DNA of 64,000 bases, from assembly GCA_001247695.2 (NCBI GenBank), contig LGRX02024691.1, positions 37,336-101,335 on the forward strand, given 5' to 3'. Below the pieces are notes generated by a model. It saw only the letters and a list, made by a program, of their open reading frames with translations. It did no database searches and was not told the origin of the DNA. The position numbers and the translations under genes are program-made. This document shows positions 1-64,000 of the stretch, piece by piece (the first letter of the stretch is position 1; each line of letters opens with the position of its first letter). Source of the DNA: Cymbomonas tetramitiformis. Its lineage: Eukaryota; Chlorophyta; Pyramimonadophyceae; Pyramimonadales; Pyramimonadaceae.

Positions 1-3000
1 ACACTCTCTACGATATTGATTGGTGTGTTTTCTTTTCGCTATCTAGCTGTCAAAGGTTTCACAGTGCTTGCGGCCAGGTCCCCGTGTAGGCCCTGGGATG
101 CACGCGGTGTTCGTGGCGGGCTCTCTCTACAGGCACTGGGGTGCTCGCAGTGCTCACACCCAAGTTCTTATACAAGCGCTAGGGCTTTTCGCTCTCAAGG
201 CTGGTATTCCCTGCGGGCTCTGCACCAGAATGCTCGCGGTACTCACCACCAGGTCCCGTGCAGGAGCTAAGCTGCTCACAGCATTTGCTGCTGGGTTCTT
301 GTGTAGCGCTCGGGTGCTTGCAGTACTCACGATGCACGTGCAGACGCTGGGGTGTTTGAACTGCTTGCAACCACGACACTGCATCGCACCATAACTCGTG
401 AGTCTCCGTGCTGTGACAGTGCTTGGACTGTCATCACCTGAACCAGCACGTGAATTGCTCCCAGGTTGATTCAGAAGGCGGGCGGAAAAGCGCCGCTCAC
501 TTATCAGTCCTTTACCAAGCTTGTGGATCAAGTCGGCCCGCCGCCTGCCGCCCTCCCCCCGCCAACAGCTTTGCCGCCGCCCAAATCGGATGCCCTCCGG
601 CTGGCCGCGGAGGCAGGGCTTCCCGGGGACGGCTGCGTACCCTCCCTCACCACTCTCGGCTACTCCGAGCTGGCAGATGGGATCGGGTTTCCGTTTACTG
701 GCGGCGAGACCACCGGTCTGCAGCAGATGCACAAGCACCTCAGCAGAAAGGTGCTTTCCTCAGAGTACCAACCCTCCCATTGGAATGCTTATGAAGATGC
801 CGCGCCATTGCGGTGCCACAAATAAATTGCGCCAAGTGGCCCCGCTGTCTCTTTGGCCCTCTGCGTCACGCCTCTCGGCATCACGAAGACTTTGTTTTAT
901 GGCCCTGAGGCCTCGCTCCCTCGATACACAAGGGATTCTTCAATGCAAGGTCCAAAGTCGGCAACAGTATTACCCATGATCCTGCATCATGTCTTTCACA
1001 GCTTCTGAAGTAGCATGGCTCCAGGACTCGAGGCGCAAGGCATGCATGCGCTTCTCCCTGGTGTTCAGATGTTCTGGGTGCAGTTTACGAAAAGGGGAAA
1101 CAGGGGCATTCCTAAGCGCATGTGCTGCATTACCGGCCGCCCTCACATTCATCTTGAACACGCATATCCTCGCTTTATGACTGTATAGACTGTACTGTAA
1201 ACATTCCACGATCGCATACTGCAGATTGACGCCCTTTTCAGACGGAATGGGGTTTTAAGTGATACCCTTAGTTTCGCCGCTATCATGTGGAAAGGCATAC
1301 GGGCCCTCGGAGCCTGCTACAAAGCCCTACGAAACTAGAGCAAAGGCCAGGCATCTCATAGGATGGTGGATACACGGCTTGAGCAACATTAGTGAGGTCA
1401 AATTAACAGTTGAGCATGCTAGCGACAACAGCTATCAGGGTCATGCTGCAACGTGCTTTCAGGGCTCAGCGAATGCAGCCTGTTGCGTACTCAATGCTGA
1501 CACGGGTTGTTCATATCCGCCCCTTTCTCGCCTCTCACCCTCCCAGGCGTGGGTGGCAAAGTTTGAGAAGCCGATGACAGCACCCACAGACTTCGATCCA
1601 GCCGCTACCACCCAGCTCTCGCCCTACCTGAAGTTTGGGTAAGAGTTATGACACTCGTCACGTCGACTGCATCTCCCCGCGGCTGTGCGACCAGCAAGGA
1701 CCCACCCCCCAGTGACCGCGGGTGCATCTCCCCGCGGCTGTGCGACCAGCGAGGACCCACCCCCAATCGACCGCGGGTACATCTCTCTGCGGCTGTGCGA
1801 CCAGCGAGGGACCCACCCCATTGACCGCGGGTTGCACTCCCTCCGCGGCTGTGCGACCTGCGCGAGGACCCACCCCAATCGGCCGCGGGTGCATCTGCCG
1901 CGGCTGTGCAACCACCGAGAACCCACCCCCAATCGACCGCGGTTGCATCTCCCGCGGCTGTGCGACCACCAAGGACCCACCCGCAATTGACTTCGCCCCG
2001 GTGCATCTCCCCGCGGGTGTGCGACCACCGAGCCGACCCCCAATGGGCTGCGGGTGCATCTCTCTGCGGCTGTGCGGACCAGCGAGGACCCACTAATGGC
2101 CATGGGTGCATCTCCCCGCGGAGTGTGCGGCTCCACCGAGCCGACCCCATGCGACCGCGGTGCATGCTCCCCGCGGCTATTGCAACGCCACCGAGGACCC
2201 ACCCCCAATCGACATGAGGTGCATCTCTCCCGCGGCTGTGCAGCTTCACCGAACCCACCCCGTGGCCGCGGGTGCGTCTCCCCACAGCTGTGCGACCACA
2301 GGACCCACCCCATATTGACCGCCGGTGCATCTCCCCACGGCTGTGCGACCACCGAGAAACCACCCCCAATCGACGGCGGGTGCATCTGCCCTGCGGCTGT
2401 GCGACCAACGAGGACCCACCCCAATCGACCGCGGGTTGCATCTCCCCGCGGCCTGTGCAACTCACGAAAGGACCCACCCTCAATGGGCGGTGCATCTCCC
2501 GCGGCTGCGCAGCCACCGGGAGGCCCACCCCAATCGACCGCGGGTGGCATCTCAGCGGCTGTGCAACCACCGAACCCACCCCCAATCAGGCCGCGGGTGC
2601 ATCTCTCCGCGGCTGTGCGACCACCAGGCCCACCCCCAATGTCGACAACGGGTGCATCTCCCCACGGCCGTGCGACCACCGAGGACCCACCCCCCTTTGT
2701 CTGCAGGTGCATCTCCCCGCGGCTGTTCCACTCGGAGCTCGTCAGTATTTACCGAAGCACCCCAGGGTCAAGCAAGCCTCCTGTGTCTCTGGAGGTGACG
2801 CCTGTACCCTTTCTCGGTCCCCAGTATATGAGCCTTCTGCAAGCCGCCTGCCCTCCAATTATGGGGATCTCCTCTTTGTTCAATTTTCGACTGTGTGATG
2901 TGGGCGTCTGCTTAGCAGTTTCCACGTCCTTTCCAAGTCCAAGAAATATCATAGGATCCTGGCAATGAATTTCTGACCACCTCTGGCGGCCAAATGATTG

Positions 3001-6000
3001 TCCAAAGTCAGCGGCGCGGTAGCGTGGACGGAGGCATGAGGGGTGTGGAGGCGGTGGCACGTCAGGGCCAACTGCTGTGGAGAGAATTCTTTTATACCAC
3101 CTCAGTGGGCACGCCGAATTTCGACAAGATGGTGGGAAACCCGATCTGCAAACAGATACCGTGGGACAACAGCCCCGAGCTTCTCACAGCATGGGAAGGT
3201 ATGACACCTCTGCGGCTCTGCTTTTGTCCATCCGCAGCATGTCAGCTTGGCGTTTGCTCCAGGGCAAATTGATCTTTCCGAGGGATTTCTTCACGGATAG
3301 ACCATCGCGACTCGAGCTGCACAGCCCTAATGCCTGAGCTCTGCAACGTTGCTTCCAGCACCGTGTGGATTTGAGAAAGCGGTGAAGTCACCCGACCTGA
3401 GCGTGTATGGGGTAGGAGGGCTGTGGGCGCACCATGGCAGAGGGCCGCACTGGCTTTCCATGGATTGACGCGGCGATGACTCAGCTCGTGACCCAAGGCT
3501 GGCTGCACCATCTGGTACCGTCTTCTCGCTCCATGCATGTGTGACCCCCGTGCCCCCTCCGGAGGCGGTGCAGCGCAGTCGTCATCGCGCAGAGATTGCT
3601 CGTGCCAAGGCACAGCGTGTGTTAAAGATGTGCGCGTGTCAGTCGAGACTTGATGATGCACACCGGTTTCTCTTCATTTATAGATGTATGGATAAATGCT
3701 GGCTTTCAATCTTCCAGATATGGAAGATTGTATTATCTATATCTGAATGCCTCCGGCACTGCAGGGATTTATCCCAAAACATTTCGAGTCTCTCTTTGCA
3801 CATGCAGGTGAGTATGTCCCTGATTCAAAAGGGTTGCACCATCAAGGCGTCAGTGGGGCTTTTTTGCGATGATTCAAAAGGGTTGCCCCATCAAGGCGTC
3901 GGTGGGGCTTTTTTGCGGTGATTCAAAAGGGTTGCCCCATCAAGGCGTCGGTGGGGCTTTTTTGCGGTGATTCAAAAGGGTTGCCCCATCAAGGCGTCGG
4001 TGGGGCTTTTTTGCGATGATTCAAAAGGGTTGCCCCATCAAGGCGTCGGTGGGGCTTTTTTGCGGTGATTCAAAAGGGTTGCCCCATCAAGGCGTCGGTG
4101 GGGCTTTTTTGCGGTGATTCAAAAGGGTTGCCCCATCAAGGCGTCGGTGGGGCTTTTTTGCGATCATTCTTGGTGGAGAGACCCTTGGTGGACCTGGATG
4201 TGGTATATTTGCACCTTGCGTTTTCGGGGGCGACCGCAGTTTGAATATGGTTGGAGGGATGTGGCTGTCCCTGTGGCATCCTTTTGGGGGTACTGCCTCT
4301 TCAAGGGCATCGCGGATCAGTCTGCTTCTTGCTCTCTCTTGTGCAGTGCCTCGCGGCTGTTCACTTGCTGGGGGACTCGTGTTCATTAACCTGGATGTGA
4401 GGCTCTCGCACCTCGTTGTCAACGGGGCGGCCGCCGTTTAGAAATGTGTGATTAGATGCATTCTGGGAAAACACAAGCTTGCCCACCCCTGCTTCCTTTC
4501 CTCTGTTGTCTCTCCCCTACCCCTGATATTCAAGGAACCGCCAGTTTATTGACTAAGGGTTCCAGCTTTGCCATAAAGATAGCCGTCACCTCCTGTTGTC
4601 CCCCTCCCACACCCTTGTCAGATCGCCCACGTCCACCACCACCGGCATACGCCCTGTGCAGACATGACACCATGACACATGTTGTCCCTCTGTCCCCCGT
4701 AAGGGCCACCATCCTCGGCCCAGCGGCCTAAGGTGGACTGGAGAGACTTTTTGGAGGCCTAGGCCAGCGGGTAGTTCCACCTCCCAGGTGACGTGGCAAA
4801 ATGTCCGCCGCCTCAGCCACCCTTGCCCCTCTCTGGAGGAAACTGTGCTATCGAGACCCGTACGCAAAGACGGGAATGGTCCCCATAGACTAGTCTTCCT
4901 CTCCGAGCCCCCGCCAGAGCACATCATGAGTGAGTGCCCAGCAAATGGGAAGCACTCACTCATGATGTGCTCGACTCAGTAGAACTCGCCATAGTGTATG
5001 CCGCTTCACGATGAGCACTCACGGGCCACAGGCGGATAATCATACCCTGTATGATTACGCACAGGCCATGCTTAGTGCCCCGACTTGCTCATTCGGCCTT
5101 CCCTGCTCTGGCCCCGGGAGTGCGCGTGCGGACACCCAGCGGACACCCACCCAGCCTAACAGCAGTGCATACCCCTCTTCTCACCCATATCCCAAGCACC
5201 TACTGTTCCCAAACCTTCCCCTGAGAGCAAAGCCGAGCCCGTGCTCAAGGTATCAGGTAGAGGTGTCCTGTGAAACGTGCACGCCTATAGGATATCTGAG
5301 TCCTGCCAGGCTCTCCTTGGTCATCGGTTTAGGAAAGGCGGCGGATTGGCTCCGATGACAGTCAGCCCGAGTCACATGTTTGTGTCCAGGTATCTTGTGG
5401 GCAGTAGCTCTCCTTTGCCCCGGTGACAGTCAGCCCGAGTCACATGTTTGTGTCCAGGTATCTTGTGGGCAGTAGCTCTCCTTTGCCCCGGTGACAGTCA
5501 GCCCGAGTCACATGTTTGTGTCCAGGTATCTTGTGGGCAGTAGCTCTCCTTTGCCCCGATGACAGTCAGCCCGAGTCACATGTTTGTGTCCAGGTATCTT
5601 GTGGGCAGTAGCTCTCCTTTGCCCGGTGACAGTCAGCCGAGTCACATGTTTGTGTCCAGGTATCTTGTGGGCAGTAGCTCTCCTTTGCCCCGGTGACAGT
5701 CAGCCCGAGTCACATGTTTGTGTCCAGGTATCTTGTGGGCAGTAGCTCTCCTTTGCTCCCTCCCTTTCTTCCCGTACTCACCCCCTCCCTTCCCACCAGT
5801 CTCTCCCTCGGCTCTCCCCCCTTGACCTAGATGGTAGTTCCGATAGGCACTCCCCGTGCGGCCCGTGGGAGTGTGCACAAAAAGTAGATTCCGTCTGTGG
5901 ATAAGCACTGCTGTCATCCCCGTGGTATCTTTCTGGCGGGTACTGCCTCTTGAAGAATGAAGCAGACTAGTCTGCTTTTATTGCAAGGAGAGGCAGGGTG

Positions 6001-8123
6001 GGCTGATGGCGACACTCCGCGTCCTCCCTTGTTCCTTGCGGGGAGCGCCTAGGTTCTCGCTTTTGGTTGCTGCTTTCATGAATCTTCCACTGTCTGTCCA
6101 TCGGTTCATTGCAACCATCGACCAACGAGTCCCATCCATCGACCGTGAGCAACCGGGGGGCATGCCAGCAGAGTTCGCTTACCCCGCTACCTGGGGACTT
6201 AACCCGCCATATCGCATGTCGGGCAGTGACCAGCACATGCTATCAGTCATACTGCTTTGCATTCGGTTTGAGATGCGTCGAAGGGGGTGGCATCTTGTCA
6301 CGGCCGCGCCCTTTTCCTGAGTGCTGCTCACATCCACTGGGAGGATGGTGGGCCGGCTTTTGCCGGTGGGCCTCACGACGTTCAGCGTGTTAGGCGAGAA
6401 CCGGCACTCAGATCCAGGGCGCCGTCGGATGGACAGAGTCAAGATCGGAAGATGCGTAGCCATGAGATTGTATTTTTCGAGGCCCCAGGATGCGCGACCT
6501 GAATTCATATAGCGGCGGCAGCTTGGTAGCTGAAATTATTCATCAGAGTGTGCAGCCTTCCACGCACAAGCCGGCGGGCAGAGCATAAGCACCTGCTGGC
6601 GCAGCGCGCCCGGCTCGATGGGCTGATCCCAGCTTGGAGTAGCAAGCACCTGGAGATGGGGATCTGATGCAGGGTGCTGTGAGAGCCCCTTGCAGGCGCG
6701 GCACGCTGTCGCATGCTTCCTCACCCGTGGGGATCTCTTCTGCCACTGGGAACGCGGGCGGGACATTTTCGACAAGCATCTCGTCGACTCTGATTGGGCG
6801 CTCAACAATGCCAACTGGATGTGGCTCTCTGCAAGCGCTTTCTTCGCGCAGTACTTCCGGGTGTACTCGCCGGTGTGCTCTCGCTGCCCCTCCTCCCAGC
6901 AGCCGGGCGCCCCAGAAGCCATCCATACGCCTTGCTGCCCAATCATTGCCTCCACTACTACGTGTGTGCTAGCGTTCCTCCCATTTCATAAACACTGCCC
7001 CTGTGGTTGTTGCAATTGGCCTTCGGGCCGTCCGGCTTCTTGTGGCCAGGTGGCGCATCATCTCCCTGTTCCAGAGTGCTGCTGCTTGTGGCCAGGTGGC
7101 GCATCATCTCCCTGTTCCAGAGTGCTGCTGCTTGTGGCCAGGTGGCGCATCATCTCCCTGTTCCAGAGTGCTGCTGCTTGTTCCTTCGGGATGGCCTCGG
7201 AAGACACGCCTAGCACAACAATCCAGAGGAGTGCGGAGTCTGGCCATGCGCGAGCGCCCCGCCCCTTCCTCCTTTGTCGCTCACCGGAGCTCCCGGTTGC
7301 CGCCCAGTGATCTGCCCATCGCTCCGCTCGTTGAGATGCTGCTGACCACTTAATCACCGCCTGTGAGCAGTGTGTTGCACCTCATGCCTCGGGCATCTTC
7401 AGTTCACACCTCTTTGGGTGTGGTCAGACCTCGGGCATCTTCAGTTCACACCTCTTTGGGTGTGGTCAGACCTCGGGCATCTTCAGTTCACACCTCTTTG
7501 GGTGTGGTCAGACCTCGGGCATCTTCAGTTCACACCTCTTTGAGCCTTGGATGAAATGCGCAGATAGCCTTTCCCAAGAAAACTGACCCCGATGGGAAGT
7601 ATGTCAAGCACTTCCTTCCGGTGCTGAAAGATATGCCTTCCAAATACATCTATGAGCCTTGGACAGCCCCGATTGAGGTCAGTGCAGTGCCCCCTCGTCA
7701 CTGCAGCCTCTCTTTCGCCTTGCAGAGGCGCCTTGCGGAACTCGCGTTGCTATTATCTGGTCTTGGCACACTGAGATTTGTTCGTGCTTCCTTACACAGT
7801 TCTTGGCATTCCGAGGTTGCTACACCGGCTGAAAACACTTTTGGTGCACACAGGTCCAGAAGAAGGCGAAGTGCATCATTGGAAAAGACTATCCAAAGCC
7901 AATAGTTGACCACGCTATGATTCACAAAGAGAACATCAGCCGGATGGCTGCAGCATACAACGCTGCTAAAGCCTTGGCTGGAGGTAGTGGAGGGGGAGGA
8001 GGGAAAGGAGCAAGCAAAACGGGATCTGGTAAAGCTGCAGGTGGTGACAAGAAAAGTAAGCAGGGGAGTGGAACGACCACCTCTAATAAGCGTCAGAAGA
8101 CATTGAAAGATTTCTCTAAGTAA
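1..8123 (+). CDS. Animal-like cryptochrome / (6-4) photolyase, 3' part (5' end outside window)
   Basis: This is a flavoprotein blue-light receptor or (6-4) photoproduct repair enzyme. Exons read by eye are <1-22, 465-750, 1547-1638, 2707-2794, 3066-3198, 3441-3514, 6696-6872, 7564-7677 and 7855-8123. All introns are GT-AG and all phases match. Family motifs appear in order: [21 protein letters not shown] split from [47 protein letters not shown] joined to [57 protein letters not shown] and YPKPIVDH. These cover the FAD-binding domain; the N-terminal antenna domain is mostly outside. The tail after about [10 protein letters not shown] is Gly/Lys/Ser-rich and ends [11 protein letters not shown] before a TAA stop. 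Photolyase and cryptochrome activity cannot be told apart here. No coding interruption is seen, so the gene looks functional. The family call is secure. Confidence 0.93.
1650..2700 (+). repeat. Intronic minisatellite built from the downstream splice-acceptor/exon start
   Basis: About 19 degenerate units of roughly 50-60 bp fill nearly all of the intron 1639-2706. Each unit carries a version of GTGCATCTCCCCGCGGCTGT followed by a GACCCACCCCCAATCGACCG-like stretch. The first part is the same sequence as the real exon start at 2707, just after CTGCAG. In the units the bases before it are usually CGCGG rather than a CAG acceptor. The array therefore looks like an amplification of the intron/exon junction. 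All long ORFs here on both strands are repeat artefacts. Confidence 0.9.
3822..4164 (+). repeat. 49-bp tandem repeat, 7 copies, each with hairpin plus T-run
   Basis: Units start with GATTCAAAAGG at 3822, 3871, 3920, 3969 and onward every 49 bases. Each unit contains GCCCCA, a short loop, TGGGGC and then TTTTTT. Copies are nearly identical; the first is the most divergent. The array sits in the intron 3515-6695. Confidence 0.93.
5356..5757 (+). repeat. 68-bp tandem repeat, 6 copies
   Basis: Units starting TGACAGTCAGCC occur at 5356, 5424, 5492, 5560, 5627 and 5694. Each includes GAGTCACATGTTTGTGTCC and GTAGCTCTCCTTTGCCC. Two of the later units have one-base deletions. The array is intronic. 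Confidence 0.93.
7041..7178 (+). repeat. 46-bp tandem triplication in intron
   Basis: Three copies of a unit starting TGTGGCCAGGTGGCGCATC begin at 7041, 7087 and 7133, inside the intron 6873-7563. Confidence 0.9.
7387..7545 (+). repeat. 42-bp tandem repeat, 4 copies
   Basis: Units CCTCGGGCATCTTCAGTTCA begin about 7387, 7429, 7471 and 7513 and stop about 20 bases before the exon acceptor at 7563. The array is intronic. Confidence 0.9.
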
Positions 8124-8569
8124 TTTGTTGGTTTCGATCATACGTATAACAGACTCATTATACCTCTCAATATCTCATCAATTATGATGGCTTACTGATG
8201 GACAGCTCCTCAATTTTTGATTTCTTTGTAATTTCAGATGTCAAAATTTGAAATACTTCTCAAACAATCGGGTAATTAGCTCCTCAAATTATTGGCACCA
8301 TACTCCTTTTGATATTATCGCACACTCCGAAATCTGGTGTAAGCAACTAGAAAACAGTAAGAATTAGTATGTGTTCGAGTACAGTACCAGCCTTCGAAGC
8401 TACCGGAGTCCTATGAGATACAAGGGCGCACAAAACGTCAATTGCTGTTTTCAGGTGAGCAAAGTATCATAGCGTGTGTATGTTACACATATGTTCCAGC
8501 GTATTGCCAATTACTTATGTATGCATAAATATGTGTGGGTGGGTAGGGGTGGGTGGTGGGGGGGGGGTT
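8124..8569. other. 3' flank of the cryptochrome/photolyase gene
   Basis: AT-richer sequence follows the TAA stop and probably contains the 3' UTR and polyadenylation region. No gene or clear polyadenylation signal can be assigned. It ends in a G-rich run at about 8540-8568 that borders the foldback arm. Confidence 0.5.
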
Positions 8570-9030
8570 AAATTTAGATTGGGGGTAGACTTTTGATTAT
8601 AATCCACATCGGGGTAGACGTTTCGATTGAGTCCACATCGGGGGTAGGCACTTCATTTTAATCCACATCGGGGTAGATATATTTTATTTTGATAGTCGTA
8701 GATCGGGGGTAGGCAAGACTGAACGTCGTAGATCGGGAGTAGACACTTCATTTTAATCCACGCCGGGGGTAGGCATTTCATTTAAATGTACATTGAGGGT
8801 AGACTTATTGGGCAGACACTTCATTTCAATCCACATCGGGGGTACACATTTCAGTTTAATGCACATCGGGGGTAGATATTTTATTTTAATCTTAGATTGG
8901 GAATGGTGACATCGGCATCGTCGTGCATGATGATGCCAATGATAATATCGCCATCGATGACAATGCTGGCATCGCCATCGATGATGGCAATAATGGCATC
9001 GCCATCGATTACGACAATGGAGGCATTGCC
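8570..9030. repeat. Left arm of a foldback-type element
   Basis: Degenerate units of about 30 bp with the core ATCCACATCGGGGGTAGAC and TTCATTTTAAT are followed, from about 8900, by GATGACAATG/GGCATCGCCATCGAT-type repeats. The same two blocks appear in reverse complement and mirrored order at 27599-28065. Before element C inserted, the two arms formed one palindrome of about 1 kb. I see no coding capacity. Confidence 0.75.
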
Positions 9031-9035
9031 ATAAA

Positions 9036-9454
9036 TGTACTAGGGTGTATCGCGAGTCAAACGAGAGACAGTCGTGTCTGAATGACGAGTGACAGCACCA
9101 ATGACAGTCACCAGTATGACCGCGAGGTATGACAAGGGTGACTGACAGCTTGTGACTTTTTGAACATCTGCAACCACAGCAGATCAGGTTGAGAGAATTG
9201 GTGGGAAACCATTCCAGAAATGGGGGGAAACCATTTTATATTCAAACAGCCACACAGATCTGGAGGGAAACCAGGAGAGCCCCAGATCTTGCCACATCAT
9301 CAGATCTATGACTATTCAGTAATTCAGGGCAGAGATCATTGTATGACTGGCAGCTGCAGCCCAAAGGCCAAATGACAAGACCTGTCATAGGAGATGTGAA
9401 CATGAAGTGACTGAGCACTGTGACTGTCGAATTCGGATGAGATCTGAGGGAATT
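9036..9454 (+). repeat. Left LTR of element C, first part
   Basis: It matches 26934-27353 almost base for base and stops exactly where element A begins. The second part of this LTR lies at 22926-23117. Confidence 0.88.
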
Positions 9455-10140
9455 TGTGCCAGGGGCACGACGACAGATGCTCGGAGATATGTTTTTGATT
9501 GAACGTGCAAAGGTACACAATTCGGGTTTTATAATATACTGGATCAGGGCCAGATTGAGGTACAAACGATAATTCGGTTCCGAGTTCTGAAGGCTAAACA
9601 CTTCTCAAGTGCTCCACTTATTCACTCGTCACTCAGGTTGCAAGGTCAACCTCTTGACGGCCGATGTCACACTTCGGCTCAACGTTCAATTCCCGATCCG
9701 ATCTCATTTCTAATTCCGATTCGTCATTCTTGATTCAGATGTTATGCTGACAGACTGGCACGATGACTGTCCCACAGTACTGTCATACTGCTGTACTGTC
9801 ATACTGTCATACTGTCATAGCGTCATACTGTCATACTGTCATAACCTTGATATCTGATATTCAATCTCATTGTCTCTTCAACCCCGATGCGAATCCAACC
9901 ATTCTTCGAGGGTCTGACTGAGTGCCACGATGACACCCCCCACAGTACTGTCATACTACTATAGTGTCATACTGTCATACTGTGTCATAGTGTCATACTG
10001 TCATACCCCGGACATCTGGTACTCATTCTCATCGTGATTTCAAGCCCAATTTCACTGTCATCGTGCCAATCCCAGATTACCCCCGATGACACACATACGG
10101 ACGCATAGGCATATCGGCTCACGCTGTGCCTCCGGGCACA
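9455..10140 (-). repeat. 3' LTR of element A
   Basis: In plus orientation it starts TGTGCCAGGGGCACG and ends CCTCCGGGCACA, so its ends are short inverted repeats (TG...CA). It contains two clusters of the decamer CTGTCATACT/TGTCATAGTG (about 9775-9843 and 9945-10010). It differs from the 5' LTR at only a few positions seen by eye. Confidence 0.93.
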
Positions 10141-10160
10141 ACTCTCCCCCCCTTAGGAGT
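10141..10160 (-). other. Polypurine tract of element A
   Basis: On the minus strand the sequence just before the 3' LTR reads CTAAGGGGGGGAGAGT, a typical plus-strand primer site. The same tract borders the element B LTR (37637-37655). Confidence 0.8.
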
Positions 10161-10243
10161 GGTCTACCTCCTGGGATCACTCCGCTAAGGTACCATCTAA
10201 GTTCCAGTTCTTAGGTTCTCTGGTTCCTTTCTGTTTCCAGTTC

Positions 10244-13200
10244 TTAGGTTCTCTGGTTCCTTTTCGGGCATAGCTTGCCTGCCGCTACCAGGGCACCACT
10301 TTCACGAAGAAGGGTGCCACTTGGAATCCAAAGCGGGTCTTCAGTTTTGTGGAGGCGTAAATGTCGGAAAAGTTGTCGCAGCAGAAGTGCTGGCACGGGA
10401 TATACGCTCGCGGATTGGCCTGCTCCAGTCTGCTGCGGGTGAGGTCCAAGCTGAGCGGTTTCTGGGTGAGCACCGGTCGCCCATCTGCACGCACACGGTG
10501 TTGAAGCAGTACAGCGTAGCAGGGGCGTGGGTGGCGCTGAGTTCGTCCATATGCAAGTGGGCTTCATGTACTGCGTACCATACATGCAGTAGGTACACAC
10601 CAGCGGAGGGGGAAGTTGGCGCATCATAGGGCGAAGCCGCAGCGCGTTAGGGAAGCGACCTCTAGGGTTTTCCATGAACCAATGTTTCGGCTCCAAGTAG
10701 TCAATGATCTGCAATGCTCGTCGTACAATCTTGTCAGCCTGGGGAAGGTCAGGGGGTCCACCAGTGGTGCGCGCTTGACTGTACTGCCTGCAGGGGGGAC
10801 TTGCCCATACAACATCGAAGAATCCAGGCGGGTATTGTTTGTAGTCCCATTGCAGGATGTCACACACATGAGTGGGTTGCCAGATATGCCCGGAGTCGAG
10901 GGTCACTACTGAAGCGGAGGGGAAGCAATTTAGGAATTCCCTTTCTACTGAGCCAGTACCGCTGAAAAGTACGAGAATCCTGGGCGTGCGGGTTGCTTTT
11001 GTCTGTATCGCCAGCAGCTCTGTCACCAGTGCCAACGACCCATCTTCCGCGCGCTCCTGGCGTTCCCACGGCAGGGGGGCATCATCTTCCATCTGTTCGA
11101 GCTGGTCCAGTTCATCGCAGGGGTTAGTGATGAGGTGGGCCAGTGTCATTCCGGCTTGAGTGGAGTGACGGCCACGCTGCTCGCGTCGCCGAGTGGCTTC
11201 GTCGCGAACTTGCGCTTCCATGTGCAGTCTTGCTTGCTCGAATTCACGAAGTTGTTGAAGTGGACTTCCGCGTTCAAGTTTGTCACGCGTCCTCCATTGG
11301 TCGTGAGCTTTGGAGTAGCCAGTCCAGCGAACCTTCCACTCTTCCACCTCCTTTCCTCGAACAGACCGCACTCGACGTGCAAGGATGCGCTCAACGTGTG
11401 CTTCCTTCTGACCGTCCACTACCACCTCTTCAGGTACTGCTAGGTGATCGCGTGCGGCAAAAGCATCTTGACCGCTGGTGTACGGTTTGAGGCGATGTTG
11501 AGCGAACACGTCGTGAATCCGCCAGTGAGGAGGGAGGCGTAGGCGGTAGGCTACTGGAGCTCCTCTGTCGGCCTCGGGCATGGTCATCTGTATATCGCTG
11601 AAGAAGCGTTCGGTCACAGGAACTGGTCCATGCCAGCGCTTGGTCAGTTTCCTACAGATGGAGCGATCCATCACCTTCTCCGTAAGGTGTTTCGCCTCTA
11701 TCCAGACCAGATCTCCAACAGCATACTCCCGCTGCCCGTGTCTGCGATCAAACTGTTCGCGCTGTCGCTGTTGAGCCAGCTCTAACCGCTGTCTGGCGTC
11801 CCGCAGCTGCGACGAAAATTTCACAGCCACTTCGTGTGCGGTGCCTACTCCCCCAGTTCGTCGTCCAGCGGTGGACTGTGCGGCCTCCAGGAAAAGGTCC
11901 AACTGCGACAGCGGCGAGAACCCGAACACCAGTTCAAACGGCGTGAAGCCAGTAGATTCACTCCTGGAGTCATTGATCGCGAACTCCACGTTAGTGGTGA
12001 ACAGATCCCAGTCTTCCACATTGGCGTCTACAAAGGACCTGAGCATGTCTTCAATAACCCTGTTGCTGTGTTCTGCCTGGCCGTCAGATCGAGGGTTGTA
12101 CGGTGTGGTACGAGCCACTTTCACACCCATTAGTCTCATGAGTTCCTGCCAGAAAGCATCCTGAAACCGTGGGTCACGATCAGAGACAATCTTCATAGGC
12201 GCGCCATGTAAGCGCCACACCGAGTCAAAGTAGATTCTGGCCACCACAGCTGCGGAGCTGTCGCCGAAGTTCATCGGCACAACGTGGACCATCTTAGTCA
12301 ACTTGCAAGTGAAGGCTACGAAAGCGTCATTGCCTCTCTCTGATACCGGTAGCCCGGTGACGAAGTCCACCGCGACATCCTGCCATGGCCTGTTCGGGAT
12401 GCTGTGAGGGTTCAGCAACCCATCCGGGTAGGTTCCCCGCGGCCTCACTGATTGGCACACTGCGCAGGATGCAACCCAGGTGCCCACATCTTCTGCGGCT
12501 CCACGCCAATAGAAGCGTCGCAGCACCCTCTCCAGAGTCTTGTCTCGCCCAGTGTGACCCGAGGACAATGACTCATGAGCATGACGAATCACCACTTCTC
12601 GAAGTGGAGAGTCCTCCCCCAGCACCAACTGATATCTCCCTGCTGCGGTCCTCCAAACCACTTCACCCACTAGTCTGAAGTCCTGTAGGCATTGGTGTGG
12701 TGCCGCCTTTACTTTCTCTCTTAGTGAACGAAGTGTCCCCTCTCGGGTGTACTCCGCTTTTAACGCACGCAGGAACTTTGAGTCTGACTGCTGGGAGGCT
12801 GCGTCTCTGAAGTCTGCCGCCTCACCTGTCCTTATCACAGCGGGGGCTGTTCGCGGATGTCTCACGCGTGCTGGTTGTGGTTTGGCGGGAGGGGCGTGTA
12901 CTATCAGAACAGGCCAGCGAAGGTCGAAGGCCTTCCCATCTGGGTTCTCGAAGAACTGATTGGGCTCTCCCTTGTCATCGTGAGTAGGGATGACCTCCAC
13001 AATCTGCATATTGGCCTTTCTGAAAAGTTTGCGCCACGCGGGGAGCTTGGACTGGTGATCTGGTAGAACAAAGACTGCTGAGGTGTTCTCTGGGTCTGCC
13101 TTCCATTCTGCGATATACTTGTTCAAGATCGCCTCCACAGTAATGTGCTTGGAGTTGTATGGAGGGTTACACCAAACCCGAAGGCCCCTCCATTTCTCTG

Positions 13201-16200
13201 AAAGGCAGTCTGTCCAGAATCTATCCGCCTGTCTGTTGCGGCCGCCAAAGTCACAACAGGCGTCCACATCGAAGGGTCCAAATTTCTCGGCGTACTTCGA
13301 GGAGTACTCTGCTCGGACACGCCAATTCTGTGAGTCCTCTGGGGGAGCCTGCCGTTTTTGTGGGTGAAGGACCGGGGATGGAGTTGACTGTTGGGGCGCC
13401 TGCTGCGGGGTTGGCGAGCCCGCTGGCACCTTCTCAGTGGGCGCCTCCGATGCGTCAGCTCGTGACGTAGGCGTTCGCGTTTTCGGTGACGCCAACTGCG
13501 GGGGCGCTGGGGTCGCAGAGGCCTTCCCAGCGCGTGACATACTCCTCGTTATCCTTATCTGGGGTGGAGCTCTGTCAGGGGGTTCGTGTGGAGCTTCTAC
13601 CGGCTTCGCGCTATCAACTGCAGGCCAGTCAGGCATGTCGAAGTCGAGGTGATCCTCCTTCATTCCCTTATAGAGCTTCGGGTTAACGAGGGCGATGGTC
13701 TCCCCCACGTCCATGGCCTGTTCCGCCACGTAGAGGGTCTCCACTGCTGAGAGCCAACAGTCAACAGTCTGGGCCCAGTGGGGATGTGCTGCGGGTGGTG
13801 AGCTGGAGAAGCATTCAGACTCCAGCGTTGCCAGGGGGTCTTTCGGCAGATCTGAGGTGGGGTCGATCACCCCTGCCTCCTTCAACCCCTCACGCACGTC
13901 CTTGTCTTTGAAGTCGGGTCTTCTGGACAGGGCGTCCGGTACCAGCAGCAGCGCTCCTTTGATGTACTCCATTCTCGGGACTCCCACCTCCACCAGATCC
14001 ATGTACCAGCGTGCCTGTCTGCGGCTAAGCTCTCTGCCAGGTTCCATCAGCCATTCAAGGGGGCGGTGATCACCCTGGATGCGGAAGTTGGTGAAGATGA
14101 GGTAATGCCGCCAGGTAACGGTGGTACAGTGGTGTAGAGCACCTAGCTCACGCTCACCGGTGTGATAATTCTGCTCGGCGGCTGAGAACTGGCGGCTCTC
14201 GTATGCTATCACGCGCAGTCCAAGACCATCTCCATTGTCTTGCATCAGTACTCCCCCAAGAGCGATGCCGCTAGCATCCGTCTGCACCACGAAAGGTGCT
14301 GTGCCGTCTGCGGCACCCTTAATGTTGGGCAAGGCGAGCACTGGCGCTGAGGTGAGGGCCTTCTTCAGCTCCTCGAAGGCCCACTGCTGCATGGGACCCC
14401 ACTCCCAGGGTACGTCCGACTTGGTCAACCGGGTGAGGGGCTGAGCGATCTCGGAGAAGCAGTGGATGAACCTGCGGTAATACCCCGCCAGGCCCAAGAA
14501 CTGCCTGACGTGGGTAACCGTTTCCAGCTCGGGCCAGTCCCTCACTGCAGCCACCTTGTCGTGTTGGGGTCTGCAGCCATCCGCGGAGATACAGTGGCCA
14601 AGGAACCGCAAGGATTTCTTCAACAGTTGGCACTTGGACCTCTTGAGGAAGACGCCCTTCTCCCTGCATGTCAGGAGCAGTTGCTTGACGTGTTCGTAGT
14701 GCTCTGCAGCGGTGTTGCTGAAGACGACCACATCATCGATGAAGATCCGGACAAATGGGAGATGGCCCAAGGCCCGCTGCATCCGTCGCTGGTACTGAGA
14801 TGGTGAATTTTGCAGCCCCTGCGGCATGACCAACCACTCATATGACCCCATCTGGGTGGTGAAGGCGGTCTTCTCGACATCTCCTGGTGCCATCGGTACT
14901 TGCCAGAAGCCATCCACCGCGTCGAACGAAGAGAAGAACTTCGCACCCTGCATCTCGTCGAACATCATCTGGATGTCTGGGAGAGGATACTTGTCCTTAA
15001 CTGTCTGGCGGTTGAGGAGCCGGTAATCGATCACCAGTCGCAGCTCCTTGGGGTTCCCCGGTTTGGGGACCATCAGACAGGGAGCTGCATAAGGGCTGGA
15101 AGAGGGTCGGATGTAGCCCTTGGACATCAGAGTCTCCACGCGTTCTCGAAGTTGGCGGAGCTCCTCTGCAGACTTCTTGTAGATGCGCTGGCAGGGCGGC
15201 CCCTTCTTGCTCAGCTCAGGGTCCAGGTTAATGTTGGCTTCATCTTGAGGGTCATGTCTGAGTCCATCGATGTTCGGTAGTGCAGTCGTCATCTCCTTTT
15301 TGTACTCCTCACCCCAGAAGTCCTGAAACTTGAGGGTCCACTCAGGGCTCACTTCTGCATCTTCAGTATCCGCAGCGGGTTCGGCGTTCTCAGAGTCGAT
15401 AGCCGTGGCTGCAAAGGCAGAAGCAGTATCATCGGGGGACTTCTCGGCCACCATGAGCCAGGCGGGTTGTATCTCCGGGTCGTCATTGCCGCGTAGCTTC
15501 TGCGTCTCCGCGTACACCAGGTACTTCTTCAGCTGGGTAGGGGTTAGGAACACCTCATCCACCAATCCCGCGCAGGCCGTGCCCTTCGGAGACCTGTCCC
15601 CAGATGCTTTCCCAGGAGAACAGCCTGTGATGGTGACGCGATCCCCAATCTTACCACCGCGGGACTTCCTGAGGAAGGAGACGGAGCCATTCCCTTCATA
15701 GCCCAGAGTGACAGGAGAGTGACTGCGCAGCCACCTTCCGCCAAGGATAACATCCACCTGTATGCCCAGTGGTAGGATCCGGAGGGCAAGGGCGTTCTCC
15801 GTATAGGTGCCCGTGGTGGTGTGCGTGTTAAACTTGGCGTACGCGGTGGCGCCAGTAATCTTCACAGATCCATCCGCCAGGGTGACTCTCATCTCGGAGC
15901 CGGCTCGTGTCGTGAGGCCACATCGCTTAGCGCTCTGCTCCGAGATGAAGTTGTCAGAGGCCCCCGAGTCGATCAGCACCTTGACCGTGTGCCCTCTGAG
16001 GGTTGCATAGAATACCAGCAGTAGCGGTCCTTCTTCGTCATGTGCCGCTGCGAGGGTACCTTCGATGTCGGTCTTCCACTGAACTCCCCCATCTGTGCGT
16101 ATGCTTTTGCACTTGAGGTTGGGGAGGAGGTTGTCCGAGGCCTCGCGGCATTCTTCCAACGTTTGCCTACACGCGGCGTAGAACTCCTCATCCAGCAAAT

Positions 16201-16297
16201 CAACATCTTCAGTCGGATGACTGACGAGGTTGTCTACACTCGCCGTCAGCAGCGAGGGTGCCCGCTGAGGTGCATTCGCTCGAGGTGGGGCTGACAT
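10244..16297 (-). CDS. pol: Element A pol: PR-RT-RH-Dam-IN-chromodomain-C5-methyltransferase polyprotein
   Basis: A single open frame of 2017 residues starts at an ATG (MSAPPR). Domains by approximate residue: aspartic protease with DSGA at 110-113; reverse transcriptase 380-600 with FIDDVVV at 519-525; RNase H with QTDAS near 673; a Pro-rich linker; Dam-like N6-adenine methyltransferase about 990-1136 with FDVDA (1009-1013) and NPPY (1044-1047); integrase zinc finger (H..H..C..C, about 1239-1281) and core D1311, D1373, E1409; GPY-like region; chromodomain about 1630-1678; C5-cytosine methyltransferase 1770 onward with LFSGTGSVE (1777-1785), SPPC (1833-1836) and ENP (1876-1878). Insertion of a methyltransferase between RNase H and integrase is unusual for Ty3/gypsy. 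The extreme C-terminus appears to leave frame (see findings). The frame overlaps ORF2 by 89 bases in another frame. Confidence 0.95.
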   Translation of the reverse strand: MSAPPRANAPQRAPSLLTASVDNLVSHPTEDVDLLDEEFYAACRQTLEECREASDNLLPNLKCKSIRTDGGVQWKTDIEGTLAAAHDEEGPLLLVFYATLRGHTVKVLIDSGASDNFISEQSAKRCGLTTRAGSEMRVTLADGSVKITGATAYAKFNTHTTTGTYTENALALRILPLGIQVDVILGGRWLRSHSPVTLGYEGNGSVSFLRKSRGGKIGDRVTITGCSPGKASGDRSPKGTACAGLVDEVFLTPTQLKKYLVYAETQKLRGNDDPEIQPAWLMVAEKSPDDTASAFAATAIDSENAEPAADTEDAEVSPEWTLKFQDFWGEEYKKEMTTALPNIDGLRHDPQDEANINLDPELSKKGPPCQRIYKKSAEELRQLRERVETLMSKGYIRPSSSPYAAPCLMVPKPGNPKELRLVIDYRLLNRQTVKDKYPLPDIQMMFDEMQGAKFFSSFDAVDGFWQVPMAPGDVEKTAFTTQMGSYEWLVMPQGLQNSPSQYQRRMQRALGHLPFVRIFIDDVVVFSNTAAEHYEHVKQLLLTCREKGVFLKRSKCQLLKKSLRFLGHCISADGCRPQHDKVAAVRDWPELETVTHVRQFLGLAGYYRRFIHCFSEIAQPLTRLTKSDVPWEWGPMQQWAFEELKKALTSAPVLALPNIKGAADGTAPFVVQTDASGIALGGVLMQDNGDGLGLRVIAYESRQFSAAEQNYHTGERELGALHHCTTVTWRHYLIFTNFRIQGDHRPLEWLMEPGRELSRRQARWYMDLVEVGVPRMEYIKGALLLVPDALSRRPDFKDKDVREGLKEAGVIDPTSDLPKDPLATLESECFSSSPPAAHPHWAQTVDCWLSAVETLYVAEQAMDVGETIALVNPKLYKGMKEDHLDFDMPDWPAVDSAKPVEAPHEPPDRAPPQIRITRSMSRAGKASATPAPPQLASPKTRTPTSRADASEAPTEKVPAGSPTPQQAPQQSTPSPVLHPQKRQAPPEDSQNWRVRAEYSSKYAEKFGPFDVDACCDFGGRNRQADRFWTDCLSEKWRGLRVWCNPPYNSKHITVEAILNKYIAEWKADPENTSAVFVLPDHQSKLPAWRKLFRKANMQIVEVIPTHDDKGEPNQFFENPDGKAFDLRWPVLIVHAPPAKPQPARVRHPRTAPAVIRTGEAADFRDAASQQSDSKFLRALKAEYTREGTLRSLREKVKAAPHQCLQDFRLVGEVVWRTAAGRYQLVLGEDSPLREVVIRHAHESLSSGHTGRDKTLERVLRRFYWRGAAEDVGTWVASCAVCQSVRPRGTYPDGLLNPHSIPNRPWQDVAVDFVTGLPVSERGNDAFVAFTCKLTKMVHVVPMNFGDSSAAVVARIYFDSVWRLHGAPMKIVSDRDPRFQDAFWQELMRLMGVKVARTTPYNPRSDGQAEHSNRVIEDMLRSFVDANVEDWDLFTTNVEFAINDSRSESTGFTPFELVFGFSPLSQLDLFLEAAQSTAGRRTGGVGTAHEVAVKFSSQLRDARQRLELAQQRQREQFDRRHGQREYAVGDLVWIEAKHLTEKVMDRSICRKLTKRWHGPVPVTERFFSDIQMTMPEADRGAPVAYRLRLPPHWRIHDVFAQHRLKPYTSGQDAFAARDHLAVPEEVVVDGQKEAHVERILARRVRSVRGKEVEEWKVRWTGYSKAHDQWRTRDKLERGSPLQQLREFEQARLHMEAQVRDEATRRREQRGRHSTQAGMTLAHLITNPCDELDQLEQMEDDAPLPWERQERAEDGSLALVTELLAIQTKATRTPRILVLFSGTGSVEREFLNCFPSASVVTLDSGHIWQPTHVCDILQWDYKQYPPGFFDVVWASPPCRQYSQARTTGGPPDLPQADKIVRRALQIIDYLEPKHWFMENPRGRFPNALRLRPMMRQLPPPLVCTYCMYGTQYMKPTCIWTNSAPPTPLLRCTASTPCACRWATGAHPETAQLGPHPQQTGAGQSASVYPVPALLLRQLFRHLRLHKTEDPLWIPSGTLLRESGALVAAGKLCPKRNQRT
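10285..10990 (-). other. Cytosine-C5 DNA methyltransferase domain at the end of element A pol
   Basis: Motif I is ILVLFSGTGSVEREF. A DI.QWDY segment follows, then motif IV VVWASPPCRQYSQA with the catalytic Cys, motif VI WFMENPRG and a YGTQYMKPTCIWTN segment typical of compact viral/phage enzymes. There is almost no target-recognition insert, so the domain is small. The expected C-terminal motif (RAYIPCQHFCCDNF) is present but lies in another frame at 10285-10494. Confidence 0.88.
12892..13330 (-). other. Phage-Dam-like adenine-N6 methyltransferase domain inside element A pol
   Basis: The pattern is AEYSSKYAEKFGPFDVDACC, then a W-rich stretch, RVWCNPPYNS, then AVFVLPDHQ and a C-terminal WPVLIV strand. 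This follows the order of the phage-type Dam family: an acidic FD.D motif ahead of an (N)PPY catalytic motif and a VxxLP strand. NPPY is the catalytic tetrapeptide of amino-methyltransferases. Activity and target site are unknown. Confidence 0.82.
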
Positions 16298-17942
16298 GAG
16301 TTGTGTCGCTGGTGGTAGGGCTCACATGGGTGGTGTCACTGGTAGTAGGGCTCACATGAGTAGTGCCACTGGTGGTGGGGCTTACATGGGTAGTGCCACT
16401 TACTGTGGGGCTCACGTGGGTAGTGCCGCTTGTTGTGGGGCTCGTATGGGTAGCGACACTATTGATGAGACTGCCATGGGTGAGGGAATCCTCGTCATGC
16501 TGAGGGCTGCCAGTAGGGGAGTTGTGGGCGAGATGGTGGGAGCTCTGGTGACCAGTTCTCGCCTCAGGGGTCCCAGCTGCTGCCATCTGCTGGGTGAAGC
16601 AGAGCGAATTGACCGAGGACTCCTCTTCCATCACCTCAGGGTCTTCAGCGATTGGGTGGCTGTCGAGACAGGGCGGCGCTTCACCTGCTTCATGCGTTCT
16701 GACGGTGGTCATCTGCTGGGTGAAGCAAAGCGAACTGGGTGTGGAGGTCTCCTCTACCTCTGAGCAGTAGGATGAACCTTCGGGGTTTCCTCCCGGAGTG
16801 GCCGGCGCATTATCATGGTGCGAAGATGTAGTCTCTGTTGTGGGCTCGGCCAGCGAGGATGATGGAGGGGATGCTCCCAAGGGGCTGGGACCCAGCTTCC
16901 TCATCTTGTACTGGTGTACTGCGTGCAGACTGCACCAGGCGCCAGGTAGACCCACATCTCCCGCTGTCCCAGGTATCGTACCCACTTCAGTGTCCAGGAT
17001 GCAGAGGGATGTCGAAGATCTCGCTGCTGCTCTTCGTGCTCCCTCCTTTTCCCACAGCCTGCTACCTGGGGAAGAGTCTGGGCTCGAAGTGGCGATTGCC
17101 TTTTGCTGCTCGGCGGGCGACAGCTCTCTCCAAGCCGCGTAGAGGTCGTGGGAGCTGGCGTTAGAGGGTTCGGGGACTTGCTGGCGACCGTCGTGTGAGA
17201 GGAGGTGCCACAATGCTATGCGCTGATGGCCCTCCTTGCGATCTTGAGGTTCGCGGGCAATGCGTATCCTCTCTGCCAGTTGGTTGGCGTGGTTCACGCG
17301 CTCCTTTGGCGATCGACTCCCAGGGTGTATGCGGCTGCGGGCGCGCTCCGACATCTTATCCACCAGGTCCTTGGCAGCCTCTGGGGATTTGCGCAGAGCT
17401 CTGCGGACCTTTTGCATGGCGACCTCGAGGGGGAGGGAGTACAGATCTCTCTTCCAGTGCCACGCAGCTAGCCTTTTCCGTGGGTCTGCGAGGTTGGACT
17501 GATAGATGGGCAGTGGTAAGACAACACGCGGTCGGGGGCGAAGATCGCGGGGCTCTCCGCGGTTGCTGCCCATAATGGGGGGTCTGTGCCGGGGGACTCG
17601 CCGTCCCCTCCGACCCTCGATCCTCGCTTGAGTATAAGCAGGGCCGTCATCAAGAGGTAGTGATGGCTCATCGAAGGGGGTGCTTCCTGCAAGAGGGTGG
17701 CTAGACAAGTCATCCCTCGACGGCGATGGGGCACCAGCTGAGCGGTAGGTGCGTCGCAAGCGGGTCCCAGAGGTGAAGGCCACGCTCTTGGGATGGGGAC
17801 GTTGGCCCCAAGGATCTCTGCGTCCTCGGGCGCGTCGGGGTTCCACTGGTTCTGGCCGCTTCTCCAGGGCGGAGAGGGTCTGATCATCAGGGAAAGACCT
17901 CACTTCCTCGAAAGGCAGGGTCTGGGGCTGGCCGCCGGCCAG
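16209..17942 (-). CDS. Element A ORF2, in frame with gag after a UGA stop; unknown function
   Basis: The open frame follows gag in the same reading frame, directly after the gag stop (TGA then CTGG). No ATG is evident near its start, so expression by stop readthrough is possible. The product would be basic and Arg-rich, with a region of about 150 residues containing WHWKRDLYSLPLEVAMQKVR and a W-rich helical stretch. It ends in seven or so 10-residue repeats of the TTHVSPTTSG type (16296-16470). I recognise no family. By position it could be a gag extension or a linker to the protease. The pol ATG lies inside its 3' end, shifted +1. Confidence 0.65.
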   Translation of the reverse strand: MAGGQPQTLPFEEVRSFPDDQTLSALEKRPEPVEPRRARGRRDPWGQRPHPKSVAFTSGTRLRRTYRSAGAPSPSRDDLSSHPLAGSTPFDEPSLPLDDGPAYTQARIEGRRGRRVPRHRPPIMGSNRGEPRDLRPRPRVVLPLPIYQSNLADPRKRLAAWHWKRDLYSLPLEVAMQKVRRALRKSPEAAKDLVDKMSERARSRIHPGSRSPKERVNHANQLAERIRIAREPQDRKEGHQRIALWHLLSHDGRQQVPEPSNASSHDLYAAWRELSPAEQQKAIATSSPDSSPGSRLWEKEGARRAAARSSTSLCILDTEVGTIPGTAGDVGLPGAWCSLHAVHQYKMRKLGPSPLGASPPSSSLAEPTTETTSSHHDNAPATPGGNPEGSSYCSEVEETSTPSSLCFTQQMTTVRTHEAGEAPPCLDSHPIAEDPEVMEEESSVNSLCFTQQMAAAGTPEARTGHQSSHHLAHNSPTGSPQHDEDSLTHGSLINSVATHTSPTTSGTTHVSPTVSGTTHVSPTTSGTTHVSPTTSDTTHVSPTTSDTTHVSPTSSECTSAGTLAADGECRQPRQSSD

Positions 17943-20900
17943 TCATTCATCGCTCTCCACCGATGGGAGGCCGTCACCTTCCACGAGCTCGATACCCGCA
18001 AGGGCCGCCAGGGTCTGGTAGCTCTGCTCGTCCTCACAGGTGGCAAGAGCCAAGACCTCCTCGGAGAACTCCTCTGGGACGCCATCCACCGAGGAGATGT
18101 CCTCCTGCTGCTCGATGGCCCAAACGACGGCGGCTACAAACCCAGGGGAGTTCGCCAGTCGAGCGGGTGCATTGGCCCTCCACTCCTTGAGTTTAGCCTC
18201 GTCCGTACAGTTACGGACGATGTGCTCCGCAGAGCCGCAGGCGAAGCACCGGCGGACTTTCGGAGCGTCGGGGCGAGAGAGGCCAGGTGGTGGTGGCAAT
18301 GGGGTCACTGCCGCGGCGACGGTGGTGGCAGGCCCATTCTCCAGCATGGCGAGCGCTGGGCGGTTCGAAGATGGGGTACGCCTGAAGAAGGGGGTGCGAG
18401 GTGATGGATTGGCGAAGGAGACAGTACGGGGAGGACGGTCTTGAGAGCGCCTCTGAGCCGCCTCCGTGTCGATGTCACTCTCCACCTCCTCAGCAACTTC
18501 CCAAATCTTCAGCAAGGCGTTGTGGGTGCCTGGGATATCGCCAGCAACGGCCTTCCTTTCCCACTCTTCTGGCTTGGAGACATCCAAGTGGATGGCTCTC
18601 AAGCGTCGCATCACCTTGGGTGCATATTTCAACCCTCGGCGGTACGTGGAGAGCATCGACAGGTTGGTCATCTCCACGCAATTGGGGACTCTGCCAGCCA
18701 GGAAGTTGACGGAGGCCATGCGGGTCTCCAATCGCGAGAAGTACTCCGCCGCGGTCTCGCTCGTCGCCTGCTTCAGGGCAATGGCCTCGCCATGTGCGTT
18801 CTCCAGGTAGGCCTGCGTCAGGGAGCACACTGCCAGGTCGCTGAAGAACACATCCAACTCCCCGTAGCGTTGGTGCCAGGCCTGCTCGGACCCGAAGGTC
18901 CCTGCCGCGCGCTCCAAGAACTTCCTCTGCTGGTCTTGAAGAGTGTGCTCCTTGAAACTCCAAAGAAGGCTTGACACACTCGCCTGGTACGCTGATACAG
19001 ACGGCGTACAGCTGGGAGTGGTCAGTGCCTCGATCACGATGGCCTCTTGGAATACCTTCCGCACCATGTTGGAGTAGTTCTCCAGCTGCGTCAGGAGGCT
19101 CTCCTTGTCGGCCGATTTAGTGTCGGACGCGGAGCGGGGGAACCTGGTCACGCTCTTGACCAGCTTTAGCACCATCTCCTTGGTCTTGTGCTCCAGACGG
19201 ACCTCATCTGAGGATGCTCGCAGATCAGTGCCCTGCGGCAACCGAACGATGCCTGGTACAAAGGGGGTGGCGCTGGGAGAGAGCACGGGGTTCGCAGCGG
19301 CGGCAGGGTGAACGGGGTTCGCGGCAGAGTGAACGGGGTTTGCGGCGGTGGAGTGGGGAAAACGGGCTGGAGGTGGTGGTCCCGGGGCATGCGTGGGCGG
19401 GAGCGCAGGCGCGGGATTTGTGGGGACTGCGGTCGGAGTGGGCGGTAATGCAGGGGCTGATGGTGGTGCGGGGAGTGGAAGAGGTGTATGAAAGGGCAGG
19501 GGTGTGGATGGTTGTGCGGCCACCACGCTCATGCTCCGGTACCAATCGGAGTTGCTGACCTCCGACCACGCGGCGAGCCCGTCCTGATCGAAGTTCTGCA
19601 TCTCCGACTCCCGCGCAGTGGCAGGGATCCACTCCCACACTGGTTGCCCCATGCTCGTAGACCGCACATTGGCCGCGGCTGGGTCCCCCATTGCCATATC
19701 CATGACCTCGCGATCAACCATGAGAACCCAGGTCTCCACACGAGGGTTGGTAAGTGGTAGGGGTGCATGGTGTAGGCGGCCTCCCATACGCGCATATGCG
19801 GTCAGCAGCGCTCCCAGCAGGTGCATGATCCTGAACAAGATGGCGTCGCCCTGCACCCCAGCCCGGCGGCGTTCATCCCATGGCAGGGAGACGGTTGCCG
19901 CGCCTCGCACCCCCGCTGACTGGTGCACCCACAATGAGCCACCATCGTGGGTGACGAAGAGGGCTCTGACCTCTGGGTACTGAGGGTAGGAGGGCTCTGG
20001 TGCGGGGTCGTCAGGGGGATCTTGAGGTGGATCACTGGGGGGCCCTGGTGACGAATCGCTTGAACTGGAGTCTCTGGGCTCTGAGTCGGGGTCGCCACCG
20101 CCGTGTACCACCGTCTCCATCGACTGCCGCCGGCGGGCCACCATCATGTTGTGGGGATTTGGCCGACCCTGAATGGGGGGTTCGGCGGGAGCGGCCTCAG
20201 CGACGGTCTGAGGCACTGGGGGGGTTACGCTGGCGGCGACGTCTGCCTCGCGTGGATGGTCCGCCGTCAATCCCCCCTGTGCGCTGCTCTGAGGGTCGCC
20301 TGGTGGAGAGGCTCCTGCAGATGTCGTCGCGCCAGGCAGGGCGAGTCCTCTCGAAAGCACCGCGGGGATGTCCAGGGCTTGTACTGCCGCTAAGACTTCT
20401 CTGCGAATGTGCTCGCTTCGGCTGCTCGCGTCCGAGTCGGAGCCGGACCTATGGGCGGCCCTCCGCCTGCGCTCAGCCCGTGCCTGCGTGCTGCGGCTGC
20501 CTCTGGTCCCCGTGCTGGTGCGGCTGATGTCCGTGCCGGAGTCGGGGTCAGAGTGGTCAGGTGCGTGGCTTAGACCTGGGAGATGCTTGCCATGTGTCGC
20601 AGGGCCCGAGGATACTCTTCGGGAACGCCGACGCCGGCGGTTCTCTGAGGTTGCTGCCACCGCAGGAAGGTGACGCACCAAAAGCTGGGTCCCGCCCGAG
20701 ACGCTCTGCTGAGCTCCACTGTCAAGGGGTATCTGCAGAGGGTCCGGCAGGGGTGCGGCACCGATGCTGACGAAGTGTTGCAGCGATGAGAGGTCCGCGC
20801 CTGAGTCATGAAGCGCGGAGGTGGCTGGTGCCAGATGGTGGGGCTGCTGTAGTCGATGCTGCGGCAGTTGCGGCGGCTGAGGCTGCTGTTGCTGCTGTTG

Positions 20901-21365
20901 CTGCTGCTGTTGCTGCTGTAACTGCTGTTGCTGGAACTGCTGCTGCTGTAACTGCTGCTGCATCGGTTCCAGTGGCTGCTGCTGAAGCCACTGCTGTTGT
21001 TGCTGCTGGTACGCGAGCCACTGTTGCTGCTGCTGCAGCTGTTGTTGGAACGGTGTGGGATATGCGCCCACGGGGTGATGGGTTCCCAGTGTGAACGGTA
21101 CTGGTGACACTCCCCCAGCGAGGGGCGCTGATTGGGGCAATACCCAATTGACACCGTTCCATACAGCCTGTGCGGGGGTGCCATCCGGCATAGTATAAGG
21201 GCGGGGCATCGCTGTGTAAGGCATGGTGGTGCCTGGATGTGGAATGGGGTGAGCGGAAGCGTATGCGGTGGGCGATGGGAAGGTCATGGGGGAGAACAGT
21301 GTGTGGTGTAGCTGCTCTGCGCTGATACCCATGCTGGAAAATGCTTCTGATGTCTGCTGTGACAT
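17943..21365 (-). CDS. gag: Element A Gag with polyglutamine tract and CCHC zinc knuckle
   Basis: The start is taken at ATG 21365 (MSQQTSEAF), because element B has the same N-terminus (MSQHTS) at 46792; the frame itself is open 60 bases further upstream without ATG. The N-terminal third holds a long Gln tract encoded by imperfect CTG/TTG codons on the plus strand (about 20870-21060). Ser/Pro/Arg-rich segments follow, then a helical capsid-like region (LETRMASVNFLAGRVPN area), and a zinc knuckle CFACGSAEHIVRNC (CX2CX4HX4C). The acidic C-terminus ends SVESDE before UGA. It should form the virus-like particle. Confidence 0.87.
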   Translation of the reverse strand: MSQQTSEAFSSMGISAEQLHHTLFSPMTFPSPTAYASAHPIPHPGTTMPYTAMPRPYTMPDGTPAQAVWNGVNWVLPQSAPLAGGVSPVPFTLGTHHPVGAYPTPFQQQLQQQQQWLAYQQQQQQWLQQQPLEPMQQQLQQQQFQQQQLQQQQQQQQQQQQPQPPQLPQHRLQQPHHLAPATSALHDSGADLSSLQHFVSIGAAPLPDPLQIPLDSGAQQSVSGGTQLLVRHLPAVAATSENRRRRRSRRVSSGPATHGKHLPGLSHAPDHSDPDSGTDISRTSTGTRGSRSTQARAERRRRAAHRSGSDSDASSRSEHIRREVLAAVQALDIPAVLSRGLALPGATTSAGASPPGDPQSSAQGGLTADHPREADVAASVTPPVPQTVAEAAPAEPPIQGRPNPHNMMVARRRQSMETVVHGGGDPDSEPRDSSSSDSSPGPPSDPPQDPPDDPAPEPSYPQYPEVRALFVTHDGGSLWVHQSAGVRGAATVSLPWDERRRAGVQGDAILFRIMHLLGALLTAYARMGGRLHHAPLPLTNPRVETWVLMVDREVMDMAMGDPAAANVRSTSMGQPVWEWIPATARESEMQNFDQDGLAAWSEVSNSDWYRSMSVVAAQPSTPLPFHTPLPLPAPPSAPALPPTPTAVPTNPAPALPPTHAPGPPPPARFPHSTAANPVHSAANPVHPAAAANPVLSPSATPFVPGIVRLPQGTDLRASSDEVRLEHKTKEMVLKLVKSVTRFPRSASDTKSADKESLLTQLENYSNMVRKVFQEAIVIEALTTPSCTPSVSAYQASVSSLLWSFKEHTLQDQQRKFLERAAGTFGSEQAWHQRYGELDVFFSDLAVCSLTQAYLENAHGEAIALKQATSETAAEYFSRLETRMASVNFLAGRVPNCVEMTNLSMLSTYRRGLKYAPKVMRRLRAIHLDVSKPEEWERKAVAGDIPGTHNALLKIWEVAEEVESDIDTEAAQRRSQDRPPRTVSFANPSPRTPFFRRTPSSNRPALAMLENGPATTVAAAVTPLPPPPGLSRPDAPKVRRCFACGSAEHIVRNCTDEAKLKEWRANAPARLANSPGFVAAVVWAIEQQEDISSVDGVPEEFSEEVLALATCEDEQSYQTLAALAGIELVEGDGLPSVESDE

Positions 21366-21425
21366 TCTGACTGCTGAGCTGGTTGGGTTCAAAGACTGGT
21401 TGTGGCAATAGCCACAGGTGAGCAA

Positions 21426-22224
21426 AAGTAGTGAGTGCTCGCCTTTTTATTTAATCAGTCTCGTCCTCGTCGATGTCACTCGCTGGAGGCGAAGGAGCGG
21501 GGCTTCCAGGTGGAGATGGGGGAACCCAGTCAGCGCCAAGGAGGACCCAAGGGGGGGCGTCGATCACTCGTATTGCCTGGAGATGCCACACGTGGTCGTA
21601 ATGTACTGGTGGTGTGGCCAGCGTGACTTTGCCCAGGCGTTCGAGGGCCGCTCCAAGGACCGCTCTGTCAGAAACGTCCAAGAACTGCTGAAAGCGCTTT
21701 TGGGTGGAGCTTTCCCCGCTGCTGATGGCCGTGAGGGCGGTATCAGGGGTTTCTAGGCTGATCTATGGGGTCTAAGGAAGGGGTTTTTGGTGGTGGGGGC
21801 TACTGGGAGAGGTTTTGGGGTAAGCTGGAAACTGTCAAAAACGGCTATTTTGGGCTGTTTTGAGCGGTTTTTCGCCATTTTGGGGCTCTGAAAGGTAAGC
21901 TATGTGGTTTTCCTGGCTACTATAAACCGGGGAAACCCTTTAGGGTGCTCTCTGACGGTTGTTTGTAGCCTGGGGCAGACTTGGAACTTAAGATCGGAAA
22001 ACCAATCTTGACGAACGAGAGCCTGGTTGGCCCCCCAGTGTTAAGGAGACGTTATGCTGATATTTGGTAACTTTTGGAAGCAGAATACGAGTTCCTTCTT
22101 TGAAAAAAAATAGTATTTCTGACGTAAAAAGTGCGCATAGTTTCCCAAAAGTACGGCTCTCCCCCTTCAGTATAACGCAAGTTACAGTGTGGCCGTGGCT
22201 GAACGCGCGGAGGTGTTCAGGTAA
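21426..22224 (-). other. 5' leader of element A
   Basis: This is a leader of about 0.8 kb between the primer site and gag. An open stretch without ATG at 21451-21681 ends in an acidic SDIDEDETD tail after a Pro/Ser-rich run. A similar Pro-rich stretch with an acidic end precedes gag in element B (about 46870-47160), so it may be a conserved leader peptide or a spliced exon. This is uncertain. Confidence 0.4.
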
Positions 22225-22241
22225 CGCTCATTGATACCAAT
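22225..22241 (-). other. Primer-binding site of element A
   Basis: Directly after the 5' LTR end on the minus strand the sequence reads ATTGGTATCAATGAGCG. TGGTATCA is the common initiator tRNA-Met primer match. Confidence 0.75.
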
Positions 22242-22925
22242 TGTGCCAGGGGCACGACGACAGATGCTCGGAGATATGTTTTTGATTGAACGTGCAAAGG
22301 TACACAATTCGGGTTTTATAATATACTGGATCAGGGCCAGATTGAGGTACAAACGATAATTCGGTTCCGAGTTCTGAAGGCTAAACACTTCTCAAGTGCT
22401 CCACTTATTCACTCGTCACTCAGGTTGCAAGGTCAACCTCTTGACGGCCGATGTCACACTTCGGCTCAACGTTCAATTCCCGATCCGATCTCATTTCTAA
22501 TTCCGATTCGTCATTCTTGATTCAGATGTTATGCTGACAGACTGGCACGATGACTGTCCCACAGTACTGTCATACTGTTGTACTGTCATACTGTCATACT
22601 GTCATAGCGTCATACTGTCATACTGTCATAACCTTGATATCTGATATTCAATCTCATTGTCTCTTCAACCCCGATGCGAATCCAACCATTCTTCGAGGGT
22701 CTGACTGAGTGCCACGATGACACCCCCCACAGTACTGTCATACTACTATAGTGTCATACTGTCATACTGTCATAGTGTCATACTGTCATACCCCGGACAT
22801 CTGGTACTCATTCTCATCGTGATTTCAAGCCCAATTTCACTGTCATCGTGCCAATCCCAGATTACCCCCGATGACACACATACAGACGCATAGGCATATC
22901 GGCTCACGCTGTGCCTCCGGGCACA
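22242..22925 (-). repeat. 5' LTR of element A
   Basis: It has the same ends and internal decamer clusters as 9455-10140 and is followed by the GAATT target duplication. Confidence 0.93.
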
Positions 22926-23117
22926 GAATTCGAGTCGACATGTTACTACTTAAAGAGCTGAACAAGCTCTCATGTCAGTTTTTGAATTAGTTACACATTG
23001 GCACTGAGCTCTGGTGTCTTGTAACTTCAAACAGTGAAAGTTCACCTAAGTTAAATGAAATATCCGACAGTATACAAAGCATTCCAATATCACCCTATGG
23101 TCCCAAGACCATATTCT
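22926..23117 (+). repeat. Left LTR of element C, second part
   Basis: The sequence from CGAGTCGACATGTTACTACT to CCATATTCTCTGTAA matches 27353-27545. The terminal 48 or so bases of the right LTR (to CCGAACA) have no counterpart here, which marks a deletion. Confidence 0.85.
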
Positions 23118-23530
23118 CTGTAACTGAAGCTGAACGAGCGCATGAAGGAGGAGAGCGCGCTCGCGGTAATGAACCTCATCTCGACGCTGACAGCGAGGAC
23201 TGACACGTGCGAGTTTCAAGATACCGAGGCTGGTCAGCCACGGGGCGCAATGGCCGCAGAAGACCCGTGATCTGGTAGTGCTGAGGTTGCCAAACCTGAT
23301 GAGCGTTGGCAGCGTGAGACGGTGAAGCGCCTTGGCGAACCCGGATTGCGGAAGGGGACCCAGACCCAAGGCCTGGGGGGCACGGACCCAAGAACCGTAA
23401 GGGGGACCCGGACCCGAGGACTGGGGGGCACGGACCCAAGAACCGTATGGGGGACCCGGACCCAAGGACTGGGGGGCACGGACCCGAGAACCGAGGGCTT
23501 AGCAGCCCGATCTTGTCGCAAAGTGTATGC
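23118..23530 (+). other. Residual internal region of element C with 48-bp repeats
   Basis: A short remnant with no intact gene. At about 23356-23502 it has three 48-bp units of the type GGGACCCGGACCCAAGGACT. Element D inserted at its right end. Confidence 0.6.
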
Positions 23531-23701
23531 TGCTGGAAGTGACGCCCCGACTGTCATTCATATAGTTAGGGTGTATGACTGTCACCGGTCCCGGAACCCT
23601 AGACCCCGAACATATAGCGGGAAGACTCGGTATTCCGTTTTTCTTATCTGTTCTTATACCCTCACTCGTATGAATATACAGTCAAGCTGATATATTCAGC
23701 A
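23531..23701 (+). repeat. Left LTR of element D
   Basis: A 171-bp copy of 26678-26848 with only a few differences (for example CATATAG against CTATAG; ATAGCGG against ATAACGG). Confidence 0.92.
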
Positions 23702-24092
23702 GGTTTGGTACCACGCACGCTTAATTTTACACTGCGACTTTGGCCATGATTGGCTAAACACCGGCGCTTGAGATGGGGTGAGGGACCCGCGTTAGAGAGA
23801 CTTTCGGTACGGGCGGTATGGCTCAGTTACGGACACGCGGTTGATTGGACATGATTAGGTGGCGCTGACGGCAGTTTATTTTCCGTGAAGTATCGTTGGA
23901 CTGGATTTTGTTGTTTCTGGTCTCCGGAACACCGTACAACATTGATCACGTCCTTTCGTCCCACACGACCGCGCACAATTTGCTGTTTCCCTGATTATCC
24001 TCGACGACCCGCCGCGACTCGCTGGCCGTCGCCCACGCCGTTGGTCTCGCATCACATTTTCCACCTCACTCTATCTCTACAGTCATTTCACT

Positions 24093-25358
24093 ATGGGCAC
24101 TTCTACGAGATCTCACGCCGCGGCCGCACGCCGCTCGCTAGTTACAATTTTCGACGATGCCGCAGCTCGACATGCGACCACTCCAGCCACCCCTACGGTT
24201 ACGGCTACCCCGGCTGCCCAGTCAGCAGGGGCACTGTTCCTAGACGCTGTCAAGCGTCTGGCGAAAGAATCCTTCGACGAGCGTGCCGCTAAACTCGTCA
24301 TCAAGAAGGTGTACGACGACAAACATGGCCGTTTTGACGGTACGGAGTCGAACGTCAGCTCCGTTTTCGCCCGTCTGGTACTGGCATTACGGGACATTTT
24401 CGTCACTGAGGAGTCCGCGTTTTCTTCTCTGTTCGACCTGGAGGATGCCACGTTGCCCGTTCGCCCCGAGGCGAACAAACTGCTGTTTTCGACACTGGAA
24501 TTCATCATCGCTCCGGTGTCGCCCGCGGCAGACTGGATGGAGTCTTCAGCGGAGAGACACCCGTTTGATGGGAAGCGGGTGTTGCTGGAGATCGCCAGGA
24601 TGCTCCTGGATTCCGGCGGGCCCTTCCAGGGCACCGCGGACCTTCTGGCCATCAAGATCAACCGGTTCGACCCGTCGCGGGCAATCGCCGCCTTCAACGC
24701 CGCTCTCCGGTCCGCTCGACGGAAGAGCACTCTCGACGACATGGAGGTCAAGTCCCTTTTCATCAAGTCCCTCGACCCGGTCTTCTACGCCCCGGTGGTC
24801 AACCGTCTGTTGCTACACGACCAACGTGCGGCGGAGTCCCTTGCCACCATTCAGCAATGGACCCGTGAGTGCCACGCACAACACGGGACGGATTCGCACG
24901 TCCCGCCTGCTACGCGCACGTTCTCCGCCCTCACCCTGGCTGGGCAGAGCGACGACGAGGACTACAAGACCGTCTTCAGCGAGCTCCGCGACCAACTCTA
25001 CGACATGAAGAAGGAGATCAAGGCGCTCCACAACCGTCTCGACGACACGAAGGGCTACACGCCCCGCAACGACAAGAAGAACGCCATTGGACGCGGTGGA
25101 CACGGTGACGGCGTCCGCTTCGCGGCGAAGCCCCTCCCTGAGCACGGGAACTTCCCGCAGAACTTCCGTGGGAAGTCTTCGGGTAAGGTGGCTTTCCACA
25201 AGCCCACCGGTACGTTCGTCCCGTTGTGCCGGCACCCGACATGCTCCGCTACGGCGGAGAAGCATTGGCATCGTGACTGCCCGCACGGCGGGCCACGCGG
25301 ACGTGTTGGGGCACACGGTTTCGTGTTGCGGACAGCGAGAACGACATGCTCGCCGTGA
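24093..25358 (+). CDS. gag: Gag-like protein of element D
   Basis: 421 residues from an ATG. After a Thr/Ala-rich N-terminus comes a long helical region (about residues 45-270, including LDAVKRLAKESFDERAAKL and QQWTRECHAQ) that resembles a retrotransposon capsid. A short coiled-coil-like segment, a basic stretch and a Cys/His cluster, CRHPTCSATAEKHWHRDC near 380-397, follow; this may be a divergent zinc knuckle. The family assignment is by overall architecture only. The frame ends inside the start of the next ORF. Confidence 0.65.
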   Translation: MGTSTRSHAAAARRSLVTIFDDAAARHATTPATPTVTATPAAQSAGALFLDAVKRLAKESFDERAAKLVIKKVYDDKHGRFDGTESNVSSVFARLVLALRDIFVTEESAFSSLFDLEDATLPVRPEANKLLFSTLEFIIAPVSPAADWMESSAERHPFDGKRVLLEIARMLLDSGGPFQGTADLLAIKINRFDPSRAIAAFNAALRSARRKSTLDDMEVKSLFIKSLDPVFYAPVVNRLLLHDQRAAESLATIQQWTRECHAQHGTDSHVPPATRTFSALTLAGQSDDEDYKTVFSELRDQLYDMKKEIKALHNRLDDTKGYTPRNDKKNAIGRGGHGDGVRFAAKPLPEHGNFPQNFRGKSSGKVAFHKPTGTFVPLCRHPTCSATAEKHWHRDCPHGGPRGRVGAHGFVLRTARTTCSP

Positions 25359-26428
25359 TGTTCCAGAACGCCGTAGACGAAGACGACGCCGTCAGTTTCG
25401 ACGCCCTCTGCTGCATTGCAGACGGCAAACCTGATCTCTACGACACCGCCTCCGCGTTCTCCTTCGCTGTCGCCGAAGAGCGGGTGCCCGACACCATCGA
25501 CGAGTACCTGGGGTACCGCCAGCCCGCTGACACCCATCTCGGGGTTTGCGCGGTTGGTGGTGCTACGAACATCCACAACTTCAAGATTCACGAAGAAGTC
25601 CGTGCCGACACTCTGGACGCGCCACCACCGCCGGCACCGCCCTCCGCTCCGCAGTCGGTGGTGTCCGACGAGGGGATGTACCCCATCAGCGCGCTACACG
25701 CGCACGAAGCGCACACAACCTTCATGGACAAGTTCGCGCTGAACTTCGACGCCGCGGGAACGGAGCCGACCCTTGCCATGCACCACATGACCGCCGTCGC
25801 GCCCGTGGACTCCGTCTCCGTGACAGCGGAAGGCTGTCCCCCGCCACCAGCACGAGCCCTGGGGTGCGGCAGACCAACGATGGGTTTCGGGTTCCCTGCC
25901 CTCTCGTCTCTCGCGGTCTGCCTGATGTTTGTTGTTTGTGCAACTGCCGCGCCTTCGCGTGATTGCTCCGCGTCAACATCTTCAACGACGGGGCGCATCG
26001 GCGACGAGGTCGGTGGTGCTGGTGTGCTGGCGCCCACAGCCATCCCGCCGGACCTCTACTGGCAGCCGGAGGGCTGGTACCACAGCTGGTACCGTGCTGC
26101 GTACGGGTACGGGTGGACGTGGCTCCCGGGCCCCCCGCGGCCGCCACAGGCAGCTCCGATTATTGCTGCGCCGCCCTCACCGGGTGGTGCTCCGCCATCG
26201 CCGGACTACGAGCCACCCGCCTGGGGCGGTGGAACCGGGGATGCACTTTCTCCTTCAATTCAGCACCGGGCCGGACAAATTGCACCCGGTGCGACTGCCT
26301 GCGGCGACATCGGCACATCTTCAATTCTCTCAATTTGCTCTACGCATGATTTGGCAGACAGTGGTACCAGCTCTCCTGGGCGCTGTGACAGTGGCACCGG
26401 CTCTCCCGGGCACTTTCAAAGTGGCTAG
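25346..26428 (+). CDS. Element D ORF2, unknown function
   Basis: 360 residues starting ATG 13 bases before the gag-like stop, in a different frame, so a frameshift or restart is possible. It is acidic at first (AVDEDDAVSFDALCC) and then rich in Pro and Ala, with one hydrophobic stretch (LSSLAVCLMFVVCATAA) and an aromatic patch (WYHSWYRAAYGYGWTWLPG). No enzyme motif is visible. It may be a remnant of a lost pol frame or an accessory protein. Confidence 0.5.
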   Translation: MLAVMFQNAVDEDDAVSFDALCCIADGKPDLYDTASAFSFAVAEERVPDTIDEYLGYRQPADTHLGVCAVGGATNIHNFKIHEEVRADTLDAPPPPAPPSAPQSVVSDEGMYPISALHAHEAHTTFMDKFALNFDAAGTEPTLAMHHMTAVAPVDSVSVTAEGCPPPPARALGCGRPTMGFGFPALSSLAVCLMFVVCATAAPSRDCSASTSSTTGRIGDEVGGAGVLAPTAIPPDLYWQPEGWYHSWYRAAYGYGWTWLPGPPRPPQAAPIIAAPPSPGGAPPSPDYEPPAWGGGTGDALSPSIQHRAGQIAPGATACGDIGTSSILSICSTHDLADSGTSSPGRCDSGTGSPGHFQSG

Positions 26429-26677
26429 AGTTACAATTGAAAATTAGCCTGCCTCCAGACTGTTATGCTGTTGGTTCAGGTTGCCCCAAGACGGGCTTGG
26501 TTTAGGGCTTTAACTGTATCCGTATTCTGCACTGTGCCTCACTAACTGCTAGTTTCGGGGGTTACCCTGCCAGAAAGGACAGGTTCCCCTGTAGGATGCT
26601 TATTTCCACCGAAGCTGAGTAGGTGTTTGTTTCGGTTCCGTGACCACCTAGTTTGCCAATCACCACCCTAGGTGGTG

Positions 26678-26848
26678 TGCTGGAAGTGACGCCCCGACTG
26701 TCATTCCTATAGTTAGGGTGTATGACTGTCACCGGTCCCGGAACCCTAGACCCCGAACATATAACGGGAAGACTCGGTATTCCGTTTTTCTTATCTGTTC
26801 TTATACCCTCACTCGTATGAATATACAGTCAAGCTGATATATTCAGCA
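26678..26848 (+). repeat. Right LTR of element D
   Basis: A 171-bp copy of the left LTR, followed by the TATGC duplication. Confidence 0.92.
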
Positions 26849-26933
26849 TATGCTAACCTTCCCTGACTATGTACATAAGGGCACGCAGGACAGCCTAGCG
26901 AGGACGTAGGCGCGCCGCAAAGGGGGGGAGAGT

Positions 26934-27593
26934 TGTACTAGGGTGTATCGCGAGTCAGACGAGAGACAGTCGTGTCAGAATGACGAGTGACAGCACCAAT
27001 GACAGTCACCAGTATGACCGCGAGGTATGACAAGGGTGACTGACAGCTTGTGACTTTTTGAACATCTGCAACCACAGCAGATCAGGTTGAGAGAATTGGT
27101 GGGAAACCATTCCAGAAATGGGGGGAAACCATTTTATATTCAAACAGCCACACAGATCTGGAGGGAAACCAGGAGAGCCCCAGATCTTGCCACATCATCA
27201 GATCTATGACTATTCAGTAATTCAGGGCAGAGATCATTGTATGACTGGCAGCTGCAGCCCAAAGGCCAAATGACAAGACCTGTCATAGGAGATGTGAACA
27301 TGAAGTGACTGAGCACTGTGACTGTCGAATTCGGATGAGATCTGAGGGAATTCGAGTCGACATGTTACTACTTAAAGAGCTGAACAAGCTCTCATGTCAG
27401 TTTTTGAATTAGTTACACATTGGCACTGAGCTCTGGTGTCTTGTAACTTCAAACAGTGAAAGTTCACCTAAGTTAAATGAAATATCCGACAGTATACAAA
27501 GCATTCCAATATCACCCTATGGTCCCAAGACCATATTCTCTGTAAGTGTTACTTGCACCCTTGTGAGACTGGTTCAGTCCTCACAACCGAACA
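26934..27593 (+). repeat. Right LTR of element C
   Basis: It starts TGTACTAGGG after a purine tract and ends TCCTCACAACCGAACA before the ATAAA duplication. It is the uninterrupted reference that shows where element A entered the left copy. Confidence 0.9.
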
Positions 27594-27598
27594 ATAAA

Positions 27599-28065
27599 TG
27601 ATGACATCGGGAATGATGATCGATTTGTCGTTATCGATGGCAGTTTAAGCATTGTCATCGATGACATGAATAATTATCGATGCCATCATTGTTATCATCG
27701 ATACCGATGGCATCATATTGCCATCATCGATGCCGATGTCAGCATTGTCATCATCGATGCAGATGTCATCATTAATGAAAATTGAAATTAAATGTCTGCC
27801 CCGATGTGGATTATAAATGAAATGTCCACCCCCGATGTGGACTAAAATGAAGTGCCTACCCCCGATGTGGATTGAACTGGAGTGTCTACCCCCGATGTGG
27901 ATTGAACTGGAGTGTCTACCCCCGATGTCATCATTGATTAGGATCAAAATGAAATGTCTACCCCGATGTGGATTTAAATGAAATGTCTACCCCTGATGCG
28001 GATTGAAATGAAGTGCCCATCCCCTGATGTGGATTAAAATGAATTGTCTACCCCCGATCTAGACG
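27599..28065. repeat. Right arm of the foldback-type element
   Basis: CATCGATG-rich sequence up to about 27775 and then units with the core GTCTACCCCCGATGTGGATT, the reverse complement of the 8570-8900 units. Confidence 0.75.
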
Positions 28066-30880
28066 TACCCCTATATATGTGTGTGTGTGTGTGATCTATG
28101 ATATATGTGCTCACCAAATCATCAAATTCGTGCGGACATATTCCGATGAAACCATGCATTCAAATCATACAGTTCAAGGTATTGCATTGCTTCGTAGCAG
28201 CATAACCATCAGCATCAACGGCTTCACGATTTGTGGTAGAATTCACACTCAAACGGTCTCTCAGACTCCCCAAGAATTACTGCATCCGTGAGTAAGCATG
28301 AGGCACTCCTCTTTTTGCAAGGCTTGATACATACACTTTTGCAACATGGGTGCAATACAAAGCCCAACCGAGGTATGCTCATCACAGATTGGAGGTGTTC
28401 TACTCATCACTAATGATGGGGTGTTGAGAATGTGCACACGACAGGTTTGGCCATATCGCGTGCTCCCTGTGCATGAGATGCATAATCATCCTATCGACGT
28501 CAAAATTATTTGTGCTTCTACGCGTCCTTGCAATTGCCCAATCAATTGTATACTGCGCCCGCCTTGCTATCACGGCAGCTAGGGACGAAATACAGAGAGA
28601 GAATGGCATCGCTCGGAAGCTCCAAGGACCACTGCTCTCCACGCATGAAGTACATCTTGCAAGTGGCTCACACAGCAACTCTTTATAAATTCCTGATGTT
28701 TTTACACCCGACGATGCGCCCTTGCCTACCTGTCGCCTTGCAGGAAACGGCTCCTATAAGTCCACTTCATACAATCTGAACGTACACTGTCATCTCGTCA
28801 CGATCCCCACAGCTGGTAGAAATTCTCTTGCTTAGCGTATTTTTTCCCGACAGAATTGCATCCTGTCCCCAGAAGCTCAACCCAAGATTAGTCGACACCA
28901 AGGCCATCGAATTGACAATCGATAAAGAAAACTATAGGAACGAGGGAGTCCCCTGATCCTGTAGAGCCTGGCGAAAGAGATGATATTGGCAAGGCGGCCT
29001 CTCGAGAGCGTCACTTCAGCCAGAAGCTCAGAAGCACCCCAAAGGATTTCGCGGGTGATATGAACCACGATCCAGGCGAAGGAGATGCTCGAAGCCTACG
29101 TCGACTCGGAGGGTCACATCTGGCCGTTTATATCCCGTTGCAGCCGAGCAGCAGTGTTCTTGTGCATACGCTTGCAGGTCTTTCCAGGTCGTTGTTTTGA
29201 GGCAGTCTTTGACAGTGGTAGAGCGGTCGGGAAGAATTAGTATCATGCGAACGGCATCTGCGCGCACGGCACATACTCAAAAAGCGCCGTTAAGCTCCCC
29301 AAAAGCTTGCGAAGCGTCTGAACAGTGTCGCAATACCTTTCGGCAGTGCTCCCATATTCCTTGTGCTATGATTTTTCTGTGTCCTGTTTTTCAAAGAACG
29401 CGTTGGAATCGATGGCGAGACAACTTTGGCCATTTCGTTGCTTTTGGGAGGTTCGTCTGCAGACGAGGGGACGCGCTCAGTCTTCGTAGGAAATATATAC
29501 ATACGTATATATAGCTTGGGGCTCTTAGTCAAAGGCAACTTGAACGCGGCTGGGAGTAGAGATATCGCTCGTTGTACAAACAACCGTGTTTTTGCGAAGT
29601 CAAGAAGTTTGCCACAAGTAGTTTCGAGCACGGTTTCAAAGAATATGTCACCTGCAGAGCCTGGAAGCTTGGAAAGTTCCGACCTGGCCTGAGTGTGCCG
29701 CGATTGAAATTCACTTGACATGTATGCCGGAACTGTGTGTAGTTGGAAACGATCTGTTGGAAACAATCTGATTGCGTCGTATTCACGAATAACTCCTTGC
29801 CTGATATGTCATATCAGATTCTGATTTGCTTGTTTACATTTGCTACCGAAGATAATATGCACGTATGTTGTTGACCAGAGTCTGCTCTTGCAATTCGTTG
29901 TGTCATTCAGTCGGTCTGCACTTTGATGGTATCGGAAACCTGCCTGATGCCGCGTTGTCGTTGGATCAAGAACGGTGTAAGGCTTCGTGCCACATTGTAT
30001 CACTAGCTGTTGCTGCTCTCTGGACACATAAACTAGATCTTACCAAATAGCTCGGGTCCACGACGCCACAGAGAGAGTTAAAGCGCACTTCTATAATAGC
30101 ACTCCATTGCTTCAAGCCCTGAGATGGTTAGCTTTGTATGTTTTGATTGCTGAAGTATCATAAATTGCTGATAGAACATAGATTACGGTATGGATTTGTA
30201 CGCGACAAGCAGAAGGGCCTCGAATTTCACAGGAGGGAAAGAAAAAGCTGAACGGTGCTACCCGGTATGCACCTGAGGGCGTGAAGTGAGAAAACTGGCT
30301 GTAAAGATGAATCGGGAGTCCGAATTCACGTCCCCCCGGCAGCTAGCGCAAAGATGGACAGACACGCATCGAGGCCATCTCCCCCGACAGTGGACAGGCC
30401 GACTGGGGGCTGTGAGCTGATTGCAGGCGGATAACCGAAATTATAGTGCCAATAATTTTGAATTATTCGTCTCATGCAATCATCACAAGTGAACATGACT
30501 GCAAGATGTGGATACAGTAACAATTTGATGAGAATTAAATTGTTACCATCAGCTAGCTGGGGTACCCCCCTTCAGAGTCTGAACGGTGCTTTGTGCTACC
30601 TGCTGACTACCGGCAAGCAAGGCGGGTCCACGTCTGTCCGAGTCATGTTCACAACAACTCTTTCTCACTCTAGTTTGCCGTTTGGTGGAATTGTGGCTCT
30701 CTCTCTCTCTGCAGTGGTGACACGGAAGCTTCCACGAAACTGCTAGGAGCAGGTTCCGCTCCGAAGGTTCTCCGAGGTGGCTCCAGCTGGTCTCACGTCC
30801 AGCTGAGCCCGAAGCTTCCACCTTCCACACACCCAACTCGGGCTGGCCCCTAACGGTGGCCACACAGGCCTTGATGAACA
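28066..30880. other. 2.8-kb stretch with no recognisable gene
   Basis: After a short (GT)n run at about 28078-28092, the sequence is AT-balanced with only short, motif-free open frames on both strands. No tandem array, LTR or coding homology was recognised. Confidence 0.5.
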
Positions 30881-31325
30881 CCTACCGGATGCAAGGAGGG
30901 GCCTTTGTATACCACTAGACCAAAGCCTAGAGCCCCTACCTAACCGTTACCGGGTCAACAAGGGGGGCAACACGGACTTGCACCAAAGTGCCGTCGCCAG
31001 TCTAGCCTAACGGCTAGGCCCTGTCCTAGGGAAACACTGCAGCACTTAGACAACACACCCAACCCCTCGGCAAGCACACTAGAGCAAGAGAGGGCCACGG
31101 GTGGAGCACGCACGTGACAGGCCTAGCGGCCAGCTCGGTGTGCTGCGGTGGCCGCAGCGGCACCTTCGGCCATGTTGGGACTCACTTCACGCTTGCCCGG
31201 TGATTTGTTTCTAGCGTAAGATTTTATCTATTCTTGTCCGTATCTTTCGTTTGAGTGCTCTCACACCTTGTGGGACACTCTAGATTAGAATTACGCTTGA
31301 GCTTGGAACGCTCTTTGGCAGTGGG

Positions 31326-31619
31326 TTGTTACGACGAGGGGGTGCTCTACGATTTACTTTTCTTGTGTTGACTTATTATTTGGATACCGTTTCTCCTATG
31401 GAGTTTTCTCAGATTTCTTCGAGCGAAGAGCTCTACGCTCTTTTGGCGACCATTGATGGGAAGCTACAGAGCCTGGACTCTCTCAACCGTGCGCGCACCG
31501 TTGTCCTCATTCGCTCTATGGAACGCGCTCTCTCGCATTTTCGGAGCTCAGAATTTTTGTTGGAATCACGGGCAGTTTCTCCACCGATTTCTTTGCAGAT
31601 TATGCTGAAATCTGTATAG
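31326..31619 (+). CDS. Small ORF upstream of the LINE fragment, unknown
   Basis: 97 residues. The likely start is the internal ATG at MEFSQISSSEELYALLATID, with a helical, coiled-coil-like body (about residues 25-80). It could be the N-terminus of a LINE ORF left by an internal deletion. No homology is recognised. Confidence 0.3.
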   Translation: MLRRGGALRFTFLVLTYYLDTVSPMEFSQISSSEELYALLATIDGKLQSLDSLNRARTVVLIRSMERALSHFRSSEFLLESRAVSPPISLQIMLKSV

Positions 31620-31668
31620 GCAGCCCTGACCGGGAGTCCCGGTGCAGGCCCCTATGACAGATATCTAG

Positions 31669-34241
31669 GTGGAGCCCAATACCAATGACTCAAGTCCTTC
31701 CATTGATGCGAAATGGATACCCCCTGAGTCACCAGATTTTCTCGATTTCTCCAACAGCAAAGAGGTAAACAGATACCTCGGAGTATGGTTTGCACTAAAT
31801 GGGGAATGGGAAAAACAGGCGGAAATCCTTATCGACAGACTTAAATCTACTCTCACATCCATCCAACTGCAACAAATGACTCTACTACACCAGCTAAGAT
31901 ATGTTATAAATGCGGTTGTAGTTCCGAGGATGGCGTACCCCCTTAAAGTTACCTCAGCAATTGCCAACTCCTCAAAGAATGTTGCAATTGAATTAGACAA
32001 AATGATAGCTTCGTTTATAATCAAATACCTGGGCTGCCCACTTGACACTAATCACCAAATAATCTGGACAGCAGTCTGCCAGGGCGGATACGGTATTGAT
32101 AGTGTCTTCGATATTGCAACCGCGTCGTGTATTACTGAAACCATGAACACCCTGTGTTCTGCAGATGAACACGAATATTGGCAACACAACCACACGGACC
32201 GTATCACTGACCCCCACCTTATCTCACTATACCGTAGAAACAGTAATCTATGGCTTAAAATAATAATTCAACACATGAACAACGAAATGAGTAATAATGC
32301 CATCTCGGGCTTCCCCTTATCACACTATGCAACCTACAGTCACACAAAAGATAAACGCTTTAATTGGTTCAGGCGTACAGGTCACATTATGGCAAAACTT
32401 GGATATGCTATCGACTCTAAAAATTACCCTGAAAATGAAGCGGGTGAAACCACATTAGTCACCACCCTTCCCAGACAACTCTGCATGTCGAGGAATGTTA
32501 CCTCCGCAATTCAAAAATATAACCTTAAGCACACAGGTTCCTTTCTGACTCCCTGCGGTGGAATGTTAAAAAACTGGCAAGAAAGCAAAGGCTATTTCAG
32601 GCTGAACGGTAATAGACCCCCTGGATGGCTAACCGCAATCGAAAAGGAAATGCTTCAAAACCCCGTAGATTTGGACCCACAGGCAAGATATGTCAAGAAA
32701 CAATATCGAGACAACATAGTACCCCCGGACACGGGTGAGTTTCATTGGAAAGGAAATGGTGACCGAGATTCCATCTCTCTTATTCACATTACCAATATTG
32801 ACTTAGAGGCCATGCCAATACAATATACAGAATACATTAACAATGCCAAAAACCCTAATGTCTTTGTCAGAATCGAAGGAACCAGCAGTCTTCAATACGA
32901 CTTTGAATATAGCATCACCAATTACGGCTGCATCCTAATTCCAGCAGGTCCCATTTTCGATCATAATGACCATATGGACCCGCCCTCTTCTGTTCTTGCT
33001 AAAGTCAGTGATATTAACTCACACTATGATTACATCTCAGACAGACGGTATGAGACCATTATTGCCAGAATGAAAAACAAAACTGCGGAAGAAGAAAGTG
33101 AATACAGCTGCCCTAGCGACTCAGAAGAAGAATCTACCCCCTTCGCCGAAAAGAGCAAACAAATGGAGGATTATGATATGGCAAGCGATGGTTCCCTATT
33201 TGCTGGTAAAAAATCAGCATGCAGTGGTGCAGCATATGCCATAAAAAACTTTGACAACGGAATGCCACTTGTTCGGAAGACGAATATCCCCCCCTCAAGA
33301 ACTTTCGCCGCACCGGGGCTTCTTATCAAGGAAGATATCCAAAACCCTAGTAGTACATCTGCTGAAATTGCGGGACTGCGATTCTTACTCACAGAACAAA
33401 AAGAAAATCTCCTTAAATCCATGACTCCAATGGTACATGCCATTGACTCCATGGCCGCAATATCTGCTGTAACAAAGGATGGCAGATCCATGAGTGCCCG
33501 GGACAAATTACGTGAAGCTAATCGCAGAGATGTGCAGGCTGTTCGCCTACTGTTAGAAGAACTTGGCTTCTACAGTGAAGGAGATCACAGTAAAATTATC
33601 CTTAAATGGATAAGGGGTCACAATAATGACAAAGTCCATGACAGAGTGGACCGTACTGCCAAAAGAGCCTCATTCAGAGGGGGTTGTTTAGACATCTCCC
33701 GCTACGACCCTGCCGAGGAACTGCCATTCTCGTTATTCTTTTTTGAGGTCCCTATTTTAGGTGATATCCGCAGTCACATTAGAAGAATTCAACGTCTCTC
33801 ACACTATCATAATCGGAGAACTCTACAGTCTCAAGGGAAGTACTTGAGGATGCTCAACGAGAATAACATCACCCCCACTAAAGATATTTCCAAAATAACA
33901 CCTAAAGCTTTCACTGCTTCTAGAAGCAGAGAACTCCTGGGTCTCCAAGCCTCTCCAGCACGTTTATTTAAACTGGGGAAAATCGGGAAACTGAAAACTG
34001 CCCCTACTGCCAACAGAATACAAAATGCACCTTTGAACACATCCAACTTGAATGCTCAGGACATAATAATAGTTTGTATAGTCTTAGAACAACCCAAGAT
34101 GGCGAACTAAGGAAAATCATTGCTGAAGAAATCTCAGAAAAGCCCAAACTACTAAACCCTGGAAAAGGTACCACATACATCAAAACACAGCCATCGAAAC
34201 TTTTTCCACTTGCTGACCTAAGACAGGAAAATAATGAATGA
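31669..34241 (+). pseudogene. LINE reverse transcriptase C-terminal part plus RNase H
   Basis: An in-frame TAG (31666) precedes the first codon and there is no RT palm, so this is a truncated ORF. Residues 35-145 match the RT thumb/connection pattern (RYLGVWFALNGEW, then YPLKVTSAI and a W..VCQGGYGI segment). RNase H lies at about 500-665 with catalytic candidates D507 (SDGS), E566, D593 and D661 near HNNDKVHD. The frame listed here runs to 34110; a one-base shift near 34040-34080 restores an open frame that ends TGA at 34239-34241, overlapping the next ATG (34234). The copy probably cannot make an active RT. Confidence 0.75.
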
Positions 34242-35661
34242 GGAATTATACTTACACGCTCTCCCGGAAGCTAGCATGTACCGACCATCAAGTTCAAAAA
34301 AGAATACCATTGCTGTGACCGCTAAACCCGAAGTGGACCATGTCACGGGGACAATTAAATATCCCGAACTCCAATATGTCCAAAAGAAAGAGTTTTGGAA
34401 ACTTTTGGCCTGGCACCGCCTTTCCAACAAAGCAGTCCCATGCTCACTTGCGGAGTACTCGAATAGGGCACACGATATTCATGAAGCACTCAATGCATGT
34501 AAGTTTGAATCGGGAGATCCTAAAAACTGCTACGCAATCAGAAGAAGCCTCTTAGATATTTTGGTGGATGACAGAAACCTTGACAAAAACGGCTGTGAAC
34601 TTTTCTCCAACCCACTAAATGCCCACCCTAGAATTCACTCGAGAAGATGCATACCCACCACAAGAATGAAAAAAGCCCTCAGGCCCTTCTGCCATCATGG
34701 GAAATTTGGCTTTGATGGTCTCGCTTGGGATGCCTACGTGGACCCGATAACAGGCATCGGCAGAATCGTTTATGGAAATCCCCCCTTTGATGGGAAAGAT
34801 AAGGGCAAATCTTCGGCGGTTATTATGACTACCTTGGAAATGGGACATAAAGCGGCCAACACCGTCCCTGGATTTTCAGGAACATGGATTCTTCCGCTGT
34901 CTCCCAAAAACCAAAAAAGATGGTTCGATAAAGGTTTTAAACTTGTTTTTAGATTCCCGCATAACACTATTCCATTTATCCCACATGGCTATTGGACGGG
35001 TGATGACCCCTACGTTCTTCCAGGTGGTGGATGCTATAAGGATGACTTTTCGGATGTTGTTATCATAGCTATAGACAGTGCACCCAGTGATACTCAACCA
35101 GCCTTTGACTGGAGGCCTACACAGAAAAAGATTGCCAGATGGTTCCTTAACGTCCTTCCCAAGTCCAAAGTCACGAAGAAGAGGCTAGAATACACAGGAG
35201 TCAGCCCTGATATTTGGAATGAAGTTCTGAACGAAAGCGACAAAGTACTTCCCTCTTCGCTTTGCCCATGGCCCACTCAAGACCCTCCTTATCATCAGAG
35301 TGATATTGAGCCTTATTATGGTGGTCACCACGACACGACAATCACCAACGCAAATTCCAAGCCCTTCATAAGCACCGTGAAATGGCCCAAAGTTCTTACA
35401 CTCATGGGATACCTCCCTCCTCTTTTTGGTACTGTCCTCAACACGATAGGTGTTCCCCGTGGCAAGATTAAACCTCTCCTCAAAAAACTTTCAAGAATTT
35501 GTAGGCAACACACCAAAAATAGGCGAGACGTGTTTCTGTTAAACACCACCACCACCTTAAACACTGACCCGCATACAGTTGACATCTCGAGCAGTGAAAC
35601 CATGACAGAAACAGAAGCTGTGCAACAGTCAAACGACTTTCTTCAAACCCTCCTGCAATAA
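34234..35661 (+). CDS. LINE ORF2: putative Dam-like adenine-N6 methyltransferase
   Basis: 475 residues from an ATG that overlaps the upstream ORF stop (ATGAATGA), an arrangement suited to termination-reinitiation. Residues 150-300 show the phage-Dam order: KFGFDGLAWDAY near 157, RIVYGNPPFDG at 177-187 with catalytic NPPF (182-185), TWILPLSP, a W-containing helix and a final VVIIAIDS strand. The remaining parts have no recognised domain. Known phage Dam proteins are shorter, so this is a fusion to unknown N- and C-terminal regions. The frame is intact, unlike its RT neighbour. Confidence 0.68.
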   Translation: MNEELYLHALPEASMYRPSSSKKNTIAVTAKPEVDHVTGTIKYPELQYVQKKEFWKLLAWHRLSNKAVPCSLAEYSNRAHDIHEALNACKFESGDPKNCYAIRRSLLDILVDDRNLDKNGCELFSNPLNAHPRIHSRRCIPTTRMKKALRPFCHHGKFGFDGLAWDAYVDPITGIGRIVYGNPPFDGKDKGKSSAVIMTTLEMGHKAANTVPGFSGTWILPLSPKNQKRWFDKGFKLVFRFPHNTIPFIPHGYWTGDDPYVLPGGGCYKDDFSDVVIIAIDSAPSDTQPAFDWRPTQKKIARWFLNVLPKSKVTKKRLEYTGVSPDIWNEVLNESDKVLPSSLCPWPTQDPPYHQSDIEPYYGGHHDTTITNANSKPFISTVKWPKVLTLMGYLPPLFGTVLNTIGVPRGKIKPLLKKLSRICRQHTKNRRDVFLLNTTTTLNTDPHTVDISSSETMTETEAVQQSNDFLQTLLQ

Positions 35662-36073
35662 TTTTCAAAAGTCTTGCAATATAAGATGGTTCCGTGTCCC
35701 CAAGGGGAGGGGCCGTCCCCCCCCTCCCCTCCCCCGCCAACCCCCTCTCCCCCGCCCACCCCGACCCCTTTCCTCAACGTCTCCAAAAACCCCCTTAATT
35801 CTTCGACTTCCCTCCCCACCGCTCAGATTCAGCCACCCCTCCACTCACCCGGCCATGGCTGCTTCTCCATCTTCTAGAGTTTTTTATTGCCTAGCACTTA
35901 GCTTTTTCTCTAGATGTCACCCTGCTGAAAAGTGGGCTGAGCCCCTTTGTGGGCGCGCTACAGCAGAGGGAGTAGCCCCTGGTGTTTTCACTAGCCTGCT
36001 TTGCAGGGATACCGCACTCTCAGGACTTTGTCCCCTTTGCTAGCGTAAATGTTTTATTATTATTATTATTCTC
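35662..36073 (+). other. 3' UTR and tail of the LINE copy
   Basis: A C-rich stretch (about 35698-35770) is followed by unique sequence and a terminal TTTTATTATTATTATTATT run ending about 36072. No gene is seen. Confidence 0.55.
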
Positions 36074-36101
36074 CCTTGGGGGCTCGTCTGGCTCAGAGTG
36101 C

Positions 36102-36984
36102 TCAGGCCGAGGGACCATCCCCCCCCCCGTTTCCTGGTGTGTCCGCAGCAGGCTGAGGCGGTGACACCACCGGAAAGTCGTCGAAAGCATCGGGCCACAC
36201 GTCCGCGGAGCAAAACTCACACATCGGCAGGTACATAGTCCTCAAGTGCGCCGCCGCACTTCCCTTAGTACCAACCTGACACGACCACATCTGTACCGGA
36301 CTCTCCGTGCTCCCGCACCCACAACGAGCACAATTCTCGTCAACGGACGCTAAGGCCGCTGTGAGAGTATGCACCACCTGGGACCCGAGGATCCTGTCAT
36401 TACCCGCAACCCTTGCCTTTAGGCACTTCCTGATCTGACTGGAAGGGAGCCCGAACCCGGCAACTTGACCAAGGGAGCGATACCTACGGGCAACGTCGTA
36501 AAACAAAAACTGTGCTTCAACCCCCTCCTTGCCATGCAGTAATCACTCGCACCGTTAAGGAAACTCGACGTTAAGGAAACAGCCAGCGTTTTTCCAAACT
36601 CCGTCATATTTAATACATTACCCCCATATTTAAAAACTCTATGTAAAAATACGCTGGCGTGAATTTCCTGTTTTTTTAAAGGTGAGTGATTACTGTACGC
36701 AACCACGTTTTCACGGATGGCAGCGCAGACCTTCACTGGGAGGGAAACAAAGTCCCATGTGTGCGGCTGCTGCACTTGCACGCCCGCGTACAGCCCCTCC
36801 AGCGGGCTGCGAATGCCCCGGTTCTCGACGTCACAGGTGACGACGGAGGCTGGTTCTACTAGCTCATGTCCCGGTCGGGAGATGGGCGTTTCCTGAACCG
36901 GGCCTGCTACTGCCGCTGCGGGCCCTCGAGCGTCTGACTCTGTGGGCCCTAAGGGCGAAGGTGAGTTTCTGAACTTGCGACCGC
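36102..36984 (-). pseudogene. Unrecognised, frame-broken coding remnant with a Cys-rich end
   Basis: The minus strand shows two long open stretches in different frames that read as one protein with a shift near 36500. The upstream part includes KVCAAIRENVVAYSNHSP and VFKYGGNVLNMTEF. The downstream part is FYDVARRYRSLGQVAGF and then Cys-rich (CARCGCGSTE, MWSCQ, MCEFCSADVW), perhaps zinc-binding. Its 5' side is cut by the LTR of element B at 36985. It may come from a host gene or an unknown transposon. Confidence 0.4.
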
Positions 36985-37636
36985 TGTGCCCGTGGGCAGT
37001 ACGACAGATGCTCGGAATAATGTTTTTGATTGAACGTGCAAAGGTACACAATTCGGATTTTATAATATACTGGATCAGGGCCAGATTGAGGTGCAAACGA
37101 TAGTTCGGTTCCGAGTTCTGAAGGCTAAACACTTCTCAAGTGCTCTACTTATTCACTCGTCACTCGGGCTGCAGGGTCAACCACCCGGCACCCGATGTCA
37201 CGCCACGGCTCAACGTTCAATTCCCGATCCGATCTCATTTCTAATTCCGATTCGTCATTCTCGATTCAGATGTTACGTCGACGTACTGACACGATGACTG
37301 CTATACAGTACTGTCATACTACGGTACTGTCATACTATCATAGTGTCATACTGTCATACTCCCGACATCTGATATTCGATTTCATTGTCTTTCCGATCCC
37401 GATGCGAATCTGGCCATTCCCCGAGGATCTGGCTAAGTGCCACGATGACCACCCCACAGTACTGTCATACTACTATAGTGTCATAGTGTCATACTGTCAT
37501 ACCCCGGACATCTGGTACTCATTCTCATCGTGATTTCAAGCCCAATTTCACTGTCATCGTGTCAATCCCAGATTACTCCCGATGACACACATACAGACGC
37601 ATAGACATATCAGCTCACGCTGTGCCTCCGGGCACA
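36985..37636 (-). repeat. 3' LTR of element B
   Basis: In plus orientation it starts TGTGCCCGTGGGCAGTACGA and ends TGCCTCCGGGCACA. It shares the TTTTTGATTGAACGTGCAAA block with element A LTRs and has fewer decamer repeats. Confidence 0.88.
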
Positions 37637-37655
37637 ACTCTCCCCCCTTAGGAGT

Positions 37656-37899
37656 GGTCTACCTCCTGGGATCACTCCGCTAAGGTACCCATCTAAGTTC
37701 CAGTTCTTAGGTTTTCTGGTTCCTTCTTGTCTCCAGTTCTTAGGTGTCTGATTCCTCTTCGAGCACAATTCGCCTGCCGCTACCAGGGCACCACTTTCAT
37801 AAGAAGGGTGCCACTTGGGATCTAAAGCGGGTCTTCAGTCTTGCGGAGGCGTAGATGTCGGAAAAGTTGTCGCAGTAGGGGCGCTGGTACAGGATATAC
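37656..37899 (-). pseudogene. Element B pol 3' end and trailer, left of the hAT insertion
   Basis: It corresponds to 10161-10401 of element A and ends exactly at the GGATATAC target duplication (37892-37899). Confidence 0.8.
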
Positions 37900-38441
37900 T
37901 AACCGCAGTAACCAGTTAGGCCAGTTAACTAGTTAGACCCAGTTACTACCAGTTATTGTTACTAACTAGTAAATCAATTTTATTTTTATTAACTAACTGA
38001 CCCTAGCTAGTAAATCAATTCGCACTAACCGTTTGTAGCTAGTAAATCAATTTTATTATCGAATTAACTACTTAGTGGCAGTAACGAGCTGACCCCCCCC
38101 AAAATTTATTAATTGCCAGTTAATCACCCCCCCTGGGTCCACGTGGGCGAAAAATCTGAAAATGACGAATTTGCAATTTCGAATTTGGAATTTTCGATTT
38201 TCCGACGGACTCGAGACGCAGCGCAGACTTGAGACTGCCGAAACGATACTGTACTGTCGGAGCGCGAGACGACATCCGACATCCTGATGCTCACGCGTGT
38301 GACACTCCGATGTTGAATTGTCTTCACACGAGCCAAGATATCTGATATGAATGGTTTCTGGCCAGTCGAGTGACCGTTCCGTTGTAAACAGCAGTCCGCT
38401 GTACAGAAAGGTATACGCTGTGCTGGAACCGAAGGTTAAGG

Positions 38442-41400
38442 ATGGGACGTATGAAGAAAAAGTTGACGTCTGAAACTTCCAAGGGCGGTCCTAGAGGTGG
38501 GAGCGCGGAGGTTTCAGCTGTCGTGGACGGTAAGAAGGGCGGGATTCATCAGCGAACCCGCAAGCATTTGGCGGACAGCGCTAGCGGCTTGGAGGAGTAC
38601 TTTATTGAGGATATCATCGCCATGCGGTGGACCAAAGGCCGCCGTGAGTGGTTGGTGCGTTGGAAAGGGTATGGCGCAAAGGATGACACTTGGGAGCCGA
38701 TCGAGCACCTTGCAGGTGCGCGCAGCAAGGAACTCAACAATTTAGGGTTTCCAAATATGCCTGTGCTCGCGCGTTGCGTTCTTCTATTGCGTATCGATGA
38801 TAGTGGGAAAATGAATTTGGGAGAGGGATGCTGCAACAAAGTCGTTCGTTATTTTGTGTCATCTTACTGAACGCCTTTGCGTGTTTGGAACATGGTTGTA
38901 GGTGCGGAGGAGTACATCAGCAGATTTGACCAGGAGCAACTCGACAAGAATGAAGAGGCAGCGGCTGCGGTGGCCAAGAAACAGCAAGCTGCGCGGGATG
39001 CGCAGTCAACGGCAGCGCTTGCGAGGGAAGCTGAGATTGAGGCTGAACGCCAACGACAAGAGGCGCAGTTGAAGAACAAGAAGTCCAAGCGCACCTCCCC
39101 CTGGTGGGCTTATTTCAGGGAGGGTGTGGCCAACACCACCCATGTGTATTGTACGCTGCCCTCAAAGGATGATCCCACGAAGGAGTGTGGGGGAGCTATC
39201 GCTAGGAGCGCCTGCCCTAGTGGATTACAGAGCCATTGTTTGTACATGCACAACCAGGTCTGGAAGGAGGTCGACGCTAGAATTCGACAGGAGAAGGAGG
39301 AGAAGGTCGTGTCACTTTCGGAGGTTTCACGTGGGCCCAACCAATCTAACACGCTGACAGGAAAGGAGGGAAGTGTTTGGTCTGAAACTCGCAAGGCGGA
39401 CATCGACGAGAAGTTGAGTTTTTGGGTCGCGAAGAAAAAACGGCCTGTGGCCTTGTTGGAGGACGAGGAGTAGTATCGATGGACGTGGCGGGATGCGACT
39501 CGTGGGGCCTACCAGCCCCCTGGCCACACGAAGGCGAAGAAGGAGATCACTCGCATGTCACATAAAGGTGAGCTCACTTTCACTGATAATTCACAACAAG
39601 GCGGATCGGAAACCTGTTAAGTGTTTGCGTGTTCCCTTGATATTTTGTGATCTTGCTCGCGTTTCTCATACGTAGTGTTTTACAAGCATACTATGTTTTG
39701 TTGCTTTTCGGGACTATCGGGTTTGCACAGATCACAACTGCACCAGTTACCCACGTTGGAGGGCACCGCGTTGCATGCACACATGAATTGGGCATCTTGT
39801 AGATTGCACACCGCCGACCGCACACCGCACCTCCAACACTGTGGAGCATAGCATCTGAACAGGTTCGTAGATTATGTGAACTCATAGTAGTGTTTGATTG
39901 TGTTACAATGTTGTCACGAAAGCATGTAAACAATATTGTGATGTTACATATTTACATTCATATTGCCCTTACATTTGTGCGGTGTGCAATAGAATAAGTG
40001 TCTCGAGCAATATCTCGAGAAGGGTCTCGAGCAGGGTCTCGAGCAGGGTCTCGAGCTGTGTCTCGACCTGCATCTCTTATTTCGAGCAATATCTCGAGCT
40101 GTGTCTCGAACAGTGTCTCGCGAGCTGTGTCTCGAGCAATATCTCGAGCTGTATCTCGAGCAATATCTAGAGTTGTGTCTCGAGTTGTGTCTCGAGCAAT
40201 ATCTCGAGCCATATCTCGAGCTGTGTCTCGAGCTGCATCTCCTATCTCGAGCTGTGTCTCGAACAGTGTCTCGAGCTGCATCTCCTATCTCGAGCAATAT
40301 CTCGAGCCGTGTCTCGAACAGTGTCTCGAGCTATATCTCGAGCCGTGTCTCGAGCAATATCTCGAGCTGTATCTCGAGCAATATCTCGAGCCATATCTCG
40401 AGCTGTGTCTCGAGCTGCATCTCCTATCTCGAGCAATATCTCGAGCCGTGTCTCGAACAGAGTCTCGAGCTGCATCTTCTATCTCGAGCAATATCTCGAG
40501 CTGTGTCTCGGACAGTGTCTCGAGCTATATCTCGAGCCGTGTCTCGAGCAATATCTCGAGTTGTGTCTCGAGCTATGCTGTATCTCGAGCAGGGTCTCGA
40601 GCTGTATCTCGAGCTGTATCTCGAGCAATATCTCGAGCTGTGTCTCGAGCAATATCTCGAGCTGTGTCTCGAGCTATATCTCGAGCAGGGTCTCGAGCCG
40701 TATCTCGAGCTGTGTCTCGAGCAATATCTCGAGCTGTGTCTCGAGCAATATCTCGAGCTGTGTCTCGAGCTGCATCTCCTATCTCGAGCAATATCTCGAG
40801 CTGTGTCTCGAACTGTGTCTCGAGTTGTATCTCGAGCAATATCTCGAGCTGTATCTCGAGCTATATCTCAAGCAGGGTCTCGAGCTATATCTCGAGCAGG
40901 GTCTCGAGCTATAGCCCCTGCTCTTTTTCCTTTTCCTCTCTCCTTCCCTCCTCTCTCCCCACTCCCTCTTGCTCTTTATGACCTTACTCATTAACTCCAC
41001 GTGCACTTGGGTGGGTGGGCGGCTGGGCGCAGGAATGGAACGTGTTATGACGAAGAGCTCTATTCGGCGCCAAGAAGGCTTCAAGCCTTGCCTGGGTGGC
41101 GACATTTGGACTGATGGGGAGGTGTCCATCATGGCCATCCTACAGTACGCCATCGACCGCTCCTTTGCCCCGGACGATAAGTACCACCGTCATCCCATTG
41201 GTTTTCATGTCGCCGAAGAGTTGGTCACCGCCGTTCCTTTTGACAAGGACGCCCACACCGGTGACAACATCGAGATTAAGTTGACCGCCGAGCTCGCCGC
41301 AGCCAACTTCCCTGTCACCGACCCAGGCATGGGCGTCTTCGACTGCGTGTCCGACAATGGGGCGAACATGGTCAATGGCATGGAGAAGTTGGGGGATGGC

Positions 41401-42872
41401 GCCGGTGACTGTGGCCCACACACGATCGAGCTCTCGGCGAACTTATTCTATGAGACCGAGGGGTGTGACGCCGTCGCCAGGAAGATCAAGGGCATGACCG
41501 CGCATTTCCACCAGATCGGAGGTGCCAACATGCACGACTTTCATGCATGTCAACGTGAATATGCCCTCCCGTCTAAGAAGCCCCAGAGCACCGGCAACAG
41601 TTGCAGATGGCACTTTGGTCACGACCAGTGGTGTTTCTATGCGAACAACCAACCCGCTGTCCAGTTATATGACACCCAGTATGCTGCACGGGCTGGAGAT
41701 GCCTATCGGCAATACAAGATGTTGTATGACGATTGGTTGGTCTGCCACCAAGGAGCAGCCGTTATGTTGCCTATGACCATGCTCACCAAGGAGCTCGAGG
41801 TCACCAAGGAGCCTCAAGCAGGTGCAAATTACTCTTTCTCCCCACTTTCAAACTTCCCGGTGCAACTGCACAAAGTGTCTTTCGTCTCTCGCATAGTGTC
41901 ATGAATCATTGATATCCTTTCGATCTAAACAACACATGATTGTGCTCATGCACAGGCACGGTTCTACCTCTTGTGAACAAGGTGATCATCAAGCTCGAAG
42001 ATACGAAGGCGGTCAAAGTGGGCGACACGGTGGTGCCCGCGCACAGATTGGCGATGGCGGTGCGTGCTGGGAGGAAGAAGGTGCACGCGGATCTTTTTCA
42101 ACGATGGGTCACCGACTTGCAAGCGGAGCCTGTGGAGGGAGCTACTGTTCCCGCGGCGACACGGACTGCACGCAAGAATGAGAGGCTGCGGAAGCTAGCT
42201 ATCTCCACGGTGTTGGACCCCCGCTTCAACAAGTTCAAGTTCAAGGGCTCCGAGAACTATGACAAGGAGAAGGTGATGCAGTGGGTGCGCGAGGAGTACA
42301 TGGCGCACTACGTCGTCCCCGTCACCAAGACAAAAGCCGCCGAGCTTCCCAAGACCCCCATGGGCGAGAAGCGGAAGCATTCCTTGCTTTTCGACAGCGA
42401 CGACGACGATGATGTTGATGAAGCGAGTGATGTCGACGAGGCCACTGAGCCGCTTGCAGAGTCCGATGACGAGGATGAGGATCCTCACAAGACGAGTGTG
42501 AAGCAGCTCCAGAAGTACCTGGATCTTAAGCAAGCGCCGTCGGACACCGCCATCCTTGACTGGTGGTTCCAGAACGAAGCCAAGTACCCTCGCGTCTGTA
42601 AGATGTGGCGCCAGTTCCATGGGCGCCCTGCATCTTCAGCCGGCGTGGAGCGGCTTTTCTCTGGTGCAGGGAAGATGCATGGCAAGGATTCCCAGACCAT
42701 GAAGTCCGAGACCATTCAGCAAACCTTGGGATGCGCGGTCAACTACAATCCATGGTTTTCATCCGTTCCAGAGGTAGAGCCTAAGGAGGCGGAGGCGGAG
42801 CAGAGGCCCTGTAAGTGCTTGACTGCTTGTGGCCACAATGGCGGACCTAGTGTTGTTCCCATGTACCCATGA
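38442..42872 (+). CDS. hAT transposase with N-terminal chromodomain and BED zinc finger
   Basis: Inferred exons are 38442-38715, 38902-39567, 41033-41821 and 41956-42872, with GT-AG introns whose phases match. Exon 1 has a chromodomain (YFIEDIIAMRW, EWLVRWKGYG, DTWEPIEHL). Exon 2 has a charged coiled-coil stretch and a BED-type finger (WWAYF, a C...C pair, then HCLYMH). Exon 3 has the RNase-H-like core with candidate acidic residues in GDIWTDGE and CVSDNGANM. Exon 4 ends in the hATC dimerisation region (LDWWFQNEAKYPRVCKMW, then SSAGVERLFS). An in-frame TAG at 39471-39473, followed by an open, conserved-looking frame, interrupts exon 2 unless it is spliced around. The copy may therefore be inactive. 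Confidence 0.85.
39568..41032 (+). other. Intron of the hAT transposase gene containing the CTCGAG array
   Basis: Donor AAAG/GTGAGC and acceptor GCGCAG join the exon 2 end (MSHKG) to MERVMTKSS. Most of its second half is the 12-bp array 39999-40915. Confidence 0.72.
39999..40915. repeat. 12-bp tandem array of TCTCGAGC units (about 75 copies)
   Basis: The unit is TCTCGAGC plus four variable bases (AATA, TGTG, TGTA, AGGG, CGTG, CATA, TATA and a few others), repeated with almost constant 12-bp spacing. Every unit carries the palindrome CTCGAG with a central CpG. Because 12 is divisible by 3, several frames stay open on both strands (SRAV/SRAI-type peptides); these are artefacts. Confidence 0.95.
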
Positions 42873-42898
42873 GAGCATTCCGCATAAGCCAGATTAAG

Positions 42899-43037
42899 TG
42901 AGATGTGGTGAACGCAACAAACTCCCAAGACAGGGAGAATAGTTGCTAGTAACGTTCCTCACGACAATGTGAGATGTGGTGAACGCGACAACCTCCCAAG
43001 ACAGGAAGAATAGTTGCTAGTAACGTTCCTCGTAAAG
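42899..43037 (+). repeat. 70-bp tandem duplication near the right end of the hAT element
   Basis: Two copies of GAGATGTGGTGAACGC through GTTGCTAGTAACGTTCCTC begin about 42899 and 42969. They are probably in the 3' UTR or subterminal region of the transposon. Confidence 0.8.
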
Positions 43038-43438
43038 TTGATGGCCTGGCCGGTGGAGAAAATTAGTGTAAAATGTGCGGTAATTGGTAATAGTACACTG
43101 GGATTATCATTATTAATGTTTCGTATATGCTCGCCATGAGTGAGGACATCATAATCAGGAGTAACTTTCATATGTGGCGCATCATGTATATGCATACATA
43201 TATGTATGGGTCGAGTCTGACCTCGAATGAATTGCATTTAATGCAATTGTATGGCCCATACTCAAAATCGGCAGTAACCAGTTATACCACCAATTAACCA
43301 GTGCAAAAATCGGAATTAATTCTTACTAACCAGCAAATCAATTTCATTTTTATTAACTAACTAACCCCAACCAGTAAATCAATTCGCACTAATCACTTCC
43401 AACCAGTTGGACCTCAGGTCAACTGGTTACGCCCCTTA

Positions 43439-44100
43439 GGATATACGCTCGCGGATTGACCCGCTCCAGTCTGCTGCGGATGAGGTCCCAGCTGAGCAGT
43501 TTCCGGGTGAGCACCGGTCGCCCATCTACACGCACATGGTGTCGAAGCAGTGCAGCGTAACAAAGGCGTGGGTGGTGCTGAGATCGTCCATATGCAAGTG
43601 GGCTTCATGTACTGCGTGCCGTACATGCAGTAGGTACACACCAGCGGGGGAGGAAGCTGGCGCATCATGGGCCGAAGCCGCAACGCGTTGGGGAAACGAC
43701 CTCTGGGGTTTTCCATGAACCAGTGTTTCGGCTCCAGGTAGTCGATGATCTGCAATGTTCGTCGCACGATTTTGTCAGCCTGAGGAAGATCAGGGGGTCC
43801 TCCGGTGGTGCGCGCTTGACTGTACTGTCTACAGGTGGGGCTTGCCCAAACGGCATCGAAGAATCCAGGCGGGTATTGCTTGTAGTCCCACTGTCCCACT
43901 GTCCTGCACATGAGTGGGATGCCAGATGTGCTCGGAGTCGAGGGTCACCACTGAAGCGGTGGGGAAGCAATTTAGGAACTCTCTCTCCACCGAACCAGTG
44001 CCGCTGAAAAGTACAAGGATTCTGGGCACACGGGTTGCTTCTGTCTGAATCGCCATTAGCTCTGTCACCAGTGCCAACGACCCATCTTCTGTGCGTTCTT
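43439..44100 (-). pseudogene. Element B cytosine-C5 methyltransferase domain
   Basis: The right side of the split pol resumes at the duplicated GGATATAC. It carries SPTCRQYSQA in place of SPPCRQYSQA of element A, WFMENPRG and YMKPTCIWT. Near 43900 the VCDILQWDYK segment is altered by a small duplication that shifts frame. LFSGTGSVEREF is present in another frame at 43829-44077. With the motif-IV Pro changed and the frame broken, this copy is probably dead. Confidence 0.8.
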
Positions 44101-44107
44101 GACGCTC

Positions 44108-45364
44108 TCACGGCAGAGGGGTATCATGTTCCATCTGTTCGAGCTGGTCCAGTTCATCGCAGGGGTTGGTGATGAGGTGAGCCAGCGTCATTCCAGCTTG
44201 AGCAGAATGACGGCCACGTTGCTCACGTCGCCGGGTGGCTTCGTCGCGAACTTGTGCTTCCATGCGCAGCCTCGCTTGCTCGAATTCACGAAGTTGTTGA
44301 AGTGGGCCTCCGCGTTCGAGTTTGTCACGGGTCCTCCATTGGTCGTGGGCTTTGGAGTAGCCAGTCCAGCGAACTTTCCATTCTTCCACCTCTTTTCCTC
44401 GTACAGACCGCACCCGACGTGCGAGGATGCGCTCAACGTGTGCTTCTTTTTTACCGTCCACTACCACCTCTTCAGGCACTGCCAGGTGATCGCGCGCGGC
44501 GAAAGCGTCTTGACCGCTGGTGTACGGCTTGAGGCGATGTTGAGCGAACACGTCGTGTATCCGCCAGTGAGGAGGGAGGCGTAGGCGGTAGGCCACTGGG
44601 GCTCCCCTGTCGGCCTCTGGCATGGCCATTTGCATATCGCTGAAGAAGCGCTCGGTCACGGGGACTGGTCCATGCCAGCGTTTGGTCAACTTCCTACAGA
44701 CGGAGCGATCCATTACTTTCTCTGTAAAATGCTTCGCCTCTATCCAGACCAGATCCCCAACAGCATACTCCCGCTGTCCGTGCCTGCGATCAAACTGCTC
44801 GCGCTGTCGTTGTTGAGCCAACTCCAACCGCTGTCTGGCGTCCCGCAGCTGCGACGAAAATTTCGCGGCCACTTCGTGGGCGATACCTACTCCCCCTGTT
44901 CGTCGTCCAGCGGTGGACTGCGCGGCCTCCAGGAAAAGGTCCAACTGCGATAGCGGCGAGAACCCAAATACCAGCTCAAATGGTGTGAAGCCAGTAGATT
45001 CACTTCTGGAGTCATTGATCGCGAACTCCACGTTAGTGGTAAACAAGTCCCAGTCCTCCACATTAGCGTCCACGAAGGACCTGAGCATGTCCTCAATGAC
45101 CCTATTGCTGTGCTCCACCTGTCCGTCAGACCGAGGGTTGTACGGAGTGGTGCGAGCCACTTTCACGCCCATTAGCCTCATAAGTTCCTGCCAGAAGGCC
45201 TCCTGAAATCGCGGGTCGTTGTCAGAGACAATTTTCATAGGCGCGCCATGCAAGCGCCACACCGAATCAAAATAGAAGATCCTGGCCACCACGCCTGCAG
45301 AGCTCTCGCCGAAGTTCATCGGTATGACGTGGACCATCTTCGTCAGCTTGCACGTGAAGGCCAC
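44108..45364 (-). pseudogene. Element B integrase core and chromodomain fragment
   Basis: Integrase core residues are present (VSDNDPRF, DGQVEHSNRV), followed by the GPY-like region and a chromodomain (EVEEWKVRWTGYS). The sequence is close to element A residues 1330-1745. It is cut upstream by a short direct duplication around 45375-45420 (CTATCTGATA repeated) that breaks the frame. Confidence 0.85.
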
Positions 45365-45378
45365 AAAAGCGTCATCCG

Positions 45379-46266
45379 CTATCTGATATCTGGTATCCGT
45401 ATGCCGCTATCTGATACTGGTAAGCCAGTGACGAAGTCCGCTGCGACATCCTGCCACGGCCTATTCGGGATGCTGTGAGGATTTAGCAACCCATCCGGGT
45501 AAGTTCCTCGCGGCCTCACCGACTGGCACACCGCGCAGGATACAACCCAGGTGCCCACGTCCTCCGCAGCACCACGCCAATAAAAGCGTCGCAGCACTCT
45601 CTCCAGAGTTTTGTCTCTCCCAGTATGACCTGAGGACAATGACTCGTGAGCATGGCGAATCACCACCTCCCGAAGGGGAAAATCCTCCCCCAGCACCAAC
45701 TGATATCTTCCTGCTGCAGTTCTCCAAACTACTTCACTCACCAGCCTGAAGTCCTGTAGGCACTGGTGTGGCGCTGCCTTCACTTTTTCCCGCAGCGAAC
45801 GGAGTGACGCCTCTCGGGTGTACTCCGCCTTCAGCGCACGCAGGAACTTCGAGTCTGACTGCTGGGAGATCGTGTCTCTGAAGTCCGCTGCCTCACCCGT
45901 TCTTATCACAGCTGGGGTCGTTCGTGGATGTCTCACGCGTGCCGGCTGTGGTTTGGCGGGAGGAGCGTGCACTATTAAGACAGGCCAGCGAAGATCGAAG
46001 GCCTTCCCATCTGGGTTCTCGAAGAACTGATTGGGCTCGCCCTTGTCATCGTGAGTAGGGACGACCTCCACGATCTGCATATTGGCCCTCCTGAATAGCT
46101 TACGCCACGCGGGGAGCTTGGACTGGTGATCTGGCAGGACGAAGACCGCAGAAGTGTTCTCCGGGTCCGCCTTCCATTCTGCGATGTACTTGCTGGGGGC
46201 TGCTGGTGGGGAAGTCGAGGGCGAGTTGGTGGGAGCCCCGGTGATTCCCTTCAGCTCTCGCCTCAT
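45379..46266 (-). pseudogene. Element B Dam C-terminal half and integrase zinc finger, fused to a gag-region remnant
   Basis: It starts with a Pro/Ser segment resembling ORF2/gag sequence and then joins Dam at KYIAEWKADPENTSAVF. The FDVDA and NPPY motifs are deleted. The integrase HHCC finger follows (GHTGRDKTLERVLRRFYW, CAVCQSVRPRG). Confidence 0.8.
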
Positions 46267-46792
46267 GGGTCCCAGCCACCGCCATCTGCTGGGTGTAGCA
46301 GAGCGAATCGACCGAGGACTCCTCTTCCATCACCTCGGGGTCTTCAGCGATGGGGTGGCTGTCCAGACGGGGCAGCGCATCCTCTGCTTCGTGCGTCCTG
46401 ACGGTGGTCATCTGCTGGGTGATGATGCTGCTGGTACGCAAGCCACTGCTGCTGTTGTTGCAGCTGTTGTTGGAACGGCGTGGGGTACGAGCCCATGGGG
46501 TGATGAGTCCCCAGTGTAAATGGCACCGGGGACACGCTCCCCCAGCGAGGGGCGCTGATTGGGGGAGTACCCAGTTGGAACCGTTCCATACGGCCTGTGC
46601 GGGGGAGCCATCGGGCATGGTGTATGGGCGTGGCACCGCGGTATAGGGCATGGTGGTGCCCGGGAGTGGGAAGGGGTAAGTGGAAGCGTATGTGGTGGGG
46701 GGATGGAAAGGTGAGGGGTGAGAATAGTGGGGGGCGTAGCGGCTCTGCACTGACCCCCATGCTGGAAAGAGACTCGATGTATGCTGTGACAT
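46190..46792 (-). pseudogene. gag: Element B gag N-terminal remnant
   Basis: ATG at 46792 gives MSQHTSSLFPAWG, parallel to the element A gag start. It keeps a short Gln-encoding tract (about 46440-46470) and then jumps to ORF2-like sequence, so most of gag is missing. Confidence 0.75.
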
Positions 46793-48075
46793 GTTAACTG
46801 CGGCTGATCAGATCGAAGACTGGGTGTGGCAAAAGCCACAGGGTGAGCAGAAGGTAGGGTCTGCTCGCCTTTTATTTATTCTTCGGTGTCGCTTTCGTGA
46901 GGGGGGGGGAAGGGGGAAGAGAAGGTGGGGGGCTATCGTCTGGAGACGGAGGGACGCCGGATATGGTTGGAGTCGCAGGTGGAGACGGAGGAGCTGGCGC
47001 TAGGGTCTGGTCAGGAAGCAATGGATCGTAGTGGTCCGGCCAGTTGAAGAAGTACCCTTGACAATGCCACTCACGGAAGTAGTCCGCTGGTGGGATAGCC
47101 AGGGTGTACGTTATGCGGGCGCTCAGCTGTCTTCAGCTTCGTCGTCGGAGGAGGAAGGGGAAGGAGGAAGGGGGCCCTCTGGGGATGTCAAAGGCGCCTG
47201 CAGGTGGGAAGGTAGGGTCCGGATGAAATAACCACTTCAGCGGTCCCTGTTTCCACCACGCTCTTCTGTACCCTTGTGGGGGAACTGACATACACTGGCG
47301 TACTCAAAATAATTTCGCCAGGGCTCCGCGACACAGGTTTCAAGTGCTCAGGTACGCAGACAGAGGTCAAGAAACTGCAGATGGAGGTATGTGAGGTCCG
47401 ACCAAAAGGCTCAGCAAGGTCCCAGAAGGTAGCCGGGCTCCGTATGTTCCAGAAATACTCCAACCAGAGCGCTGCCAGAGAGTGCCAGAGAGTGCCAGAG
47501 AGTGCCAGAGGTGCTGTCCAGAAACCACTAAAAGCGCTATTTTGGAGGGCTTTCCCGACTACTGATGGCCGTGCGGGCGGTGTTGGGGGGTTATGGACTG
47601 TTCTATGGGGTCTGGGGGAAGGGCTTTTGGTGGTGGGGACTGTTGGGGAAGGTTTTGGAGTAGGCTGAAAACGGGCGAAAACTGCTGTTTTGGGCTGTTT
47701 TTGGCTGTTTTTGCTACTTTTAGGGCTCTGAAAGGTGAGCTGTGAGGTTTTTCTGGCTACTATAGACCGGGGGAACCCTTCAGGGTGCTCCCTGACGGTC
47801 GTTTGTGGCCTGGGACGGACTTTGGGTTTAAGATCGGAAAACGAATGTTTGCCTTTCCAAGCCCGTTTGAGCCCCCAGTGTTAAGGAACGGTTATATTTC
47901 GTGACGTTTGGGGACGTTGTTTGGATTCCTTCTTCGAAAAAAACGACGTTTTAGACGTAAAAATTGCGCCCAAGTTTCCCAAATCACAACTCTCCCCCTG
48001 CAGTATACCGTGAGTTACGAGAAGTCCGTGGTTGAACGCGCGGAGACGTTCAAAGTAACGCAAATTGATACCAAA
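46793..48075 (-). other. 5' leader and primer site of element B
   Basis: It corresponds to 21366-22241 of element A, with a Pro/Ser-rich open stretch and an acidic end near 46870. The primer site TTTGGTATCAATTTG directly follows the LTR at 48075. No other gene is seen. Confidence 0.6.
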
Positions 48076-48820
48076 TGTGCCCGTGGGCAGTACGACAGAT
48101 GCTCGGAATAATGTTTTTGATTGAACGTGCAAAGGTACACAATTCGGATTTTATAATATACTGGATCAGGGCCAGATTGAGGTGCAAACGATAGTTCGGT
48201 TCCGAGTTCTGAAGGCTAAACACTTCTCAAGTGCTCTACTTATTCACTCGTCACTCGGGCTGCAGGGTCAACCACCCGGCACCCGATAACGACGAACGCT
48301 CTGAATTGATTGAATGGATGTCACACCACGGCTCAACGTTCAATTCCCGATCCGATCTCATTTCTAATTCCGATTCGTCATTCTCGATTCAGATGTTACG
48401 TCGACGTACTGACACGATGACTGCTATACAGTACTGTCATACTACTGTACTGTCATAATGTCACATTGTCACAGTGTCATACTGTCATACTGTCATACTG
48501 TCATACTGTCATACTCCCGACATCTGATATAATTCGATTTCATTGTCTTTCCGATCCCGATGCGAATCTGGCCATTCCCCGAGGATCTGACTAAGTGCCA
48601 CGATGACCACCCCACCGTACTGTCATACTACTATAGTGTCATAGTGGCATAGTGTCATAACTTACGTCATGGTGTCATCTTGTCATACCCGATATACAAT
48701 TATCATTCTCATCGTGATTTCAAGCCCAATTTCACTGTCATCGTGCCAATCCCAGATAACTCCCGATGGCACACATACAGACGCATAGACATATCAGCTC
48801 ACGCTGTGCCTCCGGGCACA
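48076..48820 (-). repeat. 5' LTR of element B
   Basis: Same ends as 36985-37636 but longer. It has an expanded TGTCATACTG run (about 48465-48512) and an insertion near 48287-48320. Confidence 0.88.
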
Positions 48821-50031
48821 GACTCTATGAACGCCTGTAGCCTTTCCTCTAACTGGGCCTTAGCTGACCTCCGATCTGCTGCTCGCCGCTCGTCGGCAGC
48901 TATCTGCTGAGCGACACTCTCGTCGACAGCTAACTGTCTGGCAGTCTCCCGTGCTTCTGCAGCTAGCCGATCTGCGGCCCAGCGCTCTTCGACAGCGCGT
49001 TGCTCGGAGATCCTGTGCTCCTCGGCAGCCTTCTGGCTCTCTTGAAGTTGCTGAGACAGCTTCTCCATGAGAGCTTCGGCAGCTGCTTCCCGAGCTCGAG
49101 ACTCTTTCTGCAAGGCTTCCTTCAGCTCTTGCAGGTCCTGACTGTTGCTGCTCCAGGCAGACTCCGGGGACGACGACGTGTTTGAGTTGTCATCAGAGGA
49201 AGTCGGACCAGGGTGCGGGGCCGAGGGTGCTCGACCGGGCTTTCTGATGTGAGACACCGTGCGGCTGTGGCTGCTCGGCCTAGACACCCGGTTCCTGGGT
49301 TCTGGGGTTCCCACGGAATACTCCTCTTCCGACGATGACGAGAGGGGAGCAAACCGATTCGCCCAGCTCCCACCGGAGGCTGCTGAACTCAGATGTGCCT
49401 TACTTGATTTATTAAGGCCCTTATACGACTTCCGGGTGCTGCCGCTAACCTTGAGGGCAGTCACGACTGCTCTCCTCACCTCCTGGAGGCTCATTCCTCG
49501 TCTCACTGTCTCCCCTGGTCTGCGAGCGTTGATGGCAAAGGCGGAGAACTTACACCTCTCCAGGGAGTTGTGAGGGTCCTCGCGCATTTGCTGCATCAAC
49601 TCCTTGGACTCGGAGACTGACTTTTGATGAACCTCCAGACGATATGTACCTTCGGTGGAAAGCCCATGGTCATCAAATTGGAACCACATTACTCCTGGCA
49701 GTGGGTGGTCTTTCCCCAGGCGCTTCAGGCCTCGACGAATGTCCTGCCACCAAGACTCCTGGTCGGAACTCGAAAGGGAGCCGATGTCAGGTGAGACTTC
49801 CGCCTTCCTTACTGCAAGGCGGGCACTCGTTCCCTGGGACGAGTCTGAGCTGCTCGGGGTCGTCCTGGGGAGTCGACGCCACTCACGGAGACGCCTCTCG
49901 ACCATCCGGGCCATCCGGTGTTTCCGGGCTCCGACGTCCGACCCACCAGGTGCTCCTCTCTCTGGCGAGCGTCGCTTGCTGGTGTCACGCCATGAAGGCT
50001 GACTCAGCTCGACCTCGACTACCCCTGACAA
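48821..50031 (-). pseudogene. Element F gag-like coiled-coil protein, cut by element B
   Basis: About 400 residues are open on the minus strand. They are basic and Ser-rich at first, with a globular stretch around WWQDIRRGLKRLGKDHPLPG, a Ser/Glu patch, and a long Ala/Glu/Arg coiled coil (LQELKEALQKESRAREAAAE onward). The C-terminus runs into the element B LTR at 48820. Position downstream of a matching LTR and primer site suggests gag, but no zinc knuckle is seen. It is truncated. Confidence 0.5.
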
Positions 50032-50145
50032 ACAGACTCCGCGACTGGACGACTTGCTGGTGCCACGCCATGAAGGCTGACTCAGCTCGACGTCGATTAC
50101 CTCTGACGAACAGACCCTGCAACTGGGCGACTTGCTGGGTGACAG
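49974..50145 (-). repeat. 78-bp tandem repeat in the element F coding region
   Basis: Units starting CTTGCTGGTG(T/C)CACGCC on the plus strand occur at 49974, 50052 and 50130. On the minus strand they encode 26-residue units of the type RAESAFMAWHQQVVQSRSLF. The first unit has TGA where the others have TGG, so one unit carries a nonsense change. Confidence 0.75.
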
Positions 50146-50744
50146 CTCTCCACGTGTGGAATGCTAGGTTCCGGAGCTCGCGATGATGCGCCGATCGGTC
50201 CGCCCTAGCTTTCCATGCGACCCATGCAAGTCGCGCGGTTGCGCGCTGACGAGCCACCAAGGAGACTCTGGCGCGTCGTTGCGCTGAGTTCTGTGCCCAG
50301 GTGCTCCAATGGCCGAAGGCCAATTCAAGCGCGGACCGACGTCGCTCCCCTTACTTGGGGCAGCTCAACTCCTCTCTGGTTCCTGTTGACCCTGTACCTT
50401 GTGGGAGCTGGGTCCGGCGGCTGAGTCGTGACAAGCACGCTGCCGAACCCCTCGTATCCTGGCCGAGCATACAGCGGGGGGTTCCCTTGCCAATCTGGCC
50501 TGAGCCGGATGCTGGCCTTGTACTCCCTCGACTGGACTGAGTCCGGCAACTCTGTGCAAAGGACATCGTCAAATTCCTCTTCCACAGGAGTCCTACTGTC
50601 ACTGGCCCGGAAGATCTCCAAGTGCCCTGGGGCACTGGTGAAATTCCCCTTTTCATATCCCGCGAGGGGAGAGAGGGAGGGCGTCACTGGGTCTGGCACT
50701 GGTTCCTGACGGACGAGCCTACCACCCGCACTCCTGCTGGACAC
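49985..50744 (-). pseudogene. Element F leader-side ORFs of unknown function
   Basis: Two open frames lie upstream of the gag-like ORF. 50325-50744 is acidic, with TPVEEEFDDVLCTELPDSVQ. 49985-50323 is basic with Trp-containing helical repeats (TWAQN, AWVAWKARADR, HTWRAVTQQ, AFMAWHQQ). The spaced W-A pattern is reminiscent of Sfi1-type repeats but too short to claim. They probably belong to one broken gene. Confidence 0.35.
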
Positions 50745-50929
50745 AGTTGAGGTTACCGTTGAGGTGTCTCTTCCTTACCTGGGACCTGATCAGTCCTGGG
50801 TTCTGGCGGTGTTCTGCCGCGCAGTCAGCTTCGTCCACGTCACTGGCCGAAGCTGTCCCTAGGTAAGGGGGGGAGAGGCATCTGAGTGCTCTTACATGAG
50901 CTTAACGTTGGATGAATTGACATCCAATT

Positions 50930-51001
50930 GTCGGGATAGCTCAGTGGTTAGAGCGCTCAGCTAGCAATCGAGAGGTCGGGGGGTCGAGCCCTCTCTCGGC
51001 G
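50930..51001 (+). tRNA. tRNA-like gene, anticodon AGC (Ala codon), possibly a pseudogene
   Basis: A cloverleaf can be drawn. The acceptor stem pairs GTCGGGA with TCTCGGC. The D arm is GCTC-AGTGGTTA-GAGC. The anticodon loop CTAGCAA has AGC at the middle. The T arm is GGGGG/CCCTC with a six-base loop. A T6 run follows at once, as for RNA polymerase III. Box A (TAGCTCAGTGG) is good and box B (GGGTCGAGCC) is imperfect. The anticodon stem has an A-C mismatch, and the Ala identity pair G3-U70 is not present (C3-G70). Decoding identity is therefore doubtful. Confidence 0.6.
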
Positions 51002-51009
51002 TTTTTTAG

Positions 51010-51023
51010 TTCTGATACCATTT
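51010..51023 (-). other. Primer-binding site of element F
   Basis: On the minus strand, AAAATGGTATCAGAAC follows the LTR end, an initiator tRNA-Met type site. Confidence 0.7.
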
Positions 51024-51486
51024 TCTAGGAGGCTACCTCTCCAGCTTCTTCACTTCTTACACTTTCGGACTTATTCTATACTAACTCTCAAACGACCGCA
51101 CGAGGTATGATTTCGATACTACGGCGGTCAACTATTCGGAATATGCTTTCAATATTCGTATGCTTTCAATGTATGCTTTCAATACAATATACCGGTTTCG
51201 GCTGTTACGGTTTCGTACACTTATTATGTTACTTTTCATTCAGTTCAGTTATCTTCCCCGAAGCTGGCTACACTTAGAGTTCTTATACATTCATCAACTC
51301 CATTCATAACTCAACTGTACTATGTACTCCGTACAGCAGACTAGGCACCTCACATCAACATCATTCAGATCGGTCTTACTGTACTCCGTACTGAGTACTT
51401 TTATAGTTGTAGTTGCTTTTTGTACTTGGCCGTTTTCTTAGCCCTTTTACTTGCGTCTCGGGCTCTTGTGCTTGCCTCCTAGCACA
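51024..51486 (-). repeat. 5' LTR of element F
   Basis: In plus orientation it runs from TCTAGGAGGCTACC to CTTGCCTCCTAGCACA. It shares long blocks with 52715-53156 (for example AACGACCGCACGAGGTATG). The internal end begins TC rather than the TG seen in element H. The primer site on its left puts the element body to the left. Confidence 0.8.
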
Positions 51487-52714
51487 AGTGATCCTTGAAA
51501 AAGTTTAGGGTTCCTACCTCTCAAAGCAACAAAAGCACTTCGCGCTTTGTTGTGAGGCTTTATATGCTAATTGAAACACAATTTATGATTACGTGTAGCA
51601 AGTGGCGCCACCTAATTCAAAGCGAGCTTTAAGCTTTACTAAAATGCGTCTTCATGCATAAAAACAAAAACGCATCCTCACGGAGACACAGACTCCCCCC
51701 TCCCCCCCCCTGGGGAAGGGAGCCCTGGTCGTTCTGTCACCCCTCGACCCAAGGTGCCAGGTCAGCTCCGTCATCAGTGGTGGGGAAAATAAAACCCCCC
51801 TGTATTTTATTTTCATGCATCTTAGACTGTGAGACCACCCGAGCATCTCGTCCCAGCTTCACAGAGTTTGTGGAGACTAAATAACAACGCATATATTCCA
51901 CCGTTGTCGAATATACCCGCTGTTATTTCACCGTCTCTGTTACATCCCACTTTATGTTTTACTCGTTGTGTGTGCAAGCCTTCCACAGATTTTAAGCACA
52001 CCTACTAGGCATTTCAAAGCGTACCTTATGCGCGAAGAGGCATGTAAGGTTGAGGTGCGAGAATTCGGACGCCACAAATACCTATAGGCATCCAACCAAG
52101 ATGTTAGAACTCAAAGCCTAAAGAAATGGAAGAATCGGGCAAACAAGGAGGGTGAAAAGAGCATTAGAAGCATACCTCTAGTGTGTGCCATCTCGGGGTT
52201 TCACCGAGATCTCCAAACCGCAGGTTTTGGCGCTCTGCTTGAGCTAGTGCCACGAACGAATTGCAAACTGAAAAACAACTGTCGCCAAAAAGATAGGATT
52301 GCCAAGTGTGCCTCCATCTTTCGAAAAATTGACCAAATGAAGTGACGTAAATATGATCACGTGGTAAATTTCCGCGAGGAGAACGCCGGTAACGTCCAAA
52401 ACGCCGTTAGAATAACGGTTTTCCCGCTTGCAAAGGGTCTGCCGACCTGTGATTTTGTCGAGCGAACAAGGTGCGCGGGTAAACTTGAAGAAAACATGTA
52501 AAGTCAAAAGAAAATGAAAGGAACATCAAGGCTTCATTGAGTAGTGTTGAAGACGGAATGAAGTGGCGAAGCGGGCATCTTAACCGTTCGTAATATGCCT
52601 CGACGAAGTTGGAGGCGAAAGAAGCCAATCAAGGCCAAGGCGTGAAGGGAGCGTGCAGTCTTGGCAAAGATGTTGACGAGTGTTTTCGAAAGAAAAATGG
52701 AATAACAAGCAGTC
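51487..52714. other. 1.2-kb stretch between LTRs of F and G; no gene seen
   Basis: Unique sequence with a C-rich patch at about 51690-51715 and only short open frames. It is host DNA or an unrecognised insertion. Confidence 0.5.
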
Positions 52715-53156
52715 TGTGGGAGTCTACACCCTTGCTTCTTCTCTTCTTTACACTTTCGGACTTATATTATTCTAACTATTAAACGACCGCACGAGGTATG
52801 GTTTCGATACTACGGAGGTCCACTATCCGGAATACGGTTTCGTTATTCACTTCAAGGATGCTTTCAATGTATGCTTTCAATACAAATATACAGCGGTCAC
52901 GGTTTCGTACTTTTTATGTTACACTTTATTCAGTTCAGTTCTCATCTCCGAAACTGGTTACACTTAGAGTTCTTATACATTCATGAACTCTTTCCATAAC
53001 TCAACTGTACTGAGTATTCCGTACAACAGGCTAGGCACCTCACATCAACATCATTCTGATCGGTCCTACTGTACTCCGTACTGAGTACTTTTATAGTTGT
53101 AGTTGCTTTTTGTACTTAGCCGTTTTTCTTTGCTCTTGTGCTTGCCTCCTAGCACA
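52715..53156 (-). repeat. 3' LTR of element G
   Basis: It ends CTTGCCTCCTAGCACA in plus orientation, followed by ACTCCCCCCCCCCTTAGGG, the complement of the polypurine tract. It is similar over most of its length to 51024-51486. Confidence 0.8.
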
Positions 53157-53544
53157 ACTCCCCCCCCCTTAGGGAAGGTCACGTCCACGCTGACCACGTC
53201 GGACCAGTAAAGTTTTTATACAGATCTTCTACTGTTGCTCAGGATGATTATACAGGTCTCAGCCGCCTGTTGTCTGGGATGACATTACACTTCCCATGAC
53301 ACACCGCAGTAAGAAAATCAACCTCTTAAGCACAAGGGTCGGCCTCTCACCGGTCTGCCATCTGCACTACCAGGCTCCCCCAAGGCTCAAGATCTCACAT
53401 CCATTACCACGCTCAAGATTTCAAACCTTCCAACACGGTACACATACAGGGGATGACAATAGGTTTGCCAATTACCCGACAGTTCTCGGGATGCCGGCCC
53501 GGAGGAAAGGTTTTAAACCCCTACCGCCTCCTCGGAATGCGTAG

Positions 53545-53865
53545 AGCTTTTACCCAGATCTCCAACTGCTGCCCGGTCGTGCCAGGCCCAGAGCCAATGC
53601 TCTCATGAAATGGATTATACAGATTTCCACCTGTTGCCTGGCTGTACCGAGGCTAGAGCCACTGCTCGGTTGGATGGATTATCCAGGTTCTCACCTGCCG
53701 CCTGGTCATACCGAGGCTGGGGTCAAATGGATTATACAGATTTCCACCTGTTGCCCGGCTGTACCAAGGCTAGAGCCACTGCTCTGTTGGATGGATTACC
53801 CAGGTTATTCTCACCTGCTGCCTGGTCTCGCCGAGGCTGGAGCCACTGCTCTTCTCGATCGAAAC
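53545..53865 (-). repeat. Minisatellite in the element G trailer
   Basis: At least four degenerate units of about 55-65 bp carry TGGATTA(T/C)(A/C)CAG(A/G)TT, CACCTGTTGCC and CCGAGGCTAGAGCCACTGCTC. Open frames across it are artefacts. Confidence 0.8.
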
Positions 53866-53877
53866 TCTCCGACGCTC

Positions 53878-55783
53878 TCAATCGCTAAGACCACTCGCGT
53901 CAGATTCCCATCCGCCCTCGGGTACGATCATCACTTCGGCTCGTACTCCCGCTAACGCTATTGGTTCCGGTTCAAACTCGGGCAGGTCGCTCTCAACAAC
54001 AGCTGACTGGACTAAATCGCTCATCTCGCTTGGATCTTCCCTGACAAGCAGTTCAGACATGAACTCATGCACCTCTTCATGTAAGGTTAGGTTGTGGAAA
54101 AGCTGTTTAAACAGTGCTGAAGGAATCCCATACAAATTCTATCGAGCTCCCATGCCCTTCGCAAACACACCTCCAGCTCTCATCGCGCGCCCTCCTTGCG
54201 CGACCTTTTCGTGCCTACCGTGTTGCCGGAAAAACTCGCAAGGCGTGTCGGCATCGCACACTTGCAGGGGTGTGTGCAACGGAACGTTGGTCCAGATATG
54301 CGTGGGCTTCCTGTATGCGGTTACGTATTTACAGTATGTAACGAGGTGCGGAGCTGGTAGATTGCTCATGCATCGGCGCGAGTGCAGACCGTGGGGCTCT
54401 CTTCCCTTCGGGTTCTCAATGAAGTATGCTTCGGGCCTCAAGTACCGGATGATTTCCAATGTCCTACGAACTCGCCTGTCCGCAGCGCGCAAATCTCGGA
54501 TGCCTACTGTCTTCGCCTGGCTGTACTCTGTACAAGGTGGGCTAGCCCAGACTACGTCGAAGTGTCCTGGTCTGAACTGTCGGTAGTCCCATCGCATGAT
54601 ATCCTCGCAATGTGTGGGGCCCCACTTGGGCTGAATGTCCACGGCAACTACTTCGCTGTTTGGAAACTGCTTAGTAAACTGCCTCTCGACTGACCCGGTC
54701 CCACTGAACAATACGAGAATTTTAGACTGACCGACTGGTTCCTTCTCAAGTGCTGCGGCTCCGTTGACTGGCGGCAGGGTGCTCTGAACGGATACTCTCG
54801 CGAAAGTTCCTACTTCCTCATCAAACCTCTCCTCTGGCACCCATGGCATTGCGCCGTCTACCTTGAGCTCCTCTGAAAGTGTGGTCCACATTGCCCCCGC
54901 GGATTCGTCGCGCCTCTTACGGACCCTAAGCTTTTCTCGCTCCACTCTCTTAGCCTCGATCCTCTCAAACTCCAACAACGCCCGGTTGGGAACGCCAGGC
55001 CTGCCGGCTCCGTGCCCTCCGTCCCACTCCAGATCCTCTCGAGTATTCCACTCGTTCTCGCTGCGGGGCATCCCTGTCCACTTGACTAGGTACTCCGTCC
55101 ACCTCCTGCCCTGACGCTGGCGCGTACGCGAACGCTCCACCCTCTCGACGCGGGTTTCCTTGCGCCCACTGACGTCCAACGGAGGAGGGGGAATCTCCTT
55201 AGCTCTCTCGACAAAGCGGCTACTCGACTCCACCGGCGAAAGCCGGTCCACGGTGAACACATCGTGCACTTTCCACTGCTTAGGCGTCTGCAACCTATAG
55301 GCCGACGGCGCGCCCCTATCGCTTGCGGGGAGGGCCATCTGCCGGTCGCTGTGAAAGACTTCCAGCACCCGAAGGGGTCCGAGGCGCTTCTTAAGCAGTT
55401 TCTTGTGCAACCCTCGGTCGCCCGGCTGGGTGAGGTACGTGGCGTCTACCCACACCTCATCGCCTACTGCGTAACTTCTGGCCTTGTGACGCGCGTCGTA
55501 CTGGGCGATCTGCTGCTGCTGAGCCAAGAGCAGCTTCTCCCTAGCGAGCTGCAACTGGCGAACAAATTGGCGGGCTGTCTCGTGGGCTGTACCCCTTTTT
55601 ACTGCTGCGCCCCTCCCCCCCTTAGCTCGGCCTCTCCGTGATGCAAGTGCTGCCTCCACGAAGAAGTCTAGCTGAGAGGCCGGGGCGTGACCGTACGTCA
55701 GTTCAAAAGGGGTGAAGCCCGTGACGGCGGAACGAGAGTCATTGATGGCGTACTCGACCGGGGAAAAAAGGTTATCGAGGAAT
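53878..55783 (-). pseudogene. pol: Element G pol C-terminus: integrase end, chromodomain-like region, C5 methyltransferase
   Basis: Reading from 55783 down: the integrase end (LFSPVEYAINDSRS, GFTPFELTYGHAP), the QYDARHKARSYAVGDEVWV segment, a HDVFTVDRL strand, a chromodomain-like module (EYLVKWTGMPRSENEWNTRE) and the cytosine methyltransferase. That domain has LFSGTGSVERQF, WASPPCTEYSQAK, YFIENPKG and YRKPTHIWTN. A TAG stop at 54139-54141 interrupts the domain, and the same frame continues with YGIPSALFKQLF, the expected last motif, to 53878. The methyltransferase is thus complete apart from one stop codon. Confidence 0.87.
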
Positions 55784-55927
55784 AGAAAACTCCAAAATGG
55801 GGAATAGAAATTTCGATCTGTTTTTGGGGAATAAATTATATGTCACATGTAACCATGCTTAATTCAATCGAGCGCCAAAAGAATTTACAAGCAGTTTGAC
55901 TAGCACACTCCCCAACACTTCACAGCC
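55784..55927 (+). other. 5' flank of the FLYWCH-finger ORF, possible transposon end
   Basis: Sequence unrelated to element G begins near 55784 with GAATAGAAAACTCC. GGAATAGAAA recurs about 30 bases later. It may be the terminus of an inserted element whose other end was not found. Confidence 0.35.
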
Positions 55928-57084
55928 ATGGAGGACCAGGAGGAGGAAAATTTGCAGTTCACTAGCCCCGGGAAGGATGGACGAGAAGTTTATGAGGATT
56001 CCGATCCCGAGAATGAAATTGATGAACTCCCTACGCGCAAGCGGACACGGACGCACGAGCGTAAAGAGTGGGTGGCCTTGCTAAGTGCTTCATCTTGGGA
56101 TAGCTGTATCCAAAAGATTACAGCGGTGTGTTCTGAAGGCTTCTCCAAGGCGGACAAACCTCACATAGCTAGGAAAACGGGCAATATTACACACAAGTTT
56201 AAGTGCTCGTTGTACAAGTCCAGCGGTTGTCAAGCGTTTTTCAAAATCATGCAAACCTCGGACGACTGTTGTGACTTGTTCCAGAGTGGAGAACACGATC
56301 ACGCGGGATTCTTCAACAAAGGCTTGAACCCTCGAGTAAAAACCTATTTGGACACGCACTTGAAGATGGGCAAGGGGCCAAAGTCCGTGTTCCTAGAAAT
56401 AATGAAGGACGACCTCAGCCACCCGACAGTACCGTCTTACGCAACAATCTGCAATTATGCCTACAACAATAAGTACCGAATTTGGGAAACTGAAGATATT
56501 AAAACCTACGGTAACTATATGCACGAGTGCGTGACAGCTAACTTGTTCGCCATCCCCATCACGGACCTCGACACCCCCGGGGTGTTGTGCATGTTTGACG
56601 GCCAAGTTCTTCTTCAAGACGGAAGCTACGCCGTTGTTCCTGCGTACAAGGATAACTCACGCAACAACTTACCTCCCTTGATTTTCCAAGCAACTTCTTG
56701 CTTGGAAATCATGGTAGCTTGGCGGCATGACAAGTGGAGGGAGGACCCAGCCGTTTGTGAACGGCGCCTACAGCAAGAATTTGAAAAACTCTTGGCGTCA
56801 GACGGTTGTTCCCACTTCCTGGAGCTCGCGTCCAATCTTTTGGCATGTCACGGGTGGAGTACCAAAAAGTCGCAATTCTACAAGGGCAAGCTAAACCTTC
56901 GGGCGCTTTTACGCAACTACCAGCAACTTGTTGAGGACTACCAACTTCAACAAAAACGAAAACGCTGGACCGTGATCTACACCACTTGGGAACTACTTCA
57001 AGTTTTGTCCACTAGCGACCACCGCTCTCGAGACGACACCTACAAGACCAACTGGAACGGCTTTCCCGTTGAGTTCGGCGGTAC
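55928..57084 (+). pseudogene. FLYWCH-type zinc-finger protein, truncated by element H
   Basis: The ORF starts ATG in a good context (CAGCCATGGAGGACC) with an acidic N-terminus. It then has a CX7C...HXH finger (FKCSLYKSSGCQAFF, C93, C101, SGEHDH at H123/H125) as in FLYWCH/WRKY-GCM1 domains, which are common at the N-terminus of Mutator-like transposases. The rest (residues 130-385) is not recognised, and no DDE core is evident. The last ten residues derive from the element H LTR, so the gene is cut at 57084. A MULE-type transposase fragment is the best guess. Confidence 0.5.
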
Positions 57085-57612
57085 TGTAGGAGGCAGTACT
57101 AAACCCTCTACTTAACAGTCACTGTGAAACTACTTGTGGATAAGATATAGTGCAAGGTTCTATATTATGCTCTATATCTTATTTAATGCTAACCAAACTA
57201 TGCTGGTTCTTAGGATCTATGTCCAGACTCAATGCATATTACTTGCATATAAGAATTAGGATTACATCTTTTGCCATGTCGGCTGTATTTACTCTTGGAA
57301 ACTCAACTGTTTCTTTGGCCTTGGCCATTACTTATTCACTCAACTCCCTGAGTTAATCCTAGTCAGCATGGCCAAGTCTCATTAACCTATCATATGCTTC
57401 TACTACAGTATCATGCAGTATGAGGTGTCAGTGCTTCACTATGACACCTTATTACACCGTACACTACGTAGTACTGTGTACTCCCACTTAAAGGGGGGTC
57501 TCTTCCTCAACAGGGGTCTCGGGCGCTAATATCGTAAGGCGCGTATGGCACTGCTAGCATGTATGACACCGCTGAGTCATCCGCGCATGACACAGTATGT
57601 TGTCCTAGCACA
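57085..57612 (-). repeat. 3' LTR of element H
   Basis: Copy of 62770-63290 with a few differences, including a small deletion in the right copy near ACACTA(CGT)AGTACTG. Confidence 0.92.
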
Positions 57613-58055
57613 ACTCCCCCCCCCTTCCCGTGGGAAGCGTCCTCGCGAACATATACGTTACTACTTTGCTCATCGCGTTTGCTCATCTGATTAGCTTGAG
57701 GGCTCCACTAAGGTCACATCGTTGGCGCTCCTCACAGCGGCACACTGCTCATATCAAGGCAGCTTTCGGTCTTCAATTTCCCGCCATCATGATGGTCATA
57801 ACACTCGCATCGGCTACCAAGGCTGTCGATAATACGGAACAAAAATCTTTGCAAGTAGGGGACCTCGGTCAAGAGGTCACATATGCTCGTCGTGCAGGCG
57901 CTCAAACTCAGTTCTCCGTCTACTACGCGTCGTCCGCTTCAACCGTATGTCATAGGTTCACCAGGTCCTCAATTCGCGTGCGTCCAAGAGCGCCCCTCGC
58001 CAGCGGCTGGGCCACGTCCTCACCATGAAAGAAATGGCTAGCGTGGCAGTGCGCG

Positions 58056-60009
58056 CGGCGCGCTCTCTTCCCCCCCAAAAGAAAAGCGGTCCACGCCTGG
58101 ACGCTTTCTCATGGCGCCGTGGGGAAGGGCGCGGGCGAGCACCTCTCGTGCTCACCCTGTAGCGACACGAGCACAAGGGCGGCGTCCCTTGTCTGCGTGT
58201 GGCGAGGCGTCCCATCGCTGGGCGCCATCTCGCCCGGAGCGTCAGCCACACAGGCCTCAGCAGCGACCCTCACGTGGGTGCTGCGCTCCGCGCTCGTCGC
58301 CGGGGCACGCGTGTGCGGTGTGACGCTCCCAGGCCCGCTCATCTCCTCTCCGAAGAGCCTCGATGACGCCCGGTCGCTGTGCACACGCTGCGCGCCACCC
58401 CTAGGCACCATGAGTATGGCGTGCCTGGTGGGGCAGCTGCGCGTCACGCGGCCCGAGACAGCGGCCATCTATCCGGCTGCCTCGTGGCGGTACGCTCGGC
58501 GCGCTCGCGGTGGTCATCGTGTGCCACCCGCGGCGCGCTCTCTCCCCCCCCAAAAGAAAAGCGGTCCACGCCTGGACGCTTTCTCCTGGCGCCGTGGGAA
58601 GGGCGCGGGCGAGCACCTCTCGTGCTCACCCTGTAGCGACACGAGCACAAGGGCGGCGCCCCTTGTCTGCGTGTGGCGAAGCGTCCCATCGCCGGGCGCC
58701 ATCTCGCCCGGAGCGTCGGCCACACAGGCCTCAGCAGCGACCCTCACGTGGGTGCTGCGCTCCGCGCTCGTCGCCGGGGCACGCGTGTGCGGTGTGACGC
58801 TCCCAGGCCCGCTCATCTCCTCTCCGAAGAGCCTCGATGGCGCCCGGTCGCCGTGCACACGCTGCGCGCCACCCCCTAGGCACCATGTGTATGGCGTGCC
58901 TGGTGGGGCAGCTGCGCGTCACGCGGCCCGAGACAGCGGCCATCTATCCGGCTGCCTCGTGGCGGTGCGCTCGGCGCGCTCGCGGTGGTCATCGTGTGCC
59001 ACCCGCGGCGCGCTCTCTTCCCTCCCAAAAGAAAAGCGGTCCACGCCTGGACGCTTTCTCATGGCGCCGTGGGGAAGGGCGCGGGCGAGCACCTCTCGTG
59101 CTCACCCTGTAGCGACACGAGCACAAGGGCGGCGCCCCTTGTCTGCGTGTGGCGAGGCGTCCCATCGCCGGGCGCCATCTCGCCCGGAGCGTCGGCCACA
59201 CAGGCCGCAACAGCGACCCTCACGTGGGTGTTGCGCTCCGCGCTCGTCGCCGGGGCACGCGTGTGCGGTGTGACGCTCCCAGGCCCGCTCATCTCCTCTC
59301 CGAAGAGCCTCGATGGCGCCCAGTCGCCGTGCACACGTCGCGCGCCACCCCTAGGCACCATGAGTATGGCGTGCCTGGTGGGGCAGCTGCGCGTCACGCG
59401 GCCCGAGACAGCGGCCATCTATCCGGCGGCCTCGGGGCGGGGCGCGCGGCGCGCGCGCGGTGGTCATCGTGTGCCACCCGCGGCGCGCTCTCTTCCCCCC
59501 CAAAAGAAAAGCGGTCCACGCCTGGACGCTTTCTCATGGCGCCGTGGGGAAGGGCGCGGGCGAGCACCTCTCGTGCTCACCTTGTAGCGACACGAGCACA
59601 AGGGCGGCGTCCCTTGTCTGCGTGTGGCGAAGCGTCCCATCGCTGGGCGCCATCTCGCCCGAAGCGTCGGCCACACAGGCCTCAGCAGCGACCCTCACGT
59701 GGGTGCTGCGCTCCGCGCTCGTCGCCGGGGCACGCGTGTGCGGTGTGAAGCTCCCAGGCGCGCTCATCTCCTCTCCGAAGAGCCTCGATGGCGCCCGGTC
59801 GCCGTGCACACGCTGCGCGCCACCCCTAGGCACCATGAGTATGGCGTGCCTAGTGGGGCAGCTGCGCGTCACGCGGCCCGAGACAGCGGCCATCTATCCG
59901 GCTGCCTCGTGGCGGTGCGCTCGGCGCGCTCGCGGTGGTCATCGTGTGCCACCCGCGGCGCGCTCTCTTCCCCCCCAAAAGAAAAGCGGTCCACGCCTGG
60001 ACGCTTTCT
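58056..60009. repeat. 475-bp tandem array, 4.1 copies, inside element H
   Basis: The landmark AAAAGAAAAGCGGTCCACGC occurs at 58077, 58552, 59027, 59502 and 59977, exactly 475 bases apart. Copies differ by only a few bases. As 475 is not a multiple of 3, no frame repeats its peptide in phase, so ORFs on either strand (for example 58119-59273 +) are probably fortuitous. Confidence 0.95.
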
Positions 60010-61664
60010 TTCGGATCCAAGGGAAGGGCGTGGGCACTCGTGATGCCCACTCGATATGCCTCGCATGCCTCCTCGTAGGGCTTGAACACCACGATGCGAC
60101 CTCCTGATCTCCCGCCTCGGATGCTACGTGAACCCCCACGATTACCTCGCCTCGTAGGTGCTGAGCCTCGCATGCCCCGGGCACCACGCTTCCTACTCGC
60201 CTCCCGCGATCGCTGCATATGCCTCCGCTTCTTGGCGCGCCGCCGAGAAGGGTGCGCTTCCCGCTCCCCAGCGACGCCACTAGGTGGCCGTATGCGCTCC
60301 AGTGGCTGAGTCTCGGGTGTCTGTCGCGCGCGGTGCCCAAGCTTTACGTCGGTGGTACCACTGTGTGGCAGCCGCGCGCACTCTGTGGGCGGCGCCTTCG
60401 CTGTGCCGGTGTGTGGCATTCGCGCGTGCTCTCTGGTGGGTGGCAGCCGCACACATTCTCTGGACGGCGTCTTAGTCATGCTCCGCTCTGCACTTGATGA
60501 CGCTGGAAGCTGTACGCTACACGCCAGTTGCGGCTCGTCGAGTGCCGCCTGTTCCGAGCCCTGCGCTGGTGGGACTGGCAGTGACGCCCTACGCACCAGT
60601 CGCTGCCCATCGCGCTTTGGTGGCTCCGGGGGGCACCAACTACCACCCGCATAGAGGAGGCCCTCGTAAGTCCAAGTCATGCCCCACGCTGCCCGCTCCA
60701 CACCATGCATTGGTGGGGCAAGCAGCAGTGCGTCATGCGCCGGTCGCTGGGCATCGTGCTTCTGCGGCTCTGGGGGGCACCAACTACCGTCTGCATACAG
60801 GAGGTCCTGATAGGTCCATGCTATGTCGTGGTCGGCCTTGGGTGCCTGCGCGTCTTTGCAGAGCGTCGAGGCTTGCAAATCCACGCGGAGCGCTGGGCAC
60901 CGCGTGCTGAGCGCGAGGGGCATGGCCACGCGTGGGATGCGTGCTGCTAACTGTGCGTTATGTGACAACTGCTCTCGTTGTCGGTGTCGCGAGCTATCCG
61001 CCGCCGGCCCCGCGGCAGTAGCTGGTGGGGCTTGTCTTAACGACCCACTCGCCGCAAGCTCTGCACCGCGCGCTAGCCATACCCGCTGTCGTGAGCCATG
61101 CGTGGGATGCCGCAAGCCGCGTGCCGCCTCCGGCTCTGCTTCCCACTGTGTTGTTGGAGATCGCGAGCTGACTACCAGTGCTTGGCCTTGGCCATAGTAG
61201 TGCCGCGCCGCCGCTGGTGGCGCACTGTGACACGCCGCCGCTGGAAGCGCGAAGTGCCGCGCCGCCGCTGGTGGCGCACTATGCAGCGCCGCCGCGGACG
61301 CACCGAGCCGCACCGCCGCCTGTGGTGCACTGTGCTGCGCCTCGTGGACGTCTCGCGCAAACACAAAAGACCTATTCCTGGCATCCAGCACTGTATCTCG
61401 CAGCTCCTCCCCCCCCGCTGCCATGCCAGGATCCTGAAGCGCCATGTCGCCGAAGCTGCCAAGCGAGCACAAGCGAAGAGCCATAAGCTCAAGCTGCAAG
61501 TGCAATCCCGCTAACCCAGGAGCGCCAAACGTAGGTGGAGAAACACACAAATCAACCGAGGAAGATCCGCTAGCTTCCGCCGCAAGTGATAAAAGTACGA
61601 GAGAGAAGACGCAGAAGCCAGGCCCAACAGCCGATAACCAACTGCCGCGACCAAATTTCAGCAA
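59850..61664 (-). CDS. Element H long open frame, unknown
   Basis: Up to 604 residues are open on the minus strand, with no ATG at the extreme 5' end. The first internal Met lies near residue 60 (MALRLCSLGSFGDMALQD). It is Ala/Pro/His-rich (repeated HSAPPAAAR-type units), then shows two copies of WTY(Q/E)(D/G)LLYA(D/G)GSWCPPEP about 50 residues apart, a basic Arg-rich segment and an RG-rich stretch (RGNRGGSRSIRGGRSGGR). The final part runs into the 475-bp array. It could be a divergent gag; no zinc knuckle is seen. Composition bias makes the coding status uncertain. Confidence 0.4.
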   Translation of the reverse strand: MLKFGRGSWLSAVGPGFCVFSLVLLSLAAEASGSSSVDLCVSPPTFGAPGLAGLHLQLELMALRLCSLGSFGDMALQDPGMAAGGEELRDTVLDARNRSFVFARDVHEAQHSAPQAAVRLGASAAALHSAPPAAARHFALPAAACHSAPPAAARHYYGQGQALVVSSRSPTTQWEAEPEAARGLRHPTHGSRQRVWLARGAELAASGSLRQAPPATAAGPAADSSRHRQREQLSHNAQLAARIPRVAMPLALSTRCPALRVDLQASTLCKDAQAPKADHDIAWTYQDLLYADGSWCPPEPQKHDAQRPAHDALLLAPPMHGVERAAWGMTWTYEGLLYAGGSWCPPEPPKRDGQRLVRRASLPVPPAQGSEQAALDEPQLACSVQLPASSSAERSMTKTPSRECVRLPPTREHARMPHTGTAKAPPTECARLPHSGTTDVKLGHRARQTPETQPLERIRPPSGVAGEREAHPSRRRAKKRRHMQRSREASRKRGARGMRGSAPTRRGNRGGSRSIRGGRSGGRIVVFKPYEEACEAYRVGITSAHALPLDPKESVQAWTAFLLGGKRARRGWHTMTTASAPSAPPRGSRIDGRCLGPRDAQLPH

Positions 61665-61699
61665 AAGCTTCCCAGCGAACTCGAAGATTTAAGACGAAA

Positions 61700-62745
61700 A
61701 CAAATTGAGCAATTGGCCAACGACCGGCTCACGGAAGCCAAAGCAACGCCACAGTGCGACAACACCTAGGGTCAGCCACTAATAAGAACGCTGGAGCGTC
61801 GAATTGCAACAAAATCAGGAATTCCTCGCAAAGTCGGAGCAAATTTTCAGATTCCCCGCCATAAACTTGCCCCATCACGCATAGTCGCAAGGACAATCGA
61901 GGTCGCCCACGCTCGCAGCCACGAAACTGCAATCTCAAAGCTGCATCACGCAAGATAGCACGAAAGAAGAACGTCGCAAACCCATTCAATCGCCAAGCAC
62001 ATAGAGGCGAAGACTACATCGAACACTTCCAAAAACCAGGCACAGAATTCAAAAAGATTTAGCGGCGCATAGCTGCCAGCGAGTAAGACAAACTCGAAGT
62101 CGTGCAGTCGTTCCGGCGGAAATACGAAGCCAAGCGCTAGAGGTAGAATTCCAAACAATCTCAAACCAGGATCCAAGTAAAAATAAGAATTCTCGACACA
62201 ATTTGTACGGTAAATCCACGAGTCGCAGGCGCAAAACGCACGCAAAATTGCCAACGCAACGACATCAAAGTTTCAAAGTAGGCAGGTGTGCCTCACTGGC
62301 GTTCGCTAAGTCGAAAATTAATCATTGCCAAACAGCACGTCGAGCTGGAATTCGTCCGCACTCGTAAAAGTAACATGGGAGTTGGAAGTCGCTTCCCCTG
62401 CCTCGCGATATACACGACGAACTACCAGGTTCCATTACTGCATTTGTGGCACACTGTGCCACAGTAGGAGGCCTCGCACAGTAGCCCAAAATTCCAAAAC
62501 TCCAGATCAACGCGTTGAAGAGGAAATTCGCTTTTGCAAGCAAATAAAAGATAATTTACGTGGGTGCCACAGTCTGCGAGCCAATAAAAGCCGTAACTGA
62601 AGTCGCGTCAGGGAAGGCGTAACACACACTGGCAGATTTCAAATAACATTGAAGCCGAAGTCACGGTATAAAGTCGTTGGAAAAGTCATAACTCGAAAGT
62701 AAATTTTTTTTTTTTTTTGTGGAAGCGGTGGTGGTGGTGGTGGTG
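61700..62745 (-). other. Element H leader region without recognisable gene
   Basis: Purine-rich in the plus direction, with short open frames only. It ends in a T16-17 run (62705-62720) and a (GGT)n microsatellite (about 62727-62748) next to the primer site. Confidence 0.5.
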
Positions 62746-62749
62746 GTGC

Positions 62750-62769
62750 GTAGCACACTGATACCATTT
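62750..62769 (-). other. Primer-binding site of element H
   Basis: The minus strand reads AAATGGTATCAGTGTGC directly after the 5' LTR, an initiator tRNA-Met type site. Confidence 0.72.
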
Positions 62770-63290
62770 TGTAGGAGGCAGTACTAAACCCTCTACTTAA
62801 CAGTCACTGTGAAACTACTTGTGGATAAGATATAGTGCAAGGTTCTATATTATGCTCTATATCTTATTTAATGCTAACCAAACTATGCTGGTTCTTAGGA
62901 TCTATGTCCAGACTCAATGCATATTACTTGCATATAAGAATTAGGATTACATCTTTTGCCATGTCGGCTGTATTTACTCTTGGAAACTCAACTGTTTCTT
63001 TGGCCTTGGCCATTACTTATTCACTCAACTCCCTGAGTTAATCCTAGTCAGCATGGCCAAGTCCCATTAACCTATCAGATGCTTCTACTACAGTATCATG
63101 CAGTATGAGGTGTCAGTGCTTCACTATGACACCTTATTACACCGTACACTAGTACTGTGTACTCCCACTAAGGGGGTCTCTTCCTCAACAGGGGTCTCGG
63201 GCGCTAATATCGTAAGGCGCGTATGGCACTGCTAGCATGTATGACACTGCTGAGTCATCCGCGCATGACACACTATGTTGTCCTAGCACA
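62770..63290 (-). repeat. 5' LTR of element H
   Basis: Copy of 57085-57612; it begins TGTAGGAGGC and ends GTTGTCCTAGCACA. Confidence 0.92.
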
Positions 63291-64000
63291 CGTTAGGATT
63301 TATACAATTCTCAATAAATTTTCTCTACGAGTATAATTCCCGTGTATAATCACGCTTTCTAGTGGAGACCCTGTATTTTCGAAACACTTGACCGCGCTTC
63401 AAGTAAGCGGTGAAATAACCCCTTTGGGGCATTTTAAACCAGCGGCCTCTACGGTAAGTACCTTTTTACAAGATATATCACTTCTTTGAACACCTCTCTC
63501 CTCGTTTCACCTTTCCTCCAGCGGCCATCTTAGGACATACCCTTCGCGTCCTAACATGAAGGAAGCAAGATGTTGCGCGGTGGAAACCTTTAAGTAGCCT
63601 TGCAAATCGCAGGTTCGCAGCTTACCTCCCTTAATCTCGTCTTATTTTTTCACAGTATGTAAGCTTCACTTCCTCAGGCCCGAGATATAACGTTCGCGCA
63701 AAACACCTCTCCTTCTCGCAAAAGACCTCTCCGTCCAATAGACCTCGCCAACCACGGTATTTTTCAATGACATTACAGCAAACAATTTTTACCCAATTTA
63801 GACTTTACGTACTCAGGGGCTGAACTTACGCTTAACTTACGCCGAACTGACGCTATGCTGTCGTACATGTCATTATGCTGCATCTCTCATGTCTCAGTTC
63901 ATACTATCAGCCATACGCATGACCCGTCACACTCGAGATATCACAGCCGTCGTGCCCACCGGCACATTATTTCTAGCATTTCGCTTTTCACAAGGTGGGG
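63291..64000. other. Right edge of window, no recognisable gene
   Basis: Unique sequence with short open frames only. It may be the other part of the locus interrupted by element H, but the FLYWCH-finger ORF does not visibly resume here. Confidence 0.45.

Follow-up and report, generated by a model that had tools for sequence, protein, structure and literature searches.

Introduction

KnitGypsy-Dnmt3 of Klebsormidium nitens is a Gypsy-type LTR element that carries a cytosine methyltransferase in its Pol polyprotein and shows Ka/Ks values below 0.2, according to the sections of the report drawn on here (PMC5890265). The same sections state that SymbioDIRS-Dnmt3 methylates CG de novo, and methylation of the cDNA was proposed by the authors. 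Ty3/Gypsy and DIRS elements encoding DAM and DCM are mentioned elsewhere, in an article whose consulted passages do not state that both occur in one element (PMC6338049). In the open-licence literature, no paper was found that describes both enzymes within one retrotransposon.

The present analysis concerns a window (the whole stretch of DNA analysed) of 64,000 nucleotides from Cymbomonas tetramitiformis, contig LGRX02024691.1. It contains an LTR retrotransposon whose Pol carries predicted adenine and cytosine methyltransferase domains together with a chromodomain. Positions are those of the window, and all LTRs, open reading frames, domains and priming tracts given below lie on the minus strand.

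Domain organization of Pol

The pol ORF (10244-16297) encodes 2017 amino acids, the open frame extending to 16321, and a single frame holds the domains in the order protease, reverse transcriptase, RNase H, Dam, integrase, chromodomain and C5. The aspartic protease (15737-16006, residues 98-187) has a DSGA motif, the reverse transcriptase (14594-15070, residues 410-568) has FIDD, and the integrase (11858-12622, residues 1226-1480) is of the DD35E type; RNase H occupies 13991-14401 (residues 633-769). The predicted Dam-family N6-adenine methyltransferase domain (12887-13345, residues 985-1137) contains NPPY at 13157-13168. The chromodomain (11237-11398, residues 1634-1687) lies at the C-terminal end of the integrase, as in chromoviruses, and is followed by a predicted compact C5-cytosine methyltransferase domain (10367-10999, residues 1767-1977) with SPPC at 10790-10801 and ENP from 10672. 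The original prediction had placed a Dam-like domain, a C5 methyltransferase and a chromodomain in one polyprotein, and the frame, the profiles, the motifs and the predicted folds bear it out. Aligned with HP1, the chromodomain, a candidate reader of histone methylation in the original prediction, keeps the W and the later Y, and its first cage position is non-aromatic; these positions are presumably those of the three-residue aromatic cage of H3-methyl-lysine readers.

The best solved relative of the reverse transcriptase/RNase H region is the Ty3 reverse transcriptase (E 1.2e-72, in a sequence search). The order protease, reverse transcriptase, RNase H, integrase is that of Ty3/gypsy elements, with Dam inserted between RNase H and integrase, and TG...CA LTRs, a short target-site duplication, a primer-binding site and a polypurine tract are all present. 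Judged from these sequence features, the window element is a Ty3/gypsy-type LTR retrotransposon, as first proposed.

Structure and insertion of the element

The element spans 9455-22925 (13.5 kb), with the pol ORF inside. The 5' LTR (22242-22925, 684 bp) and the 3' LTR (9455-10140, 686 bp, TG...CA) are two substitutions and one 2-bp indel apart, and the target-site duplication GAATT (9450-9454 and 22926-22930) flanks both. An unbroken sister of the target repeat, located within the window at 26934-27548, represents the empty site: the joined flanks with a single GAATT align with it over 615 nt, gapless, at 99.5%. Since the LTRs are near-identical and the empty site is clean, the insertion is recent; the earlier claim of recent movement thus agrees with the LTRs, the GAATT duplication and the empty site.

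The primer-binding site TGGTATCAATGAGC (22226-22239), which we take to be initiator-Met-like, begins two bases past the LTR, and the polypurine tract GGGGGGGAGAGT (10141-10152) precedes the 3' LTR. The gag ORF (17943-21425) encodes 1160 aa, and its CCHC zinc knuckle is weak in a profile search (E 0.0058, below the cut-off). After the gag TGA, a middle open frame of 577 codons (16212-17942) continues in the same frame as gag; a Pfam search gave no match for it. The passage from this middle frame to pol is unbroken in P0001 and interrupted in the present copy, which may not be autonomous. With a CpG observed/expected ratio of 0.76, the element falls among the values obtained for the other stretches, which run from 0.71 to 0.98. 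The surroundings of the element are repeat-rich and nested.

The Dam-family domain

The Dam domain passed the cut-off of PF05869 (30.1 bits, cut-off 28.1), missed that of NCBIfam TIGR01712 (18.9 against 97.05) and also matched phrog_111. The viral models nearest to it carry the name DNA N6-adenine methyltransferases, and the [DNS]PP[YFW] catalytic motif is present, as NPPY in the window copy. Profile, motif and predicted fold agree in identifying a putative Dam-family N6-adenine methyltransferase. The adenine enzyme could instead target RNA, namely the transcript of the element, leaving DNA to be methylated by C5 only; this is unlikely, the above-cut-off PF05869 match, phrog_111 and the naming of the nearest viral models all speaking against it.

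Structure prediction gave methyltransferase folds for both the Dam and the C5 domain, as the original prediction had anticipated. With the sequence of either domain alone a convincing solved structure was not found, whereas the profile does reach one. Relatives of the Dam domain at E 8e-3 or better are held by 10 phage records. Among the homologues, NPP[YF] is intact in 20 of the 26 covered rows and degraded in 6, so that 6mA writing would not be essential family-wide.

The C5 domain

Motifs I, IV (PC) and VI (ENP) and a predicted fold are found in the C5 domain, which also matches phrog_757 (2.4e-15). Its score against Pfam PF00145 missed the cut-off (20.2 bits against 22.0). When five family members were scored, P0021 (24.7), P0022 (23.6) and P0024 (25.3) passed this cut-off, and P0019 (17.6) and P0023 (18.6) missed it. 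The expectation that both domains would match methyltransferase profiles thus held for Dam with PF05869 and for C5 with phrog_757, but not for C5 with PF00145. Taken together, profile, motif and predicted fold indicate a putative C5-cytosine methyltransferase.

The cysteine motif is kept in all 28 covered rows (SPPC in 26, SPCC in two Symbiodinium proteins) and ENP in 27/27. This conservation, with a Dam motif intact in most rows, argues against the view that both domains persist in Pol chiefly as structural or nucleic-acid-binding parts, catalysis being optional; the six rows that retain the Dam fold region despite a degraded NPP[YF] are what it has in its favour, and we consider it quite improbable.

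Among the gypsy-type and stand-alone sequences compared, the nearest grouping of the C5 domain is with compact enzymes of the stand-alone kind. In viral contigs, no confirmed relative was found with the window C5 and none with the whole pol; the C5 alignment found 22 distant loci there, and the ORF lists of two of them (L001 and L002) were inspected. C5 relatives at 28-34% identity occur in 13 phage records, and a scan of bacterial and archaeal genomes gave at least three loci.

Relatives, selection and origin

The original prediction was to be abandoned if the fused frame were unique to this assembly; instead, 25 of the 29 homologous proteins, whose sources are both named and metagenomic, have Dam and C5 in this order too. 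The distances of six long domains run parallel (Mantel r 0.85-0.94; 16 homologues and the window). Within the window, a second, decayed family copy (36985-48826), interrupted between 37899 and 43439, retains both LTRs, a partial gag, the C-terminal half of Dam, integrase, chromodomain and C5. A third, distant relative (54139-55659) is a 506 aa ORF with a chromodomain and a C5 methyltransferase.

Comparison of the window pol with the decayed copy gave dN/dS values of 0.018 for Dam (78 codons, covering the C-terminal half only), 0.056 for C5 (199 codons), 0.035 for the integrase and 0.022 for the chromodomain; wrong-frame controls gave 2.8 and 4.5. Purifying selection therefore acts on C5 and on the C-terminal half of Dam, as strictly as on the integrase. 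Differences of the C/T type between the two window copies affect 134/610 CpG, against 90/763 CpA, 106/710 CpC and 108/633 CpT; this CpG excess is mild, includes codon effects and does not distinguish a host from an element enzyme.

Only the repeat-rich, nested surroundings speak for a fusion that is a chimera of the assembly or a dead, accidental product of nested insertions. This explanation is scarcely credible and the chimera was rejected, given the order shared by 25/29 homologues, the clean empty site and dN/dS values far below 1.

P0024 is a distant Ty3-like polyprotein with Dam and C5 in a different order. The C5 tree comprised 50 rows (19 gypsy-type, P0024, P0025 and 29 stand-alone). 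A single C5 origin for all dual elements including P0024 was rejected (p-AU 0.002, with the caveat of the long P0024 branch, 1.34), and the C5 of P0024 was apparently acquired separately. The 19 gypsy-type rows are compatible with a single clade (p-AU 0.39); on the best tree, two changes are needed. In an earlier tree of 139 rows the count of 15 label changes was unusable: a number of 'stand-alone' rows were polyprotein fragments, several with a chromodomain, and these were left out of the 50-row tree. In P0019, a run of cysteines that looks PHD-like by eye had no Pfam match at 0.01.

Proposed function

On balance, the element likely marks the DNA of its new copies with 6mA and 5mC, using both predicted enzymes; the original prediction likewise had these marks written on the cDNA or at insertion sites. 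Pol would be processed by its own protease, freeing the domains. The Dam domain, located between RNase H and integrase, may act on the cDNA during synthesis. The C5 domain, after integrase and chromodomain, may modify the cDNA or, at insertion, the flanking DNA. Chromodomain and C5 would together work as a reader and cytosine writer, like a plant chromomethylase, brought to its target by the integrase. A new insertion could thereby begin in a chosen chromatin state or escape recognition as foreign. SymbioDIRS-Dnmt3, as presented in the sections drawn on (PMC5890265), is counted as a precedent for self-methylation of new copies.

The methyltransferases might also act in trans, marking or disabling competing DNA (giant-virus or polinton genomes) or altering host chromatin, the host tolerating the element for it. 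Morozov et al. have made such a suggestion in general terms for methylases that retrotransposons encode (PMC6338049, in part), and many endogenous viral elements are reported in the portion used of a study of the Cymbomonas assembly (PMC10675990). Selection on a selfish element would nevertheless favour effects on its own DNA first, and this alternative appears rather improbable.

Returning to self-methylation, a broader version is put forward tentatively: an old planktonic Ty3/gypsy clade might set the chromatin of the insertions it makes. Dam would mark the cDNA with 6mA, and a chromodomain-C5 module carried by the integrase, a re-invented chromomethylase, would place 5mC at the landing site. 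In this version the Dam and C5 pairing would have arisen at least two times, because P0024 has another order and a separately acquired C5.

Retrotransposons are usually targets of host DNA methylation, and a family that keeps adenine and cytosine methyltransferase domains reverses the usual arms race. What a mobile element gains by methylating DNA itself becomes a testable question in a culturable alga, as does whether 5mC and 6mA cooperate or are opposed. Relatives with intact and with degraded Dam motifs offer a natural comparison. Across eukaryotes, 6mA has been linked to transcriptionally permissive chromatin (PMC12695648, in the part consulted).

Comparison with known systems

P0051, P0085, P0089 and other compact stand-alone C5 enzymes are of about 210 aa, share the same motifs and have 40-47% identity to the window C5; as listed, these proteins are unfused to a retrotransposon polyprotein, unlike the window C5. 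SymbioDIRS-Dnmt3 and Dam-bearing DIRS elements also have a methyltransferase in a retrotransposon Pol; however, as far as described in the sections used (PMC5890265), DIRS elements have a tyrosine recombinase and either Dnmt3 or a Dam-like enzyme, not both, whereas the window element has a DDE integrase and a chromodomain. Chromoviruses, including the Chlamyvir-related elements of Cymbomonas, are likewise Ty3/gypsy elements with a pol chromodomain, but the term methyltransferase occurs 0 times in the available text on the latter (PMC10675990) and the window element has two predicted methyltransferase domains.

The plant chromomethylases CMT3/ZMET2 join a chromodomain and a C5 domain in one chain, as does the window pol. 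These host enzymes contain a BAH domain; in the window pol the chromodomain follows the integrase, upstream of C5, and homology is claimed for the C5 fold only. KnitGypsy-Dnmt3 is similar to the window element in being Gypsy-type, with C5 in Pol and under purifying selection. The sequence relatives of the window C5 are, in contrast, short stand-alone enzymes, within the set of gypsy-type and stand-alone sequences compared. KnitGypsy-Dnmt3 has one methyltransferase, a Dnmt3 according to its authors, with an adenine enzyme unmentioned in the sections drawn on (PMC5890265), whereas the window element combines predicted Dam and compact C5 domains with a chromodomain.

Domain composition of the pol frame

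A single frame of 2017 residues, as described in the original prediction, is present at 10244-16297 on the minus strand. According to Pfam, it encodes successively an aspartic protease, reverse transcriptase (RT), RNase H, an N6-adenine methyltransferase (Dam), the zinc finger and the core of an integrase, an SH3 domain of the Tf2 type, a chromodomain, and a C5-cytosine methyltransferase (C5, DNA_methylase). Dam (PF05869, residues 985-1056, E 4.5e-7) and the chromodomain (E 1e-6) exceed their Pfam cut-offs. The C5 match (E 4.5e-4) is below its own. In PHROGs, the C5 region was matched at 2.4e-15 (residues 1763-1954), and for Dam the value was 4.4e-11. The catalytic motifs DSGA, FIDD, NPPY, DD35E, FSGTGS, SPPC, and ENP are all present. 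The identity of these parts can be considered almost certain.

Element structure and insertion

The two LTRs (9455-10140 and 22242-22925) differ by two substitutions and one 2-bp indel, indicating a recent insertion. The primer-binding site, which reads TGGTATCAATGAGC, adjoins the LTRs, as does a polypurine tract. GAATT is found on either flank of the pair. When the flanks are joined with a single GAATT, they match 26934-27548 without gaps (99.5% over 615 nt); this segment is the uninterrupted sister of the repeat hit by the element. Therefore, the insertion is real. Several minisatellite arrays (units of 42, 46, 49, 55, and 68 bp) lie at 1650-7542, and two adjacent plus-strand ORFs (813 and 475 aa) without Pfam matches at 0.001 occupy 31669-35661. 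A tRNA-Ala (AGC) gene at 50929-51002 (plus strand) is the sole RNA family match within the window.

The gag ORF, with a weak CCHC knuckle, is separate from pol. Past its TGA, the gag frame has no further stop until 16212, and a gag-pol product might be synthesized by stop read-through. In the window copy the pol reading frame differs from that of gag, whereas in P0001, a JGI entry and the protein closest to pol (97.5%), the middle stretch and pol form a single 2492-residue frame. This indicates that the window copy is interrupted between both.

Relatives sharing the layout

Searches with the C5 and Dam regions yielded 27 and 12 proteins, respectively (29 in the union). The fused Dam-C5 frame is not restricted to this copy: family profiles detected both domains, in the order Dam, integrase, C5, in 25 of the 29, including P0015 (Dam end only) and P0027 (C5 start only). 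Outside the 25 are P0024, with a different domain order and a Dam detected by Pfam; P0025 and P0026 (Symbiodinium), with C5 and helicase-like domains, in which RT was not found; and P0028, a Dam protein annotated as partial. A Cymbomonas tetramitiformis protein, P0012 (CYMTET_16929), is 92.7% identical to pol over 1406 residues. A polyprotein of the same kind, carrying NPPY and SPPC and 57% identical to P0018, is encoded in NHEN01000032.1 (16-3768), filed as a Verrucomicrobiaceae bacterium TMED86 MAG but probably misbinned eukaryotic plankton DNA.

In the C5 alignment, ENP is present in all 27 covered rows and SPPC in 26 of 28, the other two (Symbiodinium) having SPCC. Of the 26 covered rows of the Dam alignment, 20 retain the motif NPP[YF]; in the other six (P0004, P0005, P0019, P0020, P0021, and P0022) it is degraded. 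Between the degraded Dam and the integrase of P0019, a cysteine-rich, PHD-finger-like stretch (residues ~1385-1440) was seen by eye, with no Pfam match at 0.01.

Sixteen homologues with all six domains, the long ones near full length, were compared together with the window element. Mean identity was 0.56 for both RT and integrase, 0.53 for C5, 0.42 for both protease and chromodomain, and 0.41 for Dam. Distances run parallel among domains (Mantel r 0.85 to 0.94); the fusion is thus old and was passed on as one unit. What Burns et al. describe is not joined into one element in the section concerned; if it corresponds to this family, copies would number in the hundreds.

Other copies and selection

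Cymbomonas tetramitiformis is a green alga of the Pyramimonadophyceae. A decayed second copy (36985-48826, minus strand) is 87.9% identical to the first over 2754 aligned bases of pol; its protease, RT, RNase H, and first Dam part were not found. A stretch of about 5.5 kb (37900-43438), containing plus-strand ORFs (39998-42872), splits its C5 region. Between both copies, the C-terminal half of Dam (78 codons) had a dN/dS of 0.018 (95% interval 0-0.060), the NPPY-bearing part falling outside the comparison. For C5 (199 codons) the ratio was 0.056 (0.023-0.111), while the integrase gave 0.035 (0.016-0.064) and the chromodomain 0.022 (0-0.058); controls read in the wrong frame gave 2.8 and 4.5. 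Therefore, in the time separating the copies, selection for protein function acted on C5 and the Dam C-terminal half about as strictly as on the integrase. A third, distant relative (54139-55659, minus strand) carries chromodomain and C5, and is 95.5% identical over 311 residues to P0045 (CYMTET_32376) and 95.3% to P0041 (CYMTET_12107), both from C. tetramitiformis. Together with the match of pol to P0012, these identities make this alga, or a close relative of it, the probable source of the window.

Origin of the C5 domain

The C5 profile matched 3459 proteins at E <= 1e-5 among 7996 scored; many of the best 120 of these matches are about 200-220 residues long. Phage relatives show 28-34% identity. 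The compact type is also present in dinoflagellates, namely P0025 and P0026 (Symbiodinium natans), which have AAA/viral-helicase-like domains besides C5, and P0055 (Symbiodinium microadriaticum). In a 50-row tree, a single clade for the 19 gypsy-type C5 domains is acceptable (p-AU 0.39), and these share a fork with five stand-alone enzymes. Inclusion of the P0024 C5, a long branch, in that clade was rejected (p-AU 0.002). P0024 is a metagenomic Ty3-like polyprotein (1366 aa; Ty3 RT match E 8.8e-73) with the order protease-Dam-C5-RT-RNaseH, Dam and C5 each scoring above its own Pfam cut-off. It is therefore probable that Dam and C5 were joined twice.

Proposed mechanism and known systems

Judging from their positions in pol, Dam would be active around the reverse-transcription step and C5 around the integration step, the simplest target of both being the element's own DNA. 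Taken as one statement, the identity of the parts plus self-methylation has a slightly better than even chance of being correct. In the literature searched, no published description of a design combining Dam, C5, and chromodomain was found. The parts are of already known kinds: cytosine methyltransferases in gypsy and DIRS elements, Dam in DIRS, and chromodomains in gypsy. Their combination here is conserved, under selection, and recently mobile. For SymbioDIRS-Dnmt3, a DIRS retrotransposon with a cytosine methyltransferase in Pol, its authors propose cDNA methylation by the Pol-borne enzyme and also report that it methylates CG (PMC5890265). The chromodomain-C5 pairing of the window element resembles that of plant chromomethylases.
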